Source of the DNA: Bryobacterales bacterium
GTDB taxonomy: Bacteria; Acidobacteriota; Terriglobia; Bryobacterales; UBA6623
Direction: 5' to 3'
Length of the DNA: 64,000 bases
Assembly: GCA_028819215.1 (NCBI GenBank)
Contig: JAPPMG010000096.1
Coordinates: 62,001 to 126,000, forward strand
A model generated the notes under the pieces. It was not told where the DNA came from. It saw only the letters and a list, made by a program, of their open reading frames with translations, and ran no database searches. Made by a program: the position numbers and the translations under genes. This document shows positions 1 to 64,000 of this stretch, in pieces; position 1 is the first letter of the stretch; each line of letters begins with the position of its first letter.

Positions 1-501
1 GAGCCATGCGAGCTGCGCGCGGCCGATCTCGCCACCCACAGTTTGAGAATCGATGCTCGAATCTAGGGCGATCAGTCGAAACGGCGGCTGCTCCACGACC
101 GCGGCCAGCCACTGAGGAGGCCGGTCGCTGCGGTTCGCAAGACGGGCCAGCAGGTTGCCACGGTCGTCATGGTTGCCCACTGCCAGCACCACCGCCGCCT
201 GCTTGGCCAGCGGATGCATGATGTCAAAGAAGCGCTCGTAGTCGTCGCTGTGGCCAAGCGACCAGGCCAGATCGCCGTTAACCAGCACTCCGGAGGGTTG
301 GAACTGCCGCATTTCCCCAACGGCTCGCTCCAGCTGGCGAGCTGGCTGGAAGCCGCGTTGGCTGACACCGGCGTCGCCGCAGATGTGAGTGTCGGAGGCC
401 CAGGCCCAGCGCGTGGTCCCGCCGGTCTTCAGGGTGCAGCGGTAGACCACCCCGGAGCCATGCTCCGCAGAGAGCGATGGCCTGCCCGAAAGCAAGATCA
501 C
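1..501 (-). CDS. Metallophosphoesterase, calcineurin-like (C-terminus cut by window edge)
   Basis: Calcineurin-like phosphoesterase of the Icc/CpdA type, expected to hydrolyse phosphodiesters or phosphomonoesters with two metal ions. Reading the minus strand from a GTG at 501 gives the family motifs in order: SDTHI (D-x-H), then NGDLAW (GD), then VGNHDDRG (GNH[D/E]). These supply the metal ligands. The frame is open to base 1, so the gene continues outside the window. No ATG is available; GTG at 501 is chosen because it is the first start after the in-frame stop of the upstream Dabb gene, 18 bases away on the same strand. No Shine-Dalgarno sequence is visible. The substrate cannot be told from the sequence. 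Confidence 0.8.
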   Translation of the reverse strand, partial: MILLSGRPSLSAEHGSGVVYRCTLKTGGTTRWAWASDTHICGDAGVSQRGFQPARQLERAVGEMRQFQPSGVLVNGDLAWSLGHSDDYERFFDIMHPLAKQAAVVLAVGNHDDRGNLLARLANRSDRPPQWLAAVVEQPPFRLIALDSSIDSQTVGGEIGRAQLAWL

Positions 502-519
502 GAATTGTCTGCCAGACAG

Positions 520-936
520 CTAGCGTCCGAGGATGTCAAACGTCGTAGTCCCGGCCACTCGCACCTTCGCGTACACCTCGACCCATTCCGTGTGGGCGGG
601 GTGCTTGGCATATACCTCCAGCGCGGCCTCGTCGGCCATCTCCATGCAGACGCCGGACTGGCGCACCATGGGCTCGTCTTGGTTCCGCCCGAACTGTCGC
701 AGCGGTCGCCGCAGCTTGCCCACCCAAACTCTCTCGAGTCCTTCGATCTTGTCGGGCAATTCATTGGTCGCCTTCATGAAGGCGGCCCAGTCGGCGTCGG
801 TGGCGGTCTCGATCTCGGTGAAAGCGAAGCAGTGCATTAGCTTCTTCTCGCCTGCGGCGGCATCGGCGGGCAGGAAAGCCAGCATGACCAAGAGCGTGGA
901 GCAAAGCAGGGTGATACGTCTCATGATTTGCATCAT
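520..936 (-). CDS. Exported Dabb-domain (stress-responsive alpha-beta barrel) protein
   Basis: 138-residue protein. Residues 1-28 are a classical signal peptide with basic start, hydrophobic core and an ADAAAG cleavage region. They are followed by one Dabb domain of about 100 residues, beginning KKLMHCFAFTE and running through the conserved WVGKLRRP and YAKHPAHTEWVE stretch to the end. Dabb proteins form small dimeric ferredoxin-like barrels; many are of unknown function and a few are enzymes. The secreted form is common in heterotrophs rich in polysaccharide genes. It lies directly upstream of the metallophosphoesterase on the same strand and diverges from the sulfatase with only 50 bases between them. 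No substrate can be assigned. Confidence 0.75.
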   Translation of the reverse strand: MMQIMRRITLLCSTLLVMLAFLPADAAAGEKKLMHCFAFTEIETATDADWAAFMKATNELPDKIEGLERVWVGKLRRPLRQFGRNQDEPMVRQSGVCMEMADEAALEVYAKHPAHTEWVEVYAKVRVAGTTTFDILGR

Positions 937-973
937 AGCCCACTGCCCGGTCCCAAGCCCGGGCCGCTCCCGC

Positions 974-979
974 TAAACT
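974..979 (+). promoter_or_regulatory. Candidate -10 box (TAAACT) for a leaderless sulfatase transcript
   Basis: TAAACT lies 7 nt before the GTG start of the sulfatase gene, and no Shine-Dalgarno sequence is present. Transcription would start at or next to the start codon. The string TAAACTAG-TTGC closely resembles the one before the aldo/keto reductase at 25150. No convincing -35 element is seen. Confidence 0.3.
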
Positions 980-986
980 AGCTTGC

Positions 987-2378
987 GTGTTCCGATTGCT
1001 CCTCGCGGTCCTGTTGGCCGCGCATCTCTACGCCGCGCAGCGGCCGAATATCGTCTTTGTCTACACCGATGACCAAGCCGGCTGGGCGTTGGGCTTGGCT
1101 GGCCACCCCCACGCGTCCACGCCCAACATGGACAAGCTGTTCCGGCGGGGGGCCTACCTGCCGAACTCTTTCACGGTCACGCCGGTTTGCTCGCCCTCGA
1201 GGGCGAGCCTGATCTCGAGCCGCTACGGAAGCGAGGTCGGCCTCACGGACTGGCTCAATCCCAGGCGCGAGCCGTACATGGGCTTGGGCGCCGACATTCT
1301 CACCTGGCCGCGGCTGCTCAAGGATGCCGGATACCGGACCGGGCTCGTGGGCAAGTGGCATCTGGGCTTGCTGGACGAGCAGCACCCGACGCAGAGGGGC
1401 TACGAGTACTTCATGGGATTTCGCGGAGGCGGGACCACGCCCGTCGACCCCGTCCTCGAGAAGGATGGCAAGCAGCGTCAGTTCAACGGCCTGACCGCTG
1501 ACATTCTGACATCGGACGCCTTGGAGTACATCGAGCGAGTCCGCGACGAGACCTTCCTGCTCTCCCTGCACTACCGCGCCCCGCATGCGCGCTGGCTTCC
1601 AGTAGCGCCCGAGGATTGGGCGCCGTTCGACGGCCTCAACCCGATCATCCCCAATCCTGGCTTCCCGTACTTGGATCTGGAGCGCGTGCGCCGCATGACG
1701 CGCGAGTACCTCGCCAGCACCAAGAGCGTCGACCGCAACATTGGCCGACTGCTGGCCAAGCTTGATGAGCTCGGCCTCGCCGAAAGCACCGTGATCGTAT
1801 ACACCAGCGATCACGGCTACAACATGGGGGAGAGCGGCGTCTGGCACAAGGGAAACGGACACTACGTGCTGACCCGCAATCCTCCGGCCACGGCGAACAT
1901 ACCTGACGGCCAGCGCCCGAACATGTGGGATCGCTCGATACGCGTGCCGACCGCGGTCGTGTGGCCCGGCCAAGTCGGGGCCGGAACGGTGATCGAGGGC
2001 ACCGTCTCGAACCTTGACTGGCTGCCGACGATGGCGGCGGTCGCCGGGGCGGAAATCCCCGCCGGTGCGATCGTGCGGGGCCGCAACTTATTGCCCCTGC
2101 TGCGCGGAACCGCCGACGATTGGAGCAACGAACTCTATGGCGAGTACTCGACGCACCACCAGAGCCGCACGCACATGCGGATGCTGCGCACTCCGAAGTG
2201 GAAGCTCGTGCGGGACTTTCTCAACCCCGAGCGCGATGAGCTCTACGACCTCGCAACCGATCCCGAAGAGACCACCAATCTGATCCGGCATCCTAGGGGC
2301 AAGCCGACGGTCGCCAAGCTTGGCAAGCGGCTGCTGGAGCGGATGCGAGCCGTGGGCGACCGGCTGGCGCAGGAGTGA
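987..2378 (+). CDS. Secreted type I sulfatase
   Basis: 463-residue alkaline-phosphatase-superfamily sulfatase, which removes sulfate esters from sulfated carbohydrates or related compounds outside the cytoplasm. A short signal peptide occupies residues 1-17 (cleavage near LYAAQRP). The metal-binding YTDDQ lies at 26-30. The sulfatase signature CSPSR starts at C68, the cysteine converted to formylglycine by a maturase. Further family motifs are GKWHLG and YTSDHGYNMGE. Length is normal for the family. It starts with GTG and ends 6 bases before the exported sugar isomerase, whose Shine-Dalgarno sequence lies within its last codons, so the two form an operon. This suggests use of a sulfated sugar. 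The exact substrate is unknown. Confidence 0.9.
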   Translation: MFRLLLAVLLAAHLYAAQRPNIVFVYTDDQAGWALGLAGHPHASTPNMDKLFRRGAYLPNSFTVTPVCSPSRASLISSRYGSEVGLTDWLNPRREPYMGLGADILTWPRLLKDAGYRTGLVGKWHLGLLDEQHPTQRGYEYFMGFRGGGTTPVDPVLEKDGKQRQFNGLTADILTSDALEYIERVRDETFLLSLHYRAPHARWLPVAPEDWAPFDGLNPIIPNPGFPYLDLERVRRMTREYLASTKSVDRNIGRLLAKLDELGLAESTVIVYTSDHGYNMGESGVWHKGNGHYVLTRNPPATANIPDGQRPNMWDRSIRVPTAVVWPGQVGAGTVIEGTVSNLDWLPTMAAVAGAEIPAGAIVRGRNLLPLLRGTADDWSNELYGEYSTHHQSRTHMRMLRTPKWKLVRDFLNPERDELYDLATDPEETTNLIRHPRGKPTVAKLGKRLLERMRAVGDRLAQE

Positions 2379-2384
2379 CCGACG

Positions 2385-3437
2385 ATGGCTGCAAGACCTT
2401 CAGATCGAATTCAGCGCGGGATGTCGAAGCGAGATCTCGGCAGCAGCGCCCCTGGGCGTCGCGAGCTGCTCGCTTACTCGGCCTTCTTCGGGCCAGCCTT
2501 CCTGGCCCGTCAGGGTCTGGCCGGCACTCTCGCGCCGGCTGCGCAGGCATCGTCGCCGAGCGATCCCGTGCGGGGGATGAAGAAGTCGATCAACCTGTGG
2601 GCCTTCCCCTACCCAGACAAGTGGTCGCTGCGGGAGTGCTTCCAGATCGCGGCCGATGCAGGCTTCGATGCGGTCGAACCGAACTTCAACCTTGAGGGCG
2701 AGTTCTCGGCGGAATCGTCCGATGACGAGATCCGGGCTGTCAAGCGCATGGCCGACGAGGCGGGAATTGCCATCAGCGGCGTCTGCTCGTTCCTGTTCTG
2801 GCCCTACTCGATGACCCACCCGGACGCTGGGCGGCGCGCCAAGGGCATCGAGCTGGCGAGCCGGATGGCGGAAGCTGCCGCCCTGCTGGGCACGGACAAC
2901 TTGCTGGTGGTGCCCGGGGCGGTATACGCGCCATGGCTCGAGGATCCTGTCCCGGTGTCCAACGACGTCTGCGAACGCTATGCCAAGCAGGCCGTCCGGG
3001 AGCTGATCCCGGCCGCTGAGCGCGCCGGAGTGTCGATCAACATCGAGAACATCTTCGCCAACGGATTCCTGTTCAGCCCGCAGGAGGTTGCAGCGTTCGT
3101 CGACGGCTTCGGCAGCGACACGGTAAAGGTGCACTTCGATACCGGCAATATCATGCAGTACCAGTTCCCCGAGCACTGGATCCCGATCCTGGGCAAGCGC
3201 ATCAAGAACATTCACCTCAAGGAGTGGGACAAACGGACCCAGGAGTTCAACCTTCACACGTTCCGCACGCTGCTCGACGGCACGACCAATTGGCCGGCGG
3301 TGATCGCCGCGCTGGAGGGGATCGGCTACGACGGCTATCTCACCTTCGAGTATTTCCACCCGCACCAGCACTATCCCGAGGCGCTGATCTATCAGACATC
3401 CGATGCGCTGGACCGCATGCTGCGGAGAACGGCCTGA
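2385..3437 (+). CDS. Sugar phosphate isomerase/epimerase (xylose-isomerase-like TIM barrel), exported
   Basis: 350-residue member of the AP-endonuclease-2/xylose-isomerase-like TIM barrel family, which includes hydroxypyruvate isomerases and sugar epimerases. The N-terminal 60 residues carry a twin-arginine-like signal: GRRELL, then a hydrophobic stretch and an APAAQAS cleavage region. The barrel starts near residue 65 (INLWAFPYP). Typical metal-site motifs follow: INIENIF, VHFDTGN, NIHLKEWD and TFEYF. The ATG at 2385 is preferred over the one at 2421 because AGGAG at 2371-2375 sits 9 nt before it. It is co-transcribed with the sulfatase. Its true substrate, and whether it acts in the periplasm, are not known. 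Confidence 0.85.
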   Translation: MAARPSDRIQRGMSKRDLGSSAPGRRELLAYSAFFGPAFLARQGLAGTLAPAAQASSPSDPVRGMKKSINLWAFPYPDKWSLRECFQIAADAGFDAVEPNFNLEGEFSAESSDDEIRAVKRMADEAGIAISGVCSFLFWPYSMTHPDAGRRAKGIELASRMAEAAALLGTDNLLVVPGAVYAPWLEDPVPVSNDVCERYAKQAVRELIPAAERAGVSINIENIFANGFLFSPQEVAAFVDGFGSDTVKVHFDTGNIMQYQFPEHWIPILGKRIKNIHLKEWDKRTQEFNLHTFRTLLDGTTNWPAVIAALEGIGYDGYLTFEYFHPHQHYPEALIYQTSDALDRMLRRTA

Positions 3438-3521
3438 CGCCGTCTGCGAGTGACAGCGGGCGGGCGGGACGCTCCAGCGGCCCTTCGAGTCAGCCCGCGA
3501 AACCCGCGATCCGCACTGGGG

Positions 3522-3527
3522 CATAAT
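3522..3527 (+). promoter_or_regulatory. Candidate -10 box (CATAAT) before gpmI
   Basis: CATAAT matches the bacterial -10 consensus at five of six positions and lies 17 nt before the gpmI ATG, with an AAAGGGG ribosome-binding site between them. No recognisable -35 element is present at the right distance. Confidence 0.35.
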
Positions 3528-3544
3528 CGAGTCAAAGGGGCTCG

Positions 3545-5086
3545 ATGGGATTCTCCAAGCCGCTGGTGCTGACGATCATGGACGGTTGGGGCCACAACCC
3601 CGACCCCGCCAACAATGCGGTCGCGATGGCGCGCACGCCGACGTTCGACCGCCTCTGGGCGGAGAACCCGCACACCTATATCCGCACCGACGGGCCCTAT
3701 GTGGGCCTGCCCACAGGACAGATGGGCAACAGCGAAGTCGGACACCTCAACATCGGTTCCGGGCGCATCGTGCAGATGGACATTACCCGCATCGACGAAA
3801 TGGCGCAGAGCGAGGCGTTCGACCGCAACCCGGCCCTGACGGCGATTTGGGAGCGATCTCGCAACGGCGGCGCGCTGCACCTGATGGGCTTGCTCAGCGA
3901 TGGCGGCGTCCACTCCCAGGCCAGCCACTTGTACGCCTTGCTGGAGGCGGCCAAGCGCCAGCACGTCAAGAATGTCTTCGTCCACGCCTTCACCGACGGG
4001 CGTGACACCCCCCCTCAGAGCGGAGTGGGCCACGTCGTTCAGCTGCTGGCCTTCATGGAGCGCTTGGGCTGCGGGCGCTTGGCCACCGTGTGCGGGCGCT
4101 ACTACGCAATGGATCGAGACCGGCGCTGGGAGCGTACCGAGCGAGCCATGCGCGCGTTGCTGGACGGGCGAGGACACCGGACTCAAGATCCCGTGGCAGG
4201 CCTAAAGGCCTCCTATGCGGCCGGAGTCACCGACGAATTCATCGAACCGATCGTCGTGACCGACGCCGCAGGCGTTCCGGTAGGGCGGATCGGCAGCCGT
4301 CAGGCGGCCGTCTTCTTCAATTTCCGCGCCGATCGGGCGCGGCAGCTGACAAGCGCGCTCAACGATCCGCAGCTAGGAGGCATCAGCCGTGCCGGGCTGC
4401 CTGCGGACCTCGTGTTCGTAACGATGACCAGATACGAAAAGGATTACCCCTACGACGTGGTTCTCGAGCCGCAGTTTCCCGATCGCATCTTGGGCGAGGT
4501 CTGTGCGGACCTAGGTTGGAGGAACCTGCGCGTGGCCGAGACGGAAAAATACCCCCACGTGACCTACTTCTTCAACGGCGGCCGCGAACAGCCGTATGAC
4601 GGCGAGGAGCGGGAGCTGGTGCCCTCGCCGAAGGTAGCGACCTACGACTTGCAGCCCGAGATGAGCGCCGCCGGCGTCTGCGACGCGGTCGTGCGCGGCA
4701 TCGAGAGCGGCTCGTTCGAAGTCATCGTGGTGAATTTCGCCAACGGCGACATGGTCGGCCACACGGGTGTGATCGAGGCCGCCGTGCGCGCGTGCGAGAC
4801 GGTCGATGGCTGCTTGGATCGGATAGAGCGGGCGCTCAAGATCCACGGCGGACACTGGATCGTGACGGCCGACCACGGCAATGCCGACCTGATGGTCGAT
4901 CCGGAGACCGGCGCGCCGCATACGTATCACACCACGTTCCCCGTGCCGCTGATCTTGGTGGGCGACTATCGCGGGCGGCTTTCGGAAGGGGGCTCGCTGC
5001 GCGATATTTCTCCCACCATCCTGGGGTGCCTTGGCGTCGGCCAGCCAGCCGAAATGACTGGCCGCAACCTGTGCCGGGGAGGCTGA
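3545..5086 (+). CDS. gpmI: 2,3-bisphosphoglycerate-independent phosphoglycerate mutase
   Basis: 513 residues, the usual length for the cofactor-independent enzyme that interconverts 3- and 2-phosphoglycerate in glycolysis. It starts with the metal-binding LTIMDGWG motif. The catalytic serine, S63, is in MGNSEVGHLNIGSGR and forms the phosphoserine intermediate. Later motifs are HAFTDGRDTPP, GRYYAMDRD, FNFRADRAR, NFANGDMVGHTG and TADHGNAD, which supply the substrate-binding residues and the two manganese sites. AAAGGGG lies 4 nt before the ATG. The Nudix gene follows after 7 bases and is probably co-transcribed. Confidence 0.97.
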   Translation: MGFSKPLVLTIMDGWGHNPDPANNAVAMARTPTFDRLWAENPHTYIRTDGPYVGLPTGQMGNSEVGHLNIGSGRIVQMDITRIDEMAQSEAFDRNPALTAIWERSRNGGALHLMGLLSDGGVHSQASHLYALLEAAKRQHVKNVFVHAFTDGRDTPPQSGVGHVVQLLAFMERLGCGRLATVCGRYYAMDRDRRWERTERAMRALLDGRGHRTQDPVAGLKASYAAGVTDEFIEPIVVTDAAGVPVGRIGSRQAAVFFNFRADRARQLTSALNDPQLGGISRAGLPADLVFVTMTRYEKDYPYDVVLEPQFPDRILGEVCADLGWRNLRVAETEKYPHVTYFFNGGREQPYDGEERELVPSPKVATYDLQPEMSAAGVCDAVVRGIESGSFEVIVVNFANGDMVGHTGVIEAAVRACETVDGCLDRIERALKIHGGHWIVTADHGNADLMVDPETGAPHTYHTTFPVPLILVGDYRGRLSEGGSLRDISPTILGCLGVGQPAEMTGRNLCRGG

Positions 5087-5093
5087 CGGACGC

Positions 5094-5513
5094 ATGCCTA
5101 GCGGATCCAAGACGGCCGGCCCGGTCCGCGCGGCCGGCGGGCTCGTATGGCGGGATCGGAGTCGTCGCGAACTTGCGGTGATCTACCGCGACCGCTACGC
5201 TCCTGAAGAGTGCTGCTTGCCCAAGGGCAAGCTGGACCCGGCGGAAGGCTGGGAGCAGGCGGCCGTCCGCGAGGTGTTCGAGGAGACGGGCTGCGAGGCC
5301 GAGATCGCAGGCTTTGCCGGGCTGCTGCATTATCCGGTCGGCGGGAGGCCCAAGGTCGTCGTCTACTTCGATATGTTCGCCGTCGCCGAAGGGGCGTTTC
5401 TGCCTTCGAAGGAAGTGACCAGGATGGCCTGGCTCAAGCCGCCCGCAGCCCTTGGCGAACTCGCTCACGAAGGCGAGCGCGAGCTGCTCCGCGAGTTCCT
5501 CGAGCGAATGTGA
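5094..5513 (+). CDS. Nudix hydrolase
   Basis: 139-residue Nudix hydrolase. The Nudix box starts GKLDPAEGWE and continues REVFEETG, matching G-x5-E-x7-REUxEExGU completely, so the magnesium-binding glutamates are all present. The N-terminus (RAAGGLVW) and the CLPKGKLD lead-in resemble bacterial diadenosine-polyphosphate or ADP-sugar hydrolases that clean up nucleotide derivatives. It begins 7 nt after gpmI in the same operon. The substrate cannot be fixed from sequence alone. Confidence 0.88.
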   Translation: MPSGSKTAGPVRAAGGLVWRDRSRRELAVIYRDRYAPEECCLPKGKLDPAEGWEQAAVREVFEETGCEAEIAGFAGLLHYPVGGRPKVVVYFDMFAVAEGAFLPSKEVTRMAWLKPPAALGELAHEGERELLREFLERM

Positions 5514-5524
5514 GCCGGCCGGGC

Positions 5525-5944
5525 TCAGTGCCTGCGGAGCTGGCGCAGGGCGTCGGAAATGCTTTGCTCTCGCCTGCGCCTGCGCTCCTCAAGAATCTTC
5601 TCGTACTTGACCTGCTGGTCTTCGTAGAGCACCGACATGATGCGATCGGCGCGCTGGCGACGGATCGCCTCCAGCTCGGGTTCGATCGCTTCCCTGACGG
5701 ACTGGTAGCGCTCGCCGATGTCGTCCAGGATGGCGGCGATCTGCTCGCGCTGTTCGATGTCGAGTTCCAGATCCTCGGTCAGGTGGTTTAGCAGGCGCGT
5801 CCGGTACTCGGCGGGCGCGAGGTTTCTGCGTTGGCCGCCGCGTACCGTGTACGAGTAGACGCCGGCGGCTCCGAGAGCCGCACCGCCCAAGCACACTGAA
5901 GCGAGCGCGAGGAGCACCCGCCTCCTAGGCTTCTGAAGCGTCAT
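5525..5944 (-). CDS. Membrane-anchored Spy/CpxP-like periplasmic protein of an ECF sigma operon
   Basis: 139 residues from the ATG at 5944, which overlaps the TGA of the gene upstream as ATGA; a start 24 nt earlier is also possible. A membrane anchor spans about residues 9-29, with basic residues before it. The rest is a highly charged, almost wholly helical periplasmic domain. The stretch LTEDLELDIEQREQIAAIL resembles the LTxxQ-type helices of Spy/CpxP/ZraP envelope-stress proteins, and the C-terminus is rich in Arg/Glu coiled-coil sequence. It is the third gene of the sigma / anti-sigma cassette, so it may sense or buffer the envelope signal. Similarity to Spy is by pattern only. Confidence 0.6.
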   Translation of the reverse strand: MTLQKPRRRVLLALASVCLGGAALGAAGVYSYTVRGGQRRNLAPAEYRTRLLNHLTEDLELDIEQREQIAAILDDIGERYQSVREAIEPELEAIRRQRADRIMSVLYEDQQVKYEKILEERRRRREQSISDALRQLRRH

Positions 5945-6285
5945 TGTCCGTACCTGGCAACCACCCACACCGCGCCGTCATGCTCGTCCATAGAATCGAG
6001 CGCGAGCGTATCCACGTAGGTCGCGTTGAGCAGTTCGGACTCGTCACGCTGGCTGGCCTGCGTCCAGTGGAAGCCCACCAGCAGGCCAGCGATGGCCACT
6101 GCTGAGAGCGCCAAGCGCGGAGCCCACGCGACTAGGTCCGCGGCCCAGCCGTTCTGTTCCTCGTTCCGGGCCCTGATCTTGTCCCAGACTTCGGCGACGA
6201 ACGAGGGGCCGGGTTCAAACGCCACCATCATCTCGCGGTAGACGGAGAACAAGCGATCCAATAGCTCATCATGGCTTGTCTTCAT
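5941..6285 (-). CDS. Probable membrane anti-sigma factor
   Basis: 114-residue protein with a cytoplasmic N-terminal helical part (about 1-48), one membrane span (about 52-70, LALSAVAIAGLLVGF) and a short outer part. This is the usual plan of an anti-sigma factor. No zinc-type HxxxCxxC motif is present. Its ATG lies inside the end of the ECF sigma gene (17-base overlap) and its TGA overlaps the start of the next gene, so all three are translationally coupled. The assignment rests on gene context and topology; no sequence signature for a named anti-sigma family was recognised. Confidence 0.6.
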   Translation of the reverse strand: MKTSHDELLDRLFSVYREMMVAFEPGPSFVAEVWDKIRARNEEQNGWAADLVAWAPRLALSAVAIAGLLVGFHWTQASQRDESELLNATYVDTLALDSMDEHDGAVWVVARYGQ

Positions 6286-6886
6286 GTCTGTCTCCCTCCG
6301 GTCGCGCCAAGCGTTGGCTGGCTTCTTCGGTGATTTTTCCGTACGCCTTCAGCGCCCGCTTGCGGGCACGGAAGAGCCGCACCTTGAGGACGTTGGTGTT
6401 GACCTTGTAGACGCTGCTCAGTTCCTTGAGGGAAAGGCCCTCGATTTCCTTGAGCACGAGCAAGAGCCGGTCCTCTTTCGAAACCCGGCCAAGCACCACC
6501 TCCAGCAACTCCTTGGCACCCGCTTTGTGACTGTCGTCGATCGCCCTCCGTCCGCTCAGCGCCGCGTCGATCGCCACGACCTGCTCCTCGCTCAGGTCCG
6601 CCATCCTGACATCGATCTCCCTGCGCTTGCGACGCAGATAATCGTAGCAGGCGTTGACGGTCAGGCGGTAGAGCCACGGCTCGAACACCTGCGGCGTCCT
6701 CAACTGGCTGATCGAGTCGTAGAGCCGGACGAATACCTCCTGCCCGACGTCTTCGACGTCGTCCCCGCGACTGATCATCCTGTAGACCGTGCCCAGAATT
6801 CGCTTCCTGTACGCTCGGATGATCTCGCCGAAAGCCTCGTCGTCGCCCGACTGAGCCCTCTCGATCGTCTCGGGTTCAACCAGCAT
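6269..6886 (-). CDS. ECF (sigma-70 family, RpoE-like) RNA polymerase sigma factor
   Basis: 205 residues. Sigma region 2 occupies about residues 15-85 with DDVEDVGQEVFVRLY and PWLYRLTVNACYDYLRRK, the core-binding and -10 recognition helices. Region 4 spans about 130-185, with RLLLVLKEIEGLSLKELS leading into the -35-recognising helix-turn-helix and RLFRARKRAL. The linker is charged. It is first in a coupled operon with a membrane anti-sigma factor and a periplasmic Spy-like protein, so it probably answers an envelope signal. The 289 bases upstream, shared with the 3' end of hisA, hold no gene I recognise and no convincing autoregulated ECF promoter. Confidence 0.92.
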   Translation of the reverse strand: MLVEPETIERAQSGDDEAFGEIIRAYRKRILGTVYRMISRGDDVEDVGQEVFVRLYDSISQLRTPQVFEPWLYRLTVNACYDYLRRKRREIDVRMADLSEEQVVAIDAALSGRRAIDDSHKAGAKELLEVVLGRVSKEDRLLLVLKEIEGLSLKELSSVYKVNTNVLKVRLFRARKRALKAYGKITEEASQRLARPEGDRHEDKP

Positions 6887-7175
6887 TCAGGGGCAGCCGT
6901 TGCGAGCGGCGCCTGTGTTGTTTGCTCCTAGCATTTAGGCGCAACCGTAGCAATTCAGGTTACGACAATTGAATGAACATCGTGGATGGGCGGCGTCGCG
7001 GCTTCGAACTGGCGGCAGCGCGGCCCGACTCCAGCAGCGGGAGCCCGCCCGGTGAGGAGGTCCAATGCGACCCGCAGTTCCGCGCAATCCAGCGCTGTTC
7101 GCAAGGCTGCGCCGTTTCGCCGCGCCCGCGCAATGCGCCTCCTGCGCGGACTGCGAGCGCCCGCGGGCGTCCGGA

Positions 7176-7898
7176 TCAGCGAATTGCCGAGCCGGTGCTC
7201 AGGCGCTGCAGCTCGGCCAGTTCGTCAAGCTTGAGATGTCCGGTATAGACCGCCATGCCCAGGGCCGCATGCACGCCGATATCGACAAGCGTGCGGATCT
7301 CTGCAATGCTGGCGATCCCTCCCGCGGCCGTGATCTCGTGGTCCGTTGCCGCCCGCAACCGGCGGTACCAGTCCAAGTCAGTGCCCTGCATCGTGCCCTC
7401 TTTGTCGACATAGGTGCACAGGAACGCGCCGCAGTACGGCTCAAAGCGGGATATGACCTCTTCAGCCCTGAGGGCCGTGGATTCGCGCCAGCCCCTGATG
7501 ACGATGCGGCCGCTCATCGAATCCAATGAAACGATCAATCGCTCGCGCCCGATGTTTTGCGCTAGCGCTTCAAGGAAATCGCTGTTCGGGCCGTTGTCGG
7601 AAAAGGCGGCGGTCCCGACGATGACCCGCTCGGCCCCGCTACGGACAAGGTCTTCGGCACGCTCCAGCGTCCTGACGCCACCACCCACCCAGGTTCGGGC
7701 TCGTCCGGCGATGCGCCGCACGACGGGCAGGTTCGAACCTTGCCCGATGGCTTGGTCCAGATCGATGACTTGGATTACCGGGAACGCCGAAAAGCGCTCC
7801 AGCATGGTGTCAGGAGATTCGCCCTCAAGGGCCTTCTCCCGGCCCCGGACAAGCTGGACGACCTTTCCATCCATTAGGTCGATACAGGGAATGATCAT
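7176..7898 (-). CDS. hisA: Phosphoribosylformimino-5-aminoimidazole carboxamide ribotide isomerase
   Basis: 240-residue TIM barrel catalysing the ProFAR-to-PRFAR Amadori rearrangement in histidine biosynthesis. IIPCIDLMDGK carries the first catalytic aspartate, and phosphate-binding motifs GGGVRT and AAGGI sit in the two half-barrels. The second catalytic aspartate lies in the ITAAGG/TYVDKEGTMQGTDLD half. Full length. It is the last gene of the his operon, 119 bases after hisF, a wider gap than elsewhere in the operon. Confidence 0.93.
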   Translation of the reverse strand: MIIPCIDLMDGKVVQLVRGREKALEGESPDTMLERFSAFPVIQVIDLDQAIGQGSNLPVVRRIAGRARTWVGGGVRTLERAEDLVRSGAERVIVGTAAFSDNGPNSDFLEALAQNIGRERLIVSLDSMSGRIVIRGWRESTALRAEEVISRFEPYCGAFLCTYVDKEGTMQGTDLDWYRRLRAATDHEITAAGGIASIAEIRTLVDIGVHAALGMAVYTGHLKLDELAELQRLSTGSAIR

Positions 7899-8017
7899 GA
7901 TCCGGTGCGTACACTGCTCGGATTGCAGCTCGAAACAGGTTCCAGCTTATCCAAACCCGCCGAGCCCACGAATGCCGCTTGCATAGCATCGCGCCGACGG
8001 TGCGCAGGGCATTGGAT

Positions 8018-8797
8018 TCAGCCCTTCTCGGCTCGCTCCAGCAGGCGCACTGGAATTCCCGCATTTGCGAGGATGCCCTTCAGGCCGTTTGATGTGTAGG
8101 TGCCGTAATGAAAGATCGAGGCCGCCAGGGCCGCGTCTGCGCAGCCCTCTGTCAGGACATCCACAAAGTCCTGCGGCACGCCGCCGCCGCCGCTCGCAAT
8201 GACCGGTATGCGTGTTGCCTCCGCGATGCTGCGGGTCAGCTCGCAGTCGAAGCCGTCCTTGGTCCCGTCCGCATCCATCGACGTCAGCAAGATTTCGCCC
8301 GCTCCCGTGGACTCGCCCTCCTGGGCCCATCCGACAGCATCGATCCCGGTGTCCTTGCGTCCGCCGTACGTGTTGACACTCCAGCGCCCCGGCCCTTGGC
8401 GCCGGGCATCGATCGCTAGCACCACCGCTTGCGCTCCGAATTTCTCAGACAGCTCCCGTATCAGCCCGGGGCGCTCCACCGCGGCCGTGTTCACCGAGAC
8501 CTTGTCCGCCCCCGCCATCAGGATCTTGCGCGCATCGGCGACGGATCGAATCCCTCCCCCAACAGTCAATGGGATGAACACATTGCGCGCCGTCCGCAGC
8601 ACCACGTCCACCATCGTCTCGCGATGATCGCTCGATGCGGTGATGTCCAAGAACACCAGCTCGTCGGCGCCGTCCTCGTTGTAACGTGCGCTGAGCTCGA
8701 CAGGGTCGCCGGCATCTTGCAGGCCGACAAAGTTCACGCCCTTAACCACCCGGCCCCCCGTGACGTCGAGGCAGGGGATGATGCGTCGAGTCAGCAT
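8018..8797 (-). CDS. hisF: Imidazole glycerol phosphate synthase, cyclase subunit
   Basis: 259 residues from the ATG at 8797. TIM-barrel synthase subunit that, with ammonia from HisH, turns PRFAR into imidazole glycerol phosphate and AICAR. It has the N-terminal [15 protein letters not shown] with the catalytic aspartate, TVGGGIRS and ASGGGG phosphate-binding loops, and [15 protein letters not shown] with the second catalytic aspartate. The start overlaps the end of hisH by 7 bases, so the two partners are translationally coupled. Confidence 0.95.
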
Positions 8798-9402
8798 GGC
8801 TCGGCTTCTAGGAAGTTGCGCACGATGCGCTGCCCGAGAGGGCCCGACTTTTCCGGGTGGAATTGCACGCCAAACACGTTGCCGCGTTCGAGGGCGGCGC
8901 AAAAGCTCTTTTCCGCATAGTTGCATAGCGCGGCAGCATGTCCGGCTGCGGCGGGCGCGGGCACATAGTAGCTGTTGGCGAAGTACACGTATGGCTCCGC
9001 CCCAATCTCGCGCAACAGCCGCGATTCGCCCTGCACTTCGAGACGATTCCAGCCCATGTGCGGCACCCGGGCGTCCGGAGGAAAGCGCACCACGCGGCCC
9101 GGATAGACTCCCAGCCCTTGCTCGGGCGCCTCCTCACTGCTGTCGAACAGGGCTTGCAATCCGAGGCAGATTCCGAGAAACGGCACTCCGGCAGCGATCC
9201 GCTCGCGCAGCGTCTCGCGCACTTGCAGGCGGTCCAAGGCTCGCAGCAATTGGCCGTAGTGGCCGACTCCCGGCAGGATGATGCGGTCAGCGGACTTGAG
9301 GCCTGCCGCGTCCGCGACGATGCGAAACGGCGCCGACACGCTTTCCAGCGTGTTGGCGACCGAGCGCAGGTTTCCGGCGCCGTAATCGAACACGGCCGTC
9401 AC
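8791..9402 (-). CDS. hisH: Imidazole glycerol phosphate synthase, glutaminase subunit
   Basis: 203-residue class I glutamine amidotransferase that delivers ammonia to HisF. It begins with GTG at 9402, giving [14 protein letters not shown], the standard N-terminus. The nucleophile is C79 in LGICLGLQ. The His-Glu pair is in [10 protein letters not shown], and LPGVGHYG forms part of the oxyanion region. One base separates its start from the hisB stop, and it overlaps hisF by 7 bases. Confidence 0.94.
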
Positions 9403-9403
9403 T

Positions 9404-10009
9404 TCAGGCCCCCTTTGCCAGCACGCCCTTGGTGCTCGGAAGTTGATCCTTGAGTCGCGCGTCCCTGGAGCAGGCGAAGCGCATGGCCTTGGCCCAGCAC
9501 TTGAACAGCGCTTCGATGCGATGGTGGCTCGAGCGCCCGTACAGGATCCGCAAGTGCAGATTGGCGCCGCAATGCGCCACGAAACCGTCGAAGAAGTCGT
9601 GCAAGAGCTCGACCTGCAGGTCACCGACCAAGCGGAATCGGGCCGGCGCGCGATACACGAGAGCCGGGCGTCCGCTCAGGTCCACCGCGGCAGCGGCGAG
9701 CGATTCGTCCATGGGCATCAGGAAATACCCGCTGCGCAGGATGCCCACCTTGTCTCCAAGCGCCGACGCGAACGCTTGGCCCAGGACGATGCCGCAGTCC
9801 TCGACCGTGTGGTGCTGGTCCACGTCCAAATCCCCGTCCGCCCTCAGTGCTAGGTCGAAGCCACCGTGACGGGCGAACGACTCCAGCATGTGATCGAAGA
9901 AGCGGATTCCGGTCTGGATCTCGTACTGGCCGGTGCCGTCGATGTTGAGGTCGGCCCGGATGCGGGTCTCTTTGGTGTTGCGCTCAACTTGCGCCTTGCG
10001 TGGCGTCAT
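9404..10009 (-). CDS. hisB: Imidazoleglycerol-phosphate dehydratase
   Basis: 201 residues from the ATG at 10009. Monofunctional IGP dehydratase, the step after HisF/HisH. The metal-binding histidine motifs are [26 protein letters not shown] and, in the second half, [11 protein letters not shown]. There is no N-terminal HAD phosphatase domain as in the bifunctional enterobacterial HisB. Instead a free-standing HAD gene lies immediately upstream and overlaps it by 4 bases (ATGA). Confidence 0.95.
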
Positions 10010-10683
10010 TGCAGCACGTCCTCCACGTCGTTCACGCTGTCGAGCACTGTTTCTGCCCCGAGTCGCTCGAACAGGCGGCGCGTTTCTTCGTGTTGGGGCG
10101 TGCCGGGCGCGGCGATGCCGATGAAGCGCACCTTCGCGCCCAGGGCGGCGCGGCAATCGTCGACGTTGTCGCCAATGAACACGATCTCGGCTCCGGGAAC
10201 GGCCGCGGCGATTCTGAGCAGCCCGTCCGGCGCCGGCTTGCGGTTCTCGACTTGCTCGTGCGTGATGATCGGGTCGAACCCGATCTGCGGGCAGAAGCGG
10301 CGCAGGGTATGTTGCGTCGAGCGCATGCCGCGCCCGGTAAAGATGCCGAGGCGATGGTCCGCGGCCAGCCGCTCCAGCGTTCCCGAATTCACAAGCCAGC
10401 GTTCGTCGCGGATGTACCCCTCACCGGCGCGACCCCAGTACAGATCGCGGCCGAATTCCCGGACTTCCCGCTCGTCAGCCTCCACGCCCGCTTCTTGGAT
10501 CGCGTGCATGGCGATATCCGAGTCGTCGTTGTACCCGCCGCGGTTCTTGATGCGAACAATGTCGGCTTGCGACATTTCGCGACCGCAGAATTGCCGAACC
10601 GTTTCGATCAGGGCCCTCCGAAAGGTCAGCGTAGGGTCCACCAGCACGCCGTCCATATCGAATACCAGCATCCGCCGCTTCAT
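10006..10683 (-). CDS. HAD-superfamily phosphatase in the his operon, candidate histidinol-phosphatase
   Basis: 225 residues. HAD subfamily I phosphatase: motif I is FDMDGVLVD (nucleophile D9, acid D11), motif II is IFTGRG, the motif III lysine is in ENRKPAPDG, and motif IV is FIGDNVDDC. An alpha-helical cap lies between motifs I and II. Coupled by ATGA overlaps to hisC before it and hisB after it, it sits between the aminotransferase that makes histidinol phosphate and the dehydratase. No hisN gene lies in the operon, so histidinol-phosphate phosphatase is the natural guess. It is not the enterobacterial HisB-N type, and a PHP-type histidinol-phosphatase is present at 50389-51258, so the role is unproven. 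Confidence 0.75.
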
Positions 10684-11741
10684 CGCCCCAGTACCTCTCG
10701 CAGGGCGGCGATGAATCGCACGGTCACCTCCAGCGGCCCGACTGTGACGCGCACCGCCCCGGGGACGTGCCTGGATTGATCGCGGATCAGGATGCCCCGG
10801 CCAGACAGCGCATCGCAGACTTCGGCCGCTGCGTCGCCAACCTCGAACAGGACGAAGTTGGCACGGCTCGGCCAGTATCGGACACGCAGTTCCTCAAGCG
10901 CCGCGCAGAGCAGTTCTCTGGCCTGCAGCACTTGCCGCACGTATTCGCGGACGTAGGCCTGGTCCTCGATCGCGGCCAGGGCGCAGCGAATCGCGAGCGA
11001 GTTGACGCCATAGGGCGACTGCCCCTTTCGCGCGATGGCGATATTGCCCAGCTGGGACGCGAGCACGCCCACCCGCAGGCCGGCCATGCCGTACGCCTTG
11101 GAGAACGTGCGAGCCACGAAGAGGTTGGGCCAGTCCTGTATCAGCCCGACCACCGTCTCGCCGTGAAAGTCAAAGTAGGCTTCGTCGATGAGCACCGCGC
11201 AGCCATCTGCAGCTCTGAGAATCTGTTCCGCTTGCTCTTGGCCGAGCACGCCGCCAGTCGGGTTATTGGGCGACGCGATGCAGATCGCCCTTGTCCGCTT
11301 GCCGATCGATGCCATCAATTCGCTGACCGGAAATCCAAGATCGGGCTGCCTGTACGGCACTGGGACCGGTACTCCGCCGACCAATTGGGCGTAGAACTTG
11401 AACATGCTGAACGAGGGCGTAGGAATGATGACCTCGTCGCCCGGGTCCACGTAAGCGTGCATCACCGCGTTGATCACCTCGTCCGTGCCTGCGCCGAGGA
11501 TCACTTGGTCGCCGTCCACGCCTAGGTGGGCTCCCAGCCTGCGCCTCGCTTCGGCGTATTCCGGATAGGTGGCCACGAAGCCGCGGCTCGCCGCGGTCCG
11601 CAGCACGTCCAGCACCTTGGGCGAGCAACCCGCCACGTTCTCGTTGAAGTCCAGACGCAGCTTTTGGCCGCGGCCTTCCAAGGGCGGGTTGTACGGGTCC
11701 ATCTCCCGCACGGCTCGACGCGGTGTCGGCGGCCTAGGCAC
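10680..11741 (-). CDS. hisC: Histidinol-phosphate aminotransferase
   Basis: PLP-dependent fold-type I aminotransferase of about 353 residues that converts imidazole acetol phosphate to histidinol phosphate. Key motifs are LDFNEN near the N-terminus, SPNNPTGG, LIDEAYFDF with the PLP aspartate, and TFSKAYGMAGLR with the PLP-binding lysine. The GTG at 11741 is chosen because GGAG lies 9 nt before it and the start overlaps hisD by 8 bases. An ATG at 11702 is the alternative but has no properly spaced ribosome-binding site. The 3' end overlaps the HAD gene as ATGA. Confidence 0.92.
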   Translation of the reverse strand: MPRPPTPRRAVREMDPYNPPLEGRGQKLRLDFNENVAGCSPKVLDVLRTAASRGFVATYPEYAEARRRLGAHLGVDGDQVILGAGTDEVINAVMHAYVDPGDEVIIPTPSFSMFKFYAQLVGGVPVPVPYRQPDLGFPVSELMASIGKRTRAICIASPNNPTGGVLGQEQAEQILRAADGCAVLIDEAYFDFHGETVVGLIQDWPNLFVARTFSKAYGMAGLRVGVLASQLGNIAIARKGQSPYGVNSLAIRCALAAIEDQAYVREYVRQVLQARELLCAALEELRVRYWPSRANFVLFEVGDAAAEVCDALSGRGILIRDQSRHVPGAVRVTVGPLEVTVRFIAALREVLGR

Positions 11742-13008
11742 GGGGCAATTCTCCCGGCGCGCCCGTGCGGCTCTCGATCGAACGGGCGTGCGCTTCCAGC
11801 CCCTCGGCGCGCGCAAGCGCCGTGGCGGCCGGGGCCAGCTTCGCCAAGCCTGCTTCGGTCAGCTTCTGCACTGATACGATCTTGACGTAGTCGAGGACGC
11901 TGAGCCCTCCCCGCAGGCGGGCGCTGCCGCCGGTCGGGAGTACATGGTTGGGCCCGGCCACATAATCGCCGGCCGCTTCCGGGCTCCACTCGCCCACGAA
12001 CACGCTGCCGGCGTGGCGCACTTGCTCCAACGGCACGGACTCGCTGATCGCTAGGTGCTCTGGCGCGATGCGGTCGGACAGCTCGCACGCTTCCGCGAGG
12101 CTGTCCGTGACGACCGCGGCGCTATTGTCGCGGATTGCCCTAGCGGCGACTTCGCGGGTAGGCAGCGTCCGCATCTGTAGCGCCACCTGCCGGGCGACGG
12201 CCTCGGCCAACCCGCGGGACGGTGTCAGCAAGATCGCGGCCGCGTCCACATCGTGCTCCGCTTGGGCCAGCATGTCCGAGGCGAGCGCATGCGGGTCGCC
12301 TTCGTCGAAGACCAGCACGATCTCCGTCGGGCCGGCCACGAAGTCAATGCCTGTCTCCCCGGCCAGCAGCTTCTTGGCGGCCGCGACATAGGCGTTGCCC
12401 GGGCCCACGATCCTGTCCACCTTGGGAACCGATTGCGTTCCGAAGGCGAGGGCAGCGATGGCTTGCGCGCCGCCAATGGCATAGACTTCGTCCAGGTCCA
12501 GCAGGGCGGCCGTGCCCAGCGTTTCGGCCGAGGGCCTTGGCGAAGCGACCGCGATCCGCTCTACTCCCGCGACCAGTGCCGGGACTGCCGTCATCATGAT
12601 CGTGGAAGGCAATGGATAGCGTCCTCCGGGGATGTAGGCTCCCACGGCTGCCAGCGGCCGCACCAACTGGCCCAGTTCGATGCCGGGACCCGCAGCCTCC
12701 ATCCACTCCAGCGGCATCTGGCGCTCTGCGTAGGCCCGGATTCGCTCGCTGGCGAACGACACGGCATCCGCCAAGTCCGGAGCCAAGCCTGCTCGCGCTT
12801 CGGCGATACGTCTTGGCGGCACGCGGACGGACTCGTCGGAGAGGCCGTCCAGCCTCCGCGCGTACTCGTACAGGGCGTCGTCGCCGCGCTCGCGGACCGC
12901 TCGTATGATCGGCTCGACCACTCGCTCCGCCTCGTCGAGCCGGTCGGCGCGACCCCGCAGAAGCTGCTCGACTGCCTCTCGGTCGCGGCTGGAGACGATG
13001 CGAAGCAT
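11734..13008 (-). CDS. hisD: Histidinol dehydrogenase
   Basis: 424 residues from the ATG at 13008, normal for the zinc-dependent enzyme that oxidises histidinol to histidine with two NAD molecules. Recognisable motifs are YIPGGRYPLPS, AIGGAQAIAALAFGT, DRIVGPGNAYVAAAK, DFVAGPTEI, QAEHDVDA (zinc/substrate histidine) and RIAPEHL. It follows hisI after 16 bases and overlaps hisC by 8. Confidence 0.96.
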   Translation of the reverse strand: MLRIVSSRDREAVEQLLRGRADRLDEAERVVEPIIRAVRERGDDALYEYARRLDGLSDESVRVPPRRIAEARAGLAPDLADAVSFASERIRAYAERQMPLEWMEAAGPGIELGQLVRPLAAVGAYIPGGRYPLPSTIMMTAVPALVAGVERIAVASPRPSAETLGTAALLDLDEVYAIGGAQAIAALAFGTQSVPKVDRIVGPGNAYVAAAKKLLAGETGIDFVAGPTEIVLVFDEGDPHALASDMLAQAEHDVDAAAILLTPSRGLAEAVARQVALQMRTLPTREVAARAIRDNSAAVVTDSLAEACELSDRIAPEHLAISESVPLEQVRHAGSVFVGEWSPEAAGDYVAGPNHVLPTGGSARLRGGLSVLDYVKIVSVQKLTEAGLAKLAPAATALARAEGLEAHARSIESRTGAPGELPRA

Positions 13009-13024
13009 GGCTGCTGTCCCCGGC

Positions 13025-13399
13025 CTAGGGGCCGAAGACCTTGGCGGGATCGTACGTGGGCTTGTCGGTGACCTTCCAGTCCCCGGCTTCAAGCGTTCGG
13101 TAGAAACAGCTTCGGTAGCCTTCGTGGCAGACTCCCGGACCGACTGCTTCGGCGTGCACCAGCACCGTGTCGAGGTCGCAATCGACCTCCAGGCGCTTGA
13201 GCAGCAAGTAGTGTCCTGAAGTCTCGCCCTTGATCCAGAGCTTGTTGCGAGTGCGGCTGAAGAAGGTGACCCTGCCGGTGGACACGGTCTTTTCGAACGC
13301 CTCTTCGTTCATGAACCCCAGCATCAGCACGCGCCCGTCCCGGTGATCCTGCACGATGGCGGGCACCAGCCCGTTGGATTTGGCAAAATTCAGTTGCAT
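13025..13399 (-). CDS. hisI: Phosphoribosyl-AMP cyclohydrolase
   Basis: 124 residues, the cyclohydrolase domain only; the HisE pyrophosphohydrolase domain often fused to it is absent. Motifs are VLMLGFMNEEAF, RNKLWIKGETSGH, the aspartate-rich VDCDLDTVLV (magnesium site) and the zinc cysteines in VCHEGYRSCFYR. It is the first gene of the operon, with GGAGG 5 nt before the ATG. About 60 nt of leader contain a GC-rich inverted region; I could not identify a his leader peptide or T-box. Confidence 0.94.
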   Translation of the reverse strand: MQLNFAKSNGLVPAIVQDHRDGRVLMLGFMNEEAFEKTVSTGRVTFFSRTRNKLWIKGETSGHYLLLKRLEVDCDLDTVLVHAEAVGPGVCHEGYRSCFYRTLEAGDWKVTDKPTYDPAKVFGP

Positions 13400-13496
13400 C
13401 GCAATCCTCCGCGTGGACCGGCATCGGGCGTGCTCCCAAGCCGCGACCAGCGCCCCTCGCGGCGGCGCTCGCAGTTGAGCACGGGGCCAGAATCTC

Positions 13497-13502
13497 AGAA
13501 TA
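13497..13502 (-). promoter_or_regulatory. Candidate -10 box (TATTCT) of the his operon
   Basis: Reading the minus strand, TATTCT lies 97 nt before the hisI ATG in the only sizeable gap upstream of the his operon (130 bases to trkH). Four of six bases fit the consensus and no good -35 element is visible, so this is weak. Confidence 0.25.
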
Positions 13503-13529
13503 TCAAGCTCCGAAGCTGGCCGACCCGGG

Positions 13530-14981
13530 CTACTTGCGCCAGAACCACGGCGTCAGCGTCACCAGCATCGTGTAGAACTCGAGCCGACCCGCGATCATGT
13601 CAAAGCTCAGCACCCACTTGGCCAGCGTCGGCAGCGCTGCGTAGTTGTCCGTCGGCCCGACTCCTCCCAGTGCGGGGCCGATGTTGAACATCGAAGCGGC
13701 CACCGCTGAGATGGCCGTGAAGACATCGACCCCGACCGAGGCCAGCAGCAGGCAGGACACGAAATTGACCATGAAGGCCAGATAGACCAGATTGAGCAGG
13801 CTCTGAATGGTCGACTCGGGCACGACTCTGCCTCCGAGCCTGACGGCGAACACGCCGTGACGCTCCACCATGCGCTTGAACTCGCGAGATACCACCTTGA
13901 ACAGGAGCAAGATCCGCGAGATCTTCATCCCGCTGGCGGTTGATCCGGTGCAGCCGCCGGTGAACATCAGCACCAGCAGGGCCAGCTGGCCCAGCGGTGG
14001 CCACAATTCGAAGTCGTCCGTTGCGAAACCGGTCGTAGTGGTGATGGACGAGACTTGGAACAGCGCAGTGCGCAAGGATTCTTCCGCGGCGTAGCCGAGT
14101 CGCCAGTGCAGCAAGGCTCCCACTGCGAGGGTCGCGAGGCCGATTAGCCCCAGATAGTGCCGGAACTCGTGGTCGCGCAGCGCCGCTACCGGTCGGAGCT
14201 CACGCAGCGCGCGGTAGTGCAGGATGAAGCTGGCGCCGCCGAGAATCATGAACGCGATCGTGACGTACTCGATGACAGGGCTGTTAAACGCACCGATGCT
14301 GGCTGTCCGGGTGGAGAAGCCGCCAGTCGCCAGCGTCGCGAAGGCATGCGCGACCGCGTCGAACGGCTCCATTCCCGCGACTGTCAGCAAGAGAACCAGC
14401 GCTCCGGTCAGGGCCACGTAGACGCCCCACAGAGAGGTGGCGGTCTCGGCTACGCGCGGCGTCAGCTTCTCCGACTTGGCCCCGGAGAACTCCGCCCGGT
14501 ACAGGTGCATGCCGCCGTGTCCGACCAGCGGCAGGACCGCGATGACCAGTACCACGATGCCCATGCCGCCCAGCCACGACGACAGCGCTCGCCAGAGCAG
14601 GATCGGGCGCGACAGAGACTCCACCTCGGCCAGGATCGACGCTCCCGTGGTAGTCACGCCGGAAGTGGCTTCGAACACGGCATCCGTCACGCTGTCGATG
14701 CCTGGAGCGAGCACGAAGGGCAGGCTGCCGAACAGGCTTGCGCCCAGCCACACCGCCACGGTCAGCAAGATGCCCTCGCGCTGCGTGAGTTCGCGGCGGG
14801 TGCCGCGGCAGGCCAGCCAGAGCGCGATTCCAAAACCGCCAGTCAGGCATGTGGAGCCGGCCAGCGCGGCAAGGTCTTCGCCGCCGGTCGCGAGCGAGTA
14901 CGCCAGCGGGATGCCCATGCAGGCGCCGAACGCCGCGAGGAAGAGCCCGAGGACCCGGCCGATGTGGGTCCAGTGGATCAC
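13530..14981 (-). CDS. trkH: Trk potassium uptake protein, membrane subunit
   Basis: 483-residue polytopic membrane protein, the potassium-translocating subunit of Trk. Four pore loops with selectivity-filter glycines can be seen in order: SGVTTTGAS, LATGGFSTRT, SITTTTGFATDD and GPALGGVGP. The conserved FTGGCTGSTASG and the C-terminal SFDMIAGRLEFYT, close to the usual GR(L/M)E motif, support the family. Its ATG overlaps the TGA of trkA by 4 bases, giving coupled synthesis of channel and regulator. Confidence 0.94.
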   Translation of the reverse strand: MIHWTHIGRVLGLFLAAFGACMGIPLAYSLATGGEDLAALAGSTCLTGGFGIALWLACRGTRRELTQREGILLTVAVWLGASLFGSLPFVLAPGIDSVTDAVFEATSGVTTTGASILAEVESLSRPILLWRALSSWLGGMGIVVLVIAVLPLVGHGGMHLYRAEFSGAKSEKLTPRVAETATSLWGVYVALTGALVLLLTVAGMEPFDAVAHAFATLATGGFSTRTASIGAFNSPVIEYVTIAFMILGGASFILHYRALRELRPVAALRDHEFRHYLGLIGLATLAVGALLHWRLGYAAEESLRTALFQVSSITTTTGFATDDFELWPPLGQLALLVLMFTGGCTGSTASGMKISRILLLFKVVSREFKRMVERHGVFAVRLGGRVVPESTIQSLLNLVYLAFMVNFVSCLLLASVGVDVFTAISAVAASMFNIGPALGGVGPTDNYAALPTLAKWVLSFDMIAGRLEFYTMLVTLTPWFWRK

Positions 14982-16360
14982 GCGGCGTTCCTGTGGCGGA
15001 TCCTTTTCCCCAAGAACTGCGATTCCAGTTCAGGCACGGTGTCTGCCAGCGAGAAGATGATCACTCGGTCGCCTTGCTGGACCGACGCCTCGCCACGCGG
15101 AACGGTCACGTAGCCGTTATCGCGCACGATCGCCCCGACCACGGCCCCGCGAGGCATCTTGATGTCGCGCAGCTTGCGGTTGACGATGTTGGAGCCCTTG
15201 GTCGCGATGAACTCGAGGGCTTCGGCCTCTTCTTCGCGAAACGTGGTCACTGACAGCACGTCGGCCTTGCGGACGAAGCTCAGGATCATGTCCACGGCGG
15301 TCAGCCGCTGGCTGATGGCAGTGTTGATGCCCAGACGTTGCACGATTGGCAGATAGTTCGTGCGGTTCGTCAGGGCGACGATCTTGTCGGCCCCGAGCCG
15401 CCGCGCCAACAGCGAGGCGACGACATTGTCGGCATCGTCGCGGGTGAGTGCGAGAAAGGCGTCGGCACCCTCGATGTTCTCCTCTTCGAGGGTCTGCTGG
15501 TCGGTCGGGTCACCGTGGACCACCACTGTCCTGTCAAGGATCTCCGAGATCATCTCGCAGCGGTCCGGGTCGCGCTCGATGAGCTTGACTTGCACTCCGG
15601 CCTGCTCGAGCTCCTGCGCGACCCAGATACCGAGCTGTCGTCCGCCGACGATCACTACCCTGCGCAGGGCTGATTTTTCCTGGATCCCCATGAACGCGAA
15701 CACAGCGCTGAGGTCCTCGCTGGTGGTGCAGATATAGATGTGGTCGCCGGGCTGAAGCTTCTGCGCCCCATGCGGGATGATGACCTCTTGGCCCCTGAAG
15801 ATCATCGCGATCATGCTGTTCTTCGGGGGGCCGGCGGCGTCGAGTTCCTCCACGGTCTTGCCGGCAAACCAGCTGTCGGCATCAACGTTCATGCCGAAGA
15901 GCTTGATCTTGCCGTCGGCGAAGTCCAAGATGTCGGACACGCCCGGCGCATGCAGGACGCGCATGATGCGGTCCATGATCGTGGTCTCCGGGTGGATGAT
16001 GCGGTCCACGTTGAGCCCGAGTACGCCGAGGATCTGGTCCCAGTGGCGGAACTCGTGCGTCCGTAGCCGGGCGACCTTGATCGCGACGTTCGAGTTTGCC
16101 TGGGCAATCATGCAGGTGAGCAGGTTGATCTCGTCGGAGTCCGTCTCCGCGATCAACATCTCGGAATCGGCGAGCCCTGCCTTCTCCAGGGTGCTCACGC
16201 TGCTGGCGCTGCCTCGGACTATCTTGGCGTCGAGGTGTTCCTCCAGCTCGCCGCAGCGCTGGGCATCTTTCTCGACGATCGTGACTTGATTGCCTTCTCG
16301 GATCAGGCGGGCTGCGATGAGGGCGGCGCCTTCGCCCCCTCCGGTGAGAAGAATGCGCAT
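14978..16360 (-). CDS. trkA: Trk potassium uptake protein, NAD-binding regulatory subunit
   Basis: 460-residue cytoplasmic regulator with duplicated RCK architecture. The first Rossmann domain starts at residue 1 with ILLTGGGEGAALIA, followed by a TrkA-C domain around 140-220. The second Rossmann domain begins near 230 with VVIVGGRQLG, with a second TrkA-C domain at the C-terminus. This is the TrkA plan that forms a gating ring under TrkH and responds to NAD/ATP. It precedes trkH and overlaps it by 4 bases. Confidence 0.94.
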   Translation of the reverse strand: MRILLTGGGEGAALIAARLIREGNQVTIVEKDAQRCGELEEHLDAKIVRGSASSVSTLEKAGLADSEMLIAETDSDEINLLTCMIAQANSNVAIKVARLRTHEFRHWDQILGVLGLNVDRIIHPETTIMDRIMRVLHAPGVSDILDFADGKIKLFGMNVDADSWFAGKTVEELDAAGPPKNSMIAMIFRGQEVIIPHGAQKLQPGDHIYICTTSEDLSAVFAFMGIQEKSALRRVVIVGGRQLGIWVAQELEQAGVQVKLIERDPDRCEMISEILDRTVVVHGDPTDQQTLEEENIEGADAFLALTRDDADNVVASLLARRLGADKIVALTNRTNYLPIVQRLGINTAISQRLTAVDMILSFVRKADVLSVTTFREEEAEALEFIATKGSNIVNRKLRDIKMPRGAVVGAIVRDNGYVTVPRGEASVQQGDRVIIFSLADTVPELESQFLGKRIRHRNAA

Positions 16361-16689
16361 GGCAGAAAGGCCACCAAAACCTTGAGCGTATCACGGTCAG
16401 GTGCCTTGGCGAGGCGGGTTGCGCACGCCGTCGCGCATGACTTGGACAAGCCGTTCGACAGGCGAATTCTGGGCGACGGCGGGACACGAGGCGGCCTCGC
16501 ATCACGCCAGCTCGGGCTAGGGACGACGACAGCCGTCACGCAGCTCGGATCTGGCCTCGATGGCGGGCGGCAAGCGCTCGAGTATTGAGCCATGGGCACG
16601 GCCAGCGCACTCCCATCGCAAGGGCGTTTACAGCCGACCGGAATCCCGTCCCATTCCGGCTGCCACCACAGTGATGCCGGGCAGCCGGG
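16361..16689. other. Intergenic stretch between the amidase and trkA
   Basis: 329 bases without a supported gene. It lies downstream of the amidase and upstream of trkA, so it should hold the amidase terminator and the trkAH promoter. The only clear structure is an inverted repeat at 16638-16659. Short open frames here have no ribosome-binding site and no recognisable product. No tRNA was found. Confidence 0.6.
16638..16659. terminator. Inverted repeat, possible terminator of the amidase transcript
   Basis: CCGGAAT at 16638-16644 pairs perfectly with ATTCCGG at 16653-16659 around an 8-nt loop, about 30 bases past the amidase stop codon. No run of T follows on either strand, so it is at best a Rho-assisted or processing structure. 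Confidence 0.3.
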
Positions 16690-17970
16690 TCAAGATTCCC
16701 TGCCGAAGATTCGCTCGCAGGCGGAGGCTGTTGCCAGCACCAACCCGTCATGGCCTGGAGCCGACGCAAGCTGCAGGCCCATCGGCAGCTGGCCCGGCGG
16801 CGTCGGCATCGGGACTGAGACCGCGGGCACGCCCAGCGCGGTGAACGGCGCGTTACAGCGCGGATCCCCGCTGGACTCCAGACCCTGCGGGGCCGGGCCG
16901 AGCGCGGCAGGGGTGGCTACTACCGGATGGTGGCGTGCCCACTGCTGATATGCATCCCGGGCCGAGACCAGCGTCTGCCGGGCACCGGCGTATGTATCTC
17001 GGTCGATCCCGAGCCCTTCTTCCAGCAGGGCGGCTAGCTTGTCGCCGATCGCCGGACCGTGCTCGCGATAGCGCTCGCTGTGCTCGCGCGCTGCCTCGAA
17101 GGCCATGACTGTGTGAAGCGCTGTGGGCAAGGCGTCCATGAACCCGGGGCGTGGAACTTGTCGAATCGGCATTCCGGCACTTGCCAGGGTCTTCATCGCT
17201 GCGCGGAAGCACACTGCCATGTCCGGAGTGAGGTGCCCTTCAGGCGGCCAGCCGATGATCGCGAGCGCTGCGGCCCCAGCTTGCGCCGGTGCGGACGCCA
17301 GCGCCCGCCAGGCGAACGCCATGTCCTCTGCGGACGCTGCGAACAGTCCCGCGTGATCCAAGGTCGGCGCGAACCGCATCACACCGCCTAGGGGCAGGGC
17401 GCCCAAACTGGGCTTGAAGCCGACCACGCCACAAAACGAAGCCGGGCGCAGAACCGAGCCCTGTGTCTGGCTGCCTATGGCCAGCGGCACCATGCCGGCC
17501 GCCACCGCCGCCGCCGAACCGCTGGACGATCCGCCCGGAGTGTGTCCGCCCGCGAGCGGATTCCGCGTCGGCCCCGTGTCGTAGTACGCATACGCAGTAG
17601 TGTGTGTCTTGCCCGCGAGAACGCAGCCGAGAGAGCCCAGTGTCGCAACGAGTTCGCAATCTTTGCTGGGAACGCGACCGCGCTGGGTTGCGCTGCCCCA
17701 CTCGGTGGGAAGGCCGGCAGTGTCGAAGATGTCCTTCGCCCCGTAGGTCGCGCCGTGCAAGGGACTCGGCGGCGGGGATCGTTTCAATGCCTCGGCCAGG
17801 ATCTCTGCTCGCTCAAGGGCTGTATCGAGGTTCAAGTGGCACCACGCTTGAACCCTGGGCTCGGCTCGGCGGACGGCGCTGGCCGTGGCCTGCACGACGT
17901 CCGGCGGCGACAGCTCGCGCTTTCGGATGAGTGCGTCGATTTGGCGTAGCGACCAGGGGAACGATGGCAT
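16690..17970 (-). CDS. Amidase-signature family amidase
   Basis: 426 residues. Amidase-signature (Ser-cisSer-Lys) hydrolase related to GatA and AtzF-like amidases. The catalytic lysine is K79 in GATYGAKDIFD. The Gly/Ser-rich signature is TPGGSSSGSAAAVAAG, with the cis-serine at 148-150. The nucleophile is S172 in SQTQGSVLRPASFCG, where the commoner form is GSDTGGSIRxPA. That variant and the lack of gatB/gatC nearby argue against a tRNA amidotransferase subunit. It stands alone between trkA and the divergent xseB. The amide substrate is unknown. Confidence 0.85.
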   Translation of the reverse strand: MPSFPWSLRQIDALIRKRELSPPDVVQATASAVRRAEPRVQAWCHLNLDTALERAEILAEALKRSPPPSPLHGATYGAKDIFDTAGLPTEWGSATQRGRVPSKDCELVATLGSLGCVLAGKTHTTAYAYYDTGPTRNPLAGGHTPGGSSSGSAAAVAAGMVPLAIGSQTQGSVLRPASFCGVVGFKPSLGALPLGGVMRFAPTLDHAGLFAASAEDMAFAWRALASAPAQAGAAALAIIGWPPEGHLTPDMAVCFRAAMKTLASAGMPIRQVPRPGFMDALPTALHTVMAFEAAREHSERYREHGPAIGDKLAALLEEGLGIDRDTYAGARQTLVSARDAYQQWARHHPVVATPAALGPAPQGLESSGDPRCNAPFTALGVPAVSVPMPTPPGQLPMGLQLASAPGHDGLVLATASACERIFGRES

Positions 17971-18036
17971 GGGGCGAGCCGATGCGGCAATTGTCGCACC
18001 AAGCCGGCCTCAAGGCCCATCAAGCCTGAAGCGAAG

Positions 18037-18042
18037 TACAAT
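18037..18042 (+). promoter_or_regulatory. Candidate -10 box (TACAAT) for xseB-ispA
   Basis: TACAAT, five of six to the -10 consensus, lies 16 nt before the xseB ATG in the gap between divergent genes. The same hexamer occurs upstream of glmM, the 54770 gene and ppiD. No -35 element is evident. Confidence 0.35.
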
Positions 18043-18058
18043 GGCGCTTCAACGCACC

Positions 18059-18307
18059 ATGTCCGAAGAAAAGACCGAACTGACGTTTGAGCAGGGGCTG
18101 GAATCCTTGGACAAGATCGTCGACAAGCTCGAGAGCGGCGATCTCGAGCTGGTGGAGTCCTTGAAACTCTTCGAAGAGGGCGTGCTCCTTAGCCAGAACT
18201 GCCGCAAGCAGCTTGAAGAGGCCGAGACCAAGGTTGAAGCGCTGATCAAGCGGGACGATCAGCGAGAGCCCGAGCCCTTCCAGCTCGAAGACAAGGAGCC
18301 GTTCTAG
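18059..18307 (+). CDS. xseB: Exodeoxyribonuclease VII small subunit
   Basis: 82 residues from the ATG at 18059. Matches the small-subunit pattern: LTFEQGLESLDKIVDKLESGDLELVESLKLFEEG followed by a helical C-terminus ending in EAETKVEAL. The protein forms oligomers that bind the long coiled tail of XseA to make the single-strand exonuclease. An in-frame ATG at 18041 overlaps the likely -10 box and is not used here. xseA is not in the window. It lies 3 bases before ispA, the arrangement seen in many bacteria. Confidence 0.9.
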   Translation: MSEEKTELTFEQGLESLDKIVDKLESGDLELVESLKLFEEGVLLSQNCRKQLEEAETKVEALIKRDDQREPEPFQLEDKEPF

Positions 18308-18310
18308 CAG

Positions 18311-19198
18311 GTGGGGCTCGAATCCCTAGGCGACTACCTGCGCGAGAGCCGCCTGCACGTCGACCGTGACCTGGACCGGCTCCTGCCGCCGGCCTCTGCC
18401 CCGCCGGGCACGATCCACGCCGCCATGCGCCACAGCGTGTTTGCCGGCGGAAAGCGCATCCGCCCAATCCTAGCCATCGCCGCTGCAGAGGCTTGCGGAC
18501 GGCAGCTTGGCGCGACGGACGCGGCCTGTGCGTTGGAGTGCGTTCACACCTACTCGCTGATCCATGACGACTTGCCGGCGCTTGACGACGATGCCTTGAG
18601 GCGCGGCCAGCCGACGTGCCACAAGGCCTACGGCGAGGCCGTGGCTATCCTCGCGGGCGACGCCCTGCTCACGCTGGCGTTCCAGCTGCTGGCGGGGTTG
18701 GACGCTCCGGACCGTACCAAGACCGCGCTAGTTGCCGAGCTTGCGGCTGCGGGCGGCACCCTGGACGGGATGATTGGCGGGCAAGTGGAAGATCTAGCGG
18801 CGGAAGGCGGCGTCCCGTCCCCGTCCCAGGTGGAGTACATCCACCGCGCCAAAACCGCCGCGCTGATTCGGGCATCGGTGCGTTTCGGAGCCCTATTGGC
18901 CGAGGCCGACGCCCGGCGGCTGGAAGCGCTCGGCGAGTTCGGCGGCAGGATTGGGCTGGCGTTCCAGATAGTGGACGACATTCTGGACGTGGTCTCGTCT
19001 TCAAGCGAGCTGGGCAAGACCGCTGGCAAGGATCAGGCACAAAGCAAGGCCACTTATACCGCGGTCTACGGCGTCTCGGAAGCCCGGTTGCGTGCCCGGC
19101 AGTGTGTTGACGAGGCTTTGGCCGCGATCGAGGACTTCGACGAATCCGCCTGGGCGCTGCGCGGGATCGCCGGATACATAGTCACGCGGACGAATTGA
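18311..19198 (+). CDS. ispA: Farnesyl diphosphate synthase (polyprenyl synthetase)
   Basis: 295 residues. Trans-prenyltransferase condensing IPP with DMAPP/GPP. The first aspartate-rich motif is HDDLPALDDD (D86, D87, D92), with the two-residue insertion typical of bacterial farnesyl synthases. The second is FQIVDDILD. GGKRIRP binds IPP and the C-terminus has the usual helical domain. The GTG at 18311 is the start, with AGGAG 11 nt upstream inside xseB. Y81, five residues before the first DD, fits FPP length control, but a GGPP product cannot be ruled out. The 3' end overlaps the opposing truA gene by 17 bases. Confidence 0.92.
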   Translation: MGLESLGDYLRESRLHVDRDLDRLLPPASAPPGTIHAAMRHSVFAGGKRIRPILAIAAAEACGRQLGATDAACALECVHTYSLIHDDLPALDDDALRRGQPTCHKAYGEAVAILAGDALLTLAFQLLAGLDAPDRTKTALVAELAAAGGTLDGMIGGQVEDLAAEGGVPSPSQVEYIHRAKTAALIRASVRFGALLAEADARRLEALGEFGGRIGLAFQIVDDILDVVSSSSELGKTAGKDQAQSKATYTAVYGVSEARLRARQCVDEALAAIEDFDESAWALRGIAGYIVTRTN

Positions 19199-19976
19199 CG
19201 TGCGCCGCATTGGCGGCCGCGGTCTCGCCCGGGTATTCCACGCTCACTAGGAACAGTCCCCGAGCCGGCGCAGTGGGGCCCGCCTCGCGGCGGTCGCGCG
19301 CGGCGAGGATGCGGTCGATGTCGTCGGGCCGGAGATTGCCCCGGCCGACTTCCAGCAGCGTGCCTACGAAGTTCCGCACCATCCGGTACAGGAAGCCCGA
19401 TCCGCGCACCCGGTAGACCAGCAAATCGGCCTCTCTTTGCAGGACTGACGAGTACACCGAGCGCTCGGTAGATTCTTCGGCATCGCCGTCACTGGATGCG
19501 AACGAGCGGAAATCGCGGTCTCCGGCCAGTCGCAGCGCTGCCACGCACATCGCGTCCTCGTCAAGCGGATACGGGTGCCAGTAGGTGAATCGAGCATCGA
19601 AAGGCGGGCATATCGGCGCCCGCTGGATTCGGTATTCGTAGGTCTTGGAGGTCGCCCAGTGACGAGCGTGAAACCCTTCCGGCGCCAAGCGGGCCTCCGT
19701 TACCCGGATGTCGGCCGGCAACAGGCGATTGAGCGCCTTGACCAGGCCATGGGCGGGAATTGGGCTGGCCAGCGTGCAAGAGGCCACTTGGGCCAGCGCG
19801 TGCACGCCCGCGTCGGTGCGTCCCGAGCCGGCGAGTTTGACAGGCCGGCCCTCGATGGCCGCGAGTGCATCCTCGACGGTGCCTTGTATCGTCGTCGCGG
19901 CGGGCTGGACCTGCCAGCCGCTATAGGATGTGCCGTCGTATGCTAGCGTGAGTTTCCAACTGCGCTCGCTGGACAC
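19182..19976 (-). CDS. truA: tRNA pseudouridine(38-40) synthase
   Basis: 264 residues. Modifies uridines in the anticodon stem-loop of tRNA. Signature elements are LTLAYDGTSYSGWQVQP, the catalytic D55 in SGRTDAGVHA, and RGSGFLYRMVRNFVGTLLEVGRG in the C-terminal half. Start is GTG at 19976; no ribosome-binding site is visible and TATATT lies immediately before the start codon. It runs convergently into ispA, with coding overlap of 17 bases. Confidence 0.94.
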   Translation of the reverse strand: MSSERSWKLTLAYDGTSYSGWQVQPAATTIQGTVEDALAAIEGRPVKLAGSGRTDAGVHALAQVASCTLASPIPAHGLVKALNRLLPADIRVTEARLAPEGFHARHWATSKTYEYRIQRAPICPPFDARFTYWHPYPLDEDAMCVAALRLAGDRDFRSFASSDGDAEESTERSVYSSVLQREADLLVYRVRGSGFLYRMVRNFVGTLLEVGRGNLRPDDIDRILAARDRREAGPTAPARGLFLVSVEYPGETAAANAAHVNSSA

Positions 19977-20109
19977 AATATACGCAGCGTAGCGCTGTTC
20001 GCGGGGCAGTTGCCGCTGCCCGTCGCGTAACCAGCGGACCTCCCGCAGCGTCTAATCTTTCTGGGATTCTGCATTCTCCTGCAGTGCTTTGGCCCTTATC
20101 CCCTCCCCT

Positions 20110-22059
20110 ATGAAGATTTGGACTGGCCAACTATCGCTGCTATTGGTCGCAGCGGTTCTTCTACAGCCGATCGCGAGCGCCCAGGAGATACGGTCCAAGC
20201 CGTTCGACTACAGCATGGGCCAATCGGCTTGGCCGCCGTTCACCAACATATTCAAGGCTCCGGACGTTCCCGAGATCTCGCTGAGGAATTCCGGCCGGCT
20301 GGAAGACCTGCTGCACGATGCCAAGATCTACTTGTCGCTGGCGGACGCACTGGCGCTGGCCATTGAGAACAACCTCGATATCGCGTGGGCTCGCTACGGC
20401 CCCCAGAGCTCTGCCAACGACCTGATGCGGGCTAAGTCGGGCGCACAGTTGCGCGGCGTGCAGAACCAGATCAGCACGCTCTCCACGGGCCTCGGCGACA
20501 CCGGCGGTGCCGGGCCTGCCGGGCAGGCTACCGGCATCACGCAGCGCGCCGGGGGTGGCGGGGCTGCTGGCGGCCAGGGCGGGGCGGGGGACATTGGCGA
20601 TGCCAGCACGTTCTTTGGCACCCAGGCCGTGAATCTGGATCCGTCGATCTTTGGCAACGTTGATTGGGGGCACTTCTCCAATCCGCAGACCAGCGACTTC
20701 GTGACGGGCACGAACACGCTGGTGCGCGAGATAAGCAACTCTCAGATGGGCGTTCGCACGGGCTTTATATCCGGCGCCACCGCCGCGCTGATCTGGGCCA
20801 ACTCGCGCAGCGACACCAACAACGTGCGCACTAACTTCAACCCGTCGCTGGTCAGCGCGTTTACGCTGCGCGTGACACAGCCCCTGCTGCAGGGCTTCGG
20901 CGTGGCGGTCAACACGCGCAATATCAAGGTCGCGAAGAACAATAACGAGATCTCGAACCTGCAGTTCAAGCTGCAAGTCGAAGAGGTCGTGTCGCGGGTT
21001 GCCGGGATTTACTGGGGCTTGGTCTCGCTGCGGGCGCAGGTCGAGAGCCAGCGGCAGAACCTTGCCCTAGCTCAGAAGCTCTACAGCGATAACAAGCGGC
21101 GTGTCGAGATCGGGACGCTCGCACCCATCGAGATTATCCGCGCCGAAGCCGAAGTCGCGGCCCGCGAGGCAGACCTCACGGCGGCGCAGACCGAGGTGCA
21201 GTTGCAGGAGACCATCCTCAAGGACGCCATCAGCGTCAACGGAATCGCGAGCCCCACGTTGCTGCATGCCGAGATCGTGCCGACGCAGGACATCGAGATC
21301 GACCCGAGCGAAGAGTTCGAGCCGCTGCCCACGCTGATGGAAGTCGCGCTGGCGGCGCGCGCGGACATGGAGCAGAACCGCCTGCGCCTCAACAACACCG
21401 ATTTGGGCTTGGTCGGCGTCAAGAACGGCATGCTGCCCAGTGCGAACCTCATCGTGGACCTGACCAACAATGCGCTGTCCGGATCGGAGAACGAACTGTT
21501 TCGCGGCTTGCCAGGCGACAATTCGATGGTCTCGCCGTTCTTCATCGGAGGGCTCGGCACGGCGGCAGGGCAGCTTCTGCGCCGCAACTTCCCCGACTAC
21601 CAGGTTCGCATGCAGGTCAACATCCCGCTGAAGAATCGTCAGGCCCGCGCGGACTACACGGCGGCGCTGCTGGAGAAGCGCCAGCAGGAGATTCGCCTCG
21701 TGCAGGCGACCAACGCGATCCGGACCGAGGTGCAGTCGGCGGTGATCCGCATCCAGCAGGCGCGCGCTCGTTACGCAGCCGCGTTGAAGTCGCAGGACCT
21801 GCAGCAGCAGACGCTGGATGCCGAGCAGAAGAAGTACAACTTAGGCGCGTCCACGATTTTTCAGGTCGTGCAAGCCCAGCGGGATCTGGCGAACGCCCGC
21901 ACCAGCGTGATCGCGACCCAGAACGAGTACGCCAATGCGCGAATCAACCTTGATCGCGCCACGGGCCATATGCTGACAGCGCATAATATCTCCATCGCCG
22001 AAGCTTATGATGGAGTCGTCAGCAGGCGGCCCGATCCGCTGCCAGTCTCCGCCCAGTAG
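20110..22059 (+). CDS. TolC-family outer membrane efflux protein
   Basis: About 649 residues. Signal peptide at 1-26 (core LSLLLVAAVLL, cleavage after ASA). A long N-terminal part precedes two OEP repeats of coiled-coil helices, for example VESQRQNLALAQKLYSDNKR and QTLDAEQKKYNLGASTIFQVV, the typical TolC helical barrel. A glycine-rich low-complexity insert lies at about 20500-20610 (core RAGGGGAAGGQGGAGD). The ATG at 20110 is preferred to an upstream in-frame TTG at 20089. No inner-membrane pump or adaptor gene is adjacent, so partner and substrate are unknown. The GMC oxidoreductase follows after 69 bases. Confidence 0.85.
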   Translation: MKIWTGQLSLLLVAAVLLQPIASAQEIRSKPFDYSMGQSAWPPFTNIFKAPDVPEISLRNSGRLEDLLHDAKIYLSLADALALAIENNLDIAWARYGPQSSANDLMRAKSGAQLRGVQNQISTLSTGLGDTGGAGPAGQATGITQRAGGGGAAGGQGGAGDIGDASTFFGTQAVNLDPSIFGNVDWGHFSNPQTSDFVTGTNTLVREISNSQMGVRTGFISGATAALIWANSRSDTNNVRTNFNPSLVSAFTLRVTQPLLQGFGVAVNTRNIKVAKNNNEISNLQFKLQVEEVVSRVAGIYWGLVSLRAQVESQRQNLALAQKLYSDNKRRVEIGTLAPIEIIRAEAEVAAREADLTAAQTEVQLQETILKDAISVNGIASPTLLHAEIVPTQDIEIDPSEEFEPLPTLMEVALAARADMEQNRLRLNNTDLGLVGVKNGMLPSANLIVDLTNNALSGSENELFRGLPGDNSMVSPFFIGGLGTAAGQLLRRNFPDYQVRMQVNIPLKNRQARADYTAALLEKRQQEIRLVQATNAIRTEVQSAVIRIQQARARYAAALKSQDLQQQTLDAEQKKYNLGASTIFQVVQAQRDLANARTSVIATQNEYANARINLDRATGHMLTAHNISIAEAYDGVVSRRPDPLPVSAQ

Positions 22060-22128
22060 CTGCGGCCGGGGACAGGCGGTGCGGCAGGCGCGCGCCGCGC
22101 TGGCGGCTTGGAGGTGGTGGAAACCGCA

Positions 22129-23829
22129 ATGGCCGAGACTGAGTTCGATGTAGTCGTGGTGGGTGCCGGTGCCGGCGGCGGCACCATGGCGCGCGTCCTG
22201 AGCGAGAAGGGAATCAAGGTCGCCCTGCTCGAGGCGGGTCCGATGCTGGACCCGCAGAAGGACTACAAGACCAACAAGTGGCCGCACGATTACGGTCACC
22301 GCTCCGCCGAAGATGGTGGCAAGGCATACTTCGGCACGGGTCAGGCCTACGGCTTCATGACCGCGGTCAGCGGCGGTTGGCAGCTAGAGGGCGAGCCGTA
22401 CACCTCCGCGCCCGGCACGGAGTTCGCCTGGTTCCGCTCGCGCGTTGTGGGCGGGCGCACGAATCACTACGGGCGGATGTCGTTCCGCTTTTCGGATCTT
22501 GATTTCAAGCCGTACTCCCGCGACGGCATCGGCTGGGACTGGCCGATCAGCTACGACGACATCGCGCCTTGGTACGACCGCGCCGAAGAGTACATTGGCG
22601 TAACCGGCACCGTGGAAGGTATCCGCAGCGCGCCGGACGGCAAGTTCCACGAGCCACCGGCGCCGAAAGTGCACGAGCGCCTGGTGCGCGCCGCTGGGAA
22701 GAAGCTCGGAGTGCCGTTCATCGCAAACCGGCGCGCCATCATCACCAGAGCTCTCAACGACCGCCCTGCCTGCCACTATTGCGGCCAATGCGGGCGCGGC
22801 TGCCTGACGGCGTCGAACTACTCGGCGTCCCAGGTGGATATCTTCCCCGCCATGGAGACAGGCAATCTGTCCGTGATCACCGATGCGATGGTGCGAGAGG
22901 TCGAAGTCGACGAGCAGGGACTTGCCAGCGGCGTGGTCTACATCGACAAGGAAGCGAGGGCCGAGAAGCTTCTGCGCGGCCGGGCCGTGGTGCTGGCGGC
23001 TTCGGCCTGCGAGACGGCGCGGCTGATGCTCAATTCCAAGTCCAAGCACTTCCCCGACGGGATCGCCAACGGTTCCGGCCTGGTCGGGCGGTACCTGATG
23101 GACACGGTGGGTTTCAGCCTGCGCGGCACGCTGCCGGCGCTGGAGAACCTGCCACGCTATGACACGGATGGTTTCGGCGGGGCGCACCTGTACGCCCCGT
23201 GGTGGCTTTGGGATGGTCACGACCGGCTCGATTTTCCGCGCGGATACCACATCGAGATGGGCGGGGGCTTCCGCATGCCTGGTCCCAACAGCTTCGGAAG
23301 AACCGCGCGGGCGGCGGGATACGGAGCGGAGATGAAGCGCAGGATCCGCCAGGAATACGGCTGTGGCATCGGCCTGTCCGGACGTGGCGAGATGATTCCC
23401 AACAACCAGAGTTACATGGACATCGACCCGGACACGGTGGATCGCTGGGGGATTCCCGTCCCGCGCTTCCACTTCTCGTTCAGCGACTACGAGTGGAAGC
23501 AGGCCCGCCACATGGAGCGCACGTTCCGGGACCTGATCGAGGCGGCGGGCGGCAAGGTGCTCGGGATCGGCAACGTTGCCCGCGAGGCCCAGGGAATCGC
23601 CGTGCCGGGCTCGATCATCCACGAGGTTGGCACCGCGCGGATGGGCGACAATCCCGGCAGTTCGGTGCTGAACCGGTATTGCCAGGCGCACGAAGTCAAC
23701 AACCTGTTCGTGGCCGACGGGGCGAGTTTCGTCAGCAATCCGGACAAGAATCCGACACTGACAATCAACGCACTGTCGTGGCGTACGGCGGAGTACTTGG
23801 CCGAGGAATTGAGGAAGGGCAATGTCTAG
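22129..23829 (+). CDS. GMC-family FAD oxidoreductase, dehydrogenase large subunit
   Basis: 566 residues. Glucose-methanol-choline oxidoreductase of the gluconate/sugar dehydrogenase branch. The FAD-binding GAGAGGG lies at residues 12-18, the VVGGRTNHYG stretch packs on flavin, and the C-terminal HEVGTARMG (H498) and NPTLTINAL bear the catalytic His/Asn pair. A cysteine cluster CHYCGQCGRGC (C215, C218, C221, C225) could bind an iron-sulfur cluster, as known for some FAD sugar dehydrogenases. There is no signal peptide. The 3' end overlaps the Tat-exported subunit 3 gene by 8 bases, so the pair is probably exported folded and acts in the periplasm. The sugar or polyol substrate is unknown. Confidence 0.88.
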   Translation: MAETEFDVVVVGAGAGGGTMARVLSEKGIKVALLEAGPMLDPQKDYKTNKWPHDYGHRSAEDGGKAYFGTGQAYGFMTAVSGGWQLEGEPYTSAPGTEFAWFRSRVVGGRTNHYGRMSFRFSDLDFKPYSRDGIGWDWPISYDDIAPWYDRAEEYIGVTGTVEGIRSAPDGKFHEPPAPKVHERLVRAAGKKLGVPFIANRRAIITRALNDRPACHYCGQCGRGCLTASNYSASQVDIFPAMETGNLSVITDAMVREVEVDEQGLASGVVYIDKEARAEKLLRGRAVVLAASACETARLMLNSKSKHFPDGIANGSGLVGRYLMDTVGFSLRGTLPALENLPRYDTDGFGGAHLYAPWWLWDGHDRLDFPRGYHIEMGGGFRMPGPNSFGRTARAAGYGAEMKRRIRQEYGCGIGLSGRGEMIPNNQSYMDIDPDTVDRWGIPVPRFHFSFSDYEWKQARHMERTFRDLIEAAGGKVLGIGNVAREAQGIAVPGSIIHEVGTARMGDNPGSSVLNRYCQAHEVNNLFVADGASFVSNPDKNPTLTINALSWRTAEYLAEELRKGNV

Positions 23830-24529
23830 CACCCAAGGATTCGTATCTCTGGACGCGCTGTCGCGGCGCGACGCCCTGCGGCGGATCGGACTGGCGCTAA
23901 CCGCCACCGGGCTCGGCCAAGGGATAGACGCGGCGGACGCGGCCCAAGTCCACCAGCAGGTCGACGAGGAGCGCACGCTGCAGGGCCAGTACAAGATCAA
24001 GTATTTCAACGAGCACGAATTCCGCACCCTGGAGCGGCTGTCGGAGTTGATCGTGCCGGCCGACGAGGGCGGGCCGAGCGGTCGCGAGGGAGGCGCTCCG
24101 GAGTTCATTGACCTGCTGTCGAGCCAGAACGAAGAGCTGGCCCATATCTTTTCCGGCGGAATCCTGTGGCTGGACAACGCCTCGGCCGAAAGACACGGCA
24201 CGCGCTTCGTAGAGTGCTCCGAGGAGGCGCAGACCGGACTGCTGGATTCGCTGGTCGATGCCGAGCGAAACGAAACCGGCGGGGAGACGAGCTGGGACAC
24301 CCGGGAATACCGGCGCTTTTCTGTATTCGGTGTCAAGTCGCCGTCCGACATGCGTCAAGGGCTGGAGTTCTTCGGCTGGTCGCGCCGTCTGATCGTAGAT
24401 GCGTACTACACCAGTCCTGCGGGTATCAAGGACCTGGGCTTCTTGGGAAATTCCTCGCACACCGAGTACACGGTGCCCCAAGAGGCGATCGATTACGCCT
24501 TCAGGCGCAGCCCGTTGCGTGACGCGTGA
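23822..24529 (+). CDS. Gluconate 2-dehydrogenase subunit 3 family protein, Tat-exported
   Basis: 235 residues, the small partner of the GMC dehydrogenase. Its N-terminus is a twin-arginine signal, SRRDALRRIGLALTATGLG, at about residues 14-32. The body holds the family motifs FNEHEFRTLERLSELIVPAD and RRLIVDAYYTSPAGIKDLGF. In characterised FAD sugar dehydrogenases this subunit chaperones and carries the signalless large subunit through the Tat pathway; that role is inferred here. It overlaps the GMC gene by 8 bases. No cytochrome c subunit is adjacent, so the electron acceptor is not evident. Confidence 0.88.
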   Translation: MSSTQGFVSLDALSRRDALRRIGLALTATGLGQGIDAADAAQVHQQVDEERTLQGQYKIKYFNEHEFRTLERLSELIVPADEGGPSGREGGAPEFIDLLSSQNEELAHIFSGGILWLDNASAERHGTRFVECSEEAQTGLLDSLVDAERNETGGETSWDTREYRRFSVFGVKSPSDMRQGLEFFGWSRRLIVDAYYTSPAGIKDLGFLGNSSHTEYTVPQEAIDYAFRRSPLRDA

Positions 24530-24560
24530 CGCTGCGTTCGGCGGGTCGCGGACTGGCAGA

Positions 24561-25055
24561 ATGGTCGCCCGCGCGGGCCTGGCGACAGGCACGAGCAGAG
24601 TTCGATTCCAGCGGCTAGGGGCAATCTTCGCGCTGGTCGCGCTGTTGGCGTCTCCTACCGCGGCGCGTAGCCAGGTCTCCGATCCAGCCATCGGCATCAA
24701 GCGGCTGCTGCTGGACGCCAGCCGCTCTTTGCAGTCAGCCAACGCCGCGCTTTTCATGGGGCTCTTCGACCGCGCCTCGTTTGACGGCTATGCCGCTCTG
24801 CGCGAAGACATCGGTGCGCTGACCGCACACCGCCGCATCGCATCGTCAGTCTCGATCGGTGCGCTCGAAGGCGGTCCGGAGCAATGGACCGCCAGCGTGG
24901 ATTGGCTGTTGGAACTGACACCCAAACTGGATCCGGGGCCCGTGGAACGGCGTCGCCAGACCCTCCATGTCTCGGTGCGCAAGCGCGGCAAGCGCTGGAG
25001 AATCGTCGGCTTGGTGCCGGCCGAATTCTTCGCTCCCGGCCAGCCAGGCCGATAG
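24561..25055 (+). CDS. Hypothetical exported protein, possible NTF2-like fold
   Basis: 164 residues from the ATG at 24561. A signal peptide covers about 1-38 (core LGAIFALVALLASPTAARSQ). The mature part starts with a helical segment followed by alternating strands ending WRIVGLVPAEFFAP. That order of helix then curved sheet resembles NTF2-like domains, but I do not recognise a specific family. It lies 31 bases after the dehydrogenase subunit 3 gene on the same strand and may be transcribed with it. Confidence 0.55.
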   Translation: MVARAGLATGTSRVRFQRLGAIFALVALLASPTAARSQVSDPAIGIKRLLLDASRSLQSANAALFMGLFDRASFDGYAALREDIGALTAHRRIASSVSIGALEGGPEQWTASVDWLLELTPKLDPGPVERRRQTLHVSVRKRGKRWRIVGLVPAEFFAPGQPGR

Positions 25056-25149
25056 CAGCCGGAACGCTCGTCGCATCCGGCCCGGGCCTCGCGCCGAATC
25101 GGTCTGCGAACCCAGCGTGACGCCGACTTCGTATCTGTGCCCCCTCGCA

Positions 25150-25155
25150 TATACT
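25150..25155 (+). promoter_or_regulatory. Candidate -10 box (TATACT) for a leaderless aldo/keto reductase transcript
   Basis: TATACT matches five of six consensus bases and ends 7 nt before the ATG, with no Shine-Dalgarno sequence between. A transcript starting 7 nt after it would begin at the start codon. A similar element precedes the sulfatase gene. Confidence 0.35.
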
Positions 25156-25162
25156 AGTTGCC

Positions 25163-26164
25163 ATGGCGACTTCGACAATCCCGCATCCAGCCGCCTTTGG
25201 CTCGGGCCTTGGCGCACTGGCGGCGCAGGCGATCGCCCAAGACGACCAGGGCCGCGGCATACCGACCCGGCGGCTGGGGCGCACCGACGAGCAGGTTTCG
25301 ATCCTGTGCCTTGGCGGAGCTCACTTGGGTCGCGCTGCGATGGACGATGGCGAGCCGGCGGCGCTCAAACTTGCCCATGCCGCGCTGGACAACGGCGTCT
25401 TCTTCTGGGACAACGCATGGGCGTACCACGAAGGATATGCCGAGGAGTTCATGGGCAAGGCGCTCAAGGGCCACCGGGAGAAGGTTTTCTTGATGACCAA
25501 GAATTCCGGCCGCGACGAGAAGTTTGCCCGCCAGTGTCTAGACGACAGCCTCAAGCGCATGCAGACGGACTACATCGACTTGTGGCAGTTCCATGAAATC
25601 AACTACGACAACGACCCGGACTGGGTGTTTGACCGCGGCGGCCTCAAGGTGGCGCTGGAGGCGCAGCAGGCTGGCAAGGTGCGGTACATCGGGTTCACCG
25701 GGCACAAGCATCCGCGCATCCACTTGAGCATGCTGGCAAAGGGCTACGAGTGGGCATCGTCGCAAATGCCGATCAACCCGATGGACTACTTCTACCGGTC
25801 GTTCCAAAGGGAAGTCGTGCCCGCCTGCCTGGCCAAGGACGTTGGGGCGATCGGAATGAAGTGCTTGGGTGGCGGGCCGCGCGTTGCCGAGATCCCGTCA
25901 ACCACAGAGGTCACGGCCGAAATGTGCGTACGCTGGGCGCTGAGCGTGCCGGTTGCGTCGATCGTGCGCGGCTATCTGACGACGGAGCAGCTGATGGCGG
26001 ATGTGGAACTCGCCCGCGGCTTCCGCCCGCTCTCGGACAAGGATCGCGAAGAGATTCAGGCCCTCGCGCAACCGGAGGCTGGCGACGGCCGCCACGAGCA
26101 CTTCAAGTCGACACAGCGCTACGACAGCTCAATCTACCGCGAAATGCACGGGTTCTCCGTCTGA
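25163..26164 (+). CDS. Aldo/keto reductase
   Basis: 333-residue TIM-barrel NAD(P)-dependent oxidoreductase. After a hydrophobic N-terminus of about 28 residues, the barrel starts at IPTRRLGRTDEQVS. The catalytic Tyr is in WDNAWAYHEG, the Lys in FLMTKNSG and the His in LWQFHEI. The first 26 residues resemble the core and cleavage region (ALAAQAIAQD) of a signal peptide but lack the charged n-region. No upstream in-frame start exists before a TGA at 25118, so the protein may be cytoplasmic with a vestigial tail. Substrate unknown. Confidence 0.88.
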   Translation: MATSTIPHPAAFGSGLGALAAQAIAQDDQGRGIPTRRLGRTDEQVSILCLGGAHLGRAAMDDGEPAALKLAHAALDNGVFFWDNAWAYHEGYAEEFMGKALKGHREKVFLMTKNSGRDEKFARQCLDDSLKRMQTDYIDLWQFHEINYDNDPDWVFDRGGLKVALEAQQAGKVRYIGFTGHKHPRIHLSMLAKGYEWASSQMPINPMDYFYRSFQREVVPACLAKDVGAIGMKCLGGGPRVAEIPSTTEVTAEMCVRWALSVPVASIVRGYLTTEQLMADVELARGFRPLSDKDREEIQALAQPEAGDGRHEHFKSTQRYDSSIYREMHGFSV

Positions 26165-26295
26165 ACCGGCATTCGCTCTTGGACTCTGCCTGCCCGTCGT
26201 AGCGAAACGGAAGGATAGCTCGCCGGCCTCCGCTCCACGAGGTCCGCACAGCCGCCAGAGCGCCGTATCGCGGGGTTCGCCTCGGCTGAGAGTCA

Positions 26296-26301
26296 TACAA
26301 T
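26296..26301 (+). promoter_or_regulatory. Candidate -10 box (TACAAT) before glmM
   Basis: TACAAT lies 39 nt before the glmM ATG, and a GGAGG ribosome-binding site at 26324-26328 lies between. No -35 element is recognisable 16-18 nt upstream. Confidence 0.4.
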
Positions 26302-26340
26302 CAAGGGAGTTGTCGCGCTCTTTGGAGGCTTTCCGAATCC

Positions 26341-27684
26341 ATGTCCCTCAAGCTCTTCGGCACGGACGGAATTCGCGGTCGTTCCGGCGAATTCCCCCTC
26401 GACGACAAGACCGTGTACGCCGTTGGCTGCGCGCTGGCCGGCCAGATCGCCAAGTCACGCAACCCCAACGTGCTCATCGGCATGGATACGCGCGTGTCCA
26501 GCATGCACATCGTTCGGTTGTTGGCCGCGGGCCTGACGGACGGCGGTGCCGCGCACGCGTTCGCCGGCGTCGTGCCCACGCCTGCGGTGGCCCACGCCAC
26601 GCAGCAGGGAGACTATTCGCTGGGAATCGAGGTGTCGGCGTCGCATAACCCGTTCGACGACAACGGCATCAAGGTGTTCGGCCCGTTCGGCTACAAGCTG
26701 CCGGACGAGACAGAGTCGGAAATCGAAGCGCGCGTCGAGGGTCTGCTCGAGCAGCCCGGTCATGTGCGGGCGATCGAACCCGACGATGCGCCAGACGTCG
26801 CCTTGGACTACGCCCGGCACCTAGTGCGCGCCGCCGCCGTGCCTCCGCAAGCGCGGCACCTGCGTTTCGTTGTGGACTGTGCGAACGGCGCTGCATCCGA
26901 GGTCGCCCCGATCTTGTTCGAAGCGATCGGCGCGGACGTCAAGTTCATTGCCTGCGCTCCGAACGGGAGGAATATCAATCTTGACTGCGGCGCGCTGCAC
27001 ATGGACCGCTTGGCTGAGGAGGTCGTTGCTAGCGGAGCGGACTTCGGCGCGGCGCTTGATGGCGATGCCGACCGCTGCCTGTTCGTGGACGAGCGCGGCG
27101 GCGAGTTGAACGGCGACAACGTTTTGTTGCTGATGGCGCAGGCTCTGAGGCGGCGGGACATGCTGCTGGACAACTTGGTCGTGGCGACGGTCATGTCCAA
27201 TCTGGGGCTCGAACTGGCTCTGCAGGACCAAGGGATCAAGCTGATCCGCACGCCGGTGGGCGACAAGTATGTGATTGATGAGATGCTGTCCACCGGTGCG
27301 GCACTCGGCGGAGAGCAGTCCGGCCATGTGATCTTCGGCGACTACTCCACGACCGGCGATGGCTTGCTGAGCCTGCTCATGGTGTTGCGCACCATCGTCG
27401 AGGAGGGCTTGCCGTGCAGCGAACTCCGCCAGCGGTTGAAGGTTTCGCCGCAGAAGCTGATCAACGTGCGCGTGCGGGAGAAGCGCCCCCTTGAGCAGTT
27501 GCCCGAAATCCGCGACGCGGTGGCCGACAGGGAACTTGAGCTAGCCGGCCGCGGTCGTGTGGTGATCCGCTACTCGGGCACCGAGCCGGTCGTCAGGGTC
27601 ATGGTCGAGGCAGAGAGCCAGCGAGATGTCGTGCAGCACTGCACTGATATCGCGAGACTCTTCGAAAAGCACCTCGGACAGTGA
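26341..27684 (+). CDS. glmM: Phosphoglucosamine mutase
   Basis: 447 residues, full length. Converts glucosamine-6-phosphate to glucosamine-1-phosphate for peptidoglycan and lipopolysaccharide precursors. The N-terminus KLFGTDGIRGRSGE is diagnostic. The phosphoserine is S101 in EVSASHNPFDDNGIK, the magnesium loop is ALDGDADRC, the sugar-binding loop is GGEQSGH, and the phosphate-binding RYSGTEPVVRVM lies near the C-terminus. GGAGG precedes the ATG by 12 nt. It is transcribed alone. Confidence 0.97.
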   Translation: MSLKLFGTDGIRGRSGEFPLDDKTVYAVGCALAGQIAKSRNPNVLIGMDTRVSSMHIVRLLAAGLTDGGAAHAFAGVVPTPAVAHATQQGDYSLGIEVSASHNPFDDNGIKVFGPFGYKLPDETESEIEARVEGLLEQPGHVRAIEPDDAPDVALDYARHLVRAAAVPPQARHLRFVVDCANGAASEVAPILFEAIGADVKFIACAPNGRNINLDCGALHMDRLAEEVVASGADFGAALDGDADRCLFVDERGGELNGDNVLLLMAQALRRRDMLLDNLVVATVMSNLGLELALQDQGIKLIRTPVGDKYVIDEMLSTGAALGGEQSGHVIFGDYSTTGDGLLSLLMVLRTIVEEGLPCSELRQRLKVSPQKLINVRVREKRPLEQLPEIRDAVADRELELAGRGRVVIRYSGTEPVVRVMVEAESQRDVVQHCTDIARLFEKHLGQ

Positions 27685-28042
27685 ACTCTCGCGGTAGGTG
27701 CCCTGCCCGGCTGCACGAACGAAGCCGAAGCTGCCCATTCCCGGACGACGCCTGCTCCACATGCCGCGCGACCGAAACGCTCTAGAGCGCCAGGCCTCCG
27801 CTCTGGCCGGCGGCGGTTGAGGGCGGCGTCGACGTGCCAACGAGCCAGACATCGGCGGCTGTCCGTGATCGGATTGAAATTCGGGCTGGTTCTGGATTCA
27901 AGTGAGTTCCTGCGCCACTCCTGTCTCCGTGCCGTCCCGCCTCACGCCGCGGAGAACGCTGCATGTGCCGTCTTCGGCGCCCGGCGTCGACTGGCGCGTT
28001 GAGGTGCAGCCGGAATGGCCGCGGCCTCAGGGAAGACGGCGA
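27685..28042. other. Intergenic stretch between convergent glmM and ftsK
   Basis: 358 bases between the 3' ends of glmM and ftsK. I see no supported gene: both strands have short open frames without ribosome-binding sites or recognisable products, and no tRNA. It contains a perfect 12-bp palindrome CGCTCTAGAGCG at 27778-27789 and a 10-bp palindrome GGCCGCGGCC at 28017-28026. Neither is followed by a T-run, so they are not typical terminators. Confidence 0.55.
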
Positions 28043-30385
28043 TCAATGGCGGTCCGCTTGATCCGAGCTTGGTTCGTCGAGCCACTCAGGCCGCCTCAGC
28101 ACATCGCGTGGCCTGCTGCCATCGGACGGCCCGATAATGCCATCGCGCTCCATCGCATCGAGGATCCGAGCAGCCCGCCCGTATCCCAGGCGCAGCCGCC
28201 GCTGGAGCGTGGATGTCGAAGCCTTGCCCAGCTCCAGCACGAGCTGGATCGCGTCCTTGTACATCGGATCGTCGAACTTTGGATCCGCATCGGGGCCGTC
28301 CTCGTCTTGGTCGCCATCGGGGGAGGCCAAGTAGTCGGTCTCGTATTGCGGGCTCGCGAGATCTTTCCAGTGGGAGACGACAGCTTCGATTTCGCCTTCG
28401 GAAACCAGCGGGCCGTGCAAGCGCCTCATGCGCCCGGCGCCGCCCGGGGGCAAGAACAGCATGTCACCTCGGCCTAGCAGGGACTCCGCGCCGTTCGAAT
28501 CCAAGATGGTGCGCGAATCGACTCGCGTCGCCAGCAAGAACGACAGTCTTGCAGGGATGTTCGCCTTGATCACGCCCGTGATCACGTTCACGCTCGGGCG
28601 CTGAGTCGCGAGCAGCAGGTGGATGCCCACGGCTCGCGCCATCTGAGCCAGGCGCTGGATCGAACCTTCGACTTGGTTGCCATACTGGATCATCAGATCG
28701 GCCAGCTCGTCGACGATCACGACGATATAGGGCAGTTTCTCGAGTTCGATGCTGGCGACGTCTTCGGGTCCGTCCTCTTTCTGGCGCTCGACGTGCCGGT
28801 TGAATTGGCCGATGTTGCGACACCCGTGCCGCGCCAGCAGCTGTAGGCGGCGCTCCATTTCGCGCGTCGCATTCTTTAGCGCGTTGATGGCCTCCTTCAT
28901 GTCGGTTATGACCGGCGTGAGCAGGTGCGGGATGTCCCGATACAGAGCCATCTCGACCGCTTTGGGATCGATCAGGATGAAGCGCACATCGTCCGGGGTG
29001 GCGCGCAGCAGGATCGACATGACCATCGTGTTGACCATGACGCTCTTGCCCGAGCCCGTCTGCCCGGCTACCAGCAGGTGGGGCATCGTGGCCAGATCCG
29101 TGCAGTGGATCTTTCCGTTGATGTCCTTGCCCAGGGCGAACGTCAGCATGGACTCCGATTTCTCGAAGACCGGGGTCTCAATGACTTCGCGCAAGGAAAT
29201 GACCTCGCGCTCTCGGTTGGGGACTTCGATTCCGACCGTGGATCTGCCGGGTATGCGCTCGATCAGAATGGACTCGCATTTCAATGCGAGGCACAGTTCT
29301 TCGGATAGATTGACGATTCGCGCGACCTTCATGCCCGGCGCGGGACTGAACTCGAAGGTTGTCACCACAGGCCCGGGGTTGATGCGCTCGATGACGCCGC
29401 GCACTCCGAATTCCTCGTATCTCGCCACGATCTGGCGCCCCGTCTCGTGGAGTTGGGCCTCGTCATAGGGCGCGCGCCCAAACGGCGCGTTGAGAAGTCC
29501 GGTCGAGGGCAGCACGTATTCCGCAGCCGCGACGCCAGTTGGGGTCTCGTCGCTGGTGGCCGGTCCGCTCCCGAGTCCAGTCAGCATGCTCGCCAGGTCC
29601 CCATCCTCGTCGCCCTCGAACGGAATGATCGGCGGCGGCTCCGGCGGGCTAGCTTCCGGGGCCTTGCGCGGCGTGGGCAGCCTCGGTCGAGCTGGAACCG
29701 GATCGGGATGCGTGCCAAGAACCGGCCTTGACGGTGTGGAGTCAAGGTCGGAGCTGATGGTGACCGGGATCGCCTGATCGTCGTCGCCGCTGTCTGGCGG
29801 AGAGGCGTCTTCGGGCCTTTCGGGGCCGGGCTCTTTGTGGCGTCCCAAGAAGTCGGCGACCCGGATAGAGGTCAGCAAGTATGCGCCGATGGCCGCGACC
29901 GCCGCCAGCAGCAGGATCGTGCCGCCGATATTCAACACCGAGATCGACGATTCGGCAATTATCTTGCCAGCCGTGCCGCCGGCCTTGACGGTTTGATGCC
30001 AGCGGTCGGGTAGCGCAACATCGACGGGCCGGCCGAGCATGTGTAGCGCGGTGCACAGCACGCCGGTCAACAGGGCCATGCCGGTCCCGCGCCGAATCGG
30101 GTCTTCGGCCTCCAGTTGGCGGATCCGGTTCCAGCCGAGCTTAGCAAGGCAAACGGGCAGCAGGAAACCAGCCAGCCCGAATGCCTGCAGGAGCAGGTCT
30201 GCGCCATAGGCCCCCGGGAACCCCATCCAGTTGCGGGCTTGGCCCGGCCCGGCGGCCACGTTGGGGGAGGGGTCTGCGGGGCTGTAGGAGAGCAAGCTCA
30301 AGAGCACACCCGCCGAGGCGATCCACAGCAGGACGCCCGCCATCTCGTTGAAGCGCGGGTTGTCTACAAGAAGCTTGATTCTCAT
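28043..30385 (-). CDS. ftsK: DNA translocase FtsK
   Basis: 780 residues from the ATG at 30385, which overlaps the uppP stop as ATGA. The N-terminus has four membrane spans (about 15-170), followed by a Pro/Glu-rich linker (about 175-290) and the motor. The motor carries Walker A GQTGSGKS, Walker B VVIVDELADLM and the LLLATQRPSVNVITG motif. A C-terminal winged-helix gamma domain (STLQRRLRLGYGRAARILD) reads KOPS sites on DNA. The protein pumps chromosome ends at the septum and activates dimer resolution. The linker is short, as in SpoIIIE-like members. Coupling to uppP links it to cell-wall synthesis. Confidence 0.95.
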   Translation of the reverse strand: MRIKLLVDNPRFNEMAGVLLWIASAGVLLSLLSYSPADPSPNVAAGPGQARNWMGFPGAYGADLLLQAFGLAGFLLPVCLAKLGWNRIRQLEAEDPIRRGTGMALLTGVLCTALHMLGRPVDVALPDRWHQTVKAGGTAGKIIAESSISVLNIGGTILLLAAVAAIGAYLLTSIRVADFLGRHKEPGPERPEDASPPDSGDDDQAIPVTISSDLDSTPSRPVLGTHPDPVPARPRLPTPRKAPEASPPEPPPIIPFEGDEDGDLASMLTGLGSGPATSDETPTGVAAAEYVLPSTGLLNAPFGRAPYDEAQLHETGRQIVARYEEFGVRGVIERINPGPVVTTFEFSPAPGMKVARIVNLSEELCLALKCESILIERIPGRSTVGIEVPNREREVISLREVIETPVFEKSESMLTFALGKDINGKIHCTDLATMPHLLVAGQTGSGKSVMVNTMVMSILLRATPDDVRFILIDPKAVEMALYRDIPHLLTPVITDMKEAINALKNATREMERRLQLLARHGCRNIGQFNRHVERQKEDGPEDVASIELEKLPYIVVIVDELADLMIQYGNQVEGSIQRLAQMARAVGIHLLLATQRPSVNVITGVIKANIPARLSFLLATRVDSRTILDSNGAESLLGRGDMLFLPPGGAGRMRRLHGPLVSEGEIEAVVSHWKDLASPQYETDYLASPDGDQDEDGPDADPKFDDPMYKDAIQLVLELGKASTSTLQRRLRLGYGRAARILDAMERDGIIGPSDGSRPRDVLRRPEWLDEPSSDQADRH

Positions 30386-31254
30386 CCGTCTTGCCCGGTC
30401 GCGGCCAGCGATTCTTGGAGCCCGGAGGTACTGGCAAGAACTAGCACGATTATCCCAAATGCCACGCGATAGTAAACGAACGGTGCCAGGGTTGCGCTCT
30501 GGAGGAAGCGGAGGAATCCAGCGATCACACCGTAGCCCGCCACTGCGCTTACCGCCACGCCCACGCCTAGCGGGCCGTAGGCGACCGCCATGGCCTCGCT
30601 GCCCGAGAGGGTCTCCAGCCCCGTCTTCAGCGACGCGCCCAGAACGACAGGCATAGCTAGCAGAAAGGAAAGCCGTGCGGCGGCTTGGCGTTGCAGGCCG
30701 AGCAGCAATCCGGCGGCGATGGTGATGCCCGAGCGCGAAGTGCCCGGTATCAGCGCTATTGCCTGCGCGCAGCCGAGCAACAGGACAGCGTATAAAGGAA
30801 GCGAGCCCAGATCGCTGCGAGGGGCGGACCGCCGGTCCGCCCACCAGATCACACATCCCACCGCGATTAGCATGAACCCGACCACGGCAGGACTGCGCAG
30901 CCTCGCTTCGATCAGATCCTGCCAGAGCAGCCCGGCCAGCCCCGCCGGCACTGTCGCTGCCGCCAGATACCAGAGCATGCGAGGATTCTTGTACAGGTCA
31001 AGGTCGGGATCGCCGGAGTCGGGGCGGAGCACCTCCCGCCCCGCCGCCAGCCCGAGGATTCGCACCCAAGTGCGGGCGAAATACGCAGCTAGGGCGAGCA
31101 GCGTGCCGAAGTGCAGCGCCACGTCAAAGAACAGGCCAGGGTCCTGCCATCCGAGCAGCCAGCGGATCAAGATCAAGTGGGCTGAACTGCTGATCGGCAA
31201 GAATTCGGTGAAGGCCTGCACCAGGGCCAGCACGACCGCTTGCAAGATGTCCAT
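30382..31254 (-). CDS. uppP: Undecaprenyl-diphosphatase
   Basis: 290-residue membrane protein of the BacA/UppP family that recycles undecaprenyl diphosphate to the lipid carrier used in peptidoglycan synthesis. The first signature is ALVQAFTEFLPISSSAHLIL with the catalytic glutamate; the second is IPGTSRSGITI with the catalytic Arg/Ser. Seven or eight hydrophobic segments fill the rest. It precedes ftsK with a 4-base overlap. Confidence 0.95.
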   Translation of the reverse strand: MDILQAVVLALVQAFTEFLPISSSAHLILIRWLLGWQDPGLFFDVALHFGTLLALAAYFARTWVRILGLAAGREVLRPDSGDPDLDLYKNPRMLWYLAAATVPAGLAGLLWQDLIEARLRSPAVVGFMLIAVGCVIWWADRRSAPRSDLGSLPLYAVLLLGCAQAIALIPGTSRSGITIAAGLLLGLQRQAAARLSFLLAMPVVLGASLKTGLETLSGSEAMAVAYGPLGVGVAVSAVAGYGVIAGFLRFLQSATLAPFVYYRVAFGIIVLVLASTSGLQESLAATGQDG

Positions 31255-31326
31255 TGGGAACGGGCCTAGCGCTGGCTCCCCGCGAAAGGCGTACGGTTGC
31301 AGCCCGTCAATTGCTGGCGCTTGAGG

Positions 31327-32616
31327 TCACGCGGCCGAGTGGCGCGCCGCAGACGCCTCGAACGGGCTGATGAGATCGCCCGAGGGGTCGAAGGGCAGCG
31401 CGGCGGCCTCGCCCTCCAGAGTGATCGAATCGTTGGCGGCGAGCGCTTCCAGTAGGTTCTCGCTGACCAGCAGGTAGGACAGGTCCAAGGTGTTGCGAAT
31501 CCAGATGATCGAGCACGCCCCCGGGTCGAGCTCGCCGCACGTCGGCAGCACGCGCTCCAAGCACTCGCGATCGGTCGCGAAGTGCAGCGGGGTGAAGCCG
31601 GGCGCCGTGACCGAGGACGTCAGAGCATTGACCCAAGTGGCCTGAAAGTCGACCTTCTTTACCAGGCGGTCGTGGACGATGTCTGCCAGGCCCATTCCAA
31701 TGGCATTTCCGTAGGTGTTGCCTGACAGGTCGCGGACGAAGATTCGATGCACGGTCGGCACGCCCTGCCAACTGTTGGGCCCGTGCCCGCCGCCGCGATT
31801 GACCACCTTCGTGTCCATCCCGGCGCCGCTGATGTCCTTGCCGATCTCATCCAAGATCAGCAGGTCGACTTCGCTGACAGGGAGGTTCGGCTTCCAACCC
31901 TTGACCCGGCGCAGCAATTCCTCTTCGCGCTCGGCCATGCTTTCGGCGCCCAGCGCGTGAACCTCAGCGGTGTCGTGGTAGGCGTCCTCCAGGATTGCCA
32001 GGCCGCCCAGCATCTTGCCCGTGGCCAGCATCGCGGATCCGACGCTGCGGATCACTTGGCCCATCCCGATCTTCAGCGCCCAGCTGTGATATCGCTTGGC
32101 GCCCTCCCACTTGCCAAGGCCGATCGCCATCATCTTGTGAATGCCGCTCTCCAAGGAGTCCTCGAAGTCGGTGTGCCACTTGACCCGGCCGCAAAGCATC
32201 ACGCCATCGCTCTCAAACGCCCGGCGGTCCATCGAGACCTCGATGCCTTCCGGCGTGGTGCCGACCCGCACGACCTCGAGCGAGCTCTCGACCGGCGCCC
32301 CCATCGTGGACTCGTCGATCCCGTAGTGGGCCAGCACGTCCGCCTGGCCTTGGGCGGTCGCCGCTCCGTGGCTGCCCATCACGGGAACGATGAACGGCTG
32401 GACGCCGCGCGACTTCCAGAACTCCACCGCTGCCTTGGCGATCACGTCGATATTGCGGATGCCGCGACTGCCGACCCCGACCGCGATGCGGCTCCCTGCC
32501 GGAACCCGCCGCGTCCAGGCGGCCGCCTCCATCTGCTCTCGCACGGCTGCCGCAACATCCGAGAGGGCTCGGCTGGGAAAGCGCTGGAACACCGGGACGA
32601 GCTTCTGCATGCGCAT
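31327..32616 (-). CDS. LarA-like (lactate racemase family, DUF2088) protein
   Basis: 429 residues from the ATG at 32616, with AGGAAG 8 nt before it. The length is close to LarA, the nickel-pincer-nucleotide lactate racemase. Visible elements are IAVGVGSRGIRN, VPVMGSHGAAT and IHKMMAIGLGKWEGAKRYH, where histidine and lysine residues could correspond to the cofactor-binding region. The match is to the wider DUF2088 group, and many such proteins racemise or epimerise other 2-hydroxy acids. No larB, larC or larE cofactor genes are in the window. It lies downstream of the PpiD-like gene by 28 bases on the same strand and may share its transcript. Confidence 0.75.
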   Translation of the reverse strand: MRMQKLVPVFQRFPSRALSDVAAAVREQMEAAAWTRRVPAGSRIAVGVGSRGIRNIDVIAKAAVEFWKSRGVQPFIVPVMGSHGAATAQGQADVLAHYGIDESTMGAPVESSLEVVRVGTTPEGIEVSMDRRAFESDGVMLCGRVKWHTDFEDSLESGIHKMMAIGLGKWEGAKRYHSWALKIGMGQVIRSVGSAMLATGKMLGGLAILEDAYHDTAEVHALGAESMAEREEELLRRVKGWKPNLPVSEVDLLILDEIGKDISGAGMDTKVVNRGGGHGPNSWQGVPTVHRIFVRDLSGNTYGNAIGMGLADIVHDRLVKKVDFQATWVNALTSSVTAPGFTPLHFATDRECLERVLPTCGELDPGACSIIWIRNTLDLSYLLVSENLLEALAANDSITLEGEAAALPFDPSGDLISPFEASAARHSAA

Positions 32617-32644
32617 GGTCGGACTTCCTAGCCTTGGAGGCGGT

Positions 32645-34591
32645 CTAGATGACGTTCTGCATCGACTGCAGGTATTGCTGGATGCGGTCGGCGTACCGCA
32701 CGACCAGCCCCTGCTCGCTGTAGTCTCGTACCTTTTGGTTGCGGAAGTAGTCGAAGACCATGGTCCGCTTCTCGTTGAGGAGGGTTTGGCGGAGGGCATC
32801 GCCATCGGAGGCGAGCGCAGACTCGTCGGCGGGCTGCATGCTGATCGTGCGGAATACGACCCAGCGGTCGCCCACGGCCACGGGACCTTGCAACTCGCCG
32901 TCTGTCATGGCGAATGCCGCCTCTCCCAAGGCGCTGACGGATCCTAAGTCCTCGATCTCCCCGCCGCGCTTGATCCAGTCCGTCGTGGTGGTCGACAGGC
33001 GGCTGCGCCGTGCGGCGGCGGTGAGGTCGCCGGATGCATCCTTGGCAGCCTGCGCCAGATCCTCCGCCCGCTGCCGCGCGATGTTGGCGGACTCGGTGTC
33101 GATATAGTCATCGCGGACCGTTGAGCTGACCTCTTCGTACTCGGCATCGCGGGCGGGCACTGCCTCGGTCACGAATCCGATGTACAAGGTGTCCTCCTCG
33201 GCCACGGTGAAGACTTGGCCGACGGGCTGTTCGAAGATCGCCTCGACGAGCGCGGAGGCCTTGGGCAGCTGGTCCGGCAGGTCCGCTCGGCTGAAAGCCT
33301 CGAAGGCCTGATACGGCAGGCCTAGCTCGCCGGCGGCGTTCTCCAAGGCGGCGCCAGCCTGTTCGGCGGCCGTCATGGCCCGTTCCATCAGGCTGTAGCG
33401 GTCGCTCTGGGCGCGTTCGGCGCGCAGGTCTTCGCGGATTACGTCCCGTACCTCGCTGAGCGGCTTGACGCTCGGCGCTTGGCGGTCGTCGAGCCGGATC
33501 AAGTGGTAGCCGAATTCCGACTTCACCGGGGACTGCGTCATCTCGCCGCTTTCCTGGAGGGCGAAGCTGGCCTCCTCGAACGCCGGGTCCATCATGCCCC
33601 GGCTGACCCAGCCTAGGTCGCCGCCGTTCTCGGCGTTGCCCGGATCCTCGGAGTGTTCCTTGGCCAGCTCCTCGAAACTCCCGCCGCCGCGCAGGTCTTC
33701 GAGCACGGCCTCGGCGTCCTTGCGTGCTTGTTCGGTCTCGGCGTCGGACTTGCCCATGGTCATGAACAGGATGTGGCGCACCTTGACGCGCTCGGGATTC
33801 TCGAAGCGGTATTGGTTTTGCGAGTAATGCAGATCGATCTCCGCATCCGTGATCTCGTGATCGCTGACGGCGGCGTCGGGGCCGATTGTCATCAACTTGA
33901 GCGGCCGGCGCTCCGCGTGCCGGTAGCGCAGCTTGTTGGCGTCGAAGTAGGCCCCCAACTGTTCCGGCTTTGCTTCGACCTCGCCGCGGACGCTCGCCGA
34001 GTCAACCGCCGCCCATTCGATCCGGATGCTGTCGTTTTCCTCGTGGAATCGCCCCTTGAGCTCGTCCTCGGTCACGCTGACACTGTCGGTCACCAGCTGC
34101 CGCAAGTGTTGTGAAATGGCGATGTTGTAGAGGATCTCTTGTTCGAACTCGGGCACCGTGCGGCGGAACTGCTGGCGAACGAAGCGATGATAGGCGTCCG
34201 CACCGATGTACTTGCCATCTGGGAACAGCACCTCTGGGAGCTGCTCACGGATCCAAACCGCGAGTTCTTCGTCCGTTGGGACCAATCCGAGCGCCGCAGC
34301 CTCGGCAAAGAGGACGCGCTCCGCGATCAGGGCATCGATCGTGTTGCTGGCAATCATCGAGATTGCTGCGGGAGGGACGTTGTTTGCGCGGTGCTGCCGG
34401 AGTTCCACCTCCACGTCGCCGGTAGTGACTGGCACGCCGTCCACCTCCGCCAGGATGTCGGCGGCGCCCGGGCCGGCCGGGCCGAACACGTTCGGCACCA
34501 GCGTGATGATCATGGAGCCAGCCACTAGGAAAAGGATGATCCCCATTGTCCAGCGCAGGACCTTTCCTTGGTTTTGAAATAGCTTCAGCAT
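32645..34591 (-). CDS. PpiD-like periplasmic peptidyl-prolyl isomerase/chaperone
   Basis: 648 residues. One N-terminal membrane anchor (residues 13-37, around IILFLVAGSMIITL) is followed by a SurA/PpiD-type chaperone region (about 45-250). A parvulin rotamase domain lies around 265-360, with RVKVRHILFMTMGKS, GGDLGWVSRGMMDP and EFGYHLIRLDD. A C-terminal helical region follows. This is the layout of PpiD, which sits at the Sec exit and helps folding of exported proteins. The ATG lies about 95 nt after a likely promoter. Confidence 0.9.
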   Translation of the reverse strand: MLKLFQNQGKVLRWTMGIILFLVAGSMIITLVPNVFGPAGPGAADILAEVDGVPVTTGDVEVELRQHRANNVPPAAISMIASNTIDALIAERVLFAEAAALGLVPTDEELAVWIREQLPEVLFPDGKYIGADAYHRFVRQQFRRTVPEFEQEILYNIAISQHLRQLVTDSVSVTEDELKGRFHEENDSIRIEWAAVDSASVRGEVEAKPEQLGAYFDANKLRYRHAERRPLKLMTIGPDAAVSDHEITDAEIDLHYSQNQYRFENPERVKVRHILFMTMGKSDAETEQARKDAEAVLEDLRGGGSFEELAKEHSEDPGNAENGGDLGWVSRGMMDPAFEEASFALQESGEMTQSPVKSEFGYHLIRLDDRQAPSVKPLSEVRDVIREDLRAERAQSDRYSLMERAMTAAEQAGAALENAAGELGLPYQAFEAFSRADLPDQLPKASALVEAIFEQPVGQVFTVAEEDTLYIGFVTEAVPARDAEYEEVSSTVRDDYIDTESANIARQRAEDLAQAAKDASGDLTAAARRSRLSTTTTDWIKRGGEIEDLGSVSALGEAAFAMTDGELQGPVAVGDRWVVFRTISMQPADESALASDGDALRQTLLNEKRTMVFDYFRNQKVRDYSEQGLVVRYADRIQQYLQSMQNVI

Positions 34592-34617
34592 TGCAGGATC
34601 CCGGTGGGCTGACGCAT

Positions 34618-34634
34618 CGCCCGCTGCGCGGGCG
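34618..34634 (-). other. GC hairpin in the leader of the PpiD-like gene
   Basis: CGCCCGC at 34618-34624 pairs with GCGGGCG at 34628-34634 around a 3-nt loop, 26 nt before the ATG and inside the probable 5' leader. All seven pairs are G:C. No U-tract follows, so an attenuator is not proven; it may affect translation or mRNA stability. Confidence 0.3.
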
Positions 34635-34692
34635 GGTGTTCCGGACTTGTGGCCGCCGGACCAGCTTGCAGCGGCGCAAGCGATCTATCTCG

Positions 34693-34698
34693 ATTGTA
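34693..34698 (-). promoter_or_regulatory. Candidate -10 box (TACAAT) of the PpiD-like gene
   Basis: On the minus strand TACAAT lies about 100 nt before the ppiD-like ATG. It is half of a 10-bp palindrome ATTGTACAAT (34693-34702), which could also serve as an operator half-site. No -35 match was found. Confidence 0.35.
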
Positions 34699-34744
34699 CA
34701 ATGCGCCAGCGACGCCGGGCTTGCCCCGAGCGTGTGCGCGGAGG

Positions 34745-34760
34745 CCGCCCGCACGGGCGG
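34745..34760. terminator. Inverted repeat after the NuoM-like gene
   Basis: CCGCCC (34745-34750) and GGGCGG (34755-34760) can pair around a 4-nt loop, about 55 bases past the end of the Mrp-DabA operon. There is no T-run, so it is a weak candidate for a transcript end. Confidence 0.25.
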
Positions 34761-34815
34761 GATCCAAGCCCTGACCGCTATCCGCGCGTGGCGGGGCAGA
34801 AGTCGCCCAGCCCGT

Positions 34816-36315
34816 TCACCCCCCGGGCGGGGACGCGCTCTCGATAATGCCAGGTGATCGATCGAGCAGGCCGTTGACGGTCGAATCCAGCTTCGTTGTC
34901 AGCGTGGCGGGGATCAGGCCGACCACAAAGACGCCGACTACCAGCGGGACGAGCGTTGCGATCTCGCGCGCGTTCAGGTCCGGCAGAGATTCGAGGGACG
35001 AGCGCGGCTGGCCCAGCACGACGCGCTGCAGCATCCAGAGCATGTACGCGGCTGCCAGCACGATCCCGCTCATCGCGAGCAGGACCTTGAGCATGCCGCC
35101 GAAGGATGTGCCCAGCAGCACTAGGAACTCGCCGGTGAAGTTCCCCATGCCGGGTAGTCCGAAGGATGCCATGGCGAAGATCGACAGCAGGACGACGAAT
35201 CGGGGCATCGGCTTCTGGAGGCCCCCGTAGTCGGCAATCATCCGGGTGTGCGTGCGGTCGTAGAGAAAGCCAATGGCGAGGAACAGGGCCCCGGTCGACA
35301 TGCCGTGAGCGAACATCTGGATTACGGCGCCCTCGATGCCCTGTTCGTTGAATGCGAAGATGCCCAGGGTCACGAAGCCCATGTGGGAAATCGAGGAGTA
35401 CGCTACCAGCTTCTTGAGGTCGGACTGGGCCAGCGCGAGGCATCCGCCGTAGATGATCGCGACGATGGAGAGCCACAAGATGTACGGGGCGAACTCGGCG
35501 GAAGCTTCAGGCAGGATCGGAAGGCAGATCCGCAGAAAGCCGTAGCCGCCCATCTTCAGCAGCACTCCCGCGAGGATCACGCTGCCGGCAGTCGGGGCCT
35601 CCGAGTGGGCGTCGGGCAGCCACGAGTGGAAGGGAACCATCGGCAGCTTGATTGCGAACCCTAAGAACATGAACGAGAAGATCCAGATCTGGACATCTTC
35701 GGGAATGGCGTAGCCCACCATGGCTTGGATGTCGAACGAGCGGCCGGTCTGCAAGTACAGGCCGAGGATCCCGACCAGCAGCAGCAGGCTGCCTGTCAGG
35801 CTGTAGAGCACGAACTTGATCCCTGCGTGGATCCGGCCCGGACCGCCCCAGAGGATGATCATGAAGTACATGGGAATCATCGTGACTTCCCACAGCATGA
35901 AGAACAGGAACAGATCGAGCGCGGTGAAGACGACGATCATCGCGCCCTCCACCAGCAGGATCAGGATCATGTAGGCCTTGACCTTGCTCGTGATAGAGGT
36001 CCATGACGCGAGCACGCAGAGCGGACCCAGCAGCGTGGTGAGCAGGACTAGGATCAGGCTGATGCCGTCGACGCCGACCGCGTACTGGATGTTGAAGTTC
36101 TCCATCCAACTGGTCCGCTCGACGAACTGCATGCCCTCGATCGACGGATCGAATCTCCACCACAGCGCCGCGGACAGGCCCAGCGCGAGCAGGGCAACCC
36201 CCATGGCGACGCGGCGGACCCACACATCGCCCCGAACGAACAGAAGGGCCACGATTCCGGCGAAAGGAACAGTGATCAACGACGTGATCAGGTGTTCTGT
36301 GAAGAGTGATGTCAT
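34816..36315 (-). CDS. NuoM-like proton-translocating antiporter subunit
   Basis: 499-residue polytopic protein of the complex I NuoM/MrpD antiporter family. NIQYAVGVDGISLILVLLTT is the NuoM-type N-terminal signature. The conserved glutamate E143 (FFMLWEVTMIPMYF) and lysine K223 (FAIKLPMVPFHSWLPDAHSEAP), both needed for proton transfer in this family, are present. It is the last gene of an 11-gene operon with Mrp-type subunits, dabA and sulP; no other nuo genes are near. It is 27 bases after the NuoL-like gene. It could be a third antiporter-like subunit of the inorganic-carbon pump rather than part of respiratory complex I. Confidence 0.85.
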   Translation of the reverse strand: MTSLFTEHLITSLITVPFAGIVALLFVRGDVWVRRVAMGVALLALGLSAALWWRFDPSIEGMQFVERTSWMENFNIQYAVGVDGISLILVLLTTLLGPLCVLASWTSITSKVKAYMILILLVEGAMIVVFTALDLFLFFMLWEVTMIPMYFMIILWGGPGRIHAGIKFVLYSLTGSLLLLVGILGLYLQTGRSFDIQAMVGYAIPEDVQIWIFSFMFLGFAIKLPMVPFHSWLPDAHSEAPTAGSVILAGVLLKMGGYGFLRICLPILPEASAEFAPYILWLSIVAIIYGGCLALAQSDLKKLVAYSSISHMGFVTLGIFAFNEQGIEGAVIQMFAHGMSTGALFLAIGFLYDRTHTRMIADYGGLQKPMPRFVVLLSIFAMASFGLPGMGNFTGEFLVLLGTSFGGMLKVLLAMSGIVLAAAYMLWMLQRVVLGQPRSSLESLPDLNAREIATLVPLVVGVFVVGLIPATLTTKLDSTVNGLLDRSPGIIESASPPGG

Positions 36316-36342
36316 TAGGGCACCTTTTCGATCGCTACTCCG

Positions 36343-38460
36343 TCAATTGGCCAGCAAGTACGTCAGGCCGATCGCTAGCGACAGCCAGCACACGATGATT
36401 ACCAGATGGTGGCGCAAAGTCCTGGGCCCGATCCGCTGCAGTGTCTCGCCGGTGTCGTCCGCGAGCCCGCCGGCTCGCTGGAGGGTCTGGCCCGTCGCTG
36501 GCCTATCAACAGCCCGCCACAGCCAGCTCGAGACCCGCACGAGGAGGTTCGTGGCCAACCTGGGCCCGCGGGTCACCAAGCCCGACTCGGCCAGTCTCTC
36601 CAGCCAAGCTGCGGTGCCGGTCACGAGACGGGCCACCCCGGTCACCGCGGGGTCGATCAAGCCGCTCTCCGCCGACCCTTCGAGCACCCGAGCGCCCTCT
36701 CGCACCCCGGCCCCCACCTCGTGGACGGTCCGGTTGATGATGCGGTCTTCAAGCCGGTGCAACAACCAACGCGAGATCCTGAGCGCAGGGCTCACGGCAA
36801 CCACCCGGTAGATCTCGTCGAAGTAGAGTTTGTTCAAGAAGAGCACGTACGCCGTCTTGACCCATTCGCGACGCGCGAAAGGAACCGCCGCGGGGCGCAG
36901 GTGGCAATAGTAGGCGAAGCACCATCCCAGCACGGCAACTGCCAGCGACACTGCGAGTGCAACCGTCAGGCCCGCGCTCTCGGTCTCGGCCGGTAGCGCG
37001 CCGAGGGCCGGCTGGAGGAACTCGCTGAACTCTGACCACACGCCGGCCAGGAGCGCCGTCACCGCGATCGCGCAAGCGGCCAGTCCGGGCAGGTGCGCGG
37101 CTGAGAACAGGCTTGGCTGGGCCTGAACGGACCGGCCGACTGTCGCGCCGAACAGGGAGACGACCCCGCGAAACGCGTAGACCGCGGTCAGGAACACCGC
37201 CGCGAGGGCCACGACCCAGAACGCGATTCGCGCTGACGGGACGTGCTGGGCGTTCCAGAGCTGCTCGTACGGACCGGAAAACAGGACCAAGGGCGGCACG
37301 CACGCCAGCAGCAGGGAGCCCGCCGCAAGCGGCCGGATCCGGCCGCGGGGAGCGCTGGCGCCCCGGTGCGCGTGGCTCCCAGTCGCCCGGAGGGAATCGC
37401 CCGTGGAGAGGAACAGGTATGCCTTGAGAAATCCGTGTGCCAACAGGTGGAAGATGGCGGCTCCAAATGCGCCGACGCCGCACGCGAAGATCATGAAGCC
37501 GATCTGGCTGATCGTCGAATACGCCAGCAGCCTCTTGATGTCTGACTGGGTGAGCGAGACCAGTGCGCCGTACAGAGCCGTAATCGCGCCGACGACTGCA
37601 ATCGCTGCCATCGCCGACGGAGCCAGCAGCACCAGGGGGCTGAGCCGTGCGAGAAGGAAAGGCCCAGCGTTCACCATCGTCGCAGCATGGATCAGCGCCG
37701 AGACCGGCGTTGGCGCCTCCATGGCGTAGGGCAGCCACACGTGCATCGGCACCTGTGCCGACTTGCCGATCGCTCCGCTAAGCAGGCAGAGCGCGATCAA
37801 GGTGTTCCGCTCGATTTCGAGCCCGAATGCGCCGAGGGCCTGCCCTTGCATGGCGGGAGCCTGGGCAAGGATTTCCTGGATGTTGAAGGTCCCGTATGTG
37901 GCAAACGTGAGCACGACGCCGAAGCCCAGGCCGACGTCGGCGACGGCGTTCACCAAGAACGCCTTCGTGGCTGCCTGGCCGGCTTCCCGCCTGTGGGCCC
38001 AGTGGGAGATCAGCAGATAGGAGCAGATTCCCATCACCTCCCAGCACATATAGGTCACCAGCAGGTTGTCGCTCATGACCAGCATCGTCATGGCGAACGT
38101 GAACAGGCCGATGACCGCGAAGAACTTTCGGTACCTCGGGTCGCCGGTCATATATCGGGCCGAGTAGACATGGACCACGAAGCTGACGCCCGTGATGAGC
38201 GGGAGCAGCAGCACAGTGAGCTGGTCCGCGTAAAGGCCGACCGTGACGACCAGGTCGCCCACGTCCAGAAAGCGGTAAAGCGGGATCGAGAGCGCTCCGT
38301 TTCGGGCCACCTCCGCCAGCGCTGCGATGGAGAGCGCGAATGAGAGGCCGACTGCGGGAATCCCGACCCGGTGACTGGCGTCTGCGAAACGGCGGCCGCC
38401 CACCGCCAGTATCACGAATGCGGCGAGCGGCAGGCCGGGAATCAGGGCAAAGAGCGGCAT
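36343..38460 (-). CDS. NuoL/MrpA-like antiporter subunit, likely DabB-type partner of DabA
   Basis: 705 residues. Family signatures are SARYMTGDPRY, E141 in MCWEVMGICSYLL, and K233 in GKSAQVPMHVWLPYAMEAPT leading to H258 in SALIHAATMVNAG. The last ~200 residues contain a long amphipathic, charge-rich stretch between hydrophobic segments, as in NuoL and MrpA. Within this operon it takes the place of the large N-terminal part of MrpA, whose C-terminal part is encoded separately at 40791. By analogy with DabB, the NuoL-related membrane partner of DabA, it is the best candidate to couple ion flow to DabA, although mrpD is also related. Confidence 0.82.
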   Translation of the reverse strand: MPLFALIPGLPLAAFVILAVGGRRFADASHRVGIPAVGLSFALSIAALAEVARNGALSIPLYRFLDVGDLVVTVGLYADQLTVLLLPLITGVSFVVHVYSARYMTGDPRYRKFFAVIGLFTFAMTMLVMSDNLLVTYMCWEVMGICSYLLISHWAHRREAGQAATKAFLVNAVADVGLGFGVVLTFATYGTFNIQEILAQAPAMQGQALGAFGLEIERNTLIALCLLSGAIGKSAQVPMHVWLPYAMEAPTPVSALIHAATMVNAGPFLLARLSPLVLLAPSAMAAIAVVGAITALYGALVSLTQSDIKRLLAYSTISQIGFMIFACGVGAFGAAIFHLLAHGFLKAYLFLSTGDSLRATGSHAHRGASAPRGRIRPLAAGSLLLACVPPLVLFSGPYEQLWNAQHVPSARIAFWVVALAAVFLTAVYAFRGVVSLFGATVGRSVQAQPSLFSAAHLPGLAACAIAVTALLAGVWSEFSEFLQPALGALPAETESAGLTVALAVSLAVAVLGWCFAYYCHLRPAAVPFARREWVKTAYVLFLNKLYFDEIYRVVAVSPALRISRWLLHRLEDRIINRTVHEVGAGVREGARVLEGSAESGLIDPAVTGVARLVTGTAAWLERLAESGLVTRGPRLATNLLVRVSSWLWRAVDRPATGQTLQRAGGLADDTGETLQRIGPRTLRHHLVIIVCWLSLAIGLTYLLAN

Positions 38461-38505
38461 CCTAGCTAGATCCTCCCTTTGTGCGTGCCGTGTCCGTCAT
38501 GGGCG

Positions 38506-39975
38506 TCATATCCCGAGAGGCGCCGTGGCATCTACCAGCAGCGCGACGACGTGGTCGTTCCAGATGCCCAGTCCCACGATTGCCGCGACGAGCGCAGCCA
38601 TGGTCGTGCGCAGGGGCCATGGCGTCTCCGGCTGGCGAGCGGAGGCGCTTTCGGTCCCGGCGCGAACAAGCTTCTCGAAGACTTGGGCGAAATAGCCCAG
38701 GGTGATGAGCGTGGTCAGAACGATCGCAGCGGCCGCGATATTGTTGTCCGCCTCCAAGGCGCCGAGCAGGATTCTCAGCTTGCCGAAGAAGCCTCCTGTG
38801 GGAGGCAGGCCGACCATGCCGAGGCCAACCGCCACGAACGTCACGATCGCCCAAGGGTTGCGCACGTGGGCACGGCCGAGCTCGTCCAGCGTGGACGCCC
38901 CGTATCGCAGGGCTAGGAATCCGGCCAGAACGAACAATGAGCACTGCATCACTGCGTCGTTGAGCAGGTAGTACATCGCACCCGCCAGCCCCGTCTCGTT
39001 GGCCTGCCCGACCCCGATCAGCACTAGGCCCACATGGGAGATGCCGCCATACGCGAACATTCGCTTCAGCTCGCGCTGGCGAAGAGCCAGGCAGGCGCCG
39101 GCGACCGCCGCCAGGATTCCGAACGTGGTGACCAGCGCGAATATGGTGAGGGTCCCGCCTTCGGCGCTCGGCCGCATGACCCAGTAGAGAATCCGCGCCC
39201 AGACCAGAAGCGAGATCTTTGTCACCAGGCCCGCAAGCAGCGGCACGGTCGAGGCCGGCGCGTCGCTGTAGGCGTCGGGAAGCCAACCGTGAAGCGGCAT
39301 GAGTGCCATCTTGATGGCCAGCCCGATGAACATGAAGATCAGGCCGCCCATGACTGCCTTGGAATCGAGCAGGCCGGGCAGCCGCTGGGATAGGTCGGCG
39401 ATGTTCAGGGCACCGGTCGCGGCGTAGAAGTACCCCACGCCCAGCAGGTAGAAGGCGGTCCCCAAGGCACCCATCAACAGATACCGGAAGGCCGATACGA
39501 GCGCGCGGCCGCCCGGGACGGCCACTAGGGCGTAGGCGGACAGCGAGACCACTTCCAAGAACACGAAGATGTTGAACAGGTCGCCGGCGTAGATGGCGCC
39601 GCTCAGGCCGGCGACCAGCAGCAGCACCATCGTGTAGTACGGGACCGCGCGGCCGCCGAGCGGGCGATCCCCGAGCCCGTCGGCGAACAGAAGGCAGAGC
39701 ACGCCCAGCCCGCTCACGGCTGTGACCATCGTCGCGGCAAGCGAATCGGCGAGCCATTCGATTCCGATTGGAGGCAGCCATCCGCTGAACGAGTACCGGA
39801 TCTCTCCGTGAACGGACACCGACCACAGGCTCGCCACCGACAGCACGGTCATGCAGCAGATCGCGACCAGTGCAAGCGGGCGGCACACAGCCGGGTGCCG
39901 ATGGCCGGCCACGGGCATCGAGATCGCGGTAGCGAGCGGCGTGAGGAACACCAAGGCCGGGAGGTGCTCGGTCAT
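38506..39975 (-). CDS. mrpD: MrpD-like cation/proton antiporter subunit
   Basis: 489 residues with about 14 membrane spans. MrpD-type signatures are GDLFNIFVFLEVVSLSAYAL with E141, and LAIKMALMPLHGWLPDAYSDAP with K222, the conserved charged pair. RMFAYGGISHVGLVLIG and GLPPTGGFFGKL follow as usual. The ATG overlaps the mrpC stop (ATGA). MrpD is one of the two large antiporter subunits of Mrp Na+/H+ antiporters. Confidence 0.9.
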   Translation of the reverse strand: MTEHLPALVFLTPLATAISMPVAGHRHPAVCRPLALVAICCMTVLSVASLWSVSVHGEIRYSFSGWLPPIGIEWLADSLAATMVTAVSGLGVLCLLFADGLGDRPLGGRAVPYYTMVLLLVAGLSGAIYAGDLFNIFVFLEVVSLSAYALVAVPGGRALVSAFRYLLMGALGTAFYLLGVGYFYAATGALNIADLSQRLPGLLDSKAVMGGLIFMFIGLAIKMALMPLHGWLPDAYSDAPASTVPLLAGLVTKISLLVWARILYWVMRPSAEGGTLTIFALVTTFGILAAVAGACLALRQRELKRMFAYGGISHVGLVLIGVGQANETGLAGAMYYLLNDAVMQCSLFVLAGFLALRYGASTLDELGRAHVRNPWAIVTFVAVGLGMVGLPPTGGFFGKLRILLGALEADNNIAAAAIVLTTLITLGYFAQVFEKLVRAGTESASARQPETPWPLRTTMAALVAAIVGLGIWNDHVVALLVDATAPLGI

Positions 39976-40349
39976 CCTAGCTTCTCCAAGACCTCGTCCT
40001 CGTCAAGGCTCCCGAAGCTCCGGTAGATCCTTGAGACCAGCCCTAGCGAGACGCCCAGCGTGGCGATCTGGACAACGATCGCCGTCAGCGTCAGCACCTG
40101 CGGGAGCGGATTGACGTAATCGCCTGCCCCAGGTGCCTCCACGCCGCTCAAGATCACCGGCACGGTGGCACCCTCCTTGGCTCCCGTCGTCACGAGAAAG
40201 AAGATCACGCTGGTCTGGACGATGTACAGGCCGACCAGCTTCTTGACGTAGTTGTGGTGGGTGATCGTGATGTACAGCCCCCACAGCAGCAGCAGGACGA
40301 ACGCGACAAGGTTGGGCCGGCTCAGAGCCGCCTCGATCAACTCAAGCAT
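39972..40349 (-). CDS. mrpC: MrpC-like (NuoK-related) antiporter subunit
   Basis: 125 residues from the ATG at 40349; three membrane spans. LWGLYITITHHNYVKKLVGL and PVILSG, then DYVNPLPQVLTLTAIVVQIATLGV, are characteristic of MrpC/MnhC, the NuoK homologue. The TALTLTAIVV-like stretch is well kept (LTLTAIVVQIA). It overlaps mrpB by 8 bases and mrpD by 4. Confidence 0.9.
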   Translation of the reverse strand: MLELIEAALSRPNLVAFVLLLLWGLYITITHHNYVKKLVGLYIVQTSVIFFLVTTGAKEGATVPVILSGVEAPGAGDYVNPLPQVLTLTAIVVQIATLGVSLGLVSRIYRSFGSLDEDEVLEKLG

Positions 40350-40794
40350 CGGTGTTCTCGGATTCAACGTTGCGGGACAGGCTGTACACGATCGAGACCG
40401 CTGCAACGGCGACGTCCAGCGCCACGCCGACCTGCGTCATTAGGATGCCGAGATATCGGCGGGCCGCGCTGTCGAGCCCCGGAATCGGGGCCTGTGAGTA
40501 GTTGAGGAATTCGCCGCCTCCGATCAGGCAGAGCCCGCCGACCGCGACGAAAAGGAGCAGGCCTACGCCGTCGCCCGCCAGCAGGCGCGTGGCCCGCTGC
40601 GCGGTCTCACTGTCCTCTCCGAACACGAGCAGCCCGAACACCAGGCTTGCCGCGATCATCACCCCCGCGACGAAGCCGCCGCCGGGCCCGTACTGGCCGA
40701 AGAACAGGACATAAAGCGCGAATAGCTGCACGAGAGAGACCAGCAGCGAGGCGGTTCTCCGGACGATTACGCTGCCAAACGGGGAGTCGATCAC
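40342..40794 (-). CDS. mrpB: MrpB-like antiporter subunit
   Basis: 150 residues, four membrane spans. The MnhB signature GQYGPGGGFVAGVMIAASLV is intact, followed by GGGEFLNY and LGILMTQVGVALDVAVAAVSI. It is a small structural subunit of the Mrp complex. Both ends overlap neighbours (4 bases with the MbhD/E-like gene, 8 with mrpC). Confidence 0.9.
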   Translation of the reverse strand: MIDSPFGSVIVRRTASLLVSLVQLFALYVLFFGQYGPGGGFVAGVMIAASLVFGLLVFGEDSETAQRATRLLAGDGVGLLLFVAVGGLCLIGGGEFLNYSQAPIPGLDSAARRYLGILMTQVGVALDVAVAAVSIVYSLSRNVESENTDA

Positions 40795-41321
40795 TCTGCA
40801 TCCCTCCTCAGAAGGAGCCAGCAGGCAATGCCGGAGGTAAAGACGACGACTGTCTCGATCAGGGTGTCAAGGACGCGGTAGTCCATCAGGACGGACGTCA
40901 CCACGTTAGGGGTCCGGGTGTCGGCGAGGCTGTTTTCGATGTAATGGGGGGACACATGCACGCTGGCCGGGGACGCGGGATCTCCGAAGGCGGGCAGGTC
41001 GTTCGCCGCGTACAGCAGGAGCAGGCCCAGAAGAGGAAGCGCGATCACGGCGATGATCGGAGGCGGAGGCCTTCGGATGCGGGTGTCCTCCGGAGAGGTC
41101 TGGGAGAGCGTCAGAAGGAAGAAGACCGTTGCAAGCCCTGCCCCGACGACGGCCTCAACGAATGCGACATCCGCCGCCCCCAGCCAAGCCCAGACCAGCG
41201 CGAGGAAGAAGCTGTAGGCTCCGAGAATCAGCACGGCGCTGATCAGTTCCTTGACAATGATCGCCCCGCCGGCCGTTAGGATCAGCAGCGCGAGCAGGGG
41301 CAGTTCGAACGAATATGTCAT
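40791..41321 (-). CDS. MbhD/MbhE-like protein equal to the C-terminal part of MrpA
   Basis: 176 residues. The first half (about 1-75) is a DUF4040/MbhD-like unit: AVLILGAYSFFLALVWAWLG followed by ADVAFVEAVVGAG. The second half holds an MbhE-like unit with NVVTSVLMDYRVLDTLIETVVVFTSG, the motif normally found at the C-terminal end of MrpA. In this operon MrpA is therefore split, with the antiporter part supplied by the NuoL-like gene. ATGA overlaps join it to mrpG before it and mrpB after it. Confidence 0.85.
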   Translation of the reverse strand: MTYSFELPLLALLILTAGGAIIVKELISAVLILGAYSFFLALVWAWLGAADVAFVEAVVGAGLATVFFLLTLSQTSPEDTRIRRPPPPIIAVIALPLLGLLLLYAANDLPAFGDPASPASVHVSPHYIENSLADTRTPNVVTSVLMDYRVLDTLIETVVVFTSGIACWLLLRRDAE

Positions 41322-41629
41322 CGCCGGTCCTCCGCGACAGGCTTCTGGCCGGACCTCAGTGCGGCCCGGACGGTTGCGTGCGAAATGACGGGATTCACCA
41401 AGATCAGCAGCGCGAGCACGACAAGTATCCGGAATGTGTTGGTGCTGAATCCGTGATAAGTCGCCAATCCCATCAGGACGAAGAAAGCGCCCAGGGCGTC
41501 AGTCAGCGAGACCGCGTGCGAACGGGTGAATACGTCCGGCAGTCGCACCATCCCGACGGCTGCGACGACCAAGAAGAACAGGCCGACGGCGATCATCGCT
41601 GTCACGGCGACCGACACTAAGTCCTCCAC
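41318..41629 (-). CDS. mrpG: MrpG-like antiporter subunit
   Basis: 103 residues, three membrane spans. The MnhG signature is present: AAVGMVRLPDVFTRSHAVSLTDALG followed by a third helix ending NPVISHA. Its start overlaps mrpF by 13 bases and its end overlaps the MbhD/E-like gene by 4. Confidence 0.9.
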   Translation of the reverse strand: MEDLVSVAVTAMIAVGLFFLVVAAVGMVRLPDVFTRSHAVSLTDALGAFFVLMGLATYHGFSTNTFRILVVLALLILVNPVISHATVRAALRSGQKPVAEDRR

Positions 41630-41877
41630 CTCTGGGTCAGGTACTTGGTGATCGCCAGCACGCCGACCAAGTTCAGAAGCGCATAGCCGGTCGAGATGTC
41701 AACGAACATCTCGACTCGTTCGTACACGGTTCCGATCACGATAAGCAGGATGATCGTCTTGGTGGAAATGCCGTTCAGTCCTAGCAGGCGGTCGAACACT
41801 GTCGGCCCACGGATGACCCGGTAGAGGTACATCACGATCAGGATCGCGATGACGTCCAGAACGAAGAGGAGACTCAT
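41617..41877 (-). CDS. mrpF: MrpF-like antiporter subunit
   Basis: 86 residues, three membrane spans. YRVIRGPTVFDRLLGLNGIS is the MrpF hallmark, with a conserved aspartate in the loop, followed by MFVDISTGYALLNLVGVLAITKYL. It overlaps mrpE by 4 bases and mrpG by 13. Confidence 0.92.
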   Translation of the reverse strand: MSLLFVLDVIAILIVMYLYRVIRGPTVFDRLLGLNGISTKTIILLIVIGTVYERVEMFVDISTGYALLNLVGVLAITKYLTQRWRT

Positions 41878-42368
41878 CTCTGCCCGCCCCCAGCGGGGAA
41901 GACCCTTGCCACCATCTTCTCGAGCCTCTGGCTGAGCACATCCCCGGTCGAGTCCTCGTCCAGTGCGTGCACGATCAGTTCCTCCTCGTCCGCCTCGACG
42001 GTGACAGTGCCCGGCGTCAGCGTGATGGAGTTGCCCATCAGCAGAACTGCCTCCTCACTTCCCAAGTCGGCCCGGTGGCGGAACAGCACGGGCTTGATCG
42101 GCAACCGCGGATGAAGGATGAGATACGAAACGTGAACGCCGCTGACGAGCATCCGGCTGAACAGCCATGGAATGTACAGCAGCGCTCTCCACCAGCGAAT
42201 GACATAGGTCCGCTCGGCGCGAAGGTCGGTGCGGAGCAGCGCGACGAGCAAGGCCGCCGCGAAGCCTACCGCCATGTGCAACGCGTTGAAGCTCTCCGAT
42301 AGCAGCAGCCACAGCACGAACAGGACAACTGTCCAGTACGCCAAGCCCTTGGTGTAGCGAGTGCTCAT
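41874..42368 (-). CDS. mrpE: MrpE-like antiporter subunit
   Basis: 164 residues from the ATG at 42368. Two N-terminal membrane helices (about 10-45), then a cytoplasmic domain with SRMLVSGVHVSYLILHPRLP and LLMGNSITLTPGTVTV, the MrpE signature. It begins 5 nt after the dabA stop codon, tying the carbon protein to the antiporter genes on one mRNA. Confidence 0.92.
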   Translation of the reverse strand: MSTRYTKGLAYWTVVLFVLWLLLSESFNALHMAVGFAAALLVALLRTDLRAERTYVIRWWRALLYIPWLFSRMLVSGVHVSYLILHPRLPIKPVLFRHRADLGSEEAVLLMGNSITLTPGTVTVEADEEELIVHALDEDSTGDVLSQRLEKMVARVFPAGGGQR

Positions 42369-42373
42369 GGCAG

Positions 42374-45151
42374 TCAGGCGGCCGCCTCGAGAGTCAGTCG
42401 GGCCCAAGTCGAATCGGTGCAGTACCTTTGGAACTCGTTGCGGTCGGCGTCAAAGGCCAGCAGGTTCACCCACTGGTTGTGAAACAGGGCCTGCAGGATC
42501 TCGTGCTTGGCGATGATCCCGGAAATCCTCTCCGGCGGTGCGTCGATGACGGCTAGCAGGCGCATCGGTTCGTGGTACCGGCGCGGCCCGTCAATCACGC
42601 CCTGCACTGGCAGGCCGCCCTGCAGGTCGCCTTGGCTGCCCAGCATGACGCCGACCCCGCCCACCACGTTGTGGATCACCTTGCTCCCGCTTCCGTACAC
42701 CCATGGGTCGGCCGAGGAGAAATAGTACTCCATGTTAATCCACTCCCCCACGATGAGCGGAGCGGTCATGATCCGTTCGAGGATGCCTCCGTCAGGGTCG
42801 CTGGCCGGGTCGTAAGAATGCAGGAACACGCGCGCCTCCAGGTCCAGCCCCTTGGTCAGCCAGCGCCTTCCGATCAGAAATGCCGCATTGCTGGAGAGCC
42901 CCCATTCCGGGCGCGGGTTAGCCCAGTCCACGCTGCGTCCGATCGCGTGGAGCACGGCGCGGCGCGCGTTCAGACCACGCGGCACCCCGGGCAGCTTGGC
43001 GATCCGCTCGCTCGCCTGCACCGCGCCGGCCGCGGCCAGGCTCCGTTCCAGTCGGCTGAGCTCGTCCCGGTGGCTCGATGGCACGTCGATCAGGTCGTAG
43101 AAGGAGACGCGGTCGGTGGCGGTATCGTGCTTGGCCGCCACGAACCACACGTCGTCAGGGATCTGCAGGCCGCTCTCGGCTACGGCCCGGCGGACAGCCG
43201 GGTCGTTGGCCATCGTGGTGAACACGCGTGCGTTCGGATCGCCGTGCGCTCCCCCGCAGGCGCCGCAGTTGTAGGCCGCCGCGTACGGGTTGTTGTCGGA
43301 CTCCGAGCCGTGCCCGCACACGACCACCAGCCGTGCCATCGGGTCGGTCAGCCCGATCATCCGCAGGCCGCCCCCAACGAACCCCGCCCTCTCCTCGATC
43401 GTGAATCCGCCAGGCCCGACTGATTCGACCTCGGCCGTCTCCAAGGTAAAGCCGGTCTCCAGCTTGGCTCTGAACCGCCTCCTGAGCAGGGAACGGATCG
43501 CGGCGTAGGGCCGTAGGAACAGGGTCTTGCCGACCAAGGCGATGCTGAACAGGAGGCCAAGCACGTCGACAAGCACGAACGAGCCCAAGGGGTGCTGCTT
43601 CAGGTCGTGGAAGAGCTCGTCTCCGAAGCGCCGCCAGCGCGTGCCGGAGGCATACTTCGCCAGCGGGCGTTCCTCGCCGGGTCGCGGCTCCTCGTCGACT
43701 GCGCGGGGCGGTTTCAGCAACACGGGACACAGCGCCAAGCGGTCAGGGCTGTCGAACGCCTCGTGACTGAAGGGAACGCCGAAGAACCCGGCATAGCCGA
43801 AGGTTTCGAAATTGCCGGAGGCCTCGATATGTCGCCGGAACGGCTCGGAACGGGCATCGATGCAGAAGATCAGCTGCGCGTCCGGCCGGGAACTGGGCAC
43901 CCGCTCCGCCCGGCGGTGTCCCGCTAGCTTGCCCATCAAATGGTCCGCATAGGTGTCTTCGTAGGCCGCCAGCCACACTGGCCCGTGCCGATCCTCGGGA
44001 AAGCGCTCGAGCCAGCCCAGCAGGGTCTTGGCTCCATCGCCGGCCAGCTCGCGGACCTGTTCCGGAGTCAACCCAAGGACCACGGCCAGCTGGTACAGCC
44101 GGCCGACCGCGAGTTGGCGGGCCCCTGCGTCCCCTCCGCGCTCCGCCTGCTCGCGCGCCCAGGCGCGGATGCTGTCCAAGGTGCCGGGCACGCCAAGTTC
44201 CTTGCGGCAGGCGGCCGCGACCAGCTCGACCTCGTAGAACAGCCTCACGGCCAGGTAGTCCACCAAGTCGATGGGGTGCTCGTGCTGGGCCGGGTACTGC
44301 GGGTTTTCGCTCCTCCAGCGCGCGAATCCGGTCCAGCCCGGCAGCTGCGCGAACATGCGCGACTGGTATTCGCCCCATCGTTCCGGAGGGATGCCAAGCC
44401 GCTGCAATCCCGCCTGGATCCACGCCTCGGCGGCATCCGGCAGCGCCTCCACCTTCGCGGCGAAGTCGGGAACCCCCAGGAAACGGCCCGATCGGTCCCG
44501 TCTCGCCAGGTCGCGCCAGCAGCGAAAGAAGCCCTCTTGACGGGAAGGCATGCCCCAGCCGGCCATGCCCTCGTCGAGGAACGAGGCCGACCACTTGATC
44601 ATCTCGTCGTTGATCGAATCCACGACCGGCGAGCCGGCCAGCTCAGCGACCCAGTCGCTGAGAGTTCTCGCCGGCGGCAGGTCCGGCACCCCGTCTTGGT
44701 TGCCACTCCCGTTCTCGGGGCAAGCCTCCGAGGCGGCTGCCAGCAGCTTCGTACTGCCGTCTTCTCTGGCCTGCCAGGCAAGCACCGACGGAGAGGGGGG
44801 CTCGACGCCTTGCGTCAACTGCGCCCAGACAACCTCGTCCGGGTCGAGGGCCCGGCCGCTGACGTGGACGGCCCCTTCGGAAATGTCAGGGCCTAGCCGG
44901 GCCAGAGCCCGGCGCAGGTGTGCGTCCGAGATCCGCCCGGCACGCCGAAAGGCCCGATACTCGCTGCCCGAAAGAAAGCCGGCCCCTCCAATCATCCCAG
45001 CCGCTTCGCGCACGCCTTGGTCGAACGGAAGGTCTTCGTAGCCGCGCACGGGATTGCGGTAAGCGAAGGTCTTCAACGGCCAGATCTGCGCCGCGGGGCG
45101 AGCCGCTTCAAGGACCTGCTCGCGCAGTGCTTGGGATTGGTCGGGACTCAT
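42374..45151 (-). CDS. dabA: DabA-type zinc protein of an inorganic-carbon (DAB) transporter (DUF2309)
   Basis: 925 residues, slightly longer than typical. DabA resembles a beta-carbonic anhydrase and with a NuoL-like partner drives energy-coupled CO2 hydration/bicarbonate accumulation. The predicted zinc and active-site residues are kept: C430 and D432 in LIFCIDARSEPFRRH, H614 in VVCGHGSESDNNP, and C629 in YNCGACGGAHGDPNARV. The N-terminal region has WPLKTFAYRNPVRGYEDLPF and QAEHPIDL-type family features (HEHPIDLVDYL). Only one or two short hydrophobic segments occur (about 522-545), as expected for a peripheral protein. It starts 21 nt after sulP and ends 5 nt before mrpE. Direction of transport and substrate here are inferred. 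Confidence 0.92.
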   Translation of the reverse strand: MSPDQSQALREQVLEAARPAAQIWPLKTFAYRNPVRGYEDLPFDQGVREAAGMIGGAGFLSGSEYRAFRRAGRISDAHLRRALARLGPDISEGAVHVSGRALDPDEVVWAQLTQGVEPPSPSVLAWQAREDGSTKLLAAASEACPENGSGNQDGVPDLPPARTLSDWVAELAGSPVVDSINDEMIKWSASFLDEGMAGWGMPSRQEGFFRCWRDLARRDRSGRFLGVPDFAAKVEALPDAAEAWIQAGLQRLGIPPERWGEYQSRMFAQLPGWTGFARWRSENPQYPAQHEHPIDLVDYLAVRLFYEVELVAAACRKELGVPGTLDSIRAWAREQAERGGDAGARQLAVGRLYQLAVVLGLTPEQVRELAGDGAKTLLGWLERFPEDRHGPVWLAAYEDTYADHLMGKLAGHRRAERVPSSRPDAQLIFCIDARSEPFRRHIEASGNFETFGYAGFFGVPFSHEAFDSPDRLALCPVLLKPPRAVDEEPRPGEERPLAKYASGTRWRRFGDELFHDLKQHPLGSFVLVDVLGLLFSIALVGKTLFLRPYAAIRSLLRRRFRAKLETGFTLETAEVESVGPGGFTIEERAGFVGGGLRMIGLTDPMARLVVVCGHGSESDNNPYAAAYNCGACGGAHGDPNARVFTTMANDPAVRRAVAESGLQIPDDVWFVAAKHDTATDRVSFYDLIDVPSSHRDELSRLERSLAAAGAVQASERIAKLPGVPRGLNARRAVLHAIGRSVDWANPRPEWGLSSNAAFLIGRRWLTKGLDLEARVFLHSYDPASDPDGGILERIMTAPLIVGEWINMEYYFSSADPWVYGSGSKVIHNVVGGVGVMLGSQGDLQGGLPVQGVIDGPRRYHEPMRLLAVIDAPPERISGIIAKHEILQALFHNQWVNLLAFDADRNEFQRYCTDSTWARLTLEAAA

Positions 45152-45172
45152 CGGGGTGCTGGGCCTGGCCGC

Positions 45173-46765
45173 TCAGGACTTCTTCGTACGGGCTGCGGTG
45201 GGATCGTCCGAGAAGGGGTGATGCCCCTCGAGACCCCGGATCTCGAGGCTCGCTCCCTCCTCTTCGAACTCTTTCTCCATTTCGCGCAGCCGATCCATGA
45301 CCGTGTGATCGACGAGCGTCGTCCCCGACAGGTCGACCCGAACCGCAGTCTCTCCCTTGAGGGCTTCAATCCGCTTCTTAAGGCCGATCCAAGTCGAGAA
45401 CACCGCCGAGTCGTTTACCTTAACGGTGGCTCCATCCTCGGAGCGGTCGATGTCGGCCCGAAGCCGGAACAGCGAGGCGACCGGCACGCCGTTCACGAGG
45501 TGGATGAGGACCTTGACCAAGATTCCGATCCCGATCCCTACGAGCAGGTCCGTGGCCAGCACTCCGACAATCGTGGCGACGAAGATGACGAGCTGCTCGC
45601 GGCCCACGTGGTACATGTGCACGAATTCCTTCGGCGAGGCCAGCCGGAAGCCGGTAAAGACGAGCATCGCTCCGAGGGCGGCCAGCGGGATCATGTTGAT
45701 CAGAGCGGGGGCAAGCGCCACGAACACCAGCAGGAACATGCCGTGGTACATGTTCGCGAAACGGGTCTTTGCCCCGTTGTCGATGTTCGCCTTGCTGCGG
45801 ACAATCTCAGAGATCATCGGCAGGCCTCCCACCAACGCCGAGGCCGTGTTCCCTACTCCGATCGCCAGCAGGTCGCCATCGTAATTGGTCTTCCTGCGGT
45901 ACGGGTCGATCTGGTCGACCGCCTTGGCACTGAGCAGCGACTCGAGGCTGCCGATTAACGAGAAGAGGATGATGTACTTAACCCCTGTTGCGGTCGCGAC
46001 ACCGGAGAAGTCCGGGAACGTCAGAGCGCCGAACATATTGGACGGAACGTCGACGAGGAACTCGCGCCCCAGACCGTAGTGCAGCCCTAGCGGCACGGTG
46101 ACCAGCACCACCACGAGCGGTGCCGGTATGGCTCTGAGGCCCGGGATCTTCAGGAACGGATATCCAAACATGATGACCAAGCTGATGATGCCGATCAGGC
46201 CCACTTGGGGATGCATGTCGGTGAAGTAGCTGGGAATCCTAGCCAGCAGCTCAAGCGGCGTCCCCTCCGAGCCGAGCCCCAGCGTGACGGGTAGCTGCTT
46301 GGCGAAGATAATCACGCCGATTGAGGCGAGTAGCCCGTGTACGGCGGCCGGGGGGAAGAACTCGCCCAAGATGCCGGACCGGAACACGCCGAAGAGAATC
46401 TGGATGACGCCTGCGACGACGCCCACGCCCAGGGCCAAGCGGTACGCGTCGATGTCGGCGGCCGGATCGCGGCCCGCGGTGAAGCCGAAGTCTGTCACGC
46501 ACCCGATAGCGATGACGATGAGGCCGGCCGCCGGGCCCTTGATCGTCAGCTCGGAATTGCTAAACACGGTGCCGACGATCCCGCCGATAATTGCGGTGAA
46601 TATCCCTGCTATGGCCGGGTAGCCGCAGGCCAGGGAAATTCCGAGGCAGAGGGGCAGCGCGATGAGGAAGACCAGGAATCCGGACAGCAGGTCAGGTCCC
46701 CAGTAGCGCTTGAAGCCCGATCCGTTTCCTTGCGGAATGTCCCCGGTGTCGACCATAAGAGACAT
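45173..46765 (-). CDS. SulP-family anion transporter (possible bicarbonate transporter) with STAS domain
   Basis: 530 residues from the ATG at 46765; an ATG at 46756 is an alternative start. Ten or more membrane spans include SGFLVFLIALPLCLGISLACGYP, TIKGPAAGLIVI and GSLESLLSAKAVDQIDP, all SulP features. A C-terminal STAS-like domain lies at about 430-505 (TAVRVDLSGTTLVDHTVMDRL). SulP members carry sulfate, bicarbonate (BicA) or other anions. Being first in the operon with dabA and Mrp genes, it is most likely for bicarbonate, but sulfate cannot be excluded. TATCCT lies directly upstream of the first ATG. Confidence 0.9.
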   Translation of the reverse strand: MSLMVDTGDIPQGNGSGFKRYWGPDLLSGFLVFLIALPLCLGISLACGYPAIAGIFTAIIGGIVGTVFSNSELTIKGPAAGLIVIAIGCVTDFGFTAGRDPAADIDAYRLALGVGVVAGVIQILFGVFRSGILGEFFPPAAVHGLLASIGVIIFAKQLPVTLGLGSEGTPLELLARIPSYFTDMHPQVGLIGIISLVIMFGYPFLKIPGLRAIPAPLVVVLVTVPLGLHYGLGREFLVDVPSNMFGALTFPDFSGVATATGVKYIILFSLIGSLESLLSAKAVDQIDPYRRKTNYDGDLLAIGVGNTASALVGGLPMISEIVRSKANIDNGAKTRFANMYHGMFLLVFVALAPALINMIPLAALGAMLVFTGFRLASPKEFVHMYHVGREQLVIFVATIVGVLATDLLVGIGIGILVKVLIHLVNGVPVASLFRLRADIDRSEDGATVKVNDSAVFSTWIGLKKRIEALKGETAVRVDLSGTTLVDHTVMDRLREMEKEFEEEGASLEIRGLEGHHPFSDDPTAARTKKS

Positions 46766-47163
46766 AGGATACCGGATTCGGCGACGCGACCGTCGAGTTG
46801 CGCCGGAAACCGCAGGCATACGCTCCGGGGGCCTGTTCCGCTCGGGCTGGCAGGAGCGTGCCGGTTGAGGTCCGCGTCTCGCAGCCGGACACTGTGCGCC
46901 AGCTCGGAACGGCGCCTTGGCGCGGCGGGTTCTCGCGCGCTGAGCGGCGCATGGCACGAGAGAAGGGCGGTACTGTCGGTGCAGGATACGACGACCGCTT
47001 GCAGCATCGGGCCCAGCATGTTTCTGCGGACCCTCGGCGGTCACAGTTCCCACCGAGACCGCGACCGCTTGGAAGGCCGTCCCTTGCTGCGGCGTTCGAC
47101 CTCCTGCCCGCGCTCGCCGACGAATCTGGACCGAGGCGACGCGGCCGCGAATCGACAGTTGCC
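46766..47163. other. Intergenic stretch upstream of the sulP-dabA-mrp operon
   Basis: 398 bases between the end of the SH3 lipoprotein gene and sulP. It should contain the promoter of the 11-gene operon. A TATCCT hexamer abuts the sulP start (46766-46771, minus strand). I see no gene, tRNA or clear hairpin terminator. Open frames here are GC-driven. Confidence 0.5.
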
Positions 47164-48228
47164 CTAGCGTGGCCGGGGGCTCTCTGGCGGTGAAAATACA
47201 TAGCGCGAACCGAAGCCGCCGGGCGGAACGTGCTGCGGCGCCCCGGCCACAGGTTTCTCGTCCAGTTGGTAGACCCGGTTAGCGATGTAGAAATAGTTCC
47301 GGCCGCGCATCTGGCCGTCGTTGTCTAGCAGAACTTGGATGCCCACGCCGGTTCCGCGCTCGGAGTTGACGTTCGGCCTGACTTCGACGGGCAGGTAGCC
47401 GGTGAGGTTCGAATACTGCCGAATCACGATGTAACGACTCCGTCTGGCGTCCCACCGCAAGACCGACATGCGGTCAAAGTCATGCACTTGCTCGCCCCGG
47501 CTCGATTGGAACCAAAGCCAGGTGGTCTTGGCTTCGCCGCTCGTCTGGTCGGCCACCGATCCGATCGGAAAGTAGGCGACAATCGAGCGACCTTGGGCCA
47601 GCATCGCGACTTCGAGCGGGATGTCGGCATACGCCATGTTCGCGATCAGCCACCCGGTCTGGCCAAGTTTCGGGATCCGCACCAGATACCAATAGTCCAA
47701 GCCGGTCGGCTGGGGCGGTGTCCTGGCGGTGGCTGCGGCTGCCGGCAAGCGATCGACTAGCATCCGATCCAGCATCTCCACGCCTTCGTCCTTTTCCAAC
47801 TGGTAGAAGGTCGGCGCCCAGCGATATGGCTGCGTATGCACGTTGAGCGTGTCCCGGGAGCGGTAGAGCCCTTGGCCCGGCAGCGCAGCAGTCTGGCTCG
47901 TCAGCGCTCGCAGCCCGCGTCGCAGGTTGCTGTCAAGCAGCATTGCCCTCGGGGCCCAGCCCTCTCGGCCATCGATCGTGCGCAGTCTGACAAAGCTCCG
48001 GTGCGTCTCCAAGATCCGGGCGCGCGTGTCGAAGTCTAGGACCCCAACCGCGGGTGCGTCGGGCTCGAGCCCGGAGTACAGCTCTACACGATTGCGGCTG
48101 AATAACGTCTCGTCATCCGCGAGCTCTTGCGACCCCCCGCCGCAACTGGCCAGCGACCACGCGGAGACGACTGCGACGATCGCACGTAGCAACATACGCG
48201 TTCCAAGCCGCGACGAGTCCATCTTCAT
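47164..48228 (-). CDS. Lipoprotein with SH3-like domains
   Basis: About 354 residues from the ATG at 48228 (48222 also possible). A lipoprotein signal ends at the lipobox SLASCGGG. Two bacterial SH3-like segments follow: one around VELYSGLEPDAPAVGVLDFDTRARILETH...GWAPRAML and one starting RDTLNVHTQPYRWAPTFYQL and ending LGQTGWLIANMAY. Such domains bind cell-wall peptides or other proteins. The C-terminal third is a beta-rich domain (VIRQYSNLTGYLPVEV) I do not recognise. It is divergent from the ZIP/CNB gene with 192 bases between. Confidence 0.65.
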   Translation of the reverse strand: MKMDSSRLGTRMLLRAIVAVVSAWSLASCGGGSQELADDETLFSRNRVELYSGLEPDAPAVGVLDFDTRARILETHRSFVRLRTIDGREGWAPRAMLLDSNLRRGLRALTSQTAALPGQGLYRSRDTLNVHTQPYRWAPTFYQLEKDEGVEMLDRMLVDRLPAAAATARTPPQPTGLDYWYLVRIPKLGQTGWLIANMAYADIPLEVAMLAQGRSIVAYFPIGSVADQTSGEAKTTWLWFQSSRGEQVHDFDRMSVLRWDARRSRYIVIRQYSNLTGYLPVEVRPNVNSERGTGVGIQVLLDNDGQMRGRNYFYIANRVYQLDEKPVAGAPQHVPPGGFGSRYVFSPPESPRPR

Positions 48229-48420
48229 GGCGTGGACTACGTGCTGCGCGGCCATCTCGGTGACGGGTGCGCCGCCAACCATGGTAAACCCGCAAGGGCA
48301 GGCCGCGCCGTGGGCTTCGCTGTGGGCGGGGCTATTCTTGAGGAACGGTGGGTTGCGCTCTCCAAGGAGCAGACGCGCTGCATTCCGTTGCTTTGATTGC
48401 GCAGTTGTGAGGTGTTCGCG

Positions 48421-50247
48421 GTGGCGGAGTCTTTGACTCTTTTCGCGTTGTCGATGGGACTTCTGAGCGCATGCTCGCTGCCACTGGGAACGCTGTCGAC
48501 CCTGGTCTGGCGACCTCATGACCGCTCCGTCGGCATCCTAATGGCCTTCGGCGGCGGCGCTCTCCTGGCAGCGCTGACGCTCGATCTGGTCTCCTCCGCG
48601 CTTGCACAGGGGCATTTCCCGTGGCTCGCGGCGGGATGCGTTCTCGGGGGCGGCATGTTCGTCGGGTTGAACAACGTAATCAACCATCACGGGGGCTTCC
48701 TGCGCAAGTCTTCGACCGTGGTGAACTATCTGCGCCGCAGGCGCCGCAAGCGCTTCAGGAAGGCGCTCGGCGAACTGGAGCGGATCGCCATATTTCGCGA
48801 CCTGAAACGACATGACCTCGAAGATCTCGCGTCCGCTGCCATGCACGCCGAATTCGAGACCGGCGCAACCATCTTCAGTGTTGGAGACCCGTCCGACTTC
48901 CTCTATCTGGTCTGGGAAGGAGAGGTGTCGACGACGGATCCGTCGCTACCGAGCGCTACGCCCGCGGTACACCGCACGGGCGGGACTCCCGGGCAGCATG
49001 CCTTCATCACCGGGTCTCCCCACACCAGGCATGCCGTCGCGACGCAGGACGCGCAGGTCTGGATGCTGCCACGAGAGGAATTCCAGAAGGCTGTGGGGCT
49101 TTCGGAGCCGCTCGCTGCCGCAACCGCGAAGCTCATTTCTAGCGACGCTGTCGCCGACTACTTGAAGAATCGCCAAGGACTGACCGGGGAACAGGTCGCT
49201 CGCTGGCGGGAGAGCGCCTTCGCGGGCGTTGCCGCCGGCGTGTTGCCCAACGCCGTCGGCATCGAGCGCCATCGCGACGAGTTTGTCCGCACATCTGCCG
49301 GAATCCGCAGCCTTCCCATCTTTCGCGGACTGTCGCCGACGGATCTGAGCGCTGTCGCCGACCGGCTGTTCTGTGTGCGGTACGAACGGGGCGAGACGAT
49401 CTACCGCCACGGCGAACTGGCGGACCGCCTCTACGTTGTGGCGAGCGGGCAGGCGGCGTTGATTCCCCCGGCGGGACGGGCTCTCCGGCGCATGACCGCG
49501 GAACCGGGCGAGGCGCTCGGCGGCAAGTCGTTCATCACTAACGCACGCCGCTTCTACAGTTCCGTCGCGATCGATGCTACGGAGCTCTGGGTGCTGCGCA
49601 AGTCCGACTTCGACGCATTGATGCGGCGCTATCCGGCGATTTCGGAGAAGGTCAGGGAGTATCTCGAAGGTGTGGAGAACCGGGACTACCTGACGAGTGT
49701 GCGAGGGTCGGCTACGCGGGAAGTGCAGCGTTGGATCAGCCGCGCCACGCGGAACGTCGACAGCGGTCGTCTGATGCCGTCGGTCCCGGACATGGCCGCG
49801 CATGTCAATCTCCACAAGGGCGCGCCGCTGGCCATCTGGCTGGGCATCCTGCTGGACGGCATCCCCGAATCCCTGGTCATCGGCAGCTCGCTGATTCACG
49901 GCCCGGTCAGCTTTTCCCTGATTGCCGGCCTGTTTTTGTCGAACTACCCCGAGGCGTTGTCGAGTTCGGTCGGGATGCAGCAGCAAGGGATGAGTTTCGC
50001 GAGGGTCCTGTTCATGTGGGCCTCGCTGATGGTGCTGACCGGCATCGGGGCGGCGCTCGGCAGCATCTTCTTCGTCGGAGCGGATCCGCACGCCTTCGGC
50101 CTGGTTCAAGGGATTGCCGCCGGCGCGATGCTGACCATGATTGCGCAGACGATGGTGCCCGACGCCTACCTGAAAGCGGGCCCAGTCATTGGCATTGCGA
50201 CGCTGATGGGTTTTCTGGCTGCAATCTTCTTCAAGACCCTTGAATAG
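48421..50247 (+). CDS. ZIP-like metal transporter interrupted by two cyclic-nucleotide-binding-like domains
   Basis: 608 residues from the GTG at 48421, with GAGG 8 nt before it. Three membrane spans lie at about 3-85 (GILMAFGGGALLAALTLDLV is ZIP-like). A very basic linker (LRRRRRKRFRKAL) leads to two cNMP-binding-like beta-barrels at about 118-245 and 300-420. Five more spans follow from about 472. ZIP-type helices 4 and 5 are recognisable as LLDGIPESLVIGSSL (P482-E483) and LFLSNYPEALSSSVGM (P510-E511), though the usual histidines are replaced by Asp/Asn. The second barrel keeps a phosphate-cassette-like GEALGGKSFITNARRF; the first has GQ for GE. Role inferred: ion or metal transport gated by a nucleotide or other ligand. 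I know of no characterised homologue. Confidence 0.75.
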   Translation: MAESLTLFALSMGLLSACSLPLGTLSTLVWRPHDRSVGILMAFGGGALLAALTLDLVSSALAQGHFPWLAAGCVLGGGMFVGLNNVINHHGGFLRKSSTVVNYLRRRRRKRFRKALGELERIAIFRDLKRHDLEDLASAAMHAEFETGATIFSVGDPSDFLYLVWEGEVSTTDPSLPSATPAVHRTGGTPGQHAFITGSPHTRHAVATQDAQVWMLPREEFQKAVGLSEPLAAATAKLISSDAVADYLKNRQGLTGEQVARWRESAFAGVAAGVLPNAVGIERHRDEFVRTSAGIRSLPIFRGLSPTDLSAVADRLFCVRYERGETIYRHGELADRLYVVASGQAALIPPAGRALRRMTAEPGEALGGKSFITNARRFYSSVAIDATELWVLRKSDFDALMRRYPAISEKVREYLEGVENRDYLTSVRGSATREVQRWISRATRNVDSGRLMPSVPDMAAHVNLHKGAPLAIWLGILLDGIPESLVIGSSLIHGPVSFSLIAGLFLSNYPEALSSSVGMQQQGMSFARVLFMWASLMVLTGIGAALGSIFFVGADPHAFGLVQGIAAGAMLTMIAQTMVPDAYLKAGPVIGIATLMGFLAAIFFKTLE

Positions 50248-50388
50248 ACGGATCTGCCAAGCCGTTTCCCGCGGGCCTCGCGGCGCTCCGGCAGAAGAGG
50301 GCCCGTGGTCGGCACGCCCCCCATTTCAGATTGCTCGGCATAAGCCACGGGCAAGAGACGGGCCTAGCGTTGGGCGGTCTCGTGCGCT

Positions 50389-51258
50389 TCACGCCTCTAG
50401 CGGCACCTGTCGCCGTTCCAAGCCTCGTTGTCCCAATCCGAGAACGGTGATCGAATTGACTCCGTGGTTCAGCAAGTACTGTCTCGCCCGCCCGAGGCCG
50501 TAGCCAACCTGCGATGGAGCGTGGCTGTCGTCGCCGAAACAGAAATGCACGCCAGCCTCGGCCGCCAGGCGCACCAGCCAAGGGGAGGGGAACGGTTCTG
50601 GCAATCCTTTGCGCCAAGCCGCCGTGTTGAGGTCGAGGATGCAGGAATGCGACTTCGCGGCCTCGATCGCGGCCTCGGCGGCCCCGCGGATCCTCGGGGT
50701 GCACAGATCGGCGTCTCTCGGCGCATGCAGCTTGGGCAGATCGAGGTGGCCAACGATCTCCGGGCGCACGCTGCGGATCATTTCGTCTACCAGCCGGAAG
50801 TAGCGCTCCATGAGCGGCTCCAGGCCGTCGCACGCGGCCACGGCTTCTCGAAAGTGCTGGGGGGTCTCGTCGATGGGAATGTCGCGGACATGGTGGACCG
50901 ATCCGACGACATAGTCGAACCTGTGCTCGTGTCGCAATGCCAGCATCGATTCGACGTAGCTTGACGTTGGCACGGCTTCGGTTTCGAAGCCGCGCAAGAG
51001 TTCGAGCGAACCGCGCGTCTGGCGCTGGAGCCGCAATGACTCGCGCGAATACGCCTCGAATTCCCTGTGCAGTCGCTCTACTTCGTAGCCCTTGGCGCGT
51101 TCCGAGTCGTACAGGAAGCGGTCGTCCGAACGCGGAGCGTGCTCGGTAACGCCGTAAGTGCTCAGTTCAGCGGCTATGGCCGCATCGGTGATTTCGCGAA
51201 GCGTGCCGCTGGCGTGTTCGCAGAACTCGCCGCTGTGGCCGCCGTGCAGCGACACCAT
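50389..51258 (-). CDS. PHP-domain histidinol-phosphatase (HisJ/HisK-like)
   Basis: 289 residues from the ATG at 51258; a GTG at 51276 is possible. A PHP-type metal-dependent phosphatase: N-terminal VSLHGGHSGEFCEHA (H5 and H8), TYGVTEHAPR, VVGSVHHV, GHLDLPKLH and the C-terminal CFGDDSHAPSQVG give the trinuclear metal site. The spacing fits the HisJ/HisK histidinol-phosphate phosphatase subfamily. It is 40 kb from the his operon. A HAD phosphatase inside that operon is the rival candidate for the same step. The deoxyribosyltransferase-fold gene lies 21 bases upstream on the same strand. Confidence 0.82.
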   Translation of the reverse strand: MVSLHGGHSGEFCEHASGTLREITDAAIAAELSTYGVTEHAPRSDDRFLYDSERAKGYEVERLHREFEAYSRESLRLQRQTRGSLELLRGFETEAVPTSSYVESMLALRHEHRFDYVVGSVHHVRDIPIDETPQHFREAVAACDGLEPLMERYFRLVDEMIRSVRPEIVGHLDLPKLHAPRDADLCTPRIRGAAEAAIEAAKSHSCILDLNTAAWRKGLPEPFPSPWLVRLAAEAGVHFCFGDDSHAPSQVGYGLGRARQYLLNHGVNSITVLGLGQRGLERRQVPLEA

Positions 51259-51279
51259 CCACGCGGGGCTGGCCACGAT

Positions 51280-51822
51280 TCAACAAGAATCCGAGCCGGG
51301 AGGAGGCTCGGGAGCGGCCTGGCGCGACACGTCGCCATGCAGCCATGAGGCCAGAGCTTTCTGTGGATCGGCGATCTGCTCGATGCTGGTCAGCCAGTAT
51401 CGCTCCCAACTGTGCTTGGGAAGGCCGCAGAAGAGCATCAAGTTCAGGGGGTACGCGCCGGAGTCGGTGCAGCGCCGGAAGTCGTCCCGGAACAGAAAGA
51501 CTGGCTTGCGCCAAGCGATCGCCATGCCCAGTTCCACCATCACGCCCTCGTCCGGCGGGCAGCCGTTGACGACCGCGAAAAGGCCGTCGGCCTCGCGGAC
51601 ATCGCGCAGATCCCTTTGGCCCACGAGGTATGCCCAGTCGGCGCCGTCTGTGTCTTTCGTGGTGTTGTTGCGCGCGAACGGCTCCCACACTTCGGCCCCG
51701 GCCTCTTCGAGGGCAGAAACGAGTTCGGGCAGGGGCCCGGAGCGCTGCTGTGCCGAGAACCCGTAGGGGCTGGCTAGGTACAGAGTCTTGCGGTCGCCTG
51801 TCGGGGGCACGGGGGAAGTCAC
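51280..51822 (-). CDS. Nucleoside 2-deoxyribosyltransferase-fold protein
   Basis: 180 residues. TLYLASPYGFS at the N-terminus and the D-x-G-x3-E motif in PPDEGVMVELGMA (E97 as the expected nucleophile) mark the NDT/DUF4406 family, which transfers or hydrolyses deoxyribosyl groups of nucleosides. READGLFAVVNG fits the substrate-side strand. It precedes the PHP phosphatase on the minus strand. Whether it acts on a nucleoside is not known. Confidence 0.8.
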   Translation of the reverse strand: MTSPVPPTGDRKTLYLASPYGFSAQQRSGPLPELVSALEEAGAEVWEPFARNNTTKDTDGADWAYLVGQRDLRDVREADGLFAVVNGCPPDEGVMVELGMAIAWRKPVFLFRDDFRRCTDSGAYPLNLMLFCGLPKHSWERYWLTSIEQIADPQKALASWLHGDVSRQAAPEPPPGSDSC

Positions 51823-51914
51823 GCTCCTTCCTTACGCTAGCACTGCGGATCGAGCCAACCAAGTAGCCCGTGCCGTACCCGCTTGAGGGAGTCGCTGCGC
51901 TGATCTGCATGAGC

Positions 51915-51944
51915 TTGCCGCGGCCCTCTGCCCTGCGTGACAAT
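51915..51944 (+). promoter_or_regulatory. Candidate sigma-70-type promoter of rhamnulokinase
   Basis: TTGCCG (51915-51920) and GACAAT (51939-51944) are separated by 18 bp, and the gene's GTG lies 20 nt further on. This is the best -35/-10 pair seen in the window, each box matching the consensus at four positions. Confidence 0.4.
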
Positions 51945-51964
51945 CACCTACTGCGGGGGATCCT

Positions 51965-53434
51965 GTGGCGCAAGAACACTGCTTGGCGATTGACCTAGGG
52001 GCCGGTAGCGGCCGCGTGATGCTGGGAAGCTTTGATGGCGAGAGGATTGCCGTCGAAGAATTGCACCGATTCGAGAATCCGGGCACGGAAGTGCTGGGAT
52101 CGCTCTTCTGGGATCCGCTGCGCTTGTTCGGCGACATGCGGGACGGAATCCGCGCTGCCGCGCGTGCCAAGCCTGTTTCGCTCGGAGTGGATACGTGGGG
52201 CGTCGACTTCGCGCTGTTGGATCGCGACGGCAAGCTGGCCGGCAATCCGTACCACTACCGTGACTCGAGCACCAGCGGCACGATGGCGGAGGTCTTTGAG
52301 GTCATCTCGAAAGAAGAGATCTTTGAACATACCGGGCTCCAGTTCATGGAACTCAACAGCCTGTTCCAGCTCTACGCGCGGAGGAATAGCCCGGCCTTGG
52401 AGTCGGCGAGTTCGCTGCTAATGATGCCTGATCTGTTCCATTACTGGTTCACGGGCGAGCAGGCTTGCGAGTTCACGGATGCGACGACCTCGCAGTGCTA
52501 CGACCCCCGCCGTCGTGCCTGGGCCCATCCGCTGCTGGAAGCGCTCGGCCTGCCGACCGCGATCTTCGGACCCGTTATTGAGCCGGGCACGGTGTTGGGC
52601 CGACTGCGCCAGTCGATCGCCGAAGAATGCAGCGTTGCCGGCATGGACGTGATCGTGCCCGGCACGCACGACACCGCCTCGGCCGTCGCGGCCGTGCCTG
52701 CCGATGGCCCGAGCTGGGCCTATCTCAGTTCCGGCACTTGGTCGCTGCTGGGGGTGGAGACCTCGCAGCCCCACGTGACCCCGGCCGTGCTGGCGAAGAA
52801 CTTGACGAACGAAGGAGGTGTGTGCCGCACAAACCGCCTGCTGAAGAACATCTGCGGCCTGTGGCTGCTAGAGGAGTGCCGTCGTGAGTGGTCGCGGCAC
52901 GGGATCGCGACCGAATACGCGAAATTGCTCTCCGATGCCGAGGCCAGCGAGCCGTTCCGCTCGGTGATTGACGTGGACGATCCGGAATTCGCTCCTCCGG
53001 GCGACATGCCAAGCAGAATCGCTCGCAAGTGTCGCGCCAGCGGCCAACCGGTGCCGGGCTCTCCGGGCGAGTTTGCGCGCGTGATCTTCGAAGGCTTGGC
53101 TTTGAGGTATCGCTCGGTGATGGGAGACATCGCCGACGTGACCGGAGTTGCCCCGGAGGCCCTGCACGTGGTCGGTGGCGGCTCTCGCAACCAGCTGCTC
53201 TCGCAATTCGCCGCCGATGCTTGCGGCGTGCCAGTGATTGCGGGCCCGGTCGAAGCCACCGCCGTTGGCAACGTATTGATGCAGAGCATGGCTGCCGGAC
53301 GAATCGGAGATCTGGCGCAAGGCCGCGAGATCGTGCGCCGGTCGTTTGAGCTCGGCCATTACGAGCCGAGCCCAGAACTCGCAGGCGGGTGGGACGAGGC
53401 CGCCGGCCGGCTCGCCGCGCTCGGCTCGGGCTAG
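51965..53434 (+). CDS. rhaB: Rhamnulokinase-like FGGY carbohydrate kinase
   Basis: 489 residues, typical of RhaB, which phosphorylates L-rhamnulose. The ATP-binding N-terminus is LAIDLGAGSGRVMLGSF and the second motif is SLGVDTWGVDFALLD. Further RhaB features are NPYHYRDSST, PGTHDTASAVAAVP, YLSSGTWSLLGVE and HVVGGGSRNQLLSQFAADA. It starts with GTG. rhaA and rhaD are not adjacent; a Gfo/Idh/MocA oxidoreductase follows 50 bases later. A related FGGY kinase of another deoxy-ketose is possible but less likely. Confidence 0.88.
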   Translation: MAQEHCLAIDLGAGSGRVMLGSFDGERIAVEELHRFENPGTEVLGSLFWDPLRLFGDMRDGIRAAARAKPVSLGVDTWGVDFALLDRDGKLAGNPYHYRDSSTSGTMAEVFEVISKEEIFEHTGLQFMELNSLFQLYARRNSPALESASSLLMMPDLFHYWFTGEQACEFTDATTSQCYDPRRRAWAHPLLEALGLPTAIFGPVIEPGTVLGRLRQSIAEECSVAGMDVIVPGTHDTASAVAAVPADGPSWAYLSSGTWSLLGVETSQPHVTPAVLAKNLTNEGGVCRTNRLLKNICGLWLLEECRREWSRHGIATEYAKLLSDAEASEPFRSVIDVDDPEFAPPGDMPSRIARKCRASGQPVPGSPGEFARVIFEGLALRYRSVMGDIADVTGVAPEALHVVGGGSRNQLLSQFAADACGVPVIAGPVEATAVGNVLMQSMAAGRIGDLAQGREIVRRSFELGHYEPSPELAGGWDEAAGRLAALGSG

Positions 53435-53472
53435 GATGCCCCGTCCAGCGGCGGGTCGACTTCCAGCGGTGC

Positions 53473-53478
53473 TAATCT
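53473..53478 (+). promoter_or_regulatory. Candidate extended -10 box (TGC-TAATCT) before the Gfo/Idh gene
   Basis: TGCTAATCT, with the TG of an extended -10 element, ends 6 nt before the ATG at 53485. No ribosome-binding site lies between. This fits a leaderless transcript like those proposed at 974 and 25150. Confidence 0.3.
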
Positions 53479-53484
53479 GCGGCC

Positions 53485-54606
53485 ATGTCGGCTCTCAACG
53501 TGGCTCTTATCGGTTACGGCTTCATGGGCAAGGCCCATAGCAACGCCTACGCGCAGGTCGGGCACTTCTTCCCGCAGCTCACCAAGGTTCGGCGCAAGGT
53601 AGTCTGCGGCCGCGGCCATGCTGGATTGCAGGCGTTGGCGCATGCGTGGGGGTGGGAGGAGACAGAGACGGACTGGCGGCGCGTGATAGAACGCTCAGAT
53701 GTTGACGTGGTCGATGTCTGCACGCCGAACTACCTGCACGCCGAGATCGCGATCGCGGCTGCCGAAGCCGGCAAGATGGTGCTCTGCGAAAAGCCGCTCG
53801 CGAACACCCTCGCCGAGGCCGAGGCCATGGTCGCGGCCGCCGCAGGCGTGCCGACCTTCGTTTGGTTCAACTACCGGCGGGTGCCCGCGGTCGAGTTCGC
53901 GGCAAGGCTGCTGGCACAGGAGCGGATCGGCCGGGTGTACCAGTACCGATCGCAGTACTTGCAGCAATGGGGTCCGGACCCGAATCGTCCGAACAACTGG
54001 AAGATGTCGAAGCGGACAGCAGGGTCAGGCGTGAACGGGGATCTCAATTCCCATCTGCTCGACATGGCCATGATGCTCTTGGGCCCGATTCGCGAGGTCT
54101 CCGCCACCATGGAGACTTTCTTGCCGGAAAAGCCCGATCCGAGCAAGCCCGGCCAGACCTACCGGATCGATATCGACGATGCAGTGCTGGTGCAGGCGAG
54201 ATTCGCCAGCGGAACGCTCGGCTCGTTTGAGGCAAGCCGCTTTGCTACCGGTTTTCAGAACGACAACAGCTTCGTCGCTCACGGCGAGTCGGGCATGCTG
54301 GAGTTCCATTTCGAGGACTTGAACCATCTCACCTACGCCGACATGTCGGGAGAGCCGGATCTGCGGGGGCGCCGCAAGGTGTTGGCGCCGGCCACGGGCC
54401 CGCAGGCCAATCCCCATTTCTGGAAGCCCGGCCATCCGATCGGCTACGAGCACACCTTCATCAAGTCGCTGGCCGATTTTCTCGCGGGCATCGATGTGGG
54501 CGAGCCCGCCCGCCCGACGTTCGAGGATGGCTTGGCCGTCCAGCGAGTGCTAGACGCGGTCGAGCGCTCCGCCCGGGAACGGAGATGGATCGAGACCGGG
54601 GCGTAG
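53485..54606 (+). CDS. Gfo/Idh/MocA-family oxidoreductase
   Basis: 373-residue NAD(P)-dependent sugar dehydrogenase-type protein. The Rossmann motif is VALIGYGFMGKAHSNAY, the catalytic-region lysine is in LCEKPLANTL, and the C-terminal alpha/beta domain has GDLNSHLLDMAMMLLGP with the expected Asp/His pair. It has no signal peptide. It lies downstream of rhamnulokinase in the same direction, suggesting a sugar or inositol-like substrate. The exact reaction is not predictable. Confidence 0.85.
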   Translation: MSALNVALIGYGFMGKAHSNAYAQVGHFFPQLTKVRRKVVCGRGHAGLQALAHAWGWEETETDWRRVIERSDVDVVDVCTPNYLHAEIAIAAAEAGKMVLCEKPLANTLAEAEAMVAAAAGVPTFVWFNYRRVPAVEFAARLLAQERIGRVYQYRSQYLQQWGPDPNRPNNWKMSKRTAGSGVNGDLNSHLLDMAMMLLGPIREVSATMETFLPEKPDPSKPGQTYRIDIDDAVLVQARFASGTLGSFEASRFATGFQNDNSFVAHGESGMLEFHFEDLNHLTYADMSGEPDLRGRRKVLAPATGPQANPHFWKPGHPIGYEHTFIKSLADFLAGIDVGEPARPTFEDGLAVQRVLDAVERSARERRWIETGA

Positions 54607-54672
54607 CTGTCGCGCGGGCGGCGGATTCGATCGCGCAGCGAAGCGGCCCCGGCGCCCCGGACGGTGGCAGGG

Positions 54673-54678
54673 TACAAT
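54673..54678 (+). promoter_or_regulatory. Candidate -10 box (TACAAT) of the DUF3604 gene
   Basis: TACAAT lies 91 nt before the GTG start. The leader that would follow contains a GC hairpin at 54694-54720 and a strong AGGAGG site at 54756-54761. No -35 match is present. Confidence 0.35.
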
Positions 54679-54693
54679 CGGCCCGTCTCGCCG

Positions 54694-54720
54694 GCTGCCG
54701 GCTCTCGCTAGTCCGGCAGC
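54694..54720 (+). other. Hairpin in the leader of the DUF3604 gene
   Basis: An 8-bp perfect stem (GCTGCCGG at 54694-54701 with CCGGCAGC at 54713-54720) closes an 11-nt loop, 49 nt before the GTG. There is no U-tract. It could stabilise the mRNA or hold a regulatory fold. A GC hairpin also lies in the leader of the PpiD-like gene. Confidence 0.3.
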
Positions 54721-54769
54721 GGGCGCGCAGGATCGGATCTGCCTAGATCTGGTTCAGGAGGTTCGCACC

Positions 54770-57751
54770 GTGTCCTATTGCTGGCCCGCCATCAACCCGT
54801 TCAAGCCGCTCGTCGCGGGTGCGCTGCTCGGCGCGCTCCTAGGCGTTCCTCTCCCGGCACAATCGCCGCCTGCCTCCCAGTCGGGTGCGGCGGCCACCGC
54901 TTCGTCAGACTTCCTCGACCATTTCACTTGGCACCCCGGCGGCACCCGCGAAGCCGACATGTGGCAGGTGTTGGTCCTGTTCGGCGTCGGCGATGCCGCC
55001 GGCGAGAGATGGGACGGCAGCCTGTCGATCGAGGGCGGCGAAATCCTAGCGCTTATGCCGCACCGTCAGGAGCCGCCTGATCGGATTCTGCCGCAGGGGG
55101 GATGGCGGCTGCATACGCAATCCGTGCGGATCTTGCTGCGCTCCACCGTAGTGCCTCGCCCCACGCCGAGCACGCGCGCGGAAGTGCTGGCCAAGGGGAT
55201 GTGGATTCGCGGCAGCGGCACCCGCTCGACTTCTGTAAGGGTGAAGACCGCCCAGGGCGAATTCGCCTTCGAGCCGATGGCGATGCAGTTCGGCCCGTGG
55301 ACAAAGGCGCTGGGAGGCCGTGTCGCTATCCAGCGCACCCCGCCAGCCACGGACCTCTCCGGCACCGAGTTGCGCCAGCACGACTCGCCGGCCATCGCAG
55401 CTGACTCTGCCGGCAATCTGTACACGACCTGGTACAGCTATCACGATCGGCGCGAGGAGCTGAACTTCCGGCGCTATCACGAAGGCCGCTGGTCGCGGCT
55501 GATTCCGGTCGGTCGCGCCGCGGAAGATCTCTGGCGTCCGCAGATCGCGGTCGACGGAGCGGACAAGCCGTGGCTGGTCTACTCCCAGCGGCCGTCCGAA
55601 GACGGCCCCGGGAACTGGGACATCTACGCCATGGCGTGGGAAGACGACGAGTGGGGCCAGCAACATCGCTTGACTGACAACCCGCTGCCCGACATCGAGC
55701 CGCACGTTGCCCGGGCTGTCGATGGCACGGTCTACGTGGTGTGGCAGTCCATGGCCGGCCGGCACTCCCAGGTCCGCCTGAAGTACCTGCGCGACGGCCG
55801 GTGGTCCGAGACGGTGGCGGTCACGAATTCGGCGTCCAACGACTGGTCGCCTGCGGTGGCCGCGGGACCGAGCGGCACGGCGTGGATTGTCTGGGACCGC
55901 TATCGCAAGGGATCCGGCGGCAGCTACGACGTGTACGCGAGATCGTTCGCTCCAGCCAGCGGGCTTGGGCGGGAAATGGCTGTGGCGAGCACGACGCGCT
56001 TTGAAGCGCACGCGAGTGTTGAAGTCGACAGCCGCGGGCGTCCTTGGATTGCGTGGGAAGCCTCTGGCGTGAACTGGGGCAAGGATCTGGGCCGGGGCTT
56101 GGGCGAATTCCAGCCGGGCACGCCGCTCGGCGCTGCGCGGCGCATCGAAGTCGTGTGTCTCGACGGGGGCCAATGGAAGACGCCCGCTGCAGTCGATTTC
56201 GACGATCCGGCGATGGCCGGCTCAACCGGAGAAAGTCGGCCGCAGCTCTACTTCGACCCTGACGGGAACCTCTGGATGTCGTTCAAGCGCCGCTACAGCC
56301 GGCGTTCCTATCGCCCGACGTCCTACTGGGAATCGTTCCTCACTCGCTTGGACGGCAGGCGCTGGACCGAGCCGATCACGCTCCCGCAGAGCTGGGCGCG
56401 CAAGAGCACTCGCATGGGCATGACGGCTGCCGATGGCCGCCTGTGGTCATTCTGGCCGGACGAGAGCCGCCAGTGGAGCTTTGCCAGCCGTCCCAGGCTG
56501 AATCGGGTCGTGGCGGGCTCCTTGGAACTGCCCGGGGCGGGTCCAGAGCCCCGGCTGGCCCCGTACCGTCCCTCGCCTGGCGAGTCCCGGCCCGATTCGC
56601 ATCCCAACGAACTGGACGATGTCCGCTTCATCCGCGATTTCCGCACCGAGCATGGCGGGGATTCGCTGCGAATCGTGCGGGGCGACCTGCACCGCCACAC
56701 GGAACTGTCGCAAGACGTCGGCGGCATGGACGATGGCTCGCTGCCCGAGTTCTACCGGTACATGATTGATGCCGCGGAAATGGATTTCGGAGCGTCTACC
56801 GATCACCAAGCGGGCGGCACGGATTTTTGGAATGCGATGACCCAAAAACTGGCCGACATGTACCACTTTCCGGAGCGGTTCTCCACGCTCTACGGGTACG
56901 AGCGGAATCCTGGCAACCCGTACGGCCACCGCAACCTGATCTACACGCACCGCAACTATCCGATCGTGCCCTTCTTCATTCCGGCTCACCCGCGCTTCCT
57001 GCTCCCGGACAGCCCTGACGGCGAGTTGCTGACATTCAGCTCGATGGGATTCGGCAGCGGCGTGCGCAACGAGACCAAGCTGATGTACGAGGTCGCCCGC
57101 CGCACCGGGGGTATCGCGATTCCGCACACGTCCGGCACGAATTCCATGGGCACCGACTGGCGCGACCACGACCCCGAGGTCGACATGGTGGCCGAGATCT
57201 ACCAAGGGGCGCGGCAGAACTACGAGCACAAGAATGCTCCGCGTGGCATTCGAGACGGCGAAGAGGCCGATGCGGCCGGGGGATTCCAGGAGCCCGGCAT
57301 GTTTTGGAACGCCTGGTCGAAGGGGTACAAGATCGGCGTCATTGCCAGTTCCGACCACTTCTCCACGCACATCTCGTATGCGATGGTCTACACGCCCGAC
57401 ACCAGCCGGGAAGCCATCCATGACGCCATCCGGGAGCGGAGGACGTACGGAGCGACGGACAACATCGTGCTGGATTTCCGAATTGGCGACGCCTTCATGG
57501 GGGAAGCCGCCGTGGTCTCCCAAGCCCAGCCCGCGCGGGTGAGGGTGCGCGGCACGGACAACATCGCTGCGATCCACCTGATACGCGACGCCAACTACGT
57601 GTACAAGGTCGAACCCGGACGCCAGGAGGCGGAGTTCGAATACCTCGATGTTGCCGCCCAGCCGGGCCAGCACTGGTACTACGTGCGGGTCGAGCAGGAA
57701 GACGGCGAGCTGGCATGGTCGAGTCCGATCTGGATCGACCAGCGGCCCTAG
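54770..57751 (+). CDS. Large exported DUF3604 protein with N-terminal beta-propeller-like region
   Basis: 993 residues. Start is GTG at 54770 with AGGAGG 8 nt before it. A signal peptide covers about 1-32 (core ALLGALLGVPLPAQ). Residues ~190-620 contain repeated units such as SPAIAADSAGNLYTTWYSY, RPQIAVDGADKPWLVYS and HASVEVDSRGRPWIAWE, the pattern of sialidase-like beta-propeller blades. The C-terminal ~360 residues are DUF3604, a PHP-like metal site: RGDLHRHTELSQD (H641, H643), STDHQ, IPHTSGTN and ASSDHFSTH. DUF3604 proteins are uncharacterised, probably metal-dependent hydrolases. Its C-terminal YYVRVEQEDGELAWSSPIW matches the partial gene at the window end. Confidence 0.85.
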   Translation: MSYCWPAINPFKPLVAGALLGALLGVPLPAQSPPASQSGAAATASSDFLDHFTWHPGGTREADMWQVLVLFGVGDAAGERWDGSLSIEGGEILALMPHRQEPPDRILPQGGWRLHTQSVRILLRSTVVPRPTPSTRAEVLAKGMWIRGSGTRSTSVRVKTAQGEFAFEPMAMQFGPWTKALGGRVAIQRTPPATDLSGTELRQHDSPAIAADSAGNLYTTWYSYHDRREELNFRRYHEGRWSRLIPVGRAAEDLWRPQIAVDGADKPWLVYSQRPSEDGPGNWDIYAMAWEDDEWGQQHRLTDNPLPDIEPHVARAVDGTVYVVWQSMAGRHSQVRLKYLRDGRWSETVAVTNSASNDWSPAVAAGPSGTAWIVWDRYRKGSGGSYDVYARSFAPASGLGREMAVASTTRFEAHASVEVDSRGRPWIAWEASGVNWGKDLGRGLGEFQPGTPLGAARRIEVVCLDGGQWKTPAAVDFDDPAMAGSTGESRPQLYFDPDGNLWMSFKRRYSRRSYRPTSYWESFLTRLDGRRWTEPITLPQSWARKSTRMGMTAADGRLWSFWPDESRQWSFASRPRLNRVVAGSLELPGAGPEPRLAPYRPSPGESRPDSHPNELDDVRFIRDFRTEHGGDSLRIVRGDLHRHTELSQDVGGMDDGSLPEFYRYMIDAAEMDFGASTDHQAGGTDFWNAMTQKLADMYHFPERFSTLYGYERNPGNPYGHRNLIYTHRNYPIVPFFIPAHPRFLLPDSPDGELLTFSSMGFGSGVRNETKLMYEVARRTGGIAIPHTSGTNSMGTDWRDHDPEVDMVAEIYQGARQNYEHKNAPRGIRDGEEADAAGGFQEPGMFWNAWSKGYKIGVIASSDHFSTHISYAMVYTPDTSREAIHDAIRERRTYGATDNIVLDFRIGDAFMGEAAVVSQAQPARVRVRGTDNIAAIHLIRDANYVYKVEPGRQEAEFEYLDVAAQPGQHWYYVRVEQEDGELAWSSPIWIDQRP

Positions 57752-57822
57752 TCGGCTGCTGGCGCGAATTGGCGATATCATCAAGTCATCCGACCGTGGG
57801 CGCGTAGCCCGCGTGCCTGCCA

Positions 57823-58788
57823 ATGCAATCGCTATTCGAAGCCCCGACAGAGAAAGCGGGTCTGTTGGGGCGCTTTCGGCAGGCAGTTTCGAAGACGCGC
57901 AGGGCCTTCACCGATCAGATTGGCGACATTCTCGAAGGCACCAAGGAGTTCGATCCGGAGCTGCTCGAAGACCTCGAGATGACCCTGATCGGTGCCGATC
58001 TGGGTGTCAAGACCACTAACGAAATCCTCGAGGACGTGCGTTCTAGGCTGGCCGGCGACCAGCTTCAGGACAGCGAGCAGGTCAAGGGCCTGATCGCCAG
58101 TCACATGCTCGAGATCTTGCGCCAGGCCGAGAGCGAGGCCCGTCCGCAGGACGGGAAACCTCCTGTTGAGGTCATTCTGGTGGTAGGGGTGAACGGGGTG
58201 GGCAAGACCACGACCGTCGGCAAGCTCGCGTATCGCCTGAGAGCCGAGGGTCGCGAGGTGCTGCTGTGCGCTGCCGACACGTTTCGGGCCGCCGCCACCG
58301 AGCAGCTCGTGATCTGGGGCGAGCGAGCCGGCTGTCCGGTGATTCGTCAGCAACCCGGCGCTGACCCTAGCGCCGTGATCTACGATGCCTTGGAGGCGGC
58401 CAAGGCTAGGGGCGTAGACGCCGTGATCGCCGACACCGCGGGGCGCCTGCACAATAAGGCGGGCCTAATGGCTGAATTGGAGAAGATCCGCCGTACCGCC
58501 GGACGACTCGTTCCCGGGGCACCCCACCAGGTGCTGTTGGTTCTGGATGCCGTGACCGGCCAAAACGGACTTGAGCAGGCCCGCCAGTTCGCTGCCACCG
58601 CGGGTGTGACGGGAATCGCGCTGACCAAGTTGGACGGCACGGCCAAGGGCGGAATCGTGGTCGGCATCGCCAGAGAACTTGGCGTGCCCATTCGCTGGGT
58701 CGGAGTTGGCGAGCGGACGGCGGACTTGGTCGCATTCGATCCGGAGACCTTTGTGCGCTCGCTGTTCGATGCTGGAGACGAGGAATGA
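57823..58788 (+). CDS. ftsY: Signal recognition particle receptor FtsY
   Basis: 321 residues. SRP-type GTPase that docks ribosome-SRP complexes at the membrane. Four-helix N domain at about 15-105, then the G domain with GVNGVGKTTTVGKLA (G1), DTFRAAATEQL, DTAGRLHNKAGLM (G3), TKLDGTAKGG (G4) and the C-terminal GVGERTADLVAFDP. The acidic A domain of E. coli FtsY is absent, as in many bacteria. It overlaps ribD by 4 bases, an uncommon pairing. Confidence 0.96.
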   Translation: MQSLFEAPTEKAGLLGRFRQAVSKTRRAFTDQIGDILEGTKEFDPELLEDLEMTLIGADLGVKTTNEILEDVRSRLAGDQLQDSEQVKGLIASHMLEILRQAESEARPQDGKPPVEVILVVGVNGVGKTTTVGKLAYRLRAEGREVLLCAADTFRAAATEQLVIWGERAGCPVIRQQPGADPSAVIYDALEAAKARGVDAVIADTAGRLHNKAGLMAELEKIRRTAGRLVPGAPHQVLLVLDAVTGQNGLEQARQFAATAGVTGIALTKLDGTAKGGIVVGIARELGVPIRWVGVGERTADLVAFDPETFVRSLFDAGDEE

Positions 58789-59918
58789 CGCCGCAAGACC
58801 GCGAATGGCTGGAACGGGCGCTTGATCTGGCCCGCTCGGCGTACGGCTTGGCCAGCCCGAACCCGGCGGTCGGAGCGATCGTGGTCGATGCCGCCGGCAC
58901 GGCCGTGGGCGAGGGCGCCCATGCCTACGAGGGCCGCAAGCATGCCGAAGTCCTGGCGTTGGAGCAGGCCGGGGCGGCGTCGCGGGGCGCGACGCTGTAC
59001 GTCTCGCTAGAGCCGTGCTCGATACACGGGCGGACCCCGCCGTGCGTGGACGCGATCTTGGCGTCGGGCATCGCAAGGGTCGTGGCCGCGAGTCGGGACC
59101 GCAATCCGAATGTGGACGGCTCTGGCTTCGCATTGCTCAGGCAGAACGGCGTCGAGGTCGAGCAAGCTGCGGGAGAGCTGGCCGCGTCGGCGCAGCGCCT
59201 GAATGAAGCCTTCTTTTACTACGCGCGCACCGGCCGGCCCTTGGTCACGCTCAAGACGGCCCTGACACTGGACGGCAAGATCGCCGCTCCGGACGACAAC
59301 ACCGGCTGGATTACGAGCGACAAAGCGCGCGCTCACGTGCAGCAGGTGCGTCACCGCCATGACGCGATCATGACCGGCATCGGCACGGTGCATGCGGATG
59401 ACTGCCTGCTGACCGATCGAACCGGCTTGCCGCGCAGGCGCGCGCTGCTGCGAGTGATTGCCGACTCGCTGTTGCGCATCCCGCTCAACTCGCGCCTAGT
59501 CGAGTCAGTCAGCGACGACTTGGTGATCGCGACGACCTCCGCCGCTGGCCAGGAAAAGCGGAAGCCCCTCTTGGAGCGCAACATTTCGGTTCAAGACTTC
59601 GATTCCCCGAGCGGTCGCGTAGACCTGCATGCGCTGCTTGACTGGCTCGGCGAACGCGATGTCACCTCGCTGATGATCGAGGGCGGGGCAAAGTTGAACT
59701 GGGCCGTGCTCGAGGCTGGGATCGTCAACAAGGTCTTGCTCTACTACGCTCCCAAGATTCTGGGCGGGTTGGAGTCGCTGCCCATGGTCGGGGGGGCCGG
59801 GCGGCGCTCGCGCTCGGGAGCCATTCGCCTCGAGAACCTGCGCACGATACCCGTCGCCGTTGACGAGTTCGCCGTAGAGGCCGACGTGATCAACGATCCG
59901 CAAGCTCCGGACTCGTGA
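58785..59918 (+). CDS. ribD: Bifunctional riboflavin deaminase/reductase
   Basis: 377 residues. The N-terminal deaminase (about 1-145) has SPNPAVGAIVV, the zinc ligands H53 in HAEV, C78 and C87 in PCSIHGRTPPC, and the catalytic E55. The C-terminal reductase starts near 150 with LVTLKTALTLDGKIA and contains IMTGIGTVHADD and SLMIEGGAKLNWAVL. It carries out the second and third steps of riboflavin synthesis. Its ATG overlaps the ftsY TGA. Confidence 0.95.
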   Translation: MTPQDREWLERALDLARSAYGLASPNPAVGAIVVDAAGTAVGEGAHAYEGRKHAEVLALEQAGAASRGATLYVSLEPCSIHGRTPPCVDAILASGIARVVAASRDRNPNVDGSGFALLRQNGVEVEQAAGELAASAQRLNEAFFYYARTGRPLVTLKTALTLDGKIAAPDDNTGWITSDKARAHVQQVRHRHDAIMTGIGTVHADDCLLTDRTGLPRRRALLRVIADSLLRIPLNSRLVESVSDDLVIATTSAAGQEKRKPLLERNISVQDFDSPSGRVDLHALLDWLGERDVTSLMIEGGAKLNWAVLEAGIVNKVLLYYAPKILGGLESLPMVGGAGRRSRSGAIRLENLRTIPVAVDEFAVEADVINDPQAPDS

Positions 59919-59939
59919 CGTGCCACGAGAGGCAGAGAG

Positions 59940-60560
59940 ATGTTCACTGGAATCGTCGAAGAGACGGGGGCGGTGCTGGAGCTGGCTCGCTCCTCGGCTG
60001 GTGCGCGCATGGTCGTGGCCGCCCGCGAGGTGCTCGCTGATCTTTCCACCGGCGGGAGCATCGCTGTCAATGGCTGCTGCTTGACGGCGGTTGACTTCGA
60101 CGAGCGCGGATTCTCCGCCGACCTGTCTCCGGAGACCCTCGACCGGACCAACCTAGGCGCTCTCGAGGCGGGATCCATCGTCAACCTAGAACGGCCACTG
60201 CTGCCGACGAGCCGGCTCAGCGGGCATTTCGTGCTGGGTCACGTCGATGGCACTGGCGAGGTGCTGGGGCTCGACGCGGTTGGAGACGGGAACTGGTGGC
60301 TGTCGGTGCGCGCGCCAGAGGATCTGCTGAAGTTCTTGGTTTACAAGGGCAGCATTGCCATTGACGGTATCAGCCTGACGATCGCTTCACTCGATGCGGA
60401 CGTTCTAGGGTGTGCGATCATTCCGCATACGTACGAGGTCACCACGCTGCGCTCGCTGCGCGTCGGCACTTCGGTCAACCTAGAGTGCGACATGCTGGCC
60501 AAGCACGTACATCGCCTGCTCGCGGCCGGCTCAGCGGACGGTCCGTCCACCGGCGCATAG
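59940..60560 (+). CDS. ribE: Riboflavin synthase, alpha chain
   Basis: 206 residues forming two similar lumazine-binding barrels: MFTGIVEETGAV at the N-terminus and HFVLGHVDGTGEV at the start of the second repeat. VNGCCLTAV and IDGISLTIA are the paired substrate-binding motifs. It dismutates two 6,7-dimethyl-8-ribityllumazines to riboflavin. It lies 21 bases after ribD with AGAGAG before the ATG. ribBA and ribH are not in the window, and no FMN riboswitch was recognised upstream. Confidence 0.95.
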   Translation: MFTGIVEETGAVLELARSSAGARMVVAAREVLADLSTGGSIAVNGCCLTAVDFDERGFSADLSPETLDRTNLGALEAGSIVNLERPLLPTSRLSGHFVLGHVDGTGEVLGLDAVGDGNWWLSVRAPEDLLKFLVYKGSIAIDGISLTIASLDADVLGCAIIPHTYEVTTLRSLRVGTSVNLECDMLAKHVHRLLAAGSADGPSTGA

Positions 60561-60573
60561 CCTCGAGCGCAGC

Positions 60574-61410
60574 TCAGCCGGCCTGTTCGACGGCAATGCA
60601 GGCGGGGATGCCCTCCCTGAAGCTGGGATAGCGCAGGGGTACCCCCACCAAGCGCCGGATGGCGCTCCCGTCGACGCGCCGGTCCGCTCTGCGCGTCTCG
60701 CTCAAGCAATCGTCCGCAACGACTTCAGGGACCGGGAGGTCCAGCAGTGCGGCGCAATAGCGTGCGACTTCCGCGGAGGTTGCAGGGCACTCGTCCGCCA
60801 CAGGATAGGCCCCTTCGACACGCTGTTGGAGCGCCCGGGCGACGATCGTGGCCAAGTCGTCGACATGGATCCGCGAAACTAGGCGCGAAGAGTCGCGAGG
60901 AAGTTGGAAGCGGCCTTCTCGCATGGCTTGGTGGACCCCTCTTCCGGGACCGTAGATCGCCGCCGGACGCAACACAAGCGCACTGCAGCCGTGAGACTGG
61001 ACCGCGTCCTCGGCGCTCGCGCGGAGTTGCTGGCGCTCGGTCTGAGGTGACACCGGCGTGCGCTCGTCGACATTCCGCGTGGCGCCGTAGACGCCGGTGG
61101 TGGAAAGATACGTCAGGTGTCGCGGCCGGCCGCGCAAGCCCGCTACCAAGCTTGGAGTCGGCTCGAACAGCTGGCCGTCGAGCTTGAACGTCGGCACGGA
61201 CAGCAGCACGCTTGCTCCTTCCGCCGCAGCTTGGACACACTGGTCGTGGGCTGCGTCGAAGCGCAGCAAGCGAGCCCCCGCGGCCTCGAGCGCGGCCAGA
61301 CTCTCGGGCGACCGGCTTGTCGCCGTCACATCCCAGCCAGCCTGCAGCAGCGTCCGGGCAGTGCGCCGCGCAGTGAACCCGCAGCCGATGATCAGAGCGT
61401 GGCGGCTCAT
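60574..61410 (-). CDS. NAD-dependent epimerase/dehydratase-family (extended SDR) protein
   Basis: 278 residues from the ATG at 61410, coupled to miaA by ATGA. The Rossmann motif HALIIGCGFTARRTARTLLQAG is followed by LTYLSTTGVYG and a loop LRPAAIYGPGRG, typical of YeeZ-like extended short-chain dehydrogenases. The usual YxxxK catalytic pair is not clear (STTGVYGATRNVD then later residues), so it may be a non-canonical member. It converges on ribE, 13 bases from its end. Confidence 0.75.
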   Translation of the reverse strand: MSRHALIIGCGFTARRTARTLLQAGWDVTATSRSPESLAALEAAGARLLRFDAAHDQCVQAAAEGASVLLSVPTFKLDGQLFEPTPSLVAGLRGRPRHLTYLSTTGVYGATRNVDERTPVSPQTERQQLRASAEDAVQSHGCSALVLRPAAIYGPGRGVHQAMREGRFQLPRDSSRLVSRIHVDDLATIVARALQQRVEGAYPVADECPATSAEVARYCAALLDLPVPEVVADDCLSETRRADRRVDGSAIRRLVGVPLRYPSFREGIPACIAVEQAG

Positions 61411-62381
61411 TGGGCGTCCGAACTCGGCTGGCACCCGATCTCGATCCACCTCGCGCACTCGCCAGCAGCCCATTCAAAGGCGCGGTCGGAATCCCCGAAT
61501 TCGCCCAGCCAGCGAATTCCCGGCTGCTTGCCGCGCAGCCATGTCCGCTGGCGCTTGGCGTAGCGCCGCGTGTGCATCGCCGTGTCCGCAATCGCCTCGT
61601 CCAAGCTGGAATTGCCGTCTAGGTATTGCAGGCATTGCGCATAGCCAAGGGCCCGAAAGGGCCAGCATTGATCGGAAACCCCGCTTTCCAGCAGTCCCCG
61701 GACTTCTTCCACCAAGCCTCCTGCAAACATCTTCCGCGCCCGTTCGCCGATGCGGGCGTAGAGCGCTTCGCGAGGAGGGTCCAGCCCGAGCAGCAGCGTG
61801 CGGTAGCCCTCCAGACGCTCGCCAGCCTCCCGCCAGAGGTCGCTGATGGGCCGCTTGCCGATGAGCGTGACTTCGATCGCTCGAACGATTTTTGGCGAGT
61901 CATTGGGATGGATGGCCCGCGCCGCTCGCCGGTCCAGCCGCGCCAGCATCCGCCACAAGTGCCCTGCGCGGTTCCTAGCCGCCGATTCTTGCAGGCGCCG
62001 GCGCAGACCGGCATCCCGCATTGGTCCGGGGAAGAGCCCCTTGAGCACTGCGTCTAGGTAGAAGCCAGTGCCACCGACTAACACGGGAAGTTTCTGCTTC
62101 CGCCTGAGCTGCTGCAGCACGGCTCGAGCGTCGCGCGCGAACTCCCCTGCCGAATAGAGCCGTTGCGGCTCGACGTGGTCGATCAGATGGTGCGGGATCC
62201 CGCGCCTGGCGTCCGCCGGTGTCTTGGCCGTGCCTACGTCAAACCCTCGATAGACTTGCACAGAATCGACATTCACGATTTCGGCGTCGAAGCGCTCGGA
62301 AATACGCACCGCCAGCGCGCTCTTGCCCGACGCGGTCGGACCAACGATGGCGATCGCGGGCGCGAGGCCGGATCCGTTCAC
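61407..62381 (-). CDS. miaA: tRNA dimethylallyltransferase
   Basis: 324 residues. Adds dimethylallyl to A37 of tRNAs reading codons starting with U, using DMAPP. The P-loop is GPTASGKS at 14-21, then DSVQVYRGFDVGTAK, VGGTGFYLDAVLKGL and, near the end, RRYAKRQRTWLR. Start is GTG at 62381, which overlaps the TGA of the amidohydrolase gene (GTGA). The 3' end overlaps the SDR gene. hfq, a common neighbour elsewhere, is not present. Confidence 0.95.
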   Translation of the reverse strand: MNGSGLAPAIAIVGPTASGKSALAVRISERFDAEIVNVDSVQVYRGFDVGTAKTPADARRGIPHHLIDHVEPQRLYSAGEFARDARAVLQQLRRKQKLPVLVGGTGFYLDAVLKGLFPGPMRDAGLRRRLQESAARNRAGHLWRMLARLDRRAARAIHPNDSPKIVRAIEVTLIGKRPISDLWREAGERLEGYRTLLLGLDPPREALYARIGERARKMFAGGLVEEVRGLLESGVSDQCWPFRALGYAQCLQYLDGNSSLDEAIADTAMHTRRYAKRQRTWLRGKQPGIRWLGEFGDSDRAFEWAAGECARWIEIGCQPSSDAQ

Positions 62382-63226
62382 GGGCGACGGTCCATTTCTG
62401 GGAACCAGATGCGGCGCGCAGTCTCGCCCAGCACGAGCCTGCGGTCCCGCTCCGATAGCGGCAGGTGGTCGCGAAAGATCTCCAAGTGCTCGCCATAGCG
62501 GAGCGGGCGGGCGTATTTCTCGGTCGGGAAGTGCGAACCCCAGGCGCAGCGCTCGGCGCCAAAGGCCTCGATGACGCGGAGGACGGTGCCGTGCATGCTT
62601 GAGCAGGGGTGCCCTTCGGCGCAGCCCTGCTCTCCGTTGGCGATAAACGACAGCTTCGCGTACAAGTGACGGTGACGCGAGAGGCGCTCTAGGGCCGCAA
62701 GCGTCTCCGGAGCGTCGTTGCCCGCCCGCAGGCCTAGGCTATGGTCTAGCACCACCGGCAGGCTCGGAAAGGCGTTCAGCATGCGCTCCAGCTGCTCTTC
62801 CAAGACCCGCCCGCCGAGCACGTTGACTGGGAGTCCCTCGTCGCAAGCGGCGCGCCACAGCGCCCTGACCCCGGGGTGGTCGAGTTGATTGCCCCCGACG
62901 GGTACGCTGCGCAGCCCGCGCATGCTGCCCTCGCGGGCGTACCGGCGCAACAAGTGCGGGGCAACTGCGTCGAGTGGGTCGAGCGTGCAGATTCCTGCGG
63001 TCCAGTGCGGGTTCTGCAGCGCCACCGCACGGATGTAGCGATTGTCGAAGCCGTAGAATCCGCTGACCTGCACGATGGTCACCGCGCGAACCTCGTGCCG
63101 TTCCACCTCTTCGGTGAGCCGCGAAATCGTGCCCGTTCCAGCGGGCGGCCTAGACGGCTCGGGCTTGGGCGGATAGGTGCTCTCGTCCTCCGAGAACAAG
63201 TGGGCGTGAGTGTCGATGATCAGCAT
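62378..63226 (-). CDS. Amidohydrolase-2 family (TIM-barrel) metal-dependent hydrolase
   Basis: 282 residues from the ATG at 63226. The family begins with LIIDTHAHLFSEDE, the D-x-H-x-H metal motif. PVVLDHSLG supplies a later histidine and CAWGSHFPTEKY lies near the C-terminus, where the standard family has W-G-[ST]-D-x-P; here the aspartate is replaced by His. Amidohydrolase-2 members decarboxylate or hydrolyse ring and lactone substrates, such as lactonases of sugar acids. It is first in a coupled three-gene operon with miaA and the SDR gene. Substrate unknown. Confidence 0.8.
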   Translation of the reverse strand: MLIIDTHAHLFSEDESTYPPKPEPSRPPAGTGTISRLTEEVERHEVRAVTIVQVSGFYGFDNRYIRAVALQNPHWTAGICTLDPLDAVAPHLLRRYAREGSMRGLRSVPVGGNQLDHPGVRALWRAACDEGLPVNVLGGRVLEEQLERMLNAFPSLPVVLDHSLGLRAGNDAPETLAALERLSRHRHLYAKLSFIANGEQGCAEGHPCSSMHGTVLRVIEAFGAERCAWGSHFPTEKYARPLRYGEHLEIFRDHLPLSERDRRLVLGETARRIWFPEMDRRP

Positions 63227-63251
63227 GTCCGCACGCCAGCCACCGGTGGAA

Positions 63252-64000
63252 TCAGCGCCGCGGTTCGCCCCCAACCCACACCGGAGAGGAGTACGCCCTT
63301 GCTCCGTCGAGCTGGTCGACGCGCACGTAGTAGTAGTCTCCGCGCTGCATCTCGCCGGTATCGGCGAAGTCGACCTCGGCTTCCATGGGCTGGTTGTAAC
63401 CGATCAGCTCCAACGTGACAGCGTCGCGGTCAACCGTGTCGGACAGGTCCCTTCGAGCGAATCCGTCGGAGAGATCGCTTAGAGCGACGTTGAAGCGCTT
63501 CGCTGCCAGCTTGCGTGTCGGGCGGACCGGCGTGGGCGACTTGCCCCACTCTCGGCCCACCTCGAGGTCGAACGTGATCGTGGTCGAGGGGGATGCGCCC
63601 TCGAGTTCGAGCAGCAGTGTGTCGGCCTGGCCGCGCGTGCCCGTGCTGAACTGCACCGTGTTCGTGTCGCTCGCCGCAATCCTGGCCCATTCCTTGTGCC
63701 GGTTGTCGAAGTGCAGAGTGCGCATGCCGACCAGCTTCGCGCCCGCGACCTTGAGAGACCCCGTCCACGGACGGTAGCCGCGGGGATTGTCGCGGAAGAA
63801 CGGTTCCGACGACGAGGCGAAGCCAACGACGATCTGCGCATTGCTTGAGAGCGAGACGCTCAACGGCCGGCTGGTGTAGACCGTGGCACCGTTCTTCACG
63901 ACCGCCACGCGGCGGATCGGCGATGTGCCGACAACCTTGGCGCGAAGCCTGCGCTTGTCGCGGTATTCCGAGCGGGTGCCCATGTCCGTGCCGTTCACGT
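63252..64000 (-). CDS. C-terminal part of a second DUF3604-like exported protein (cut by window edge)
   Basis: About 248 residues visible; the frame is open to the window edge at 64000, so the gene starts outside. The beta-rich sequence ends with RGDYYYVRVDQLDGARAYSSPVWVG, closely like the end of the DUF3604 protein at 54770. The segment IRRVAVVKNGATVYTSRP also fits the C-terminal domain that follows the metal centre in DUF3604 proteins. The catalytic part, if present, is outside the window. It precedes the amidohydrolase by 25 bases on the same strand. Confidence 0.7.
   Translation of the reverse strand, partial: VNGTDMGTRSEYRDKRRLRAKVVGTSPIRRVAVVKNGATVYTSRPLSVSLSSNAQIVVGFASSSEPFFRDNPRGYRPWTGSLKVAGAKLVGMRTLHFDNRHKEWARIAASDTNTVQFSTGTRGQADTLLLELEGASPSTTITFDLEVGREWGKSPTPVRPTRKLAAKRFNVALSDLSDGFARRDLSDTVDRDAVTLELIGYNQPMEAEVDFADTGEMQRGDYYYVRVDQLDGARAYSSPVWVGGEPRR

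What the first reader, a model, noticed from the sequence alone, without database searches (positions are those of the whole stretch)
36343..41321. MrpA is split: NuoL-like antiporter and MbhD/E-like tail are separate genes, with a third antiporter subunit
Canonical Mrp has one large MrpA carrying both the NuoL-like part and the MbhD/E-like tail. Here they are two genes at opposite ends of the cluster, and a NuoM-like subunit is added. NuoL-like, NuoM-like and MrpD-like proteins each keep the Glu/Lys pair (E141/K233, E143/K223, E141/K222). That gives three potential ion channels, more than in Mrp, and recalls Mbh/Mbs or complex I membrane arms without the hydrophilic arm.
Basis: partly seen in the sequence, partly recalled or inferred. 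Interest (0 to 1): 0.6.

Follow-up and report, generated by a model that had tools for sequence, protein, structure and literature searches.

The report
Ion-pump operon with a CO2-hydrating arm
An uncultured Acidobacteriota lineage carries a conserved operon in which a split sodium/proton antiporter with a NuoL-like and a NuoM-like subunit sits together with a membrane-coupled carbonic-anhydrase-like protein, and one of those subunits has lost exactly the charged site that this protein supplies in a related two-part machine.

Summary
In detail: NuoL-type (36343-38460), NuoM-type (34816-36315) and MrpD-type (38506-39975) genes and a separate MbhD/E gene (40791-41321), with the stated Glu/Lys pairs. 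As framed it is mostly known: 'group 3' Mrp operons split MrpA and often carry three antiporter subunits; 19 of 20 other Acidobacteriota loci that I read are of that type. The unusual part is different. Here the second and third antiporter subunits are of complex I type, and the operon begins with SulP and DabA. The order SulP-DabA-E-F-G-DE-B-C-D-L-M holds in 15 of 15 copies read, down to 53% DabA identity. In all 15 the NuoL-type subunit lacks the TM12 Lys-Asp that 30 of 30 complex I NuoL of the same order keep. In DAB2 that site is filled by the acidic 'finger' of DabA; all 15 DabA here keep an acid there, and the genome has no DabB. Best reading: DabA docks on the NuoL-type subunit of a three-antiporter, Mrp-like membrane arm, making an ion-gradient-driven, one-way CO2 hydrase. 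A single complex is inferred, not shown; two neighbouring complexes remain possible.

The parts
45173..46765 (-). SulP-family anion transporter, first gene of the operon (start codon uncertain)
   Evidence: Pfam Sulfate_transp 5e-54; best PDB match 6ki1 (named 'low affinity sulfate transporter' in the listing; BicA by recall) 8.4e-21; matches NCBIfam BicA at 116.5 bits, far below its cut-off of 880; present in 15 of 15 copies
42374..45151 (-). DabA (PF10070), beta-carbonic-anhydrase-like cytoplasmic subunit; C430, D432, R434, H614, C629; finger acid D529
   Evidence: Pfam DabA 845 bits; PDB 9rd0_A (DabA2) E 3.8e-113; residues 15 of 15
41874..42368 (-). MrpE
   Evidence: PF01899
41617..41877 (-). 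MrpF (Asp of the DR motif kept; Asn in place of Asp35 of Mrp)
   Evidence: PF04066; alignment
41318..41629 (-). MrpG
   Evidence: PF03334; TIGR01300 over cut-off
40791..41321 (-). stand-alone MbhD/MbhE protein = detached MrpA tail; E56, D152, E156
   Evidence: PF13244 + PF20501, NF009159 over cut-off; residues 15 of 15
40342..40794 (-). MrpB
   Evidence: PF04039
39972..40349 (-). MrpC (NuoK-like; lacks the two cation-binding His of Mrp)
   Evidence: PF00420; alignment
38506..39975 (-). MrpD-type antiporter subunit (cD): E141, K222, K399
   Evidence: PF00361; PRK12662-like; groups with D of split Mrp (93/91)
36343..38460 (-). NuoL-type antiporter subunit (cL): E141, K233, K309, H338, H342, K346 kept; TM12 Lys-Asp replaced by P397-Y398; Arg175 equivalent replaced by Ala172
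   Evidence: TIGR01974 over cut-off; residue tables
34816..36315 (-). NuoM-type antiporter subunit (cM): E143, K223, E396
   Evidence: TIGR01972 over cut-off; inside the NuoM clade 100/99

Best explanation
The operon codes for a Mrp-DAB hybrid. An ordinary split (group 3) Mrp core (E, F, G, MbhD/E, B, C, D) has, in place of its usual extra antiporter subunits, a NuoL-type and a NuoM-type subunit recruited from the complex I lineage, and it carries DabA as its cytoplasmic arm. DabA inserts its finger helix into the NuoL-type subunit; Asp529 takes the place of the lost TM12 Lys-Asp and completes that proton path, as Glu444 of DabA2 does in DabB2. Proton (or, through the Mrp part, sodium) motive force then drives one-way hydration of CO2 to bicarbonate. 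The NuoM-type, MrpD-type and small subunits move further H+/Na+, balancing the protons released or sharing the gradient, while SulP handles bicarbonate or another anion. Shown: genes, order, conservation, residues kept and lost, no DabB, RuBisCO large subunit or alpha-carbonic anhydrase found in the genome. Inferred: docking of DabA on the NuoL-type subunit, a single complex, the coupling ion, the direction, and bicarbonate supply for carboxylases or pH balance in a host without RuBisCO.
For: Conserved operon in 15 of 15 copies read, DabA identity 53-94% in the 12 scanned loci; gaps between genes from -13 to +45 bp. DabA keeps the DAB2 zinc ligands and Asp-Arg dyad 15 of 15 (residues named in PMC13144422 section 8). 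TM12 Lys-Asp lost in 15 of 15 cL and kept in 30 of 30 NuoL of the same order; every NuoL/M/N, MrpA/D and split-Mrp reference keeps Lys or Glu there, while no DabB in the set keeps Lys (one reads Arg in one of two alignments). In DAB2 that site is taken by DabA2 Glu444, whose change abolishes activity (PMC13144422 section 11); the aligned residue here is Asp in 15 of 15 and Glu in 7 of 10 other DabA. The genome has eight PF00361 proteins: nuoL/M/N, mrpA/D and these three, so no DabB. cL has, unlike DabB, a long amphipathic C-terminal stretch and a last TM as in NuoL, which in Mbs and complex I clamps neighbouring antiporter subunits (PMC7684303 passages). In 20 split-Mrp loci of other Acidobacteriota families no DabA was found and none has a NuoL-type plus NuoM-type pair in the operon (one has a NuoL-like gene alone): DabA and the L/M swap go together.
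Against: No structure of the assembly: both single-chain predictions failed (mean pLDDT 46.0 and 54.8), so no fold search was made. cL is nearer NuoL than DabB in the tree, though a cL+DabB clade is not rejected (AU p 0.161). Mrp cation-path residues are only partly kept: MrpC lacks His37/His40 and MrpF has Asn for Asp35, as also in split Mrp of Haloterrigena and Peptoclostridium. DabA and cL are separated by seven genes. Three clade-C DabA (G307, G275, G187) have no finger acid and still occur with a DabB without the Lys, so acid and Lys loss are not strictly paired. The genome also has an ordinary beta-carbonic anhydrase. All 15 copies come from one lineage (one family as far as tested), so they are not independent events.
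Confidence: 0.5

Rival explanations
1. Two complexes from one operon: DabA plus the NuoL-type subunit form a DAB-like pair, and the NuoM-type and MrpD-type subunits with MbhD/E, B, C, E, F, G form a separate Mrp antiporter. SulP and the Na+ gradient tie them together physiologically only.
For: DAB works as a two-protein complex (PMC13144422); cL shares the TM12 loss with DabB; a two-antiporter Mrp is the standard form (PMC5703873).
Against: cL keeps a NuoL-like long C-terminal amphipathic stretch with a last TM that DabB lacks; gene order interleaves DabA - Mrp - L - M in 15 of 15.
Confidence: 0.27
2. A three-antiporter Na+/H+ antiporter (group 3 Mrp variant) used for pH and salt balance; DabA acts mainly as an accessory bicarbonate supplier with no coupling to the antiporter.
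For: MbhD/E keeps E56, D152, E156 (the last two match MrpA D792/E796) in 15 of 15; Ca. Nitrospira alkalitolerans has a similar set with BicA (PMC7784846).
Against: TM12 loss in cL would damage a plain antiporter subunit; MrpC His pair and MrpF Asp35 absent; the genome already has a complete group 1 mrpA-G.
Confidence: 0.15
3. The NuoL/NuoM-type genes are displaced parts of respiratory complex I.
For: The tree places cM inside NuoM and cL next to NuoL.
Against: A separate nuo locus with C, D, H, I, J, K, L, M, N exists in the same genome; cL and cM are each one clade at 100/100; tandem with Mrp in 15 of 15.
Confidence: 0.03

Closest known systems
Group 3 (split) Mrp antiporter: Haloterrigena plasmid, Peptoclostridium plasmid, other Acidobacteriota
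   Same: Same order E-F-G-MbhD/E-B-C-D followed by further antiporter subunits; MbhD/E detached; D subunits group together
   Different: Second and third antiporter subunits there belong to other clades (Halot_2/Sino2_D1, Halot_3/Sino2_D2) and keep the TM12 Lys; no DabA in the stretches read
DAB / MpsAB (DabA-DabB) of Halothiobacillus and relatives
   Same: DabA with zinc ligands, Asp-Arg dyad and finger acid; a NuoL-family partner without the TM12 Lys
   Different: No DabB; the presumed partner is NuoL-like with the long C-terminus; nine further operon genes; finger acid Asp, not Glu
COGNAT 'clade C' ybcC operons (PMC5700660): DabA upstream of a NuoL homologue, with SulP and NuoM
   Same: DabA upstream, SulP, NuoL- and NuoM-type genes (section read); G307, G187 and G275 here show DabA, DabB and a NuoM-like gene
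   Different: No Mrp genes are mentioned in the text read; the clade-C-like DabA and DabB are separate clades from the window's; its supplementary figure was not seen
Ca. Nitrospira alkalitolerans Mrp locus (PMC7784846)
   Same: Group 3 Mrp with NuoM- and NuoL-like genes after mrpD and a SulP (BicA) gene (passages)
   Different: The main text has no hit for DUF2309; whether DabA is there was not tested
Mbh/Mbs and complex I membrane arms
   Same: Detached MbhD and MbhE, several antiporter subunits, Mrp-like small subunits
   Different: No hydrogenase, Mbs or Nuo redox subunit in the operon; DabA in their place

Membership tests
Mrp (CPA3), group 3 | All subunit types E, F, G, B, C, D and an MrpA equivalent present | tested here: met
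   Pfam/NCBIfam; MrpA equivalent is split into cL and MbhD/E
Mrp (CPA3), group 3 | Cation-path residues: MrpA E706/D792/E796, MrpF D35, MrpC H37/H40 (PMC7419157) | tested here: inconclusive
   E56 (MbhD-type Glu), D152, E156 kept 15 of 15; MrpF Asn for D35 and no MrpC His pair, as in other split Mrp
Mrp (CPA3), group 3 | Na+(K+)/H+ antiport activity | not testable with these tools
   needs a transport assay
DAB / MpsAB | DabA with Zn ligands C351, H524, C539 and dyad D353-R355 | tested here: met
   C430, H614, C629, D432, R434 in 15 of 15
DAB / MpsAB | Finger Glu444 of DabA | tested here: inconclusive
   Asp529 in 15 of 15; an acid, but not Glu
DAB / MpsAB | Adjacent DabB (DabB clade, short C-terminus) | tested here: not met
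   no DabB in the operon or genome; cL sister to NuoL 92/71; the AU test does not reject cL+DabB, p 0.161
DAB / MpsAB | Energy-dependent CO2 hydration or bicarbonate accumulation | not testable with these tools
   needs a complementation assay
Respiratory complex I | NuoL/NuoM linked to quinone and NADH modules | tested here: not met
   no other nuo gene matched in the window; separate nuo locus on C43
Mbh/Mbs | Hydrogenase-like or Mbs catalytic subunits | tested here: not met
   every gene from SulP to NuoM is assigned; none is of that kind

The most novel reading that the evidence does not exclude
A third kind of complex I-like machine: a three-antiporter, Mrp-derived membrane arm whose peripheral arm is a carbonic-anhydrase-like protein instead of a redox module, so that CO2 hydration, H+ flow and Na+ flow are coupled in one complex. 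Its NuoL-type subunit became dependent on DabA by losing its own TM12 charge pair, possibly independently of DabB.
Probability: 0.4. Interest if true: 0.82.

Novelty: new variant of a known kind. Interest (0 to 1): 0.6.

Why it matters
If DabA really caps a three-antiporter Mrp arm, it would be a natural example of a complex I-type membrane arm coupled to a non-redox enzyme, and would let the long-range coupling in such arms be studied without electron transfer. The loss of TM12 Lys-Asp matched by the DabA finger is a directly testable point-for-point prediction. It also shows how Mrp, DAB and complex I parts may be swapped in evolution, and that an Acidobacteriota lineage without RuBisCO invests a ten-gene machine in inorganic carbon.

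Tried and rejected
Structure prediction of cL (A1, ten sequences) and DabA (A2, ten sequences) gave mean pLDDT 46.0 and 54.8; too poor, so no fold search was run. A 16S rRNA search of the genome found none, so naming rests on the record titles of the 12 close loci (Bryobacterales / Terriglobia / Acidobacteria MAGs). The idea that DabA feeds a Calvin cycle was dropped: no RuBisCO large subunit in a 99% complete genome. The idea that DabA is the only carbonic anhydrase was dropped: one beta-type elsewhere, no alpha-type. The idea that split MrpA plus a third antiporter is itself the novelty was dropped. The claim that SulP is BicA-like is weak: its best PDB match is 6ki1 (which I recall to be BicA), but it is far below the NCBIfam BicA cut-off.

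Papers seen: PMC13144422 outline, sections 8, 11, 12 and passages; PMC5700660 section 10 and passages; PMC7419157 section 8 and passages; PMC5703873 outline and passages; PMC7784846, PMC7684303, PMC8305020, PMC9080137 and PMC13399641 passages only. A tree display failed on row names and was repeated.
Full report
WHAT IS THERE. The minus strand of the window carries, in order of transcription, SulP (45173-46765), DabA (42374-45151), MrpE, MrpF, MrpG, a stand-alone MbhD/E protein (40791-41321), MrpB, MrpC, an MrpD-type (38506-39975), a NuoL-type (36343-38460) and a NuoM-type protein (34816-36315), followed 224 bp later by a PpiD-like chaperone. The gaps between SulP and NuoM run from -13 to +45 bp, so one transcript is likely.

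THE GENOME. It is a 5.86 Mb, 103-contig, 99% complete assembly. It has eight Proton_antipo_M proteins: nuoL, nuoM and nuoN on C43, mrpA and mrpD of a full group 1 mrpA-G set on C64, and the three here. The C43 locus has nuoC, D, H, I, J, K, L, M, N. No RuBisCO large subunit, no alpha-carbonic anhydrase, one beta-carbonic anhydrase. The nearest named records are Bryobacterales, Terriglobia or Acidobacteria MAGs; that several are from sponges is recalled, not tested.

CONSERVATION. One scan of genome contigs with the window's DabA gave 12 loci; all 12 have the complete order SulP-DabA-E-F-G-DE-B-C-D-L-M, with DabA identities of 53-94%. Two further genomes, G305 and G327, have it too; with the window that makes 15 copies read. 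In the family, 16 of 18 genomes have DabA; 15 of these also have the stand-alone MbhD/E gene, and the other, G307, has DabA-DabB-NuoM-like instead. In a phylum sample DabA occurs in 5 of 297 genomes; the four other than the window's carry it beside a DabB, without Mrp.

THE SPLIT IS ORDINARY. Haloterrigena and Peptoclostridium plasmids have E-F-G-(DE)-B-C plus three antiporter genes. In a phylum sample of 396 genomes, 102 match the MbhD/E protein, fused MrpA included. I read 20 loci of the stand-alone or two-gene type from other families: 19 have the E-F-G-DE-B-C-D core; in 14 of the 20 it is followed by two antiporter subunits of two other clades (D1, D2; in one of the 14 the D2 frame is in pieces), in three by one, and two are cut by the contig end; one has the order L-DE-B-C-D-E-F-G. 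None of the 20 showed DabA in the stretch held (7.6-19 kb, some cut by contig ends). Group 3 Mrp with irregular order and extra subunits is in print (PMC5703873), as is a Nitrospira locus with NuoM- and NuoL-like genes after mrpD and a SulP gene (PMC7784846).

WHAT IS NOT ORDINARY. First, the identity of the extra subunits. In a 62-row tree the cluster's M subunits fall inside NuoM (100/99), its L subunits beside NuoL (92/71) within a NuoL+DabB group (100/99), and its D subunits with D of split Mrp (93/91). A tree with L and DabB as one clade is not rejected (p-AU 0.161). Second, a residue swap. In all 15 cluster L proteins the TM12 Lys399-Asp400 of E. coli NuoL is Pro-Tyr (13) or Thr-Tyr (2), and Arg175 is Ala or Ser, while E144, D178, K229, K305, H334, H338 and K342 are kept; 30 of 30 NuoL proteins from the same order keep Lys-Asp (in one of the 30, L098, the frame is broken upstream and its early columns do not count). 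M and D keep their TM12 Glu and Lys in 15 of 15. Among references, the only proteins without Lys or Glu there are DabB.

WHY THAT POINTS TO DabA. In the DAB2 structure the finger helix of DabA2 inserts into DabB2, and Glu444 takes the place of NuoL Lys399/Asp400; changing Glu444 abolishes activity (PMC13144422, section 11). The window's DabA matches DabA2 (PDB 9rd0) with 382.7 bits. All 15 cluster DabA keep the zinc ligands (C430, H614, C629), the Asp432-Arg434 dyad and an Asp at the Glu444 position; seven of ten other DabA have Glu there, the three clade-C-like ones have neither. With no DabB in the genome, the NuoL-type subunit is the obvious partner. Unlike DabB, it keeps a long amphipathic C-terminal stretch with a last hydrophobic helix, the element which in Mbs and complex I holds neighbouring antiporter subunits together (PMC7684303).

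FUNCTION. The best reading is a membrane-potential-driven one-way CO2 hydrase attached to a Mrp-like arm with M and D channels and a detached MbhD/E cation path. MbhD/E keeps E56, D152 and E156 in 15 of 15, the last two matching MrpA D792 and E796 by motif and spacing, the first lying at the MbhD-type Glu position; against a standard Na+ path, MrpC lacks the cation-binding His pair and MrpF has Asn for Asp35. Since no RuBisCO was found, bicarbonate would serve carboxylases or pH balance. This is inference.

KNOWN OR NEW. COGNAT (PMC5700660) already described DabA operons with SulP and NuoM and proposed multi-subunit energy-converting complexes. The Mrp part, the NuoL-type in place of DabB and the residue swap were not found in searches of an open-access library. 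I rate it a new variant of a known kind. The strongest doubts are the missing structure, the restriction to one lineage, and the possibility of two complexes from one operon.

Noticed in passing
L077 (Rhodopseudomonas sp. BAL398 plasmid pBAL398.3), 3287-10645: A plasmid carries NuoA, H, J, K, L, M, N only, a complex I membrane arm with no annotated hydrophilic-arm genes beside it; its NuoL has Glu-Glu in place of Lys399-Asp400.
   Followed up: no
L076 (Sinorhizobium sp. C101 plasmid), 7709-24331: The second nuo operon has two Mrp-D-like subunits (of the same clades as the haloarchaeal second and third antiporters) plus NuoM, with no NuoL or NuoN annotated.
   Followed up: partly
L079 (G307) 12451-18333; L017; L019: DabA-DabB-NuoM-like triplets in Acidobacteriota: DabA there has no acid at the finger position, and the NuoM-like third subunit has Glu-Asp at the TM12 site in the two that were aligned (G275, G187).
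   Followed up: partly
window 48397-50247, + strand: A protein with two cyclic-nucleotide-binding domains between hydrophobic ends that look to me, by eye only, like a ZIP-type metal transporter; an unusual fusion next to the operon.
   Followed up: no
L145, L148, L152: A NuoM-like gene of about 51% identity to the window genome's own NuoM lies antisense, just downstream of the split Mrp operon, in three genomes of one other Acidobacteriota family.
   Followed up: no

What the first reader, a model, noticed from the sequence alone, without database searches (positions are those of the whole stretch)
48421..50247. ZIP-like transporter with two cyclic-nucleotide-binding-like domains inserted between its membrane halves
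The first three spans and the last five spans resemble ZIP transporters, with Pro-Glu motifs in the two metal-binding helices. Between them, after a poly-basic linker, lie two CNB barrels. The ZIP histidines are replaced by Asp and Asn, hinting at altered metal or ion choice. The second CNB keeps the GE...R cassette while the first is degenerate. In ZIPs the loop between helices 3 and 4 is the regulatory loop, so this looks like ligand gating built into the transporter.
Basis: partly seen in the sequence, partly recalled or inferred. Interest (0 to 1): 0.8.

Follow-up and report, generated by a model that had tools for sequence, protein, structure and literature searches.

The report
ZIP transporter with built-in sensor domains
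This bacterial gene encodes a metal-transporter-like membrane protein of the ZIP type with two cyclic-nucleotide-sensor-like domains spliced into its middle; the same arrangement recurs in at least ten bacterial phyla and I found no published description of it, but the sensor pockets and the metal site are both altered, so what it senses and what it carries are unknown.

Summary
The frame 48421-50247 (+) is one intact gene under purifying selection. Its predicted structure superposes on the solved ZIP transporter BbZIP across both membrane halves (Z 24.0, 237 residues, 2.5 A), and two cyclic-nucleotide-binding (CNB) barrels sit in the cytosolic TM3-TM4 loop. Full-length relatives occur in 40 further genomes of at least ten phyla. 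One clade (5 proteins) has a single CNB with the full cAMP/cGMP cassette (Glu and Arg, 5/5). The window's clade (36 proteins) has two CNBs; all 72 lack that Glu and 65 of 72 lack the Arg. CNB-free cousins share the same membrane signature. The 'GE' in CNB2 lies upstream of the cassette, whose Glu is Gly. Asn in TM5 is usual in ZIPs; the real changes are His177 to Asp, Gln207 to Ser, Met99 to Leu, Ser106 to Asp, Glu240 to Thr and Glu276 to Thr (BbZIP numbering). The host genome shows no class I, class III or CYTH-type cyclase. I read it as a ligand-regulated ZIP-type elevator transporter, probably not gated by cAMP in this organism. That function is inferred, not shown. It is a new variant of a known kind.

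The parts
48421..50247 (+). whole gene, 608 aa from GTG 48421 (upstream TTG 48397 also possible): ZIP TM1-3 / CNB1 / CNB2 / ZIP TM4-8
   Evidence: orthologues; dN/dS 0.12-0.16
48424..48687 (+). membrane half 1: TM1-TM3 (model residues 2-89), with the near-invariant TM2 Asp at the position of BbZIP S106 (codon 48583-48585)
   Evidence: AF2 helices; Zip Pfam weak; site table
48709..48777 (+). helix with poly-basic stretch LRRRRRKRFRK (48730-48762) leading from TM3 into CNB1; marks the cytosolic side
48742..49155 (+). CNB1; cassette GQHAFITGSPH (48991-49023) has Gln for Glu and His for Arg
   Evidence: Pfam; VIA-align; cassette table
49270..49710 (+). CNB2 with following helices; cassette GGKSFITNARR (49519-49551) has Gly for Glu, Arg kept
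   Evidence: Pfam; PDB alignments; cassette table
49822..50238 (+). membrane half 2: TM4-TM8; TM4 DGIPES (49855-49872) and TM5 SNYPEA (49939-49956)
   Evidence: profile vs PDB hits only BbZIP; site table

Best explanation
A ZIP-type elevator transporter whose cytosolic TM3-TM4 loop has been replaced by a tandem CNB sensor. TM3 belongs to the static scaffold bundle and TM4 to the moving transport bundle, so the CNB pair is the covalent bridge between the two on the cytosolic side. A ligand-driven rearrangement of the CNBs would pull on or release TM4 and so set the transport rate. Shown: architecture, conservation, changed pockets and changed metal site. Inferred: that it transports a cation, probably a hard one through an all-carboxylate site (Asp177, Glu181, Glu211, with Asp106 in TM2); that CNB state controls transport; and that in this two-CNB clade the ligand is not cAMP or cGMP but another small molecule, whereas the one-CNB clade may be cAMP- or cGMP-gated.
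For: Fold: BbZIP Z 24.0 over both halves, CNBs Z 15-17; single-CNB model BbZIP Z 23.9, PKG CNB Z 19.7. Family with nearly fixed core length of 364-378 residues (double) or 195-196 (single). Glu181, Glu211, Pro180 and Pro210 invariant 41/41, other site residues replaced uniformly. Purifying selection in all parts, CNBs included (dN/dS CNB1 0.11-0.27, CNB2 0.10-0.15, TM4-8 0.04-0.07). Cassette: single CNBs Glu 5/5 and Arg 5/5; CNB1 Glu 0/36, Arg 2/36; CNB2 Glu 0/36, Arg 5/36, His 30/36. No class III, class I or CYTH cyclase in the host or in the two congeners tested. Bundle assignment and loop importance from PMC9278863 and PMC9873690. Precedents for changed CNB ligands: trypanosome PKA (PMC10959531) and encapsulin 2B CBD, which binds no cyclic nucleotide (PMC12407261) and is the top or a leading NCBIfam match of the double-form CNBs.
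Against: No transport or binding data. Glu276, important for zinc transport in BbZIP, is Thr in all 41, and Asp305 of the entry is mostly Lys, so transport may be lost or different. No conserved gene neighbour supports a function. Two double-CNB genes (L066, L068) sit next to a class III cyclase gene, which would fit cAMP; about 0.07 such cases are expected by chance in the 24 genomes (P about 0.002, chosen after the fact).
Confidence: 0.5

Rival explanations
1. The CNB pair is a degenerate, ligand-free scaffold: it dimerises or stabilises the transporter or docks a partner, and does not gate it.
For: Cassette lost in both copies of all 36 double forms; CNB1 is the least conserved part.
Against: CNB2 keeps a uniform substitute pattern (Ala-Arg-His-Ser/Thr; His 30/36) across phyla and is under strong selection, more like a re-tuned pocket than decay; core length is nearly fixed.
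Confidence: 0.2
2. The membrane part is no longer a transporter but a metal or ion sensor that passes a signal to or from the CNBs (transceptor).
For: Ligands of both metal sites, the entry and the release path are changed in every member (Leu99, Asp106, Asp177, Gly178, Ser207, Thr240, Thr276).
Against: Two Glu and both Pro are kept and TM4-8 is the most conserved part; CNB-free cousins carry the same site in a compact protein, annotated ZIP family zinc transporter in public records. No output domain besides the CNBs.
Confidence: 0.15
3. A cAMP- or cGMP-gated metal transporter in this organism too.
For: CNB2 keeps the cassette Arg in the window's genus; cyclase gene adjacent to two homologues.
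Against: Cassette Glu absent in 72 of 72 double-form CNBs; no class III, class I or CYTH cyclase found in the 99% complete host genome; 6 of 19 double-form genomes lack class III cyclases.
Confidence: 0.12

Closest known systems
BbZIP (GufA-type ZIP, Bordetella bronchiseptica; PDB 8ght, 5tsa)
   Same: Eight-helix fold in two bundles, 3+5 order, Pro-Glu in TM4 and TM5, Glu181/Glu211
   Different: BbZIP has a short TM3-TM4 loop, an extra N-terminal TM, and M99/H177/N178/Q207/E240/E276, all changed here; no CNB
CNB-free DGIPES/SNxPEx ZIPs (L032-L036; annotated 'ZIP family zinc transporter' in e.g. Deinococcus, Rhizobium, Pantoea plasmid records)
   Same: Same substituted metal site (L032, L033, L036 checked) and 36-49% identity in the C-half
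   Different: Compact (about 250 aa), short basic loop instead of CNBs
Tandem CNB regulators (PKA R subunit, PKG)
   Same: Two CNB barrels in series with following helices
   Different: Cassette Glu/Arg replaced; inserted inside a transporter, not upstream of a kinase
Encapsulin family 2B CBD
   Same: CNB inserted into a loop of a host fold, a leading NCBIfam match of these CNBs, divergent pocket
   Different: Host is a capsid-fold shell protein
CNBD-fused MFS transporters and CNB-bearing channels/exchangers (MloK1, SthK, SLC9C1)
   Same: Transport protein plus CNB sensor
   Different: In MloK1, SthK and SLC9C1 the CNB follows the membrane part; host folds unrelated to ZIP

Membership tests
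ZIP (Zrt/Irt-like) family | Eight-TM ZIP fold (3+5) matching solved ZIP | tested here: met
   AF2 model vs BbZIP Z 24.0, 237 residues, 2.5 A, model range 1..608
ZIP (Zrt/Irt-like) family | Sequence-profile kinship | tested here: met
   C-half family profile hits only BbZIP in PDB, E 7e-9; Pfam Zip in 26/29 C-halves and 23/24 N-halves. The N-half profile alone finds nothing in PDB, and the window protein alone stays below Pfam's cut-off
ZIP (Zrt/Irt-like) family | Pro-Glu in TM4 and TM5 (P180-E181, P210-E211) | tested here: met
   41/41
ZIP (Zrt/Irt-like) family | Canonical binuclear metal site (M99, H177, N178, Q207, E240) | tested here: not met
   Leu, Asp, Gly, Ser, Thr in 38-41 of 41; so a divergent ZIP-fold subfamily, not a canonical zinc ZIP
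ZIP (Zrt/Irt-like) family | Divalent metal transport | not testable with these tools
   needs an assay
CNB domain superfamily | CNB barrel fold, Pfam PF00027 | tested here: met
   E 3e-30, two copies; Z 15-17
Cyclic-nucleotide-binding CNB | Cassette Glu (ribose) and Arg (phosphate) | tested here: not met
   window CNB1 Gln/His, CNB2 Gly/Arg; Glu 0/72 in double forms; both present 5/5 in single forms
Cyclic-nucleotide-binding CNB | Cognate cyclase in the genome | tested here: inconclusive
   none of PF00211, PF01295, PF01928 in G000; other cyclase classes not tested

The most novel reading that the evidence does not exclude
An allosteric ZIP elevator: a family in which a cytosolic small molecule, cAMP/cGMP in the one-CNB branch and a different, unidentified ligand in the two-CNB branch after duplication, sets flux of a hard cation through an all-carboxylate site.
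Probability: 0.3. Interest if true: 0.8.

Novelty: new variant of a known kind. Interest (0 to 1): 0.6.

Why it matters
ZIP transporters are, to my knowledge, controlled mostly by expression, traffic and metal binding in the TM3-TM4 loop. A natural ZIP with a folded ligand sensor in exactly that loop would make allosteric control of an elevator transporter directly testable, and the one-CNB versus two-CNB branches offer a natural experiment in change of CNB ligand. The uniformly changed metal site also marks a ZIP branch whose cargo is unknown although public records call its CNB-free members zinc transporters.

Tried and rejected
DabA-SulP carbon-uptake link: conserved only in the closest relatives (L061, L062), absent in L063/L064 and elsewhere, so rejected as a functional partner. 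Conserved operon partner: none beyond small groups; FemAB_like follows it in Thiomicrorhabdus, hydrogenase and HlyD genes flank it in one Bacteroidetes. Phage or mobile origin: no relatives in viral contigs or phage records. N-half profile alone against PDB gave nothing. An encapsulin search in the phylum, meant to compare pockets, matched only the shell part and was not used. A first dN/dS run was one codon out of register and was discarded (corrected).

Full report
Check of the observation. The window holds one open frame from TTG 48397 (or GTG 48421, preceded by GAGG) to 50247 on the + strand. Pfam finds two cNMP_binding domains (E 3e-30). For the membrane parts of this protein alone, Pfam Zip is only a weak hit (N-half E 0.006-0.016, below its cut-off). 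With relatives the kinship becomes clear. Zip is the commonest family in 26 of 29 C-terminal and 23 of 24 N-terminal halves, and a profile of the C-terminal halves finds only BbZIP entries in the PDB (E 7e-9). An AlphaFold2 model from 37 family members (pLDDT 82.5, pTM 0.59) has helices 1-3, two barrels and helices 4-8. VIA-align places BbZIP first with Z 24.0, 237 aligned residues and 2.5 A rmsd over model residues 1..608, followed by CNB domains at Z 15-17. The model of a single-CNB relative gives BbZIP Z 23.9 and PKG CNB Z 19.7.

It is a real, selected gene. Five of ten other genomes searched in the same genus carry it (one of these is split across two contigs). Pairwise dN/dS with relatives L061-L064 is 0.12-0.16 overall, 0.04-0.07 in TM4-8, 0.11-0.27 in CNB1 and 0.10-0.15 in CNB2.

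Family. One scan of 84,980 genomes found 48 loci. They come from Acidobacteriota, Pseudomonadota, Nitrospirota, Planctomycetota, Verrucomicrobiota, Spirochaetota, Bacteroidota, Chlorobiota, Fibrobacterota, Actinomycetota and Bacillota. Many are MAGs, but they include cultured Thiomicrorhabdus chilensis and Hydrogenovibrio halophilus. Of 41 sequences analysed (window included), 36 have two CNBs (loop core 364-378 residues) and 5 have one (195-196 residues). On a tree of the membrane parts, single and double forms fall on separate sides, and CNB-free cousins are a third group. In a tree of the CNBs, CNB2 is one group (98/95) and the singles are another (100/99), which fits one tandem duplication in the double branch; CNB1 is not resolved as one group. 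CNB-free proteins of about 250 aa with the same DGIPES/SNxPE signature exist. In plasmid records such relatives are annotated ZIP family zinc transporter. So the CNBs were inserted into, or lost from, an existing divergent ZIP branch; the direction is inference.

Ligand pocket. Aligned on the cassette of the single forms (LGEMALVTGELRSASA), Glu and Arg are present in 5 of 5 single CNBs. In double forms Glu is present in 0 of 36 CNB1 and 0 of 36 CNB2; Arg is present in 2 and 5 of 36, and His replaces it in 20 and 30 of 36. The host genome (98.98% complete) has no hit to class III (PF00211), class I (PF01295) or CYTH (PF01928) cyclase families. All five single-form genomes have class III cyclases, while 6 of 19 double-form genomes have none. 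Two double-form genes, L066 and L068, are next to a class III cyclase, against about 0.07 expected over the 24 genomes; this was noticed after the fact and points the other way. Trypanosome PKA lost the cassette Arg and binds nucleosides (PMC10959531). The encapsulin 2B CBD, a leading NCBIfam match of these CNBs, binds no cyclic nucleotide (PMC12407261). I take these as precedents, not proof.

Metal site. In an alignment with 20 canonical ZIPs, read through a BbZIP-like member, all 41 family members have Leu for M99, Asp for H177, Ser for Q207 and Thr for E276; 39 have Asp for S106, 40 have Thr for E240, and 38 have Gly for N178. Glu181, Glu211, Pro180 and Pro210 are invariant. In BbZIP, M1 is the primary transport site (PMC9873690), H177A and M99A are tolerated and E276A is damaging (PMC9278863). 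An all-carboxylate site suggests a harder cation than zinc; this is inference.

Mechanism. ZIPs are two-bundle elevators: TM1/4/5/6 move against TM2/3/7/8, and removal of metal swings the cytosolic end of TM4 away from TM3 and TM7 (PMC9278863, PMC9873690). The second intracellular loop affects transport in human ZIP4. The CNB pair sits in the TM3-TM4 loop, after a poly-Arg helix that marks the cytosolic side. A sensor that changes shape would act on the joint between fixed and moving parts. Shown: placement, fold, conservation. Inferred: gating, ligand, cargo.

Novelty. Searches of the held literature for ZIP with CNB domains found no description. A review mentions CNB domains fused to MFS transporters (PMC10710835). 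The library is incomplete, so this is absence of a find only. I rate it a new variant of a known kind.

Noticed in passing
window 42374-47053 (-): DabA (PF10070, E 7e-254) directly next to a SulP permease; a likely inorganic-carbon uptake pair, syntenic in L061 and L062 but absent beside the gene in L063/L064.
   Followed up: partly
L066:6567-7808 (-) and L068:2877-4340 (+): Class III cyclase genes immediately next to the ZIP-CNB-CNB gene in two unrelated genomes.
   Followed up: partly
L081:6637-7446 (+): Metallo-beta-lactamase-fold protein matching Pfam Anti-Pycsar Apyc1 just downstream of a ZIP-CNB-CNB gene.
   Followed up: no
L077:224-1429: Thiocystis minor copy resembles CNB1 joined straight to TM4, an apparently separate loss of CNB2, with TM1 out of frame or missing; gene decay or assembly error not settled.
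   Followed up: no
L083:5183-6561: Scalindua rubra copy lacks CNB1 and is broken between TM2 and CNB2, while another Scalindua (L073) has an intact gene.
   Followed up: no
window 47164-48519 (-): The 451-aa ORF that overlaps the gene's start is probably a lipoprotein with an SH3_3 domain; its likely start is at about 48195, so there is no real overlap.
   Followed up: partly
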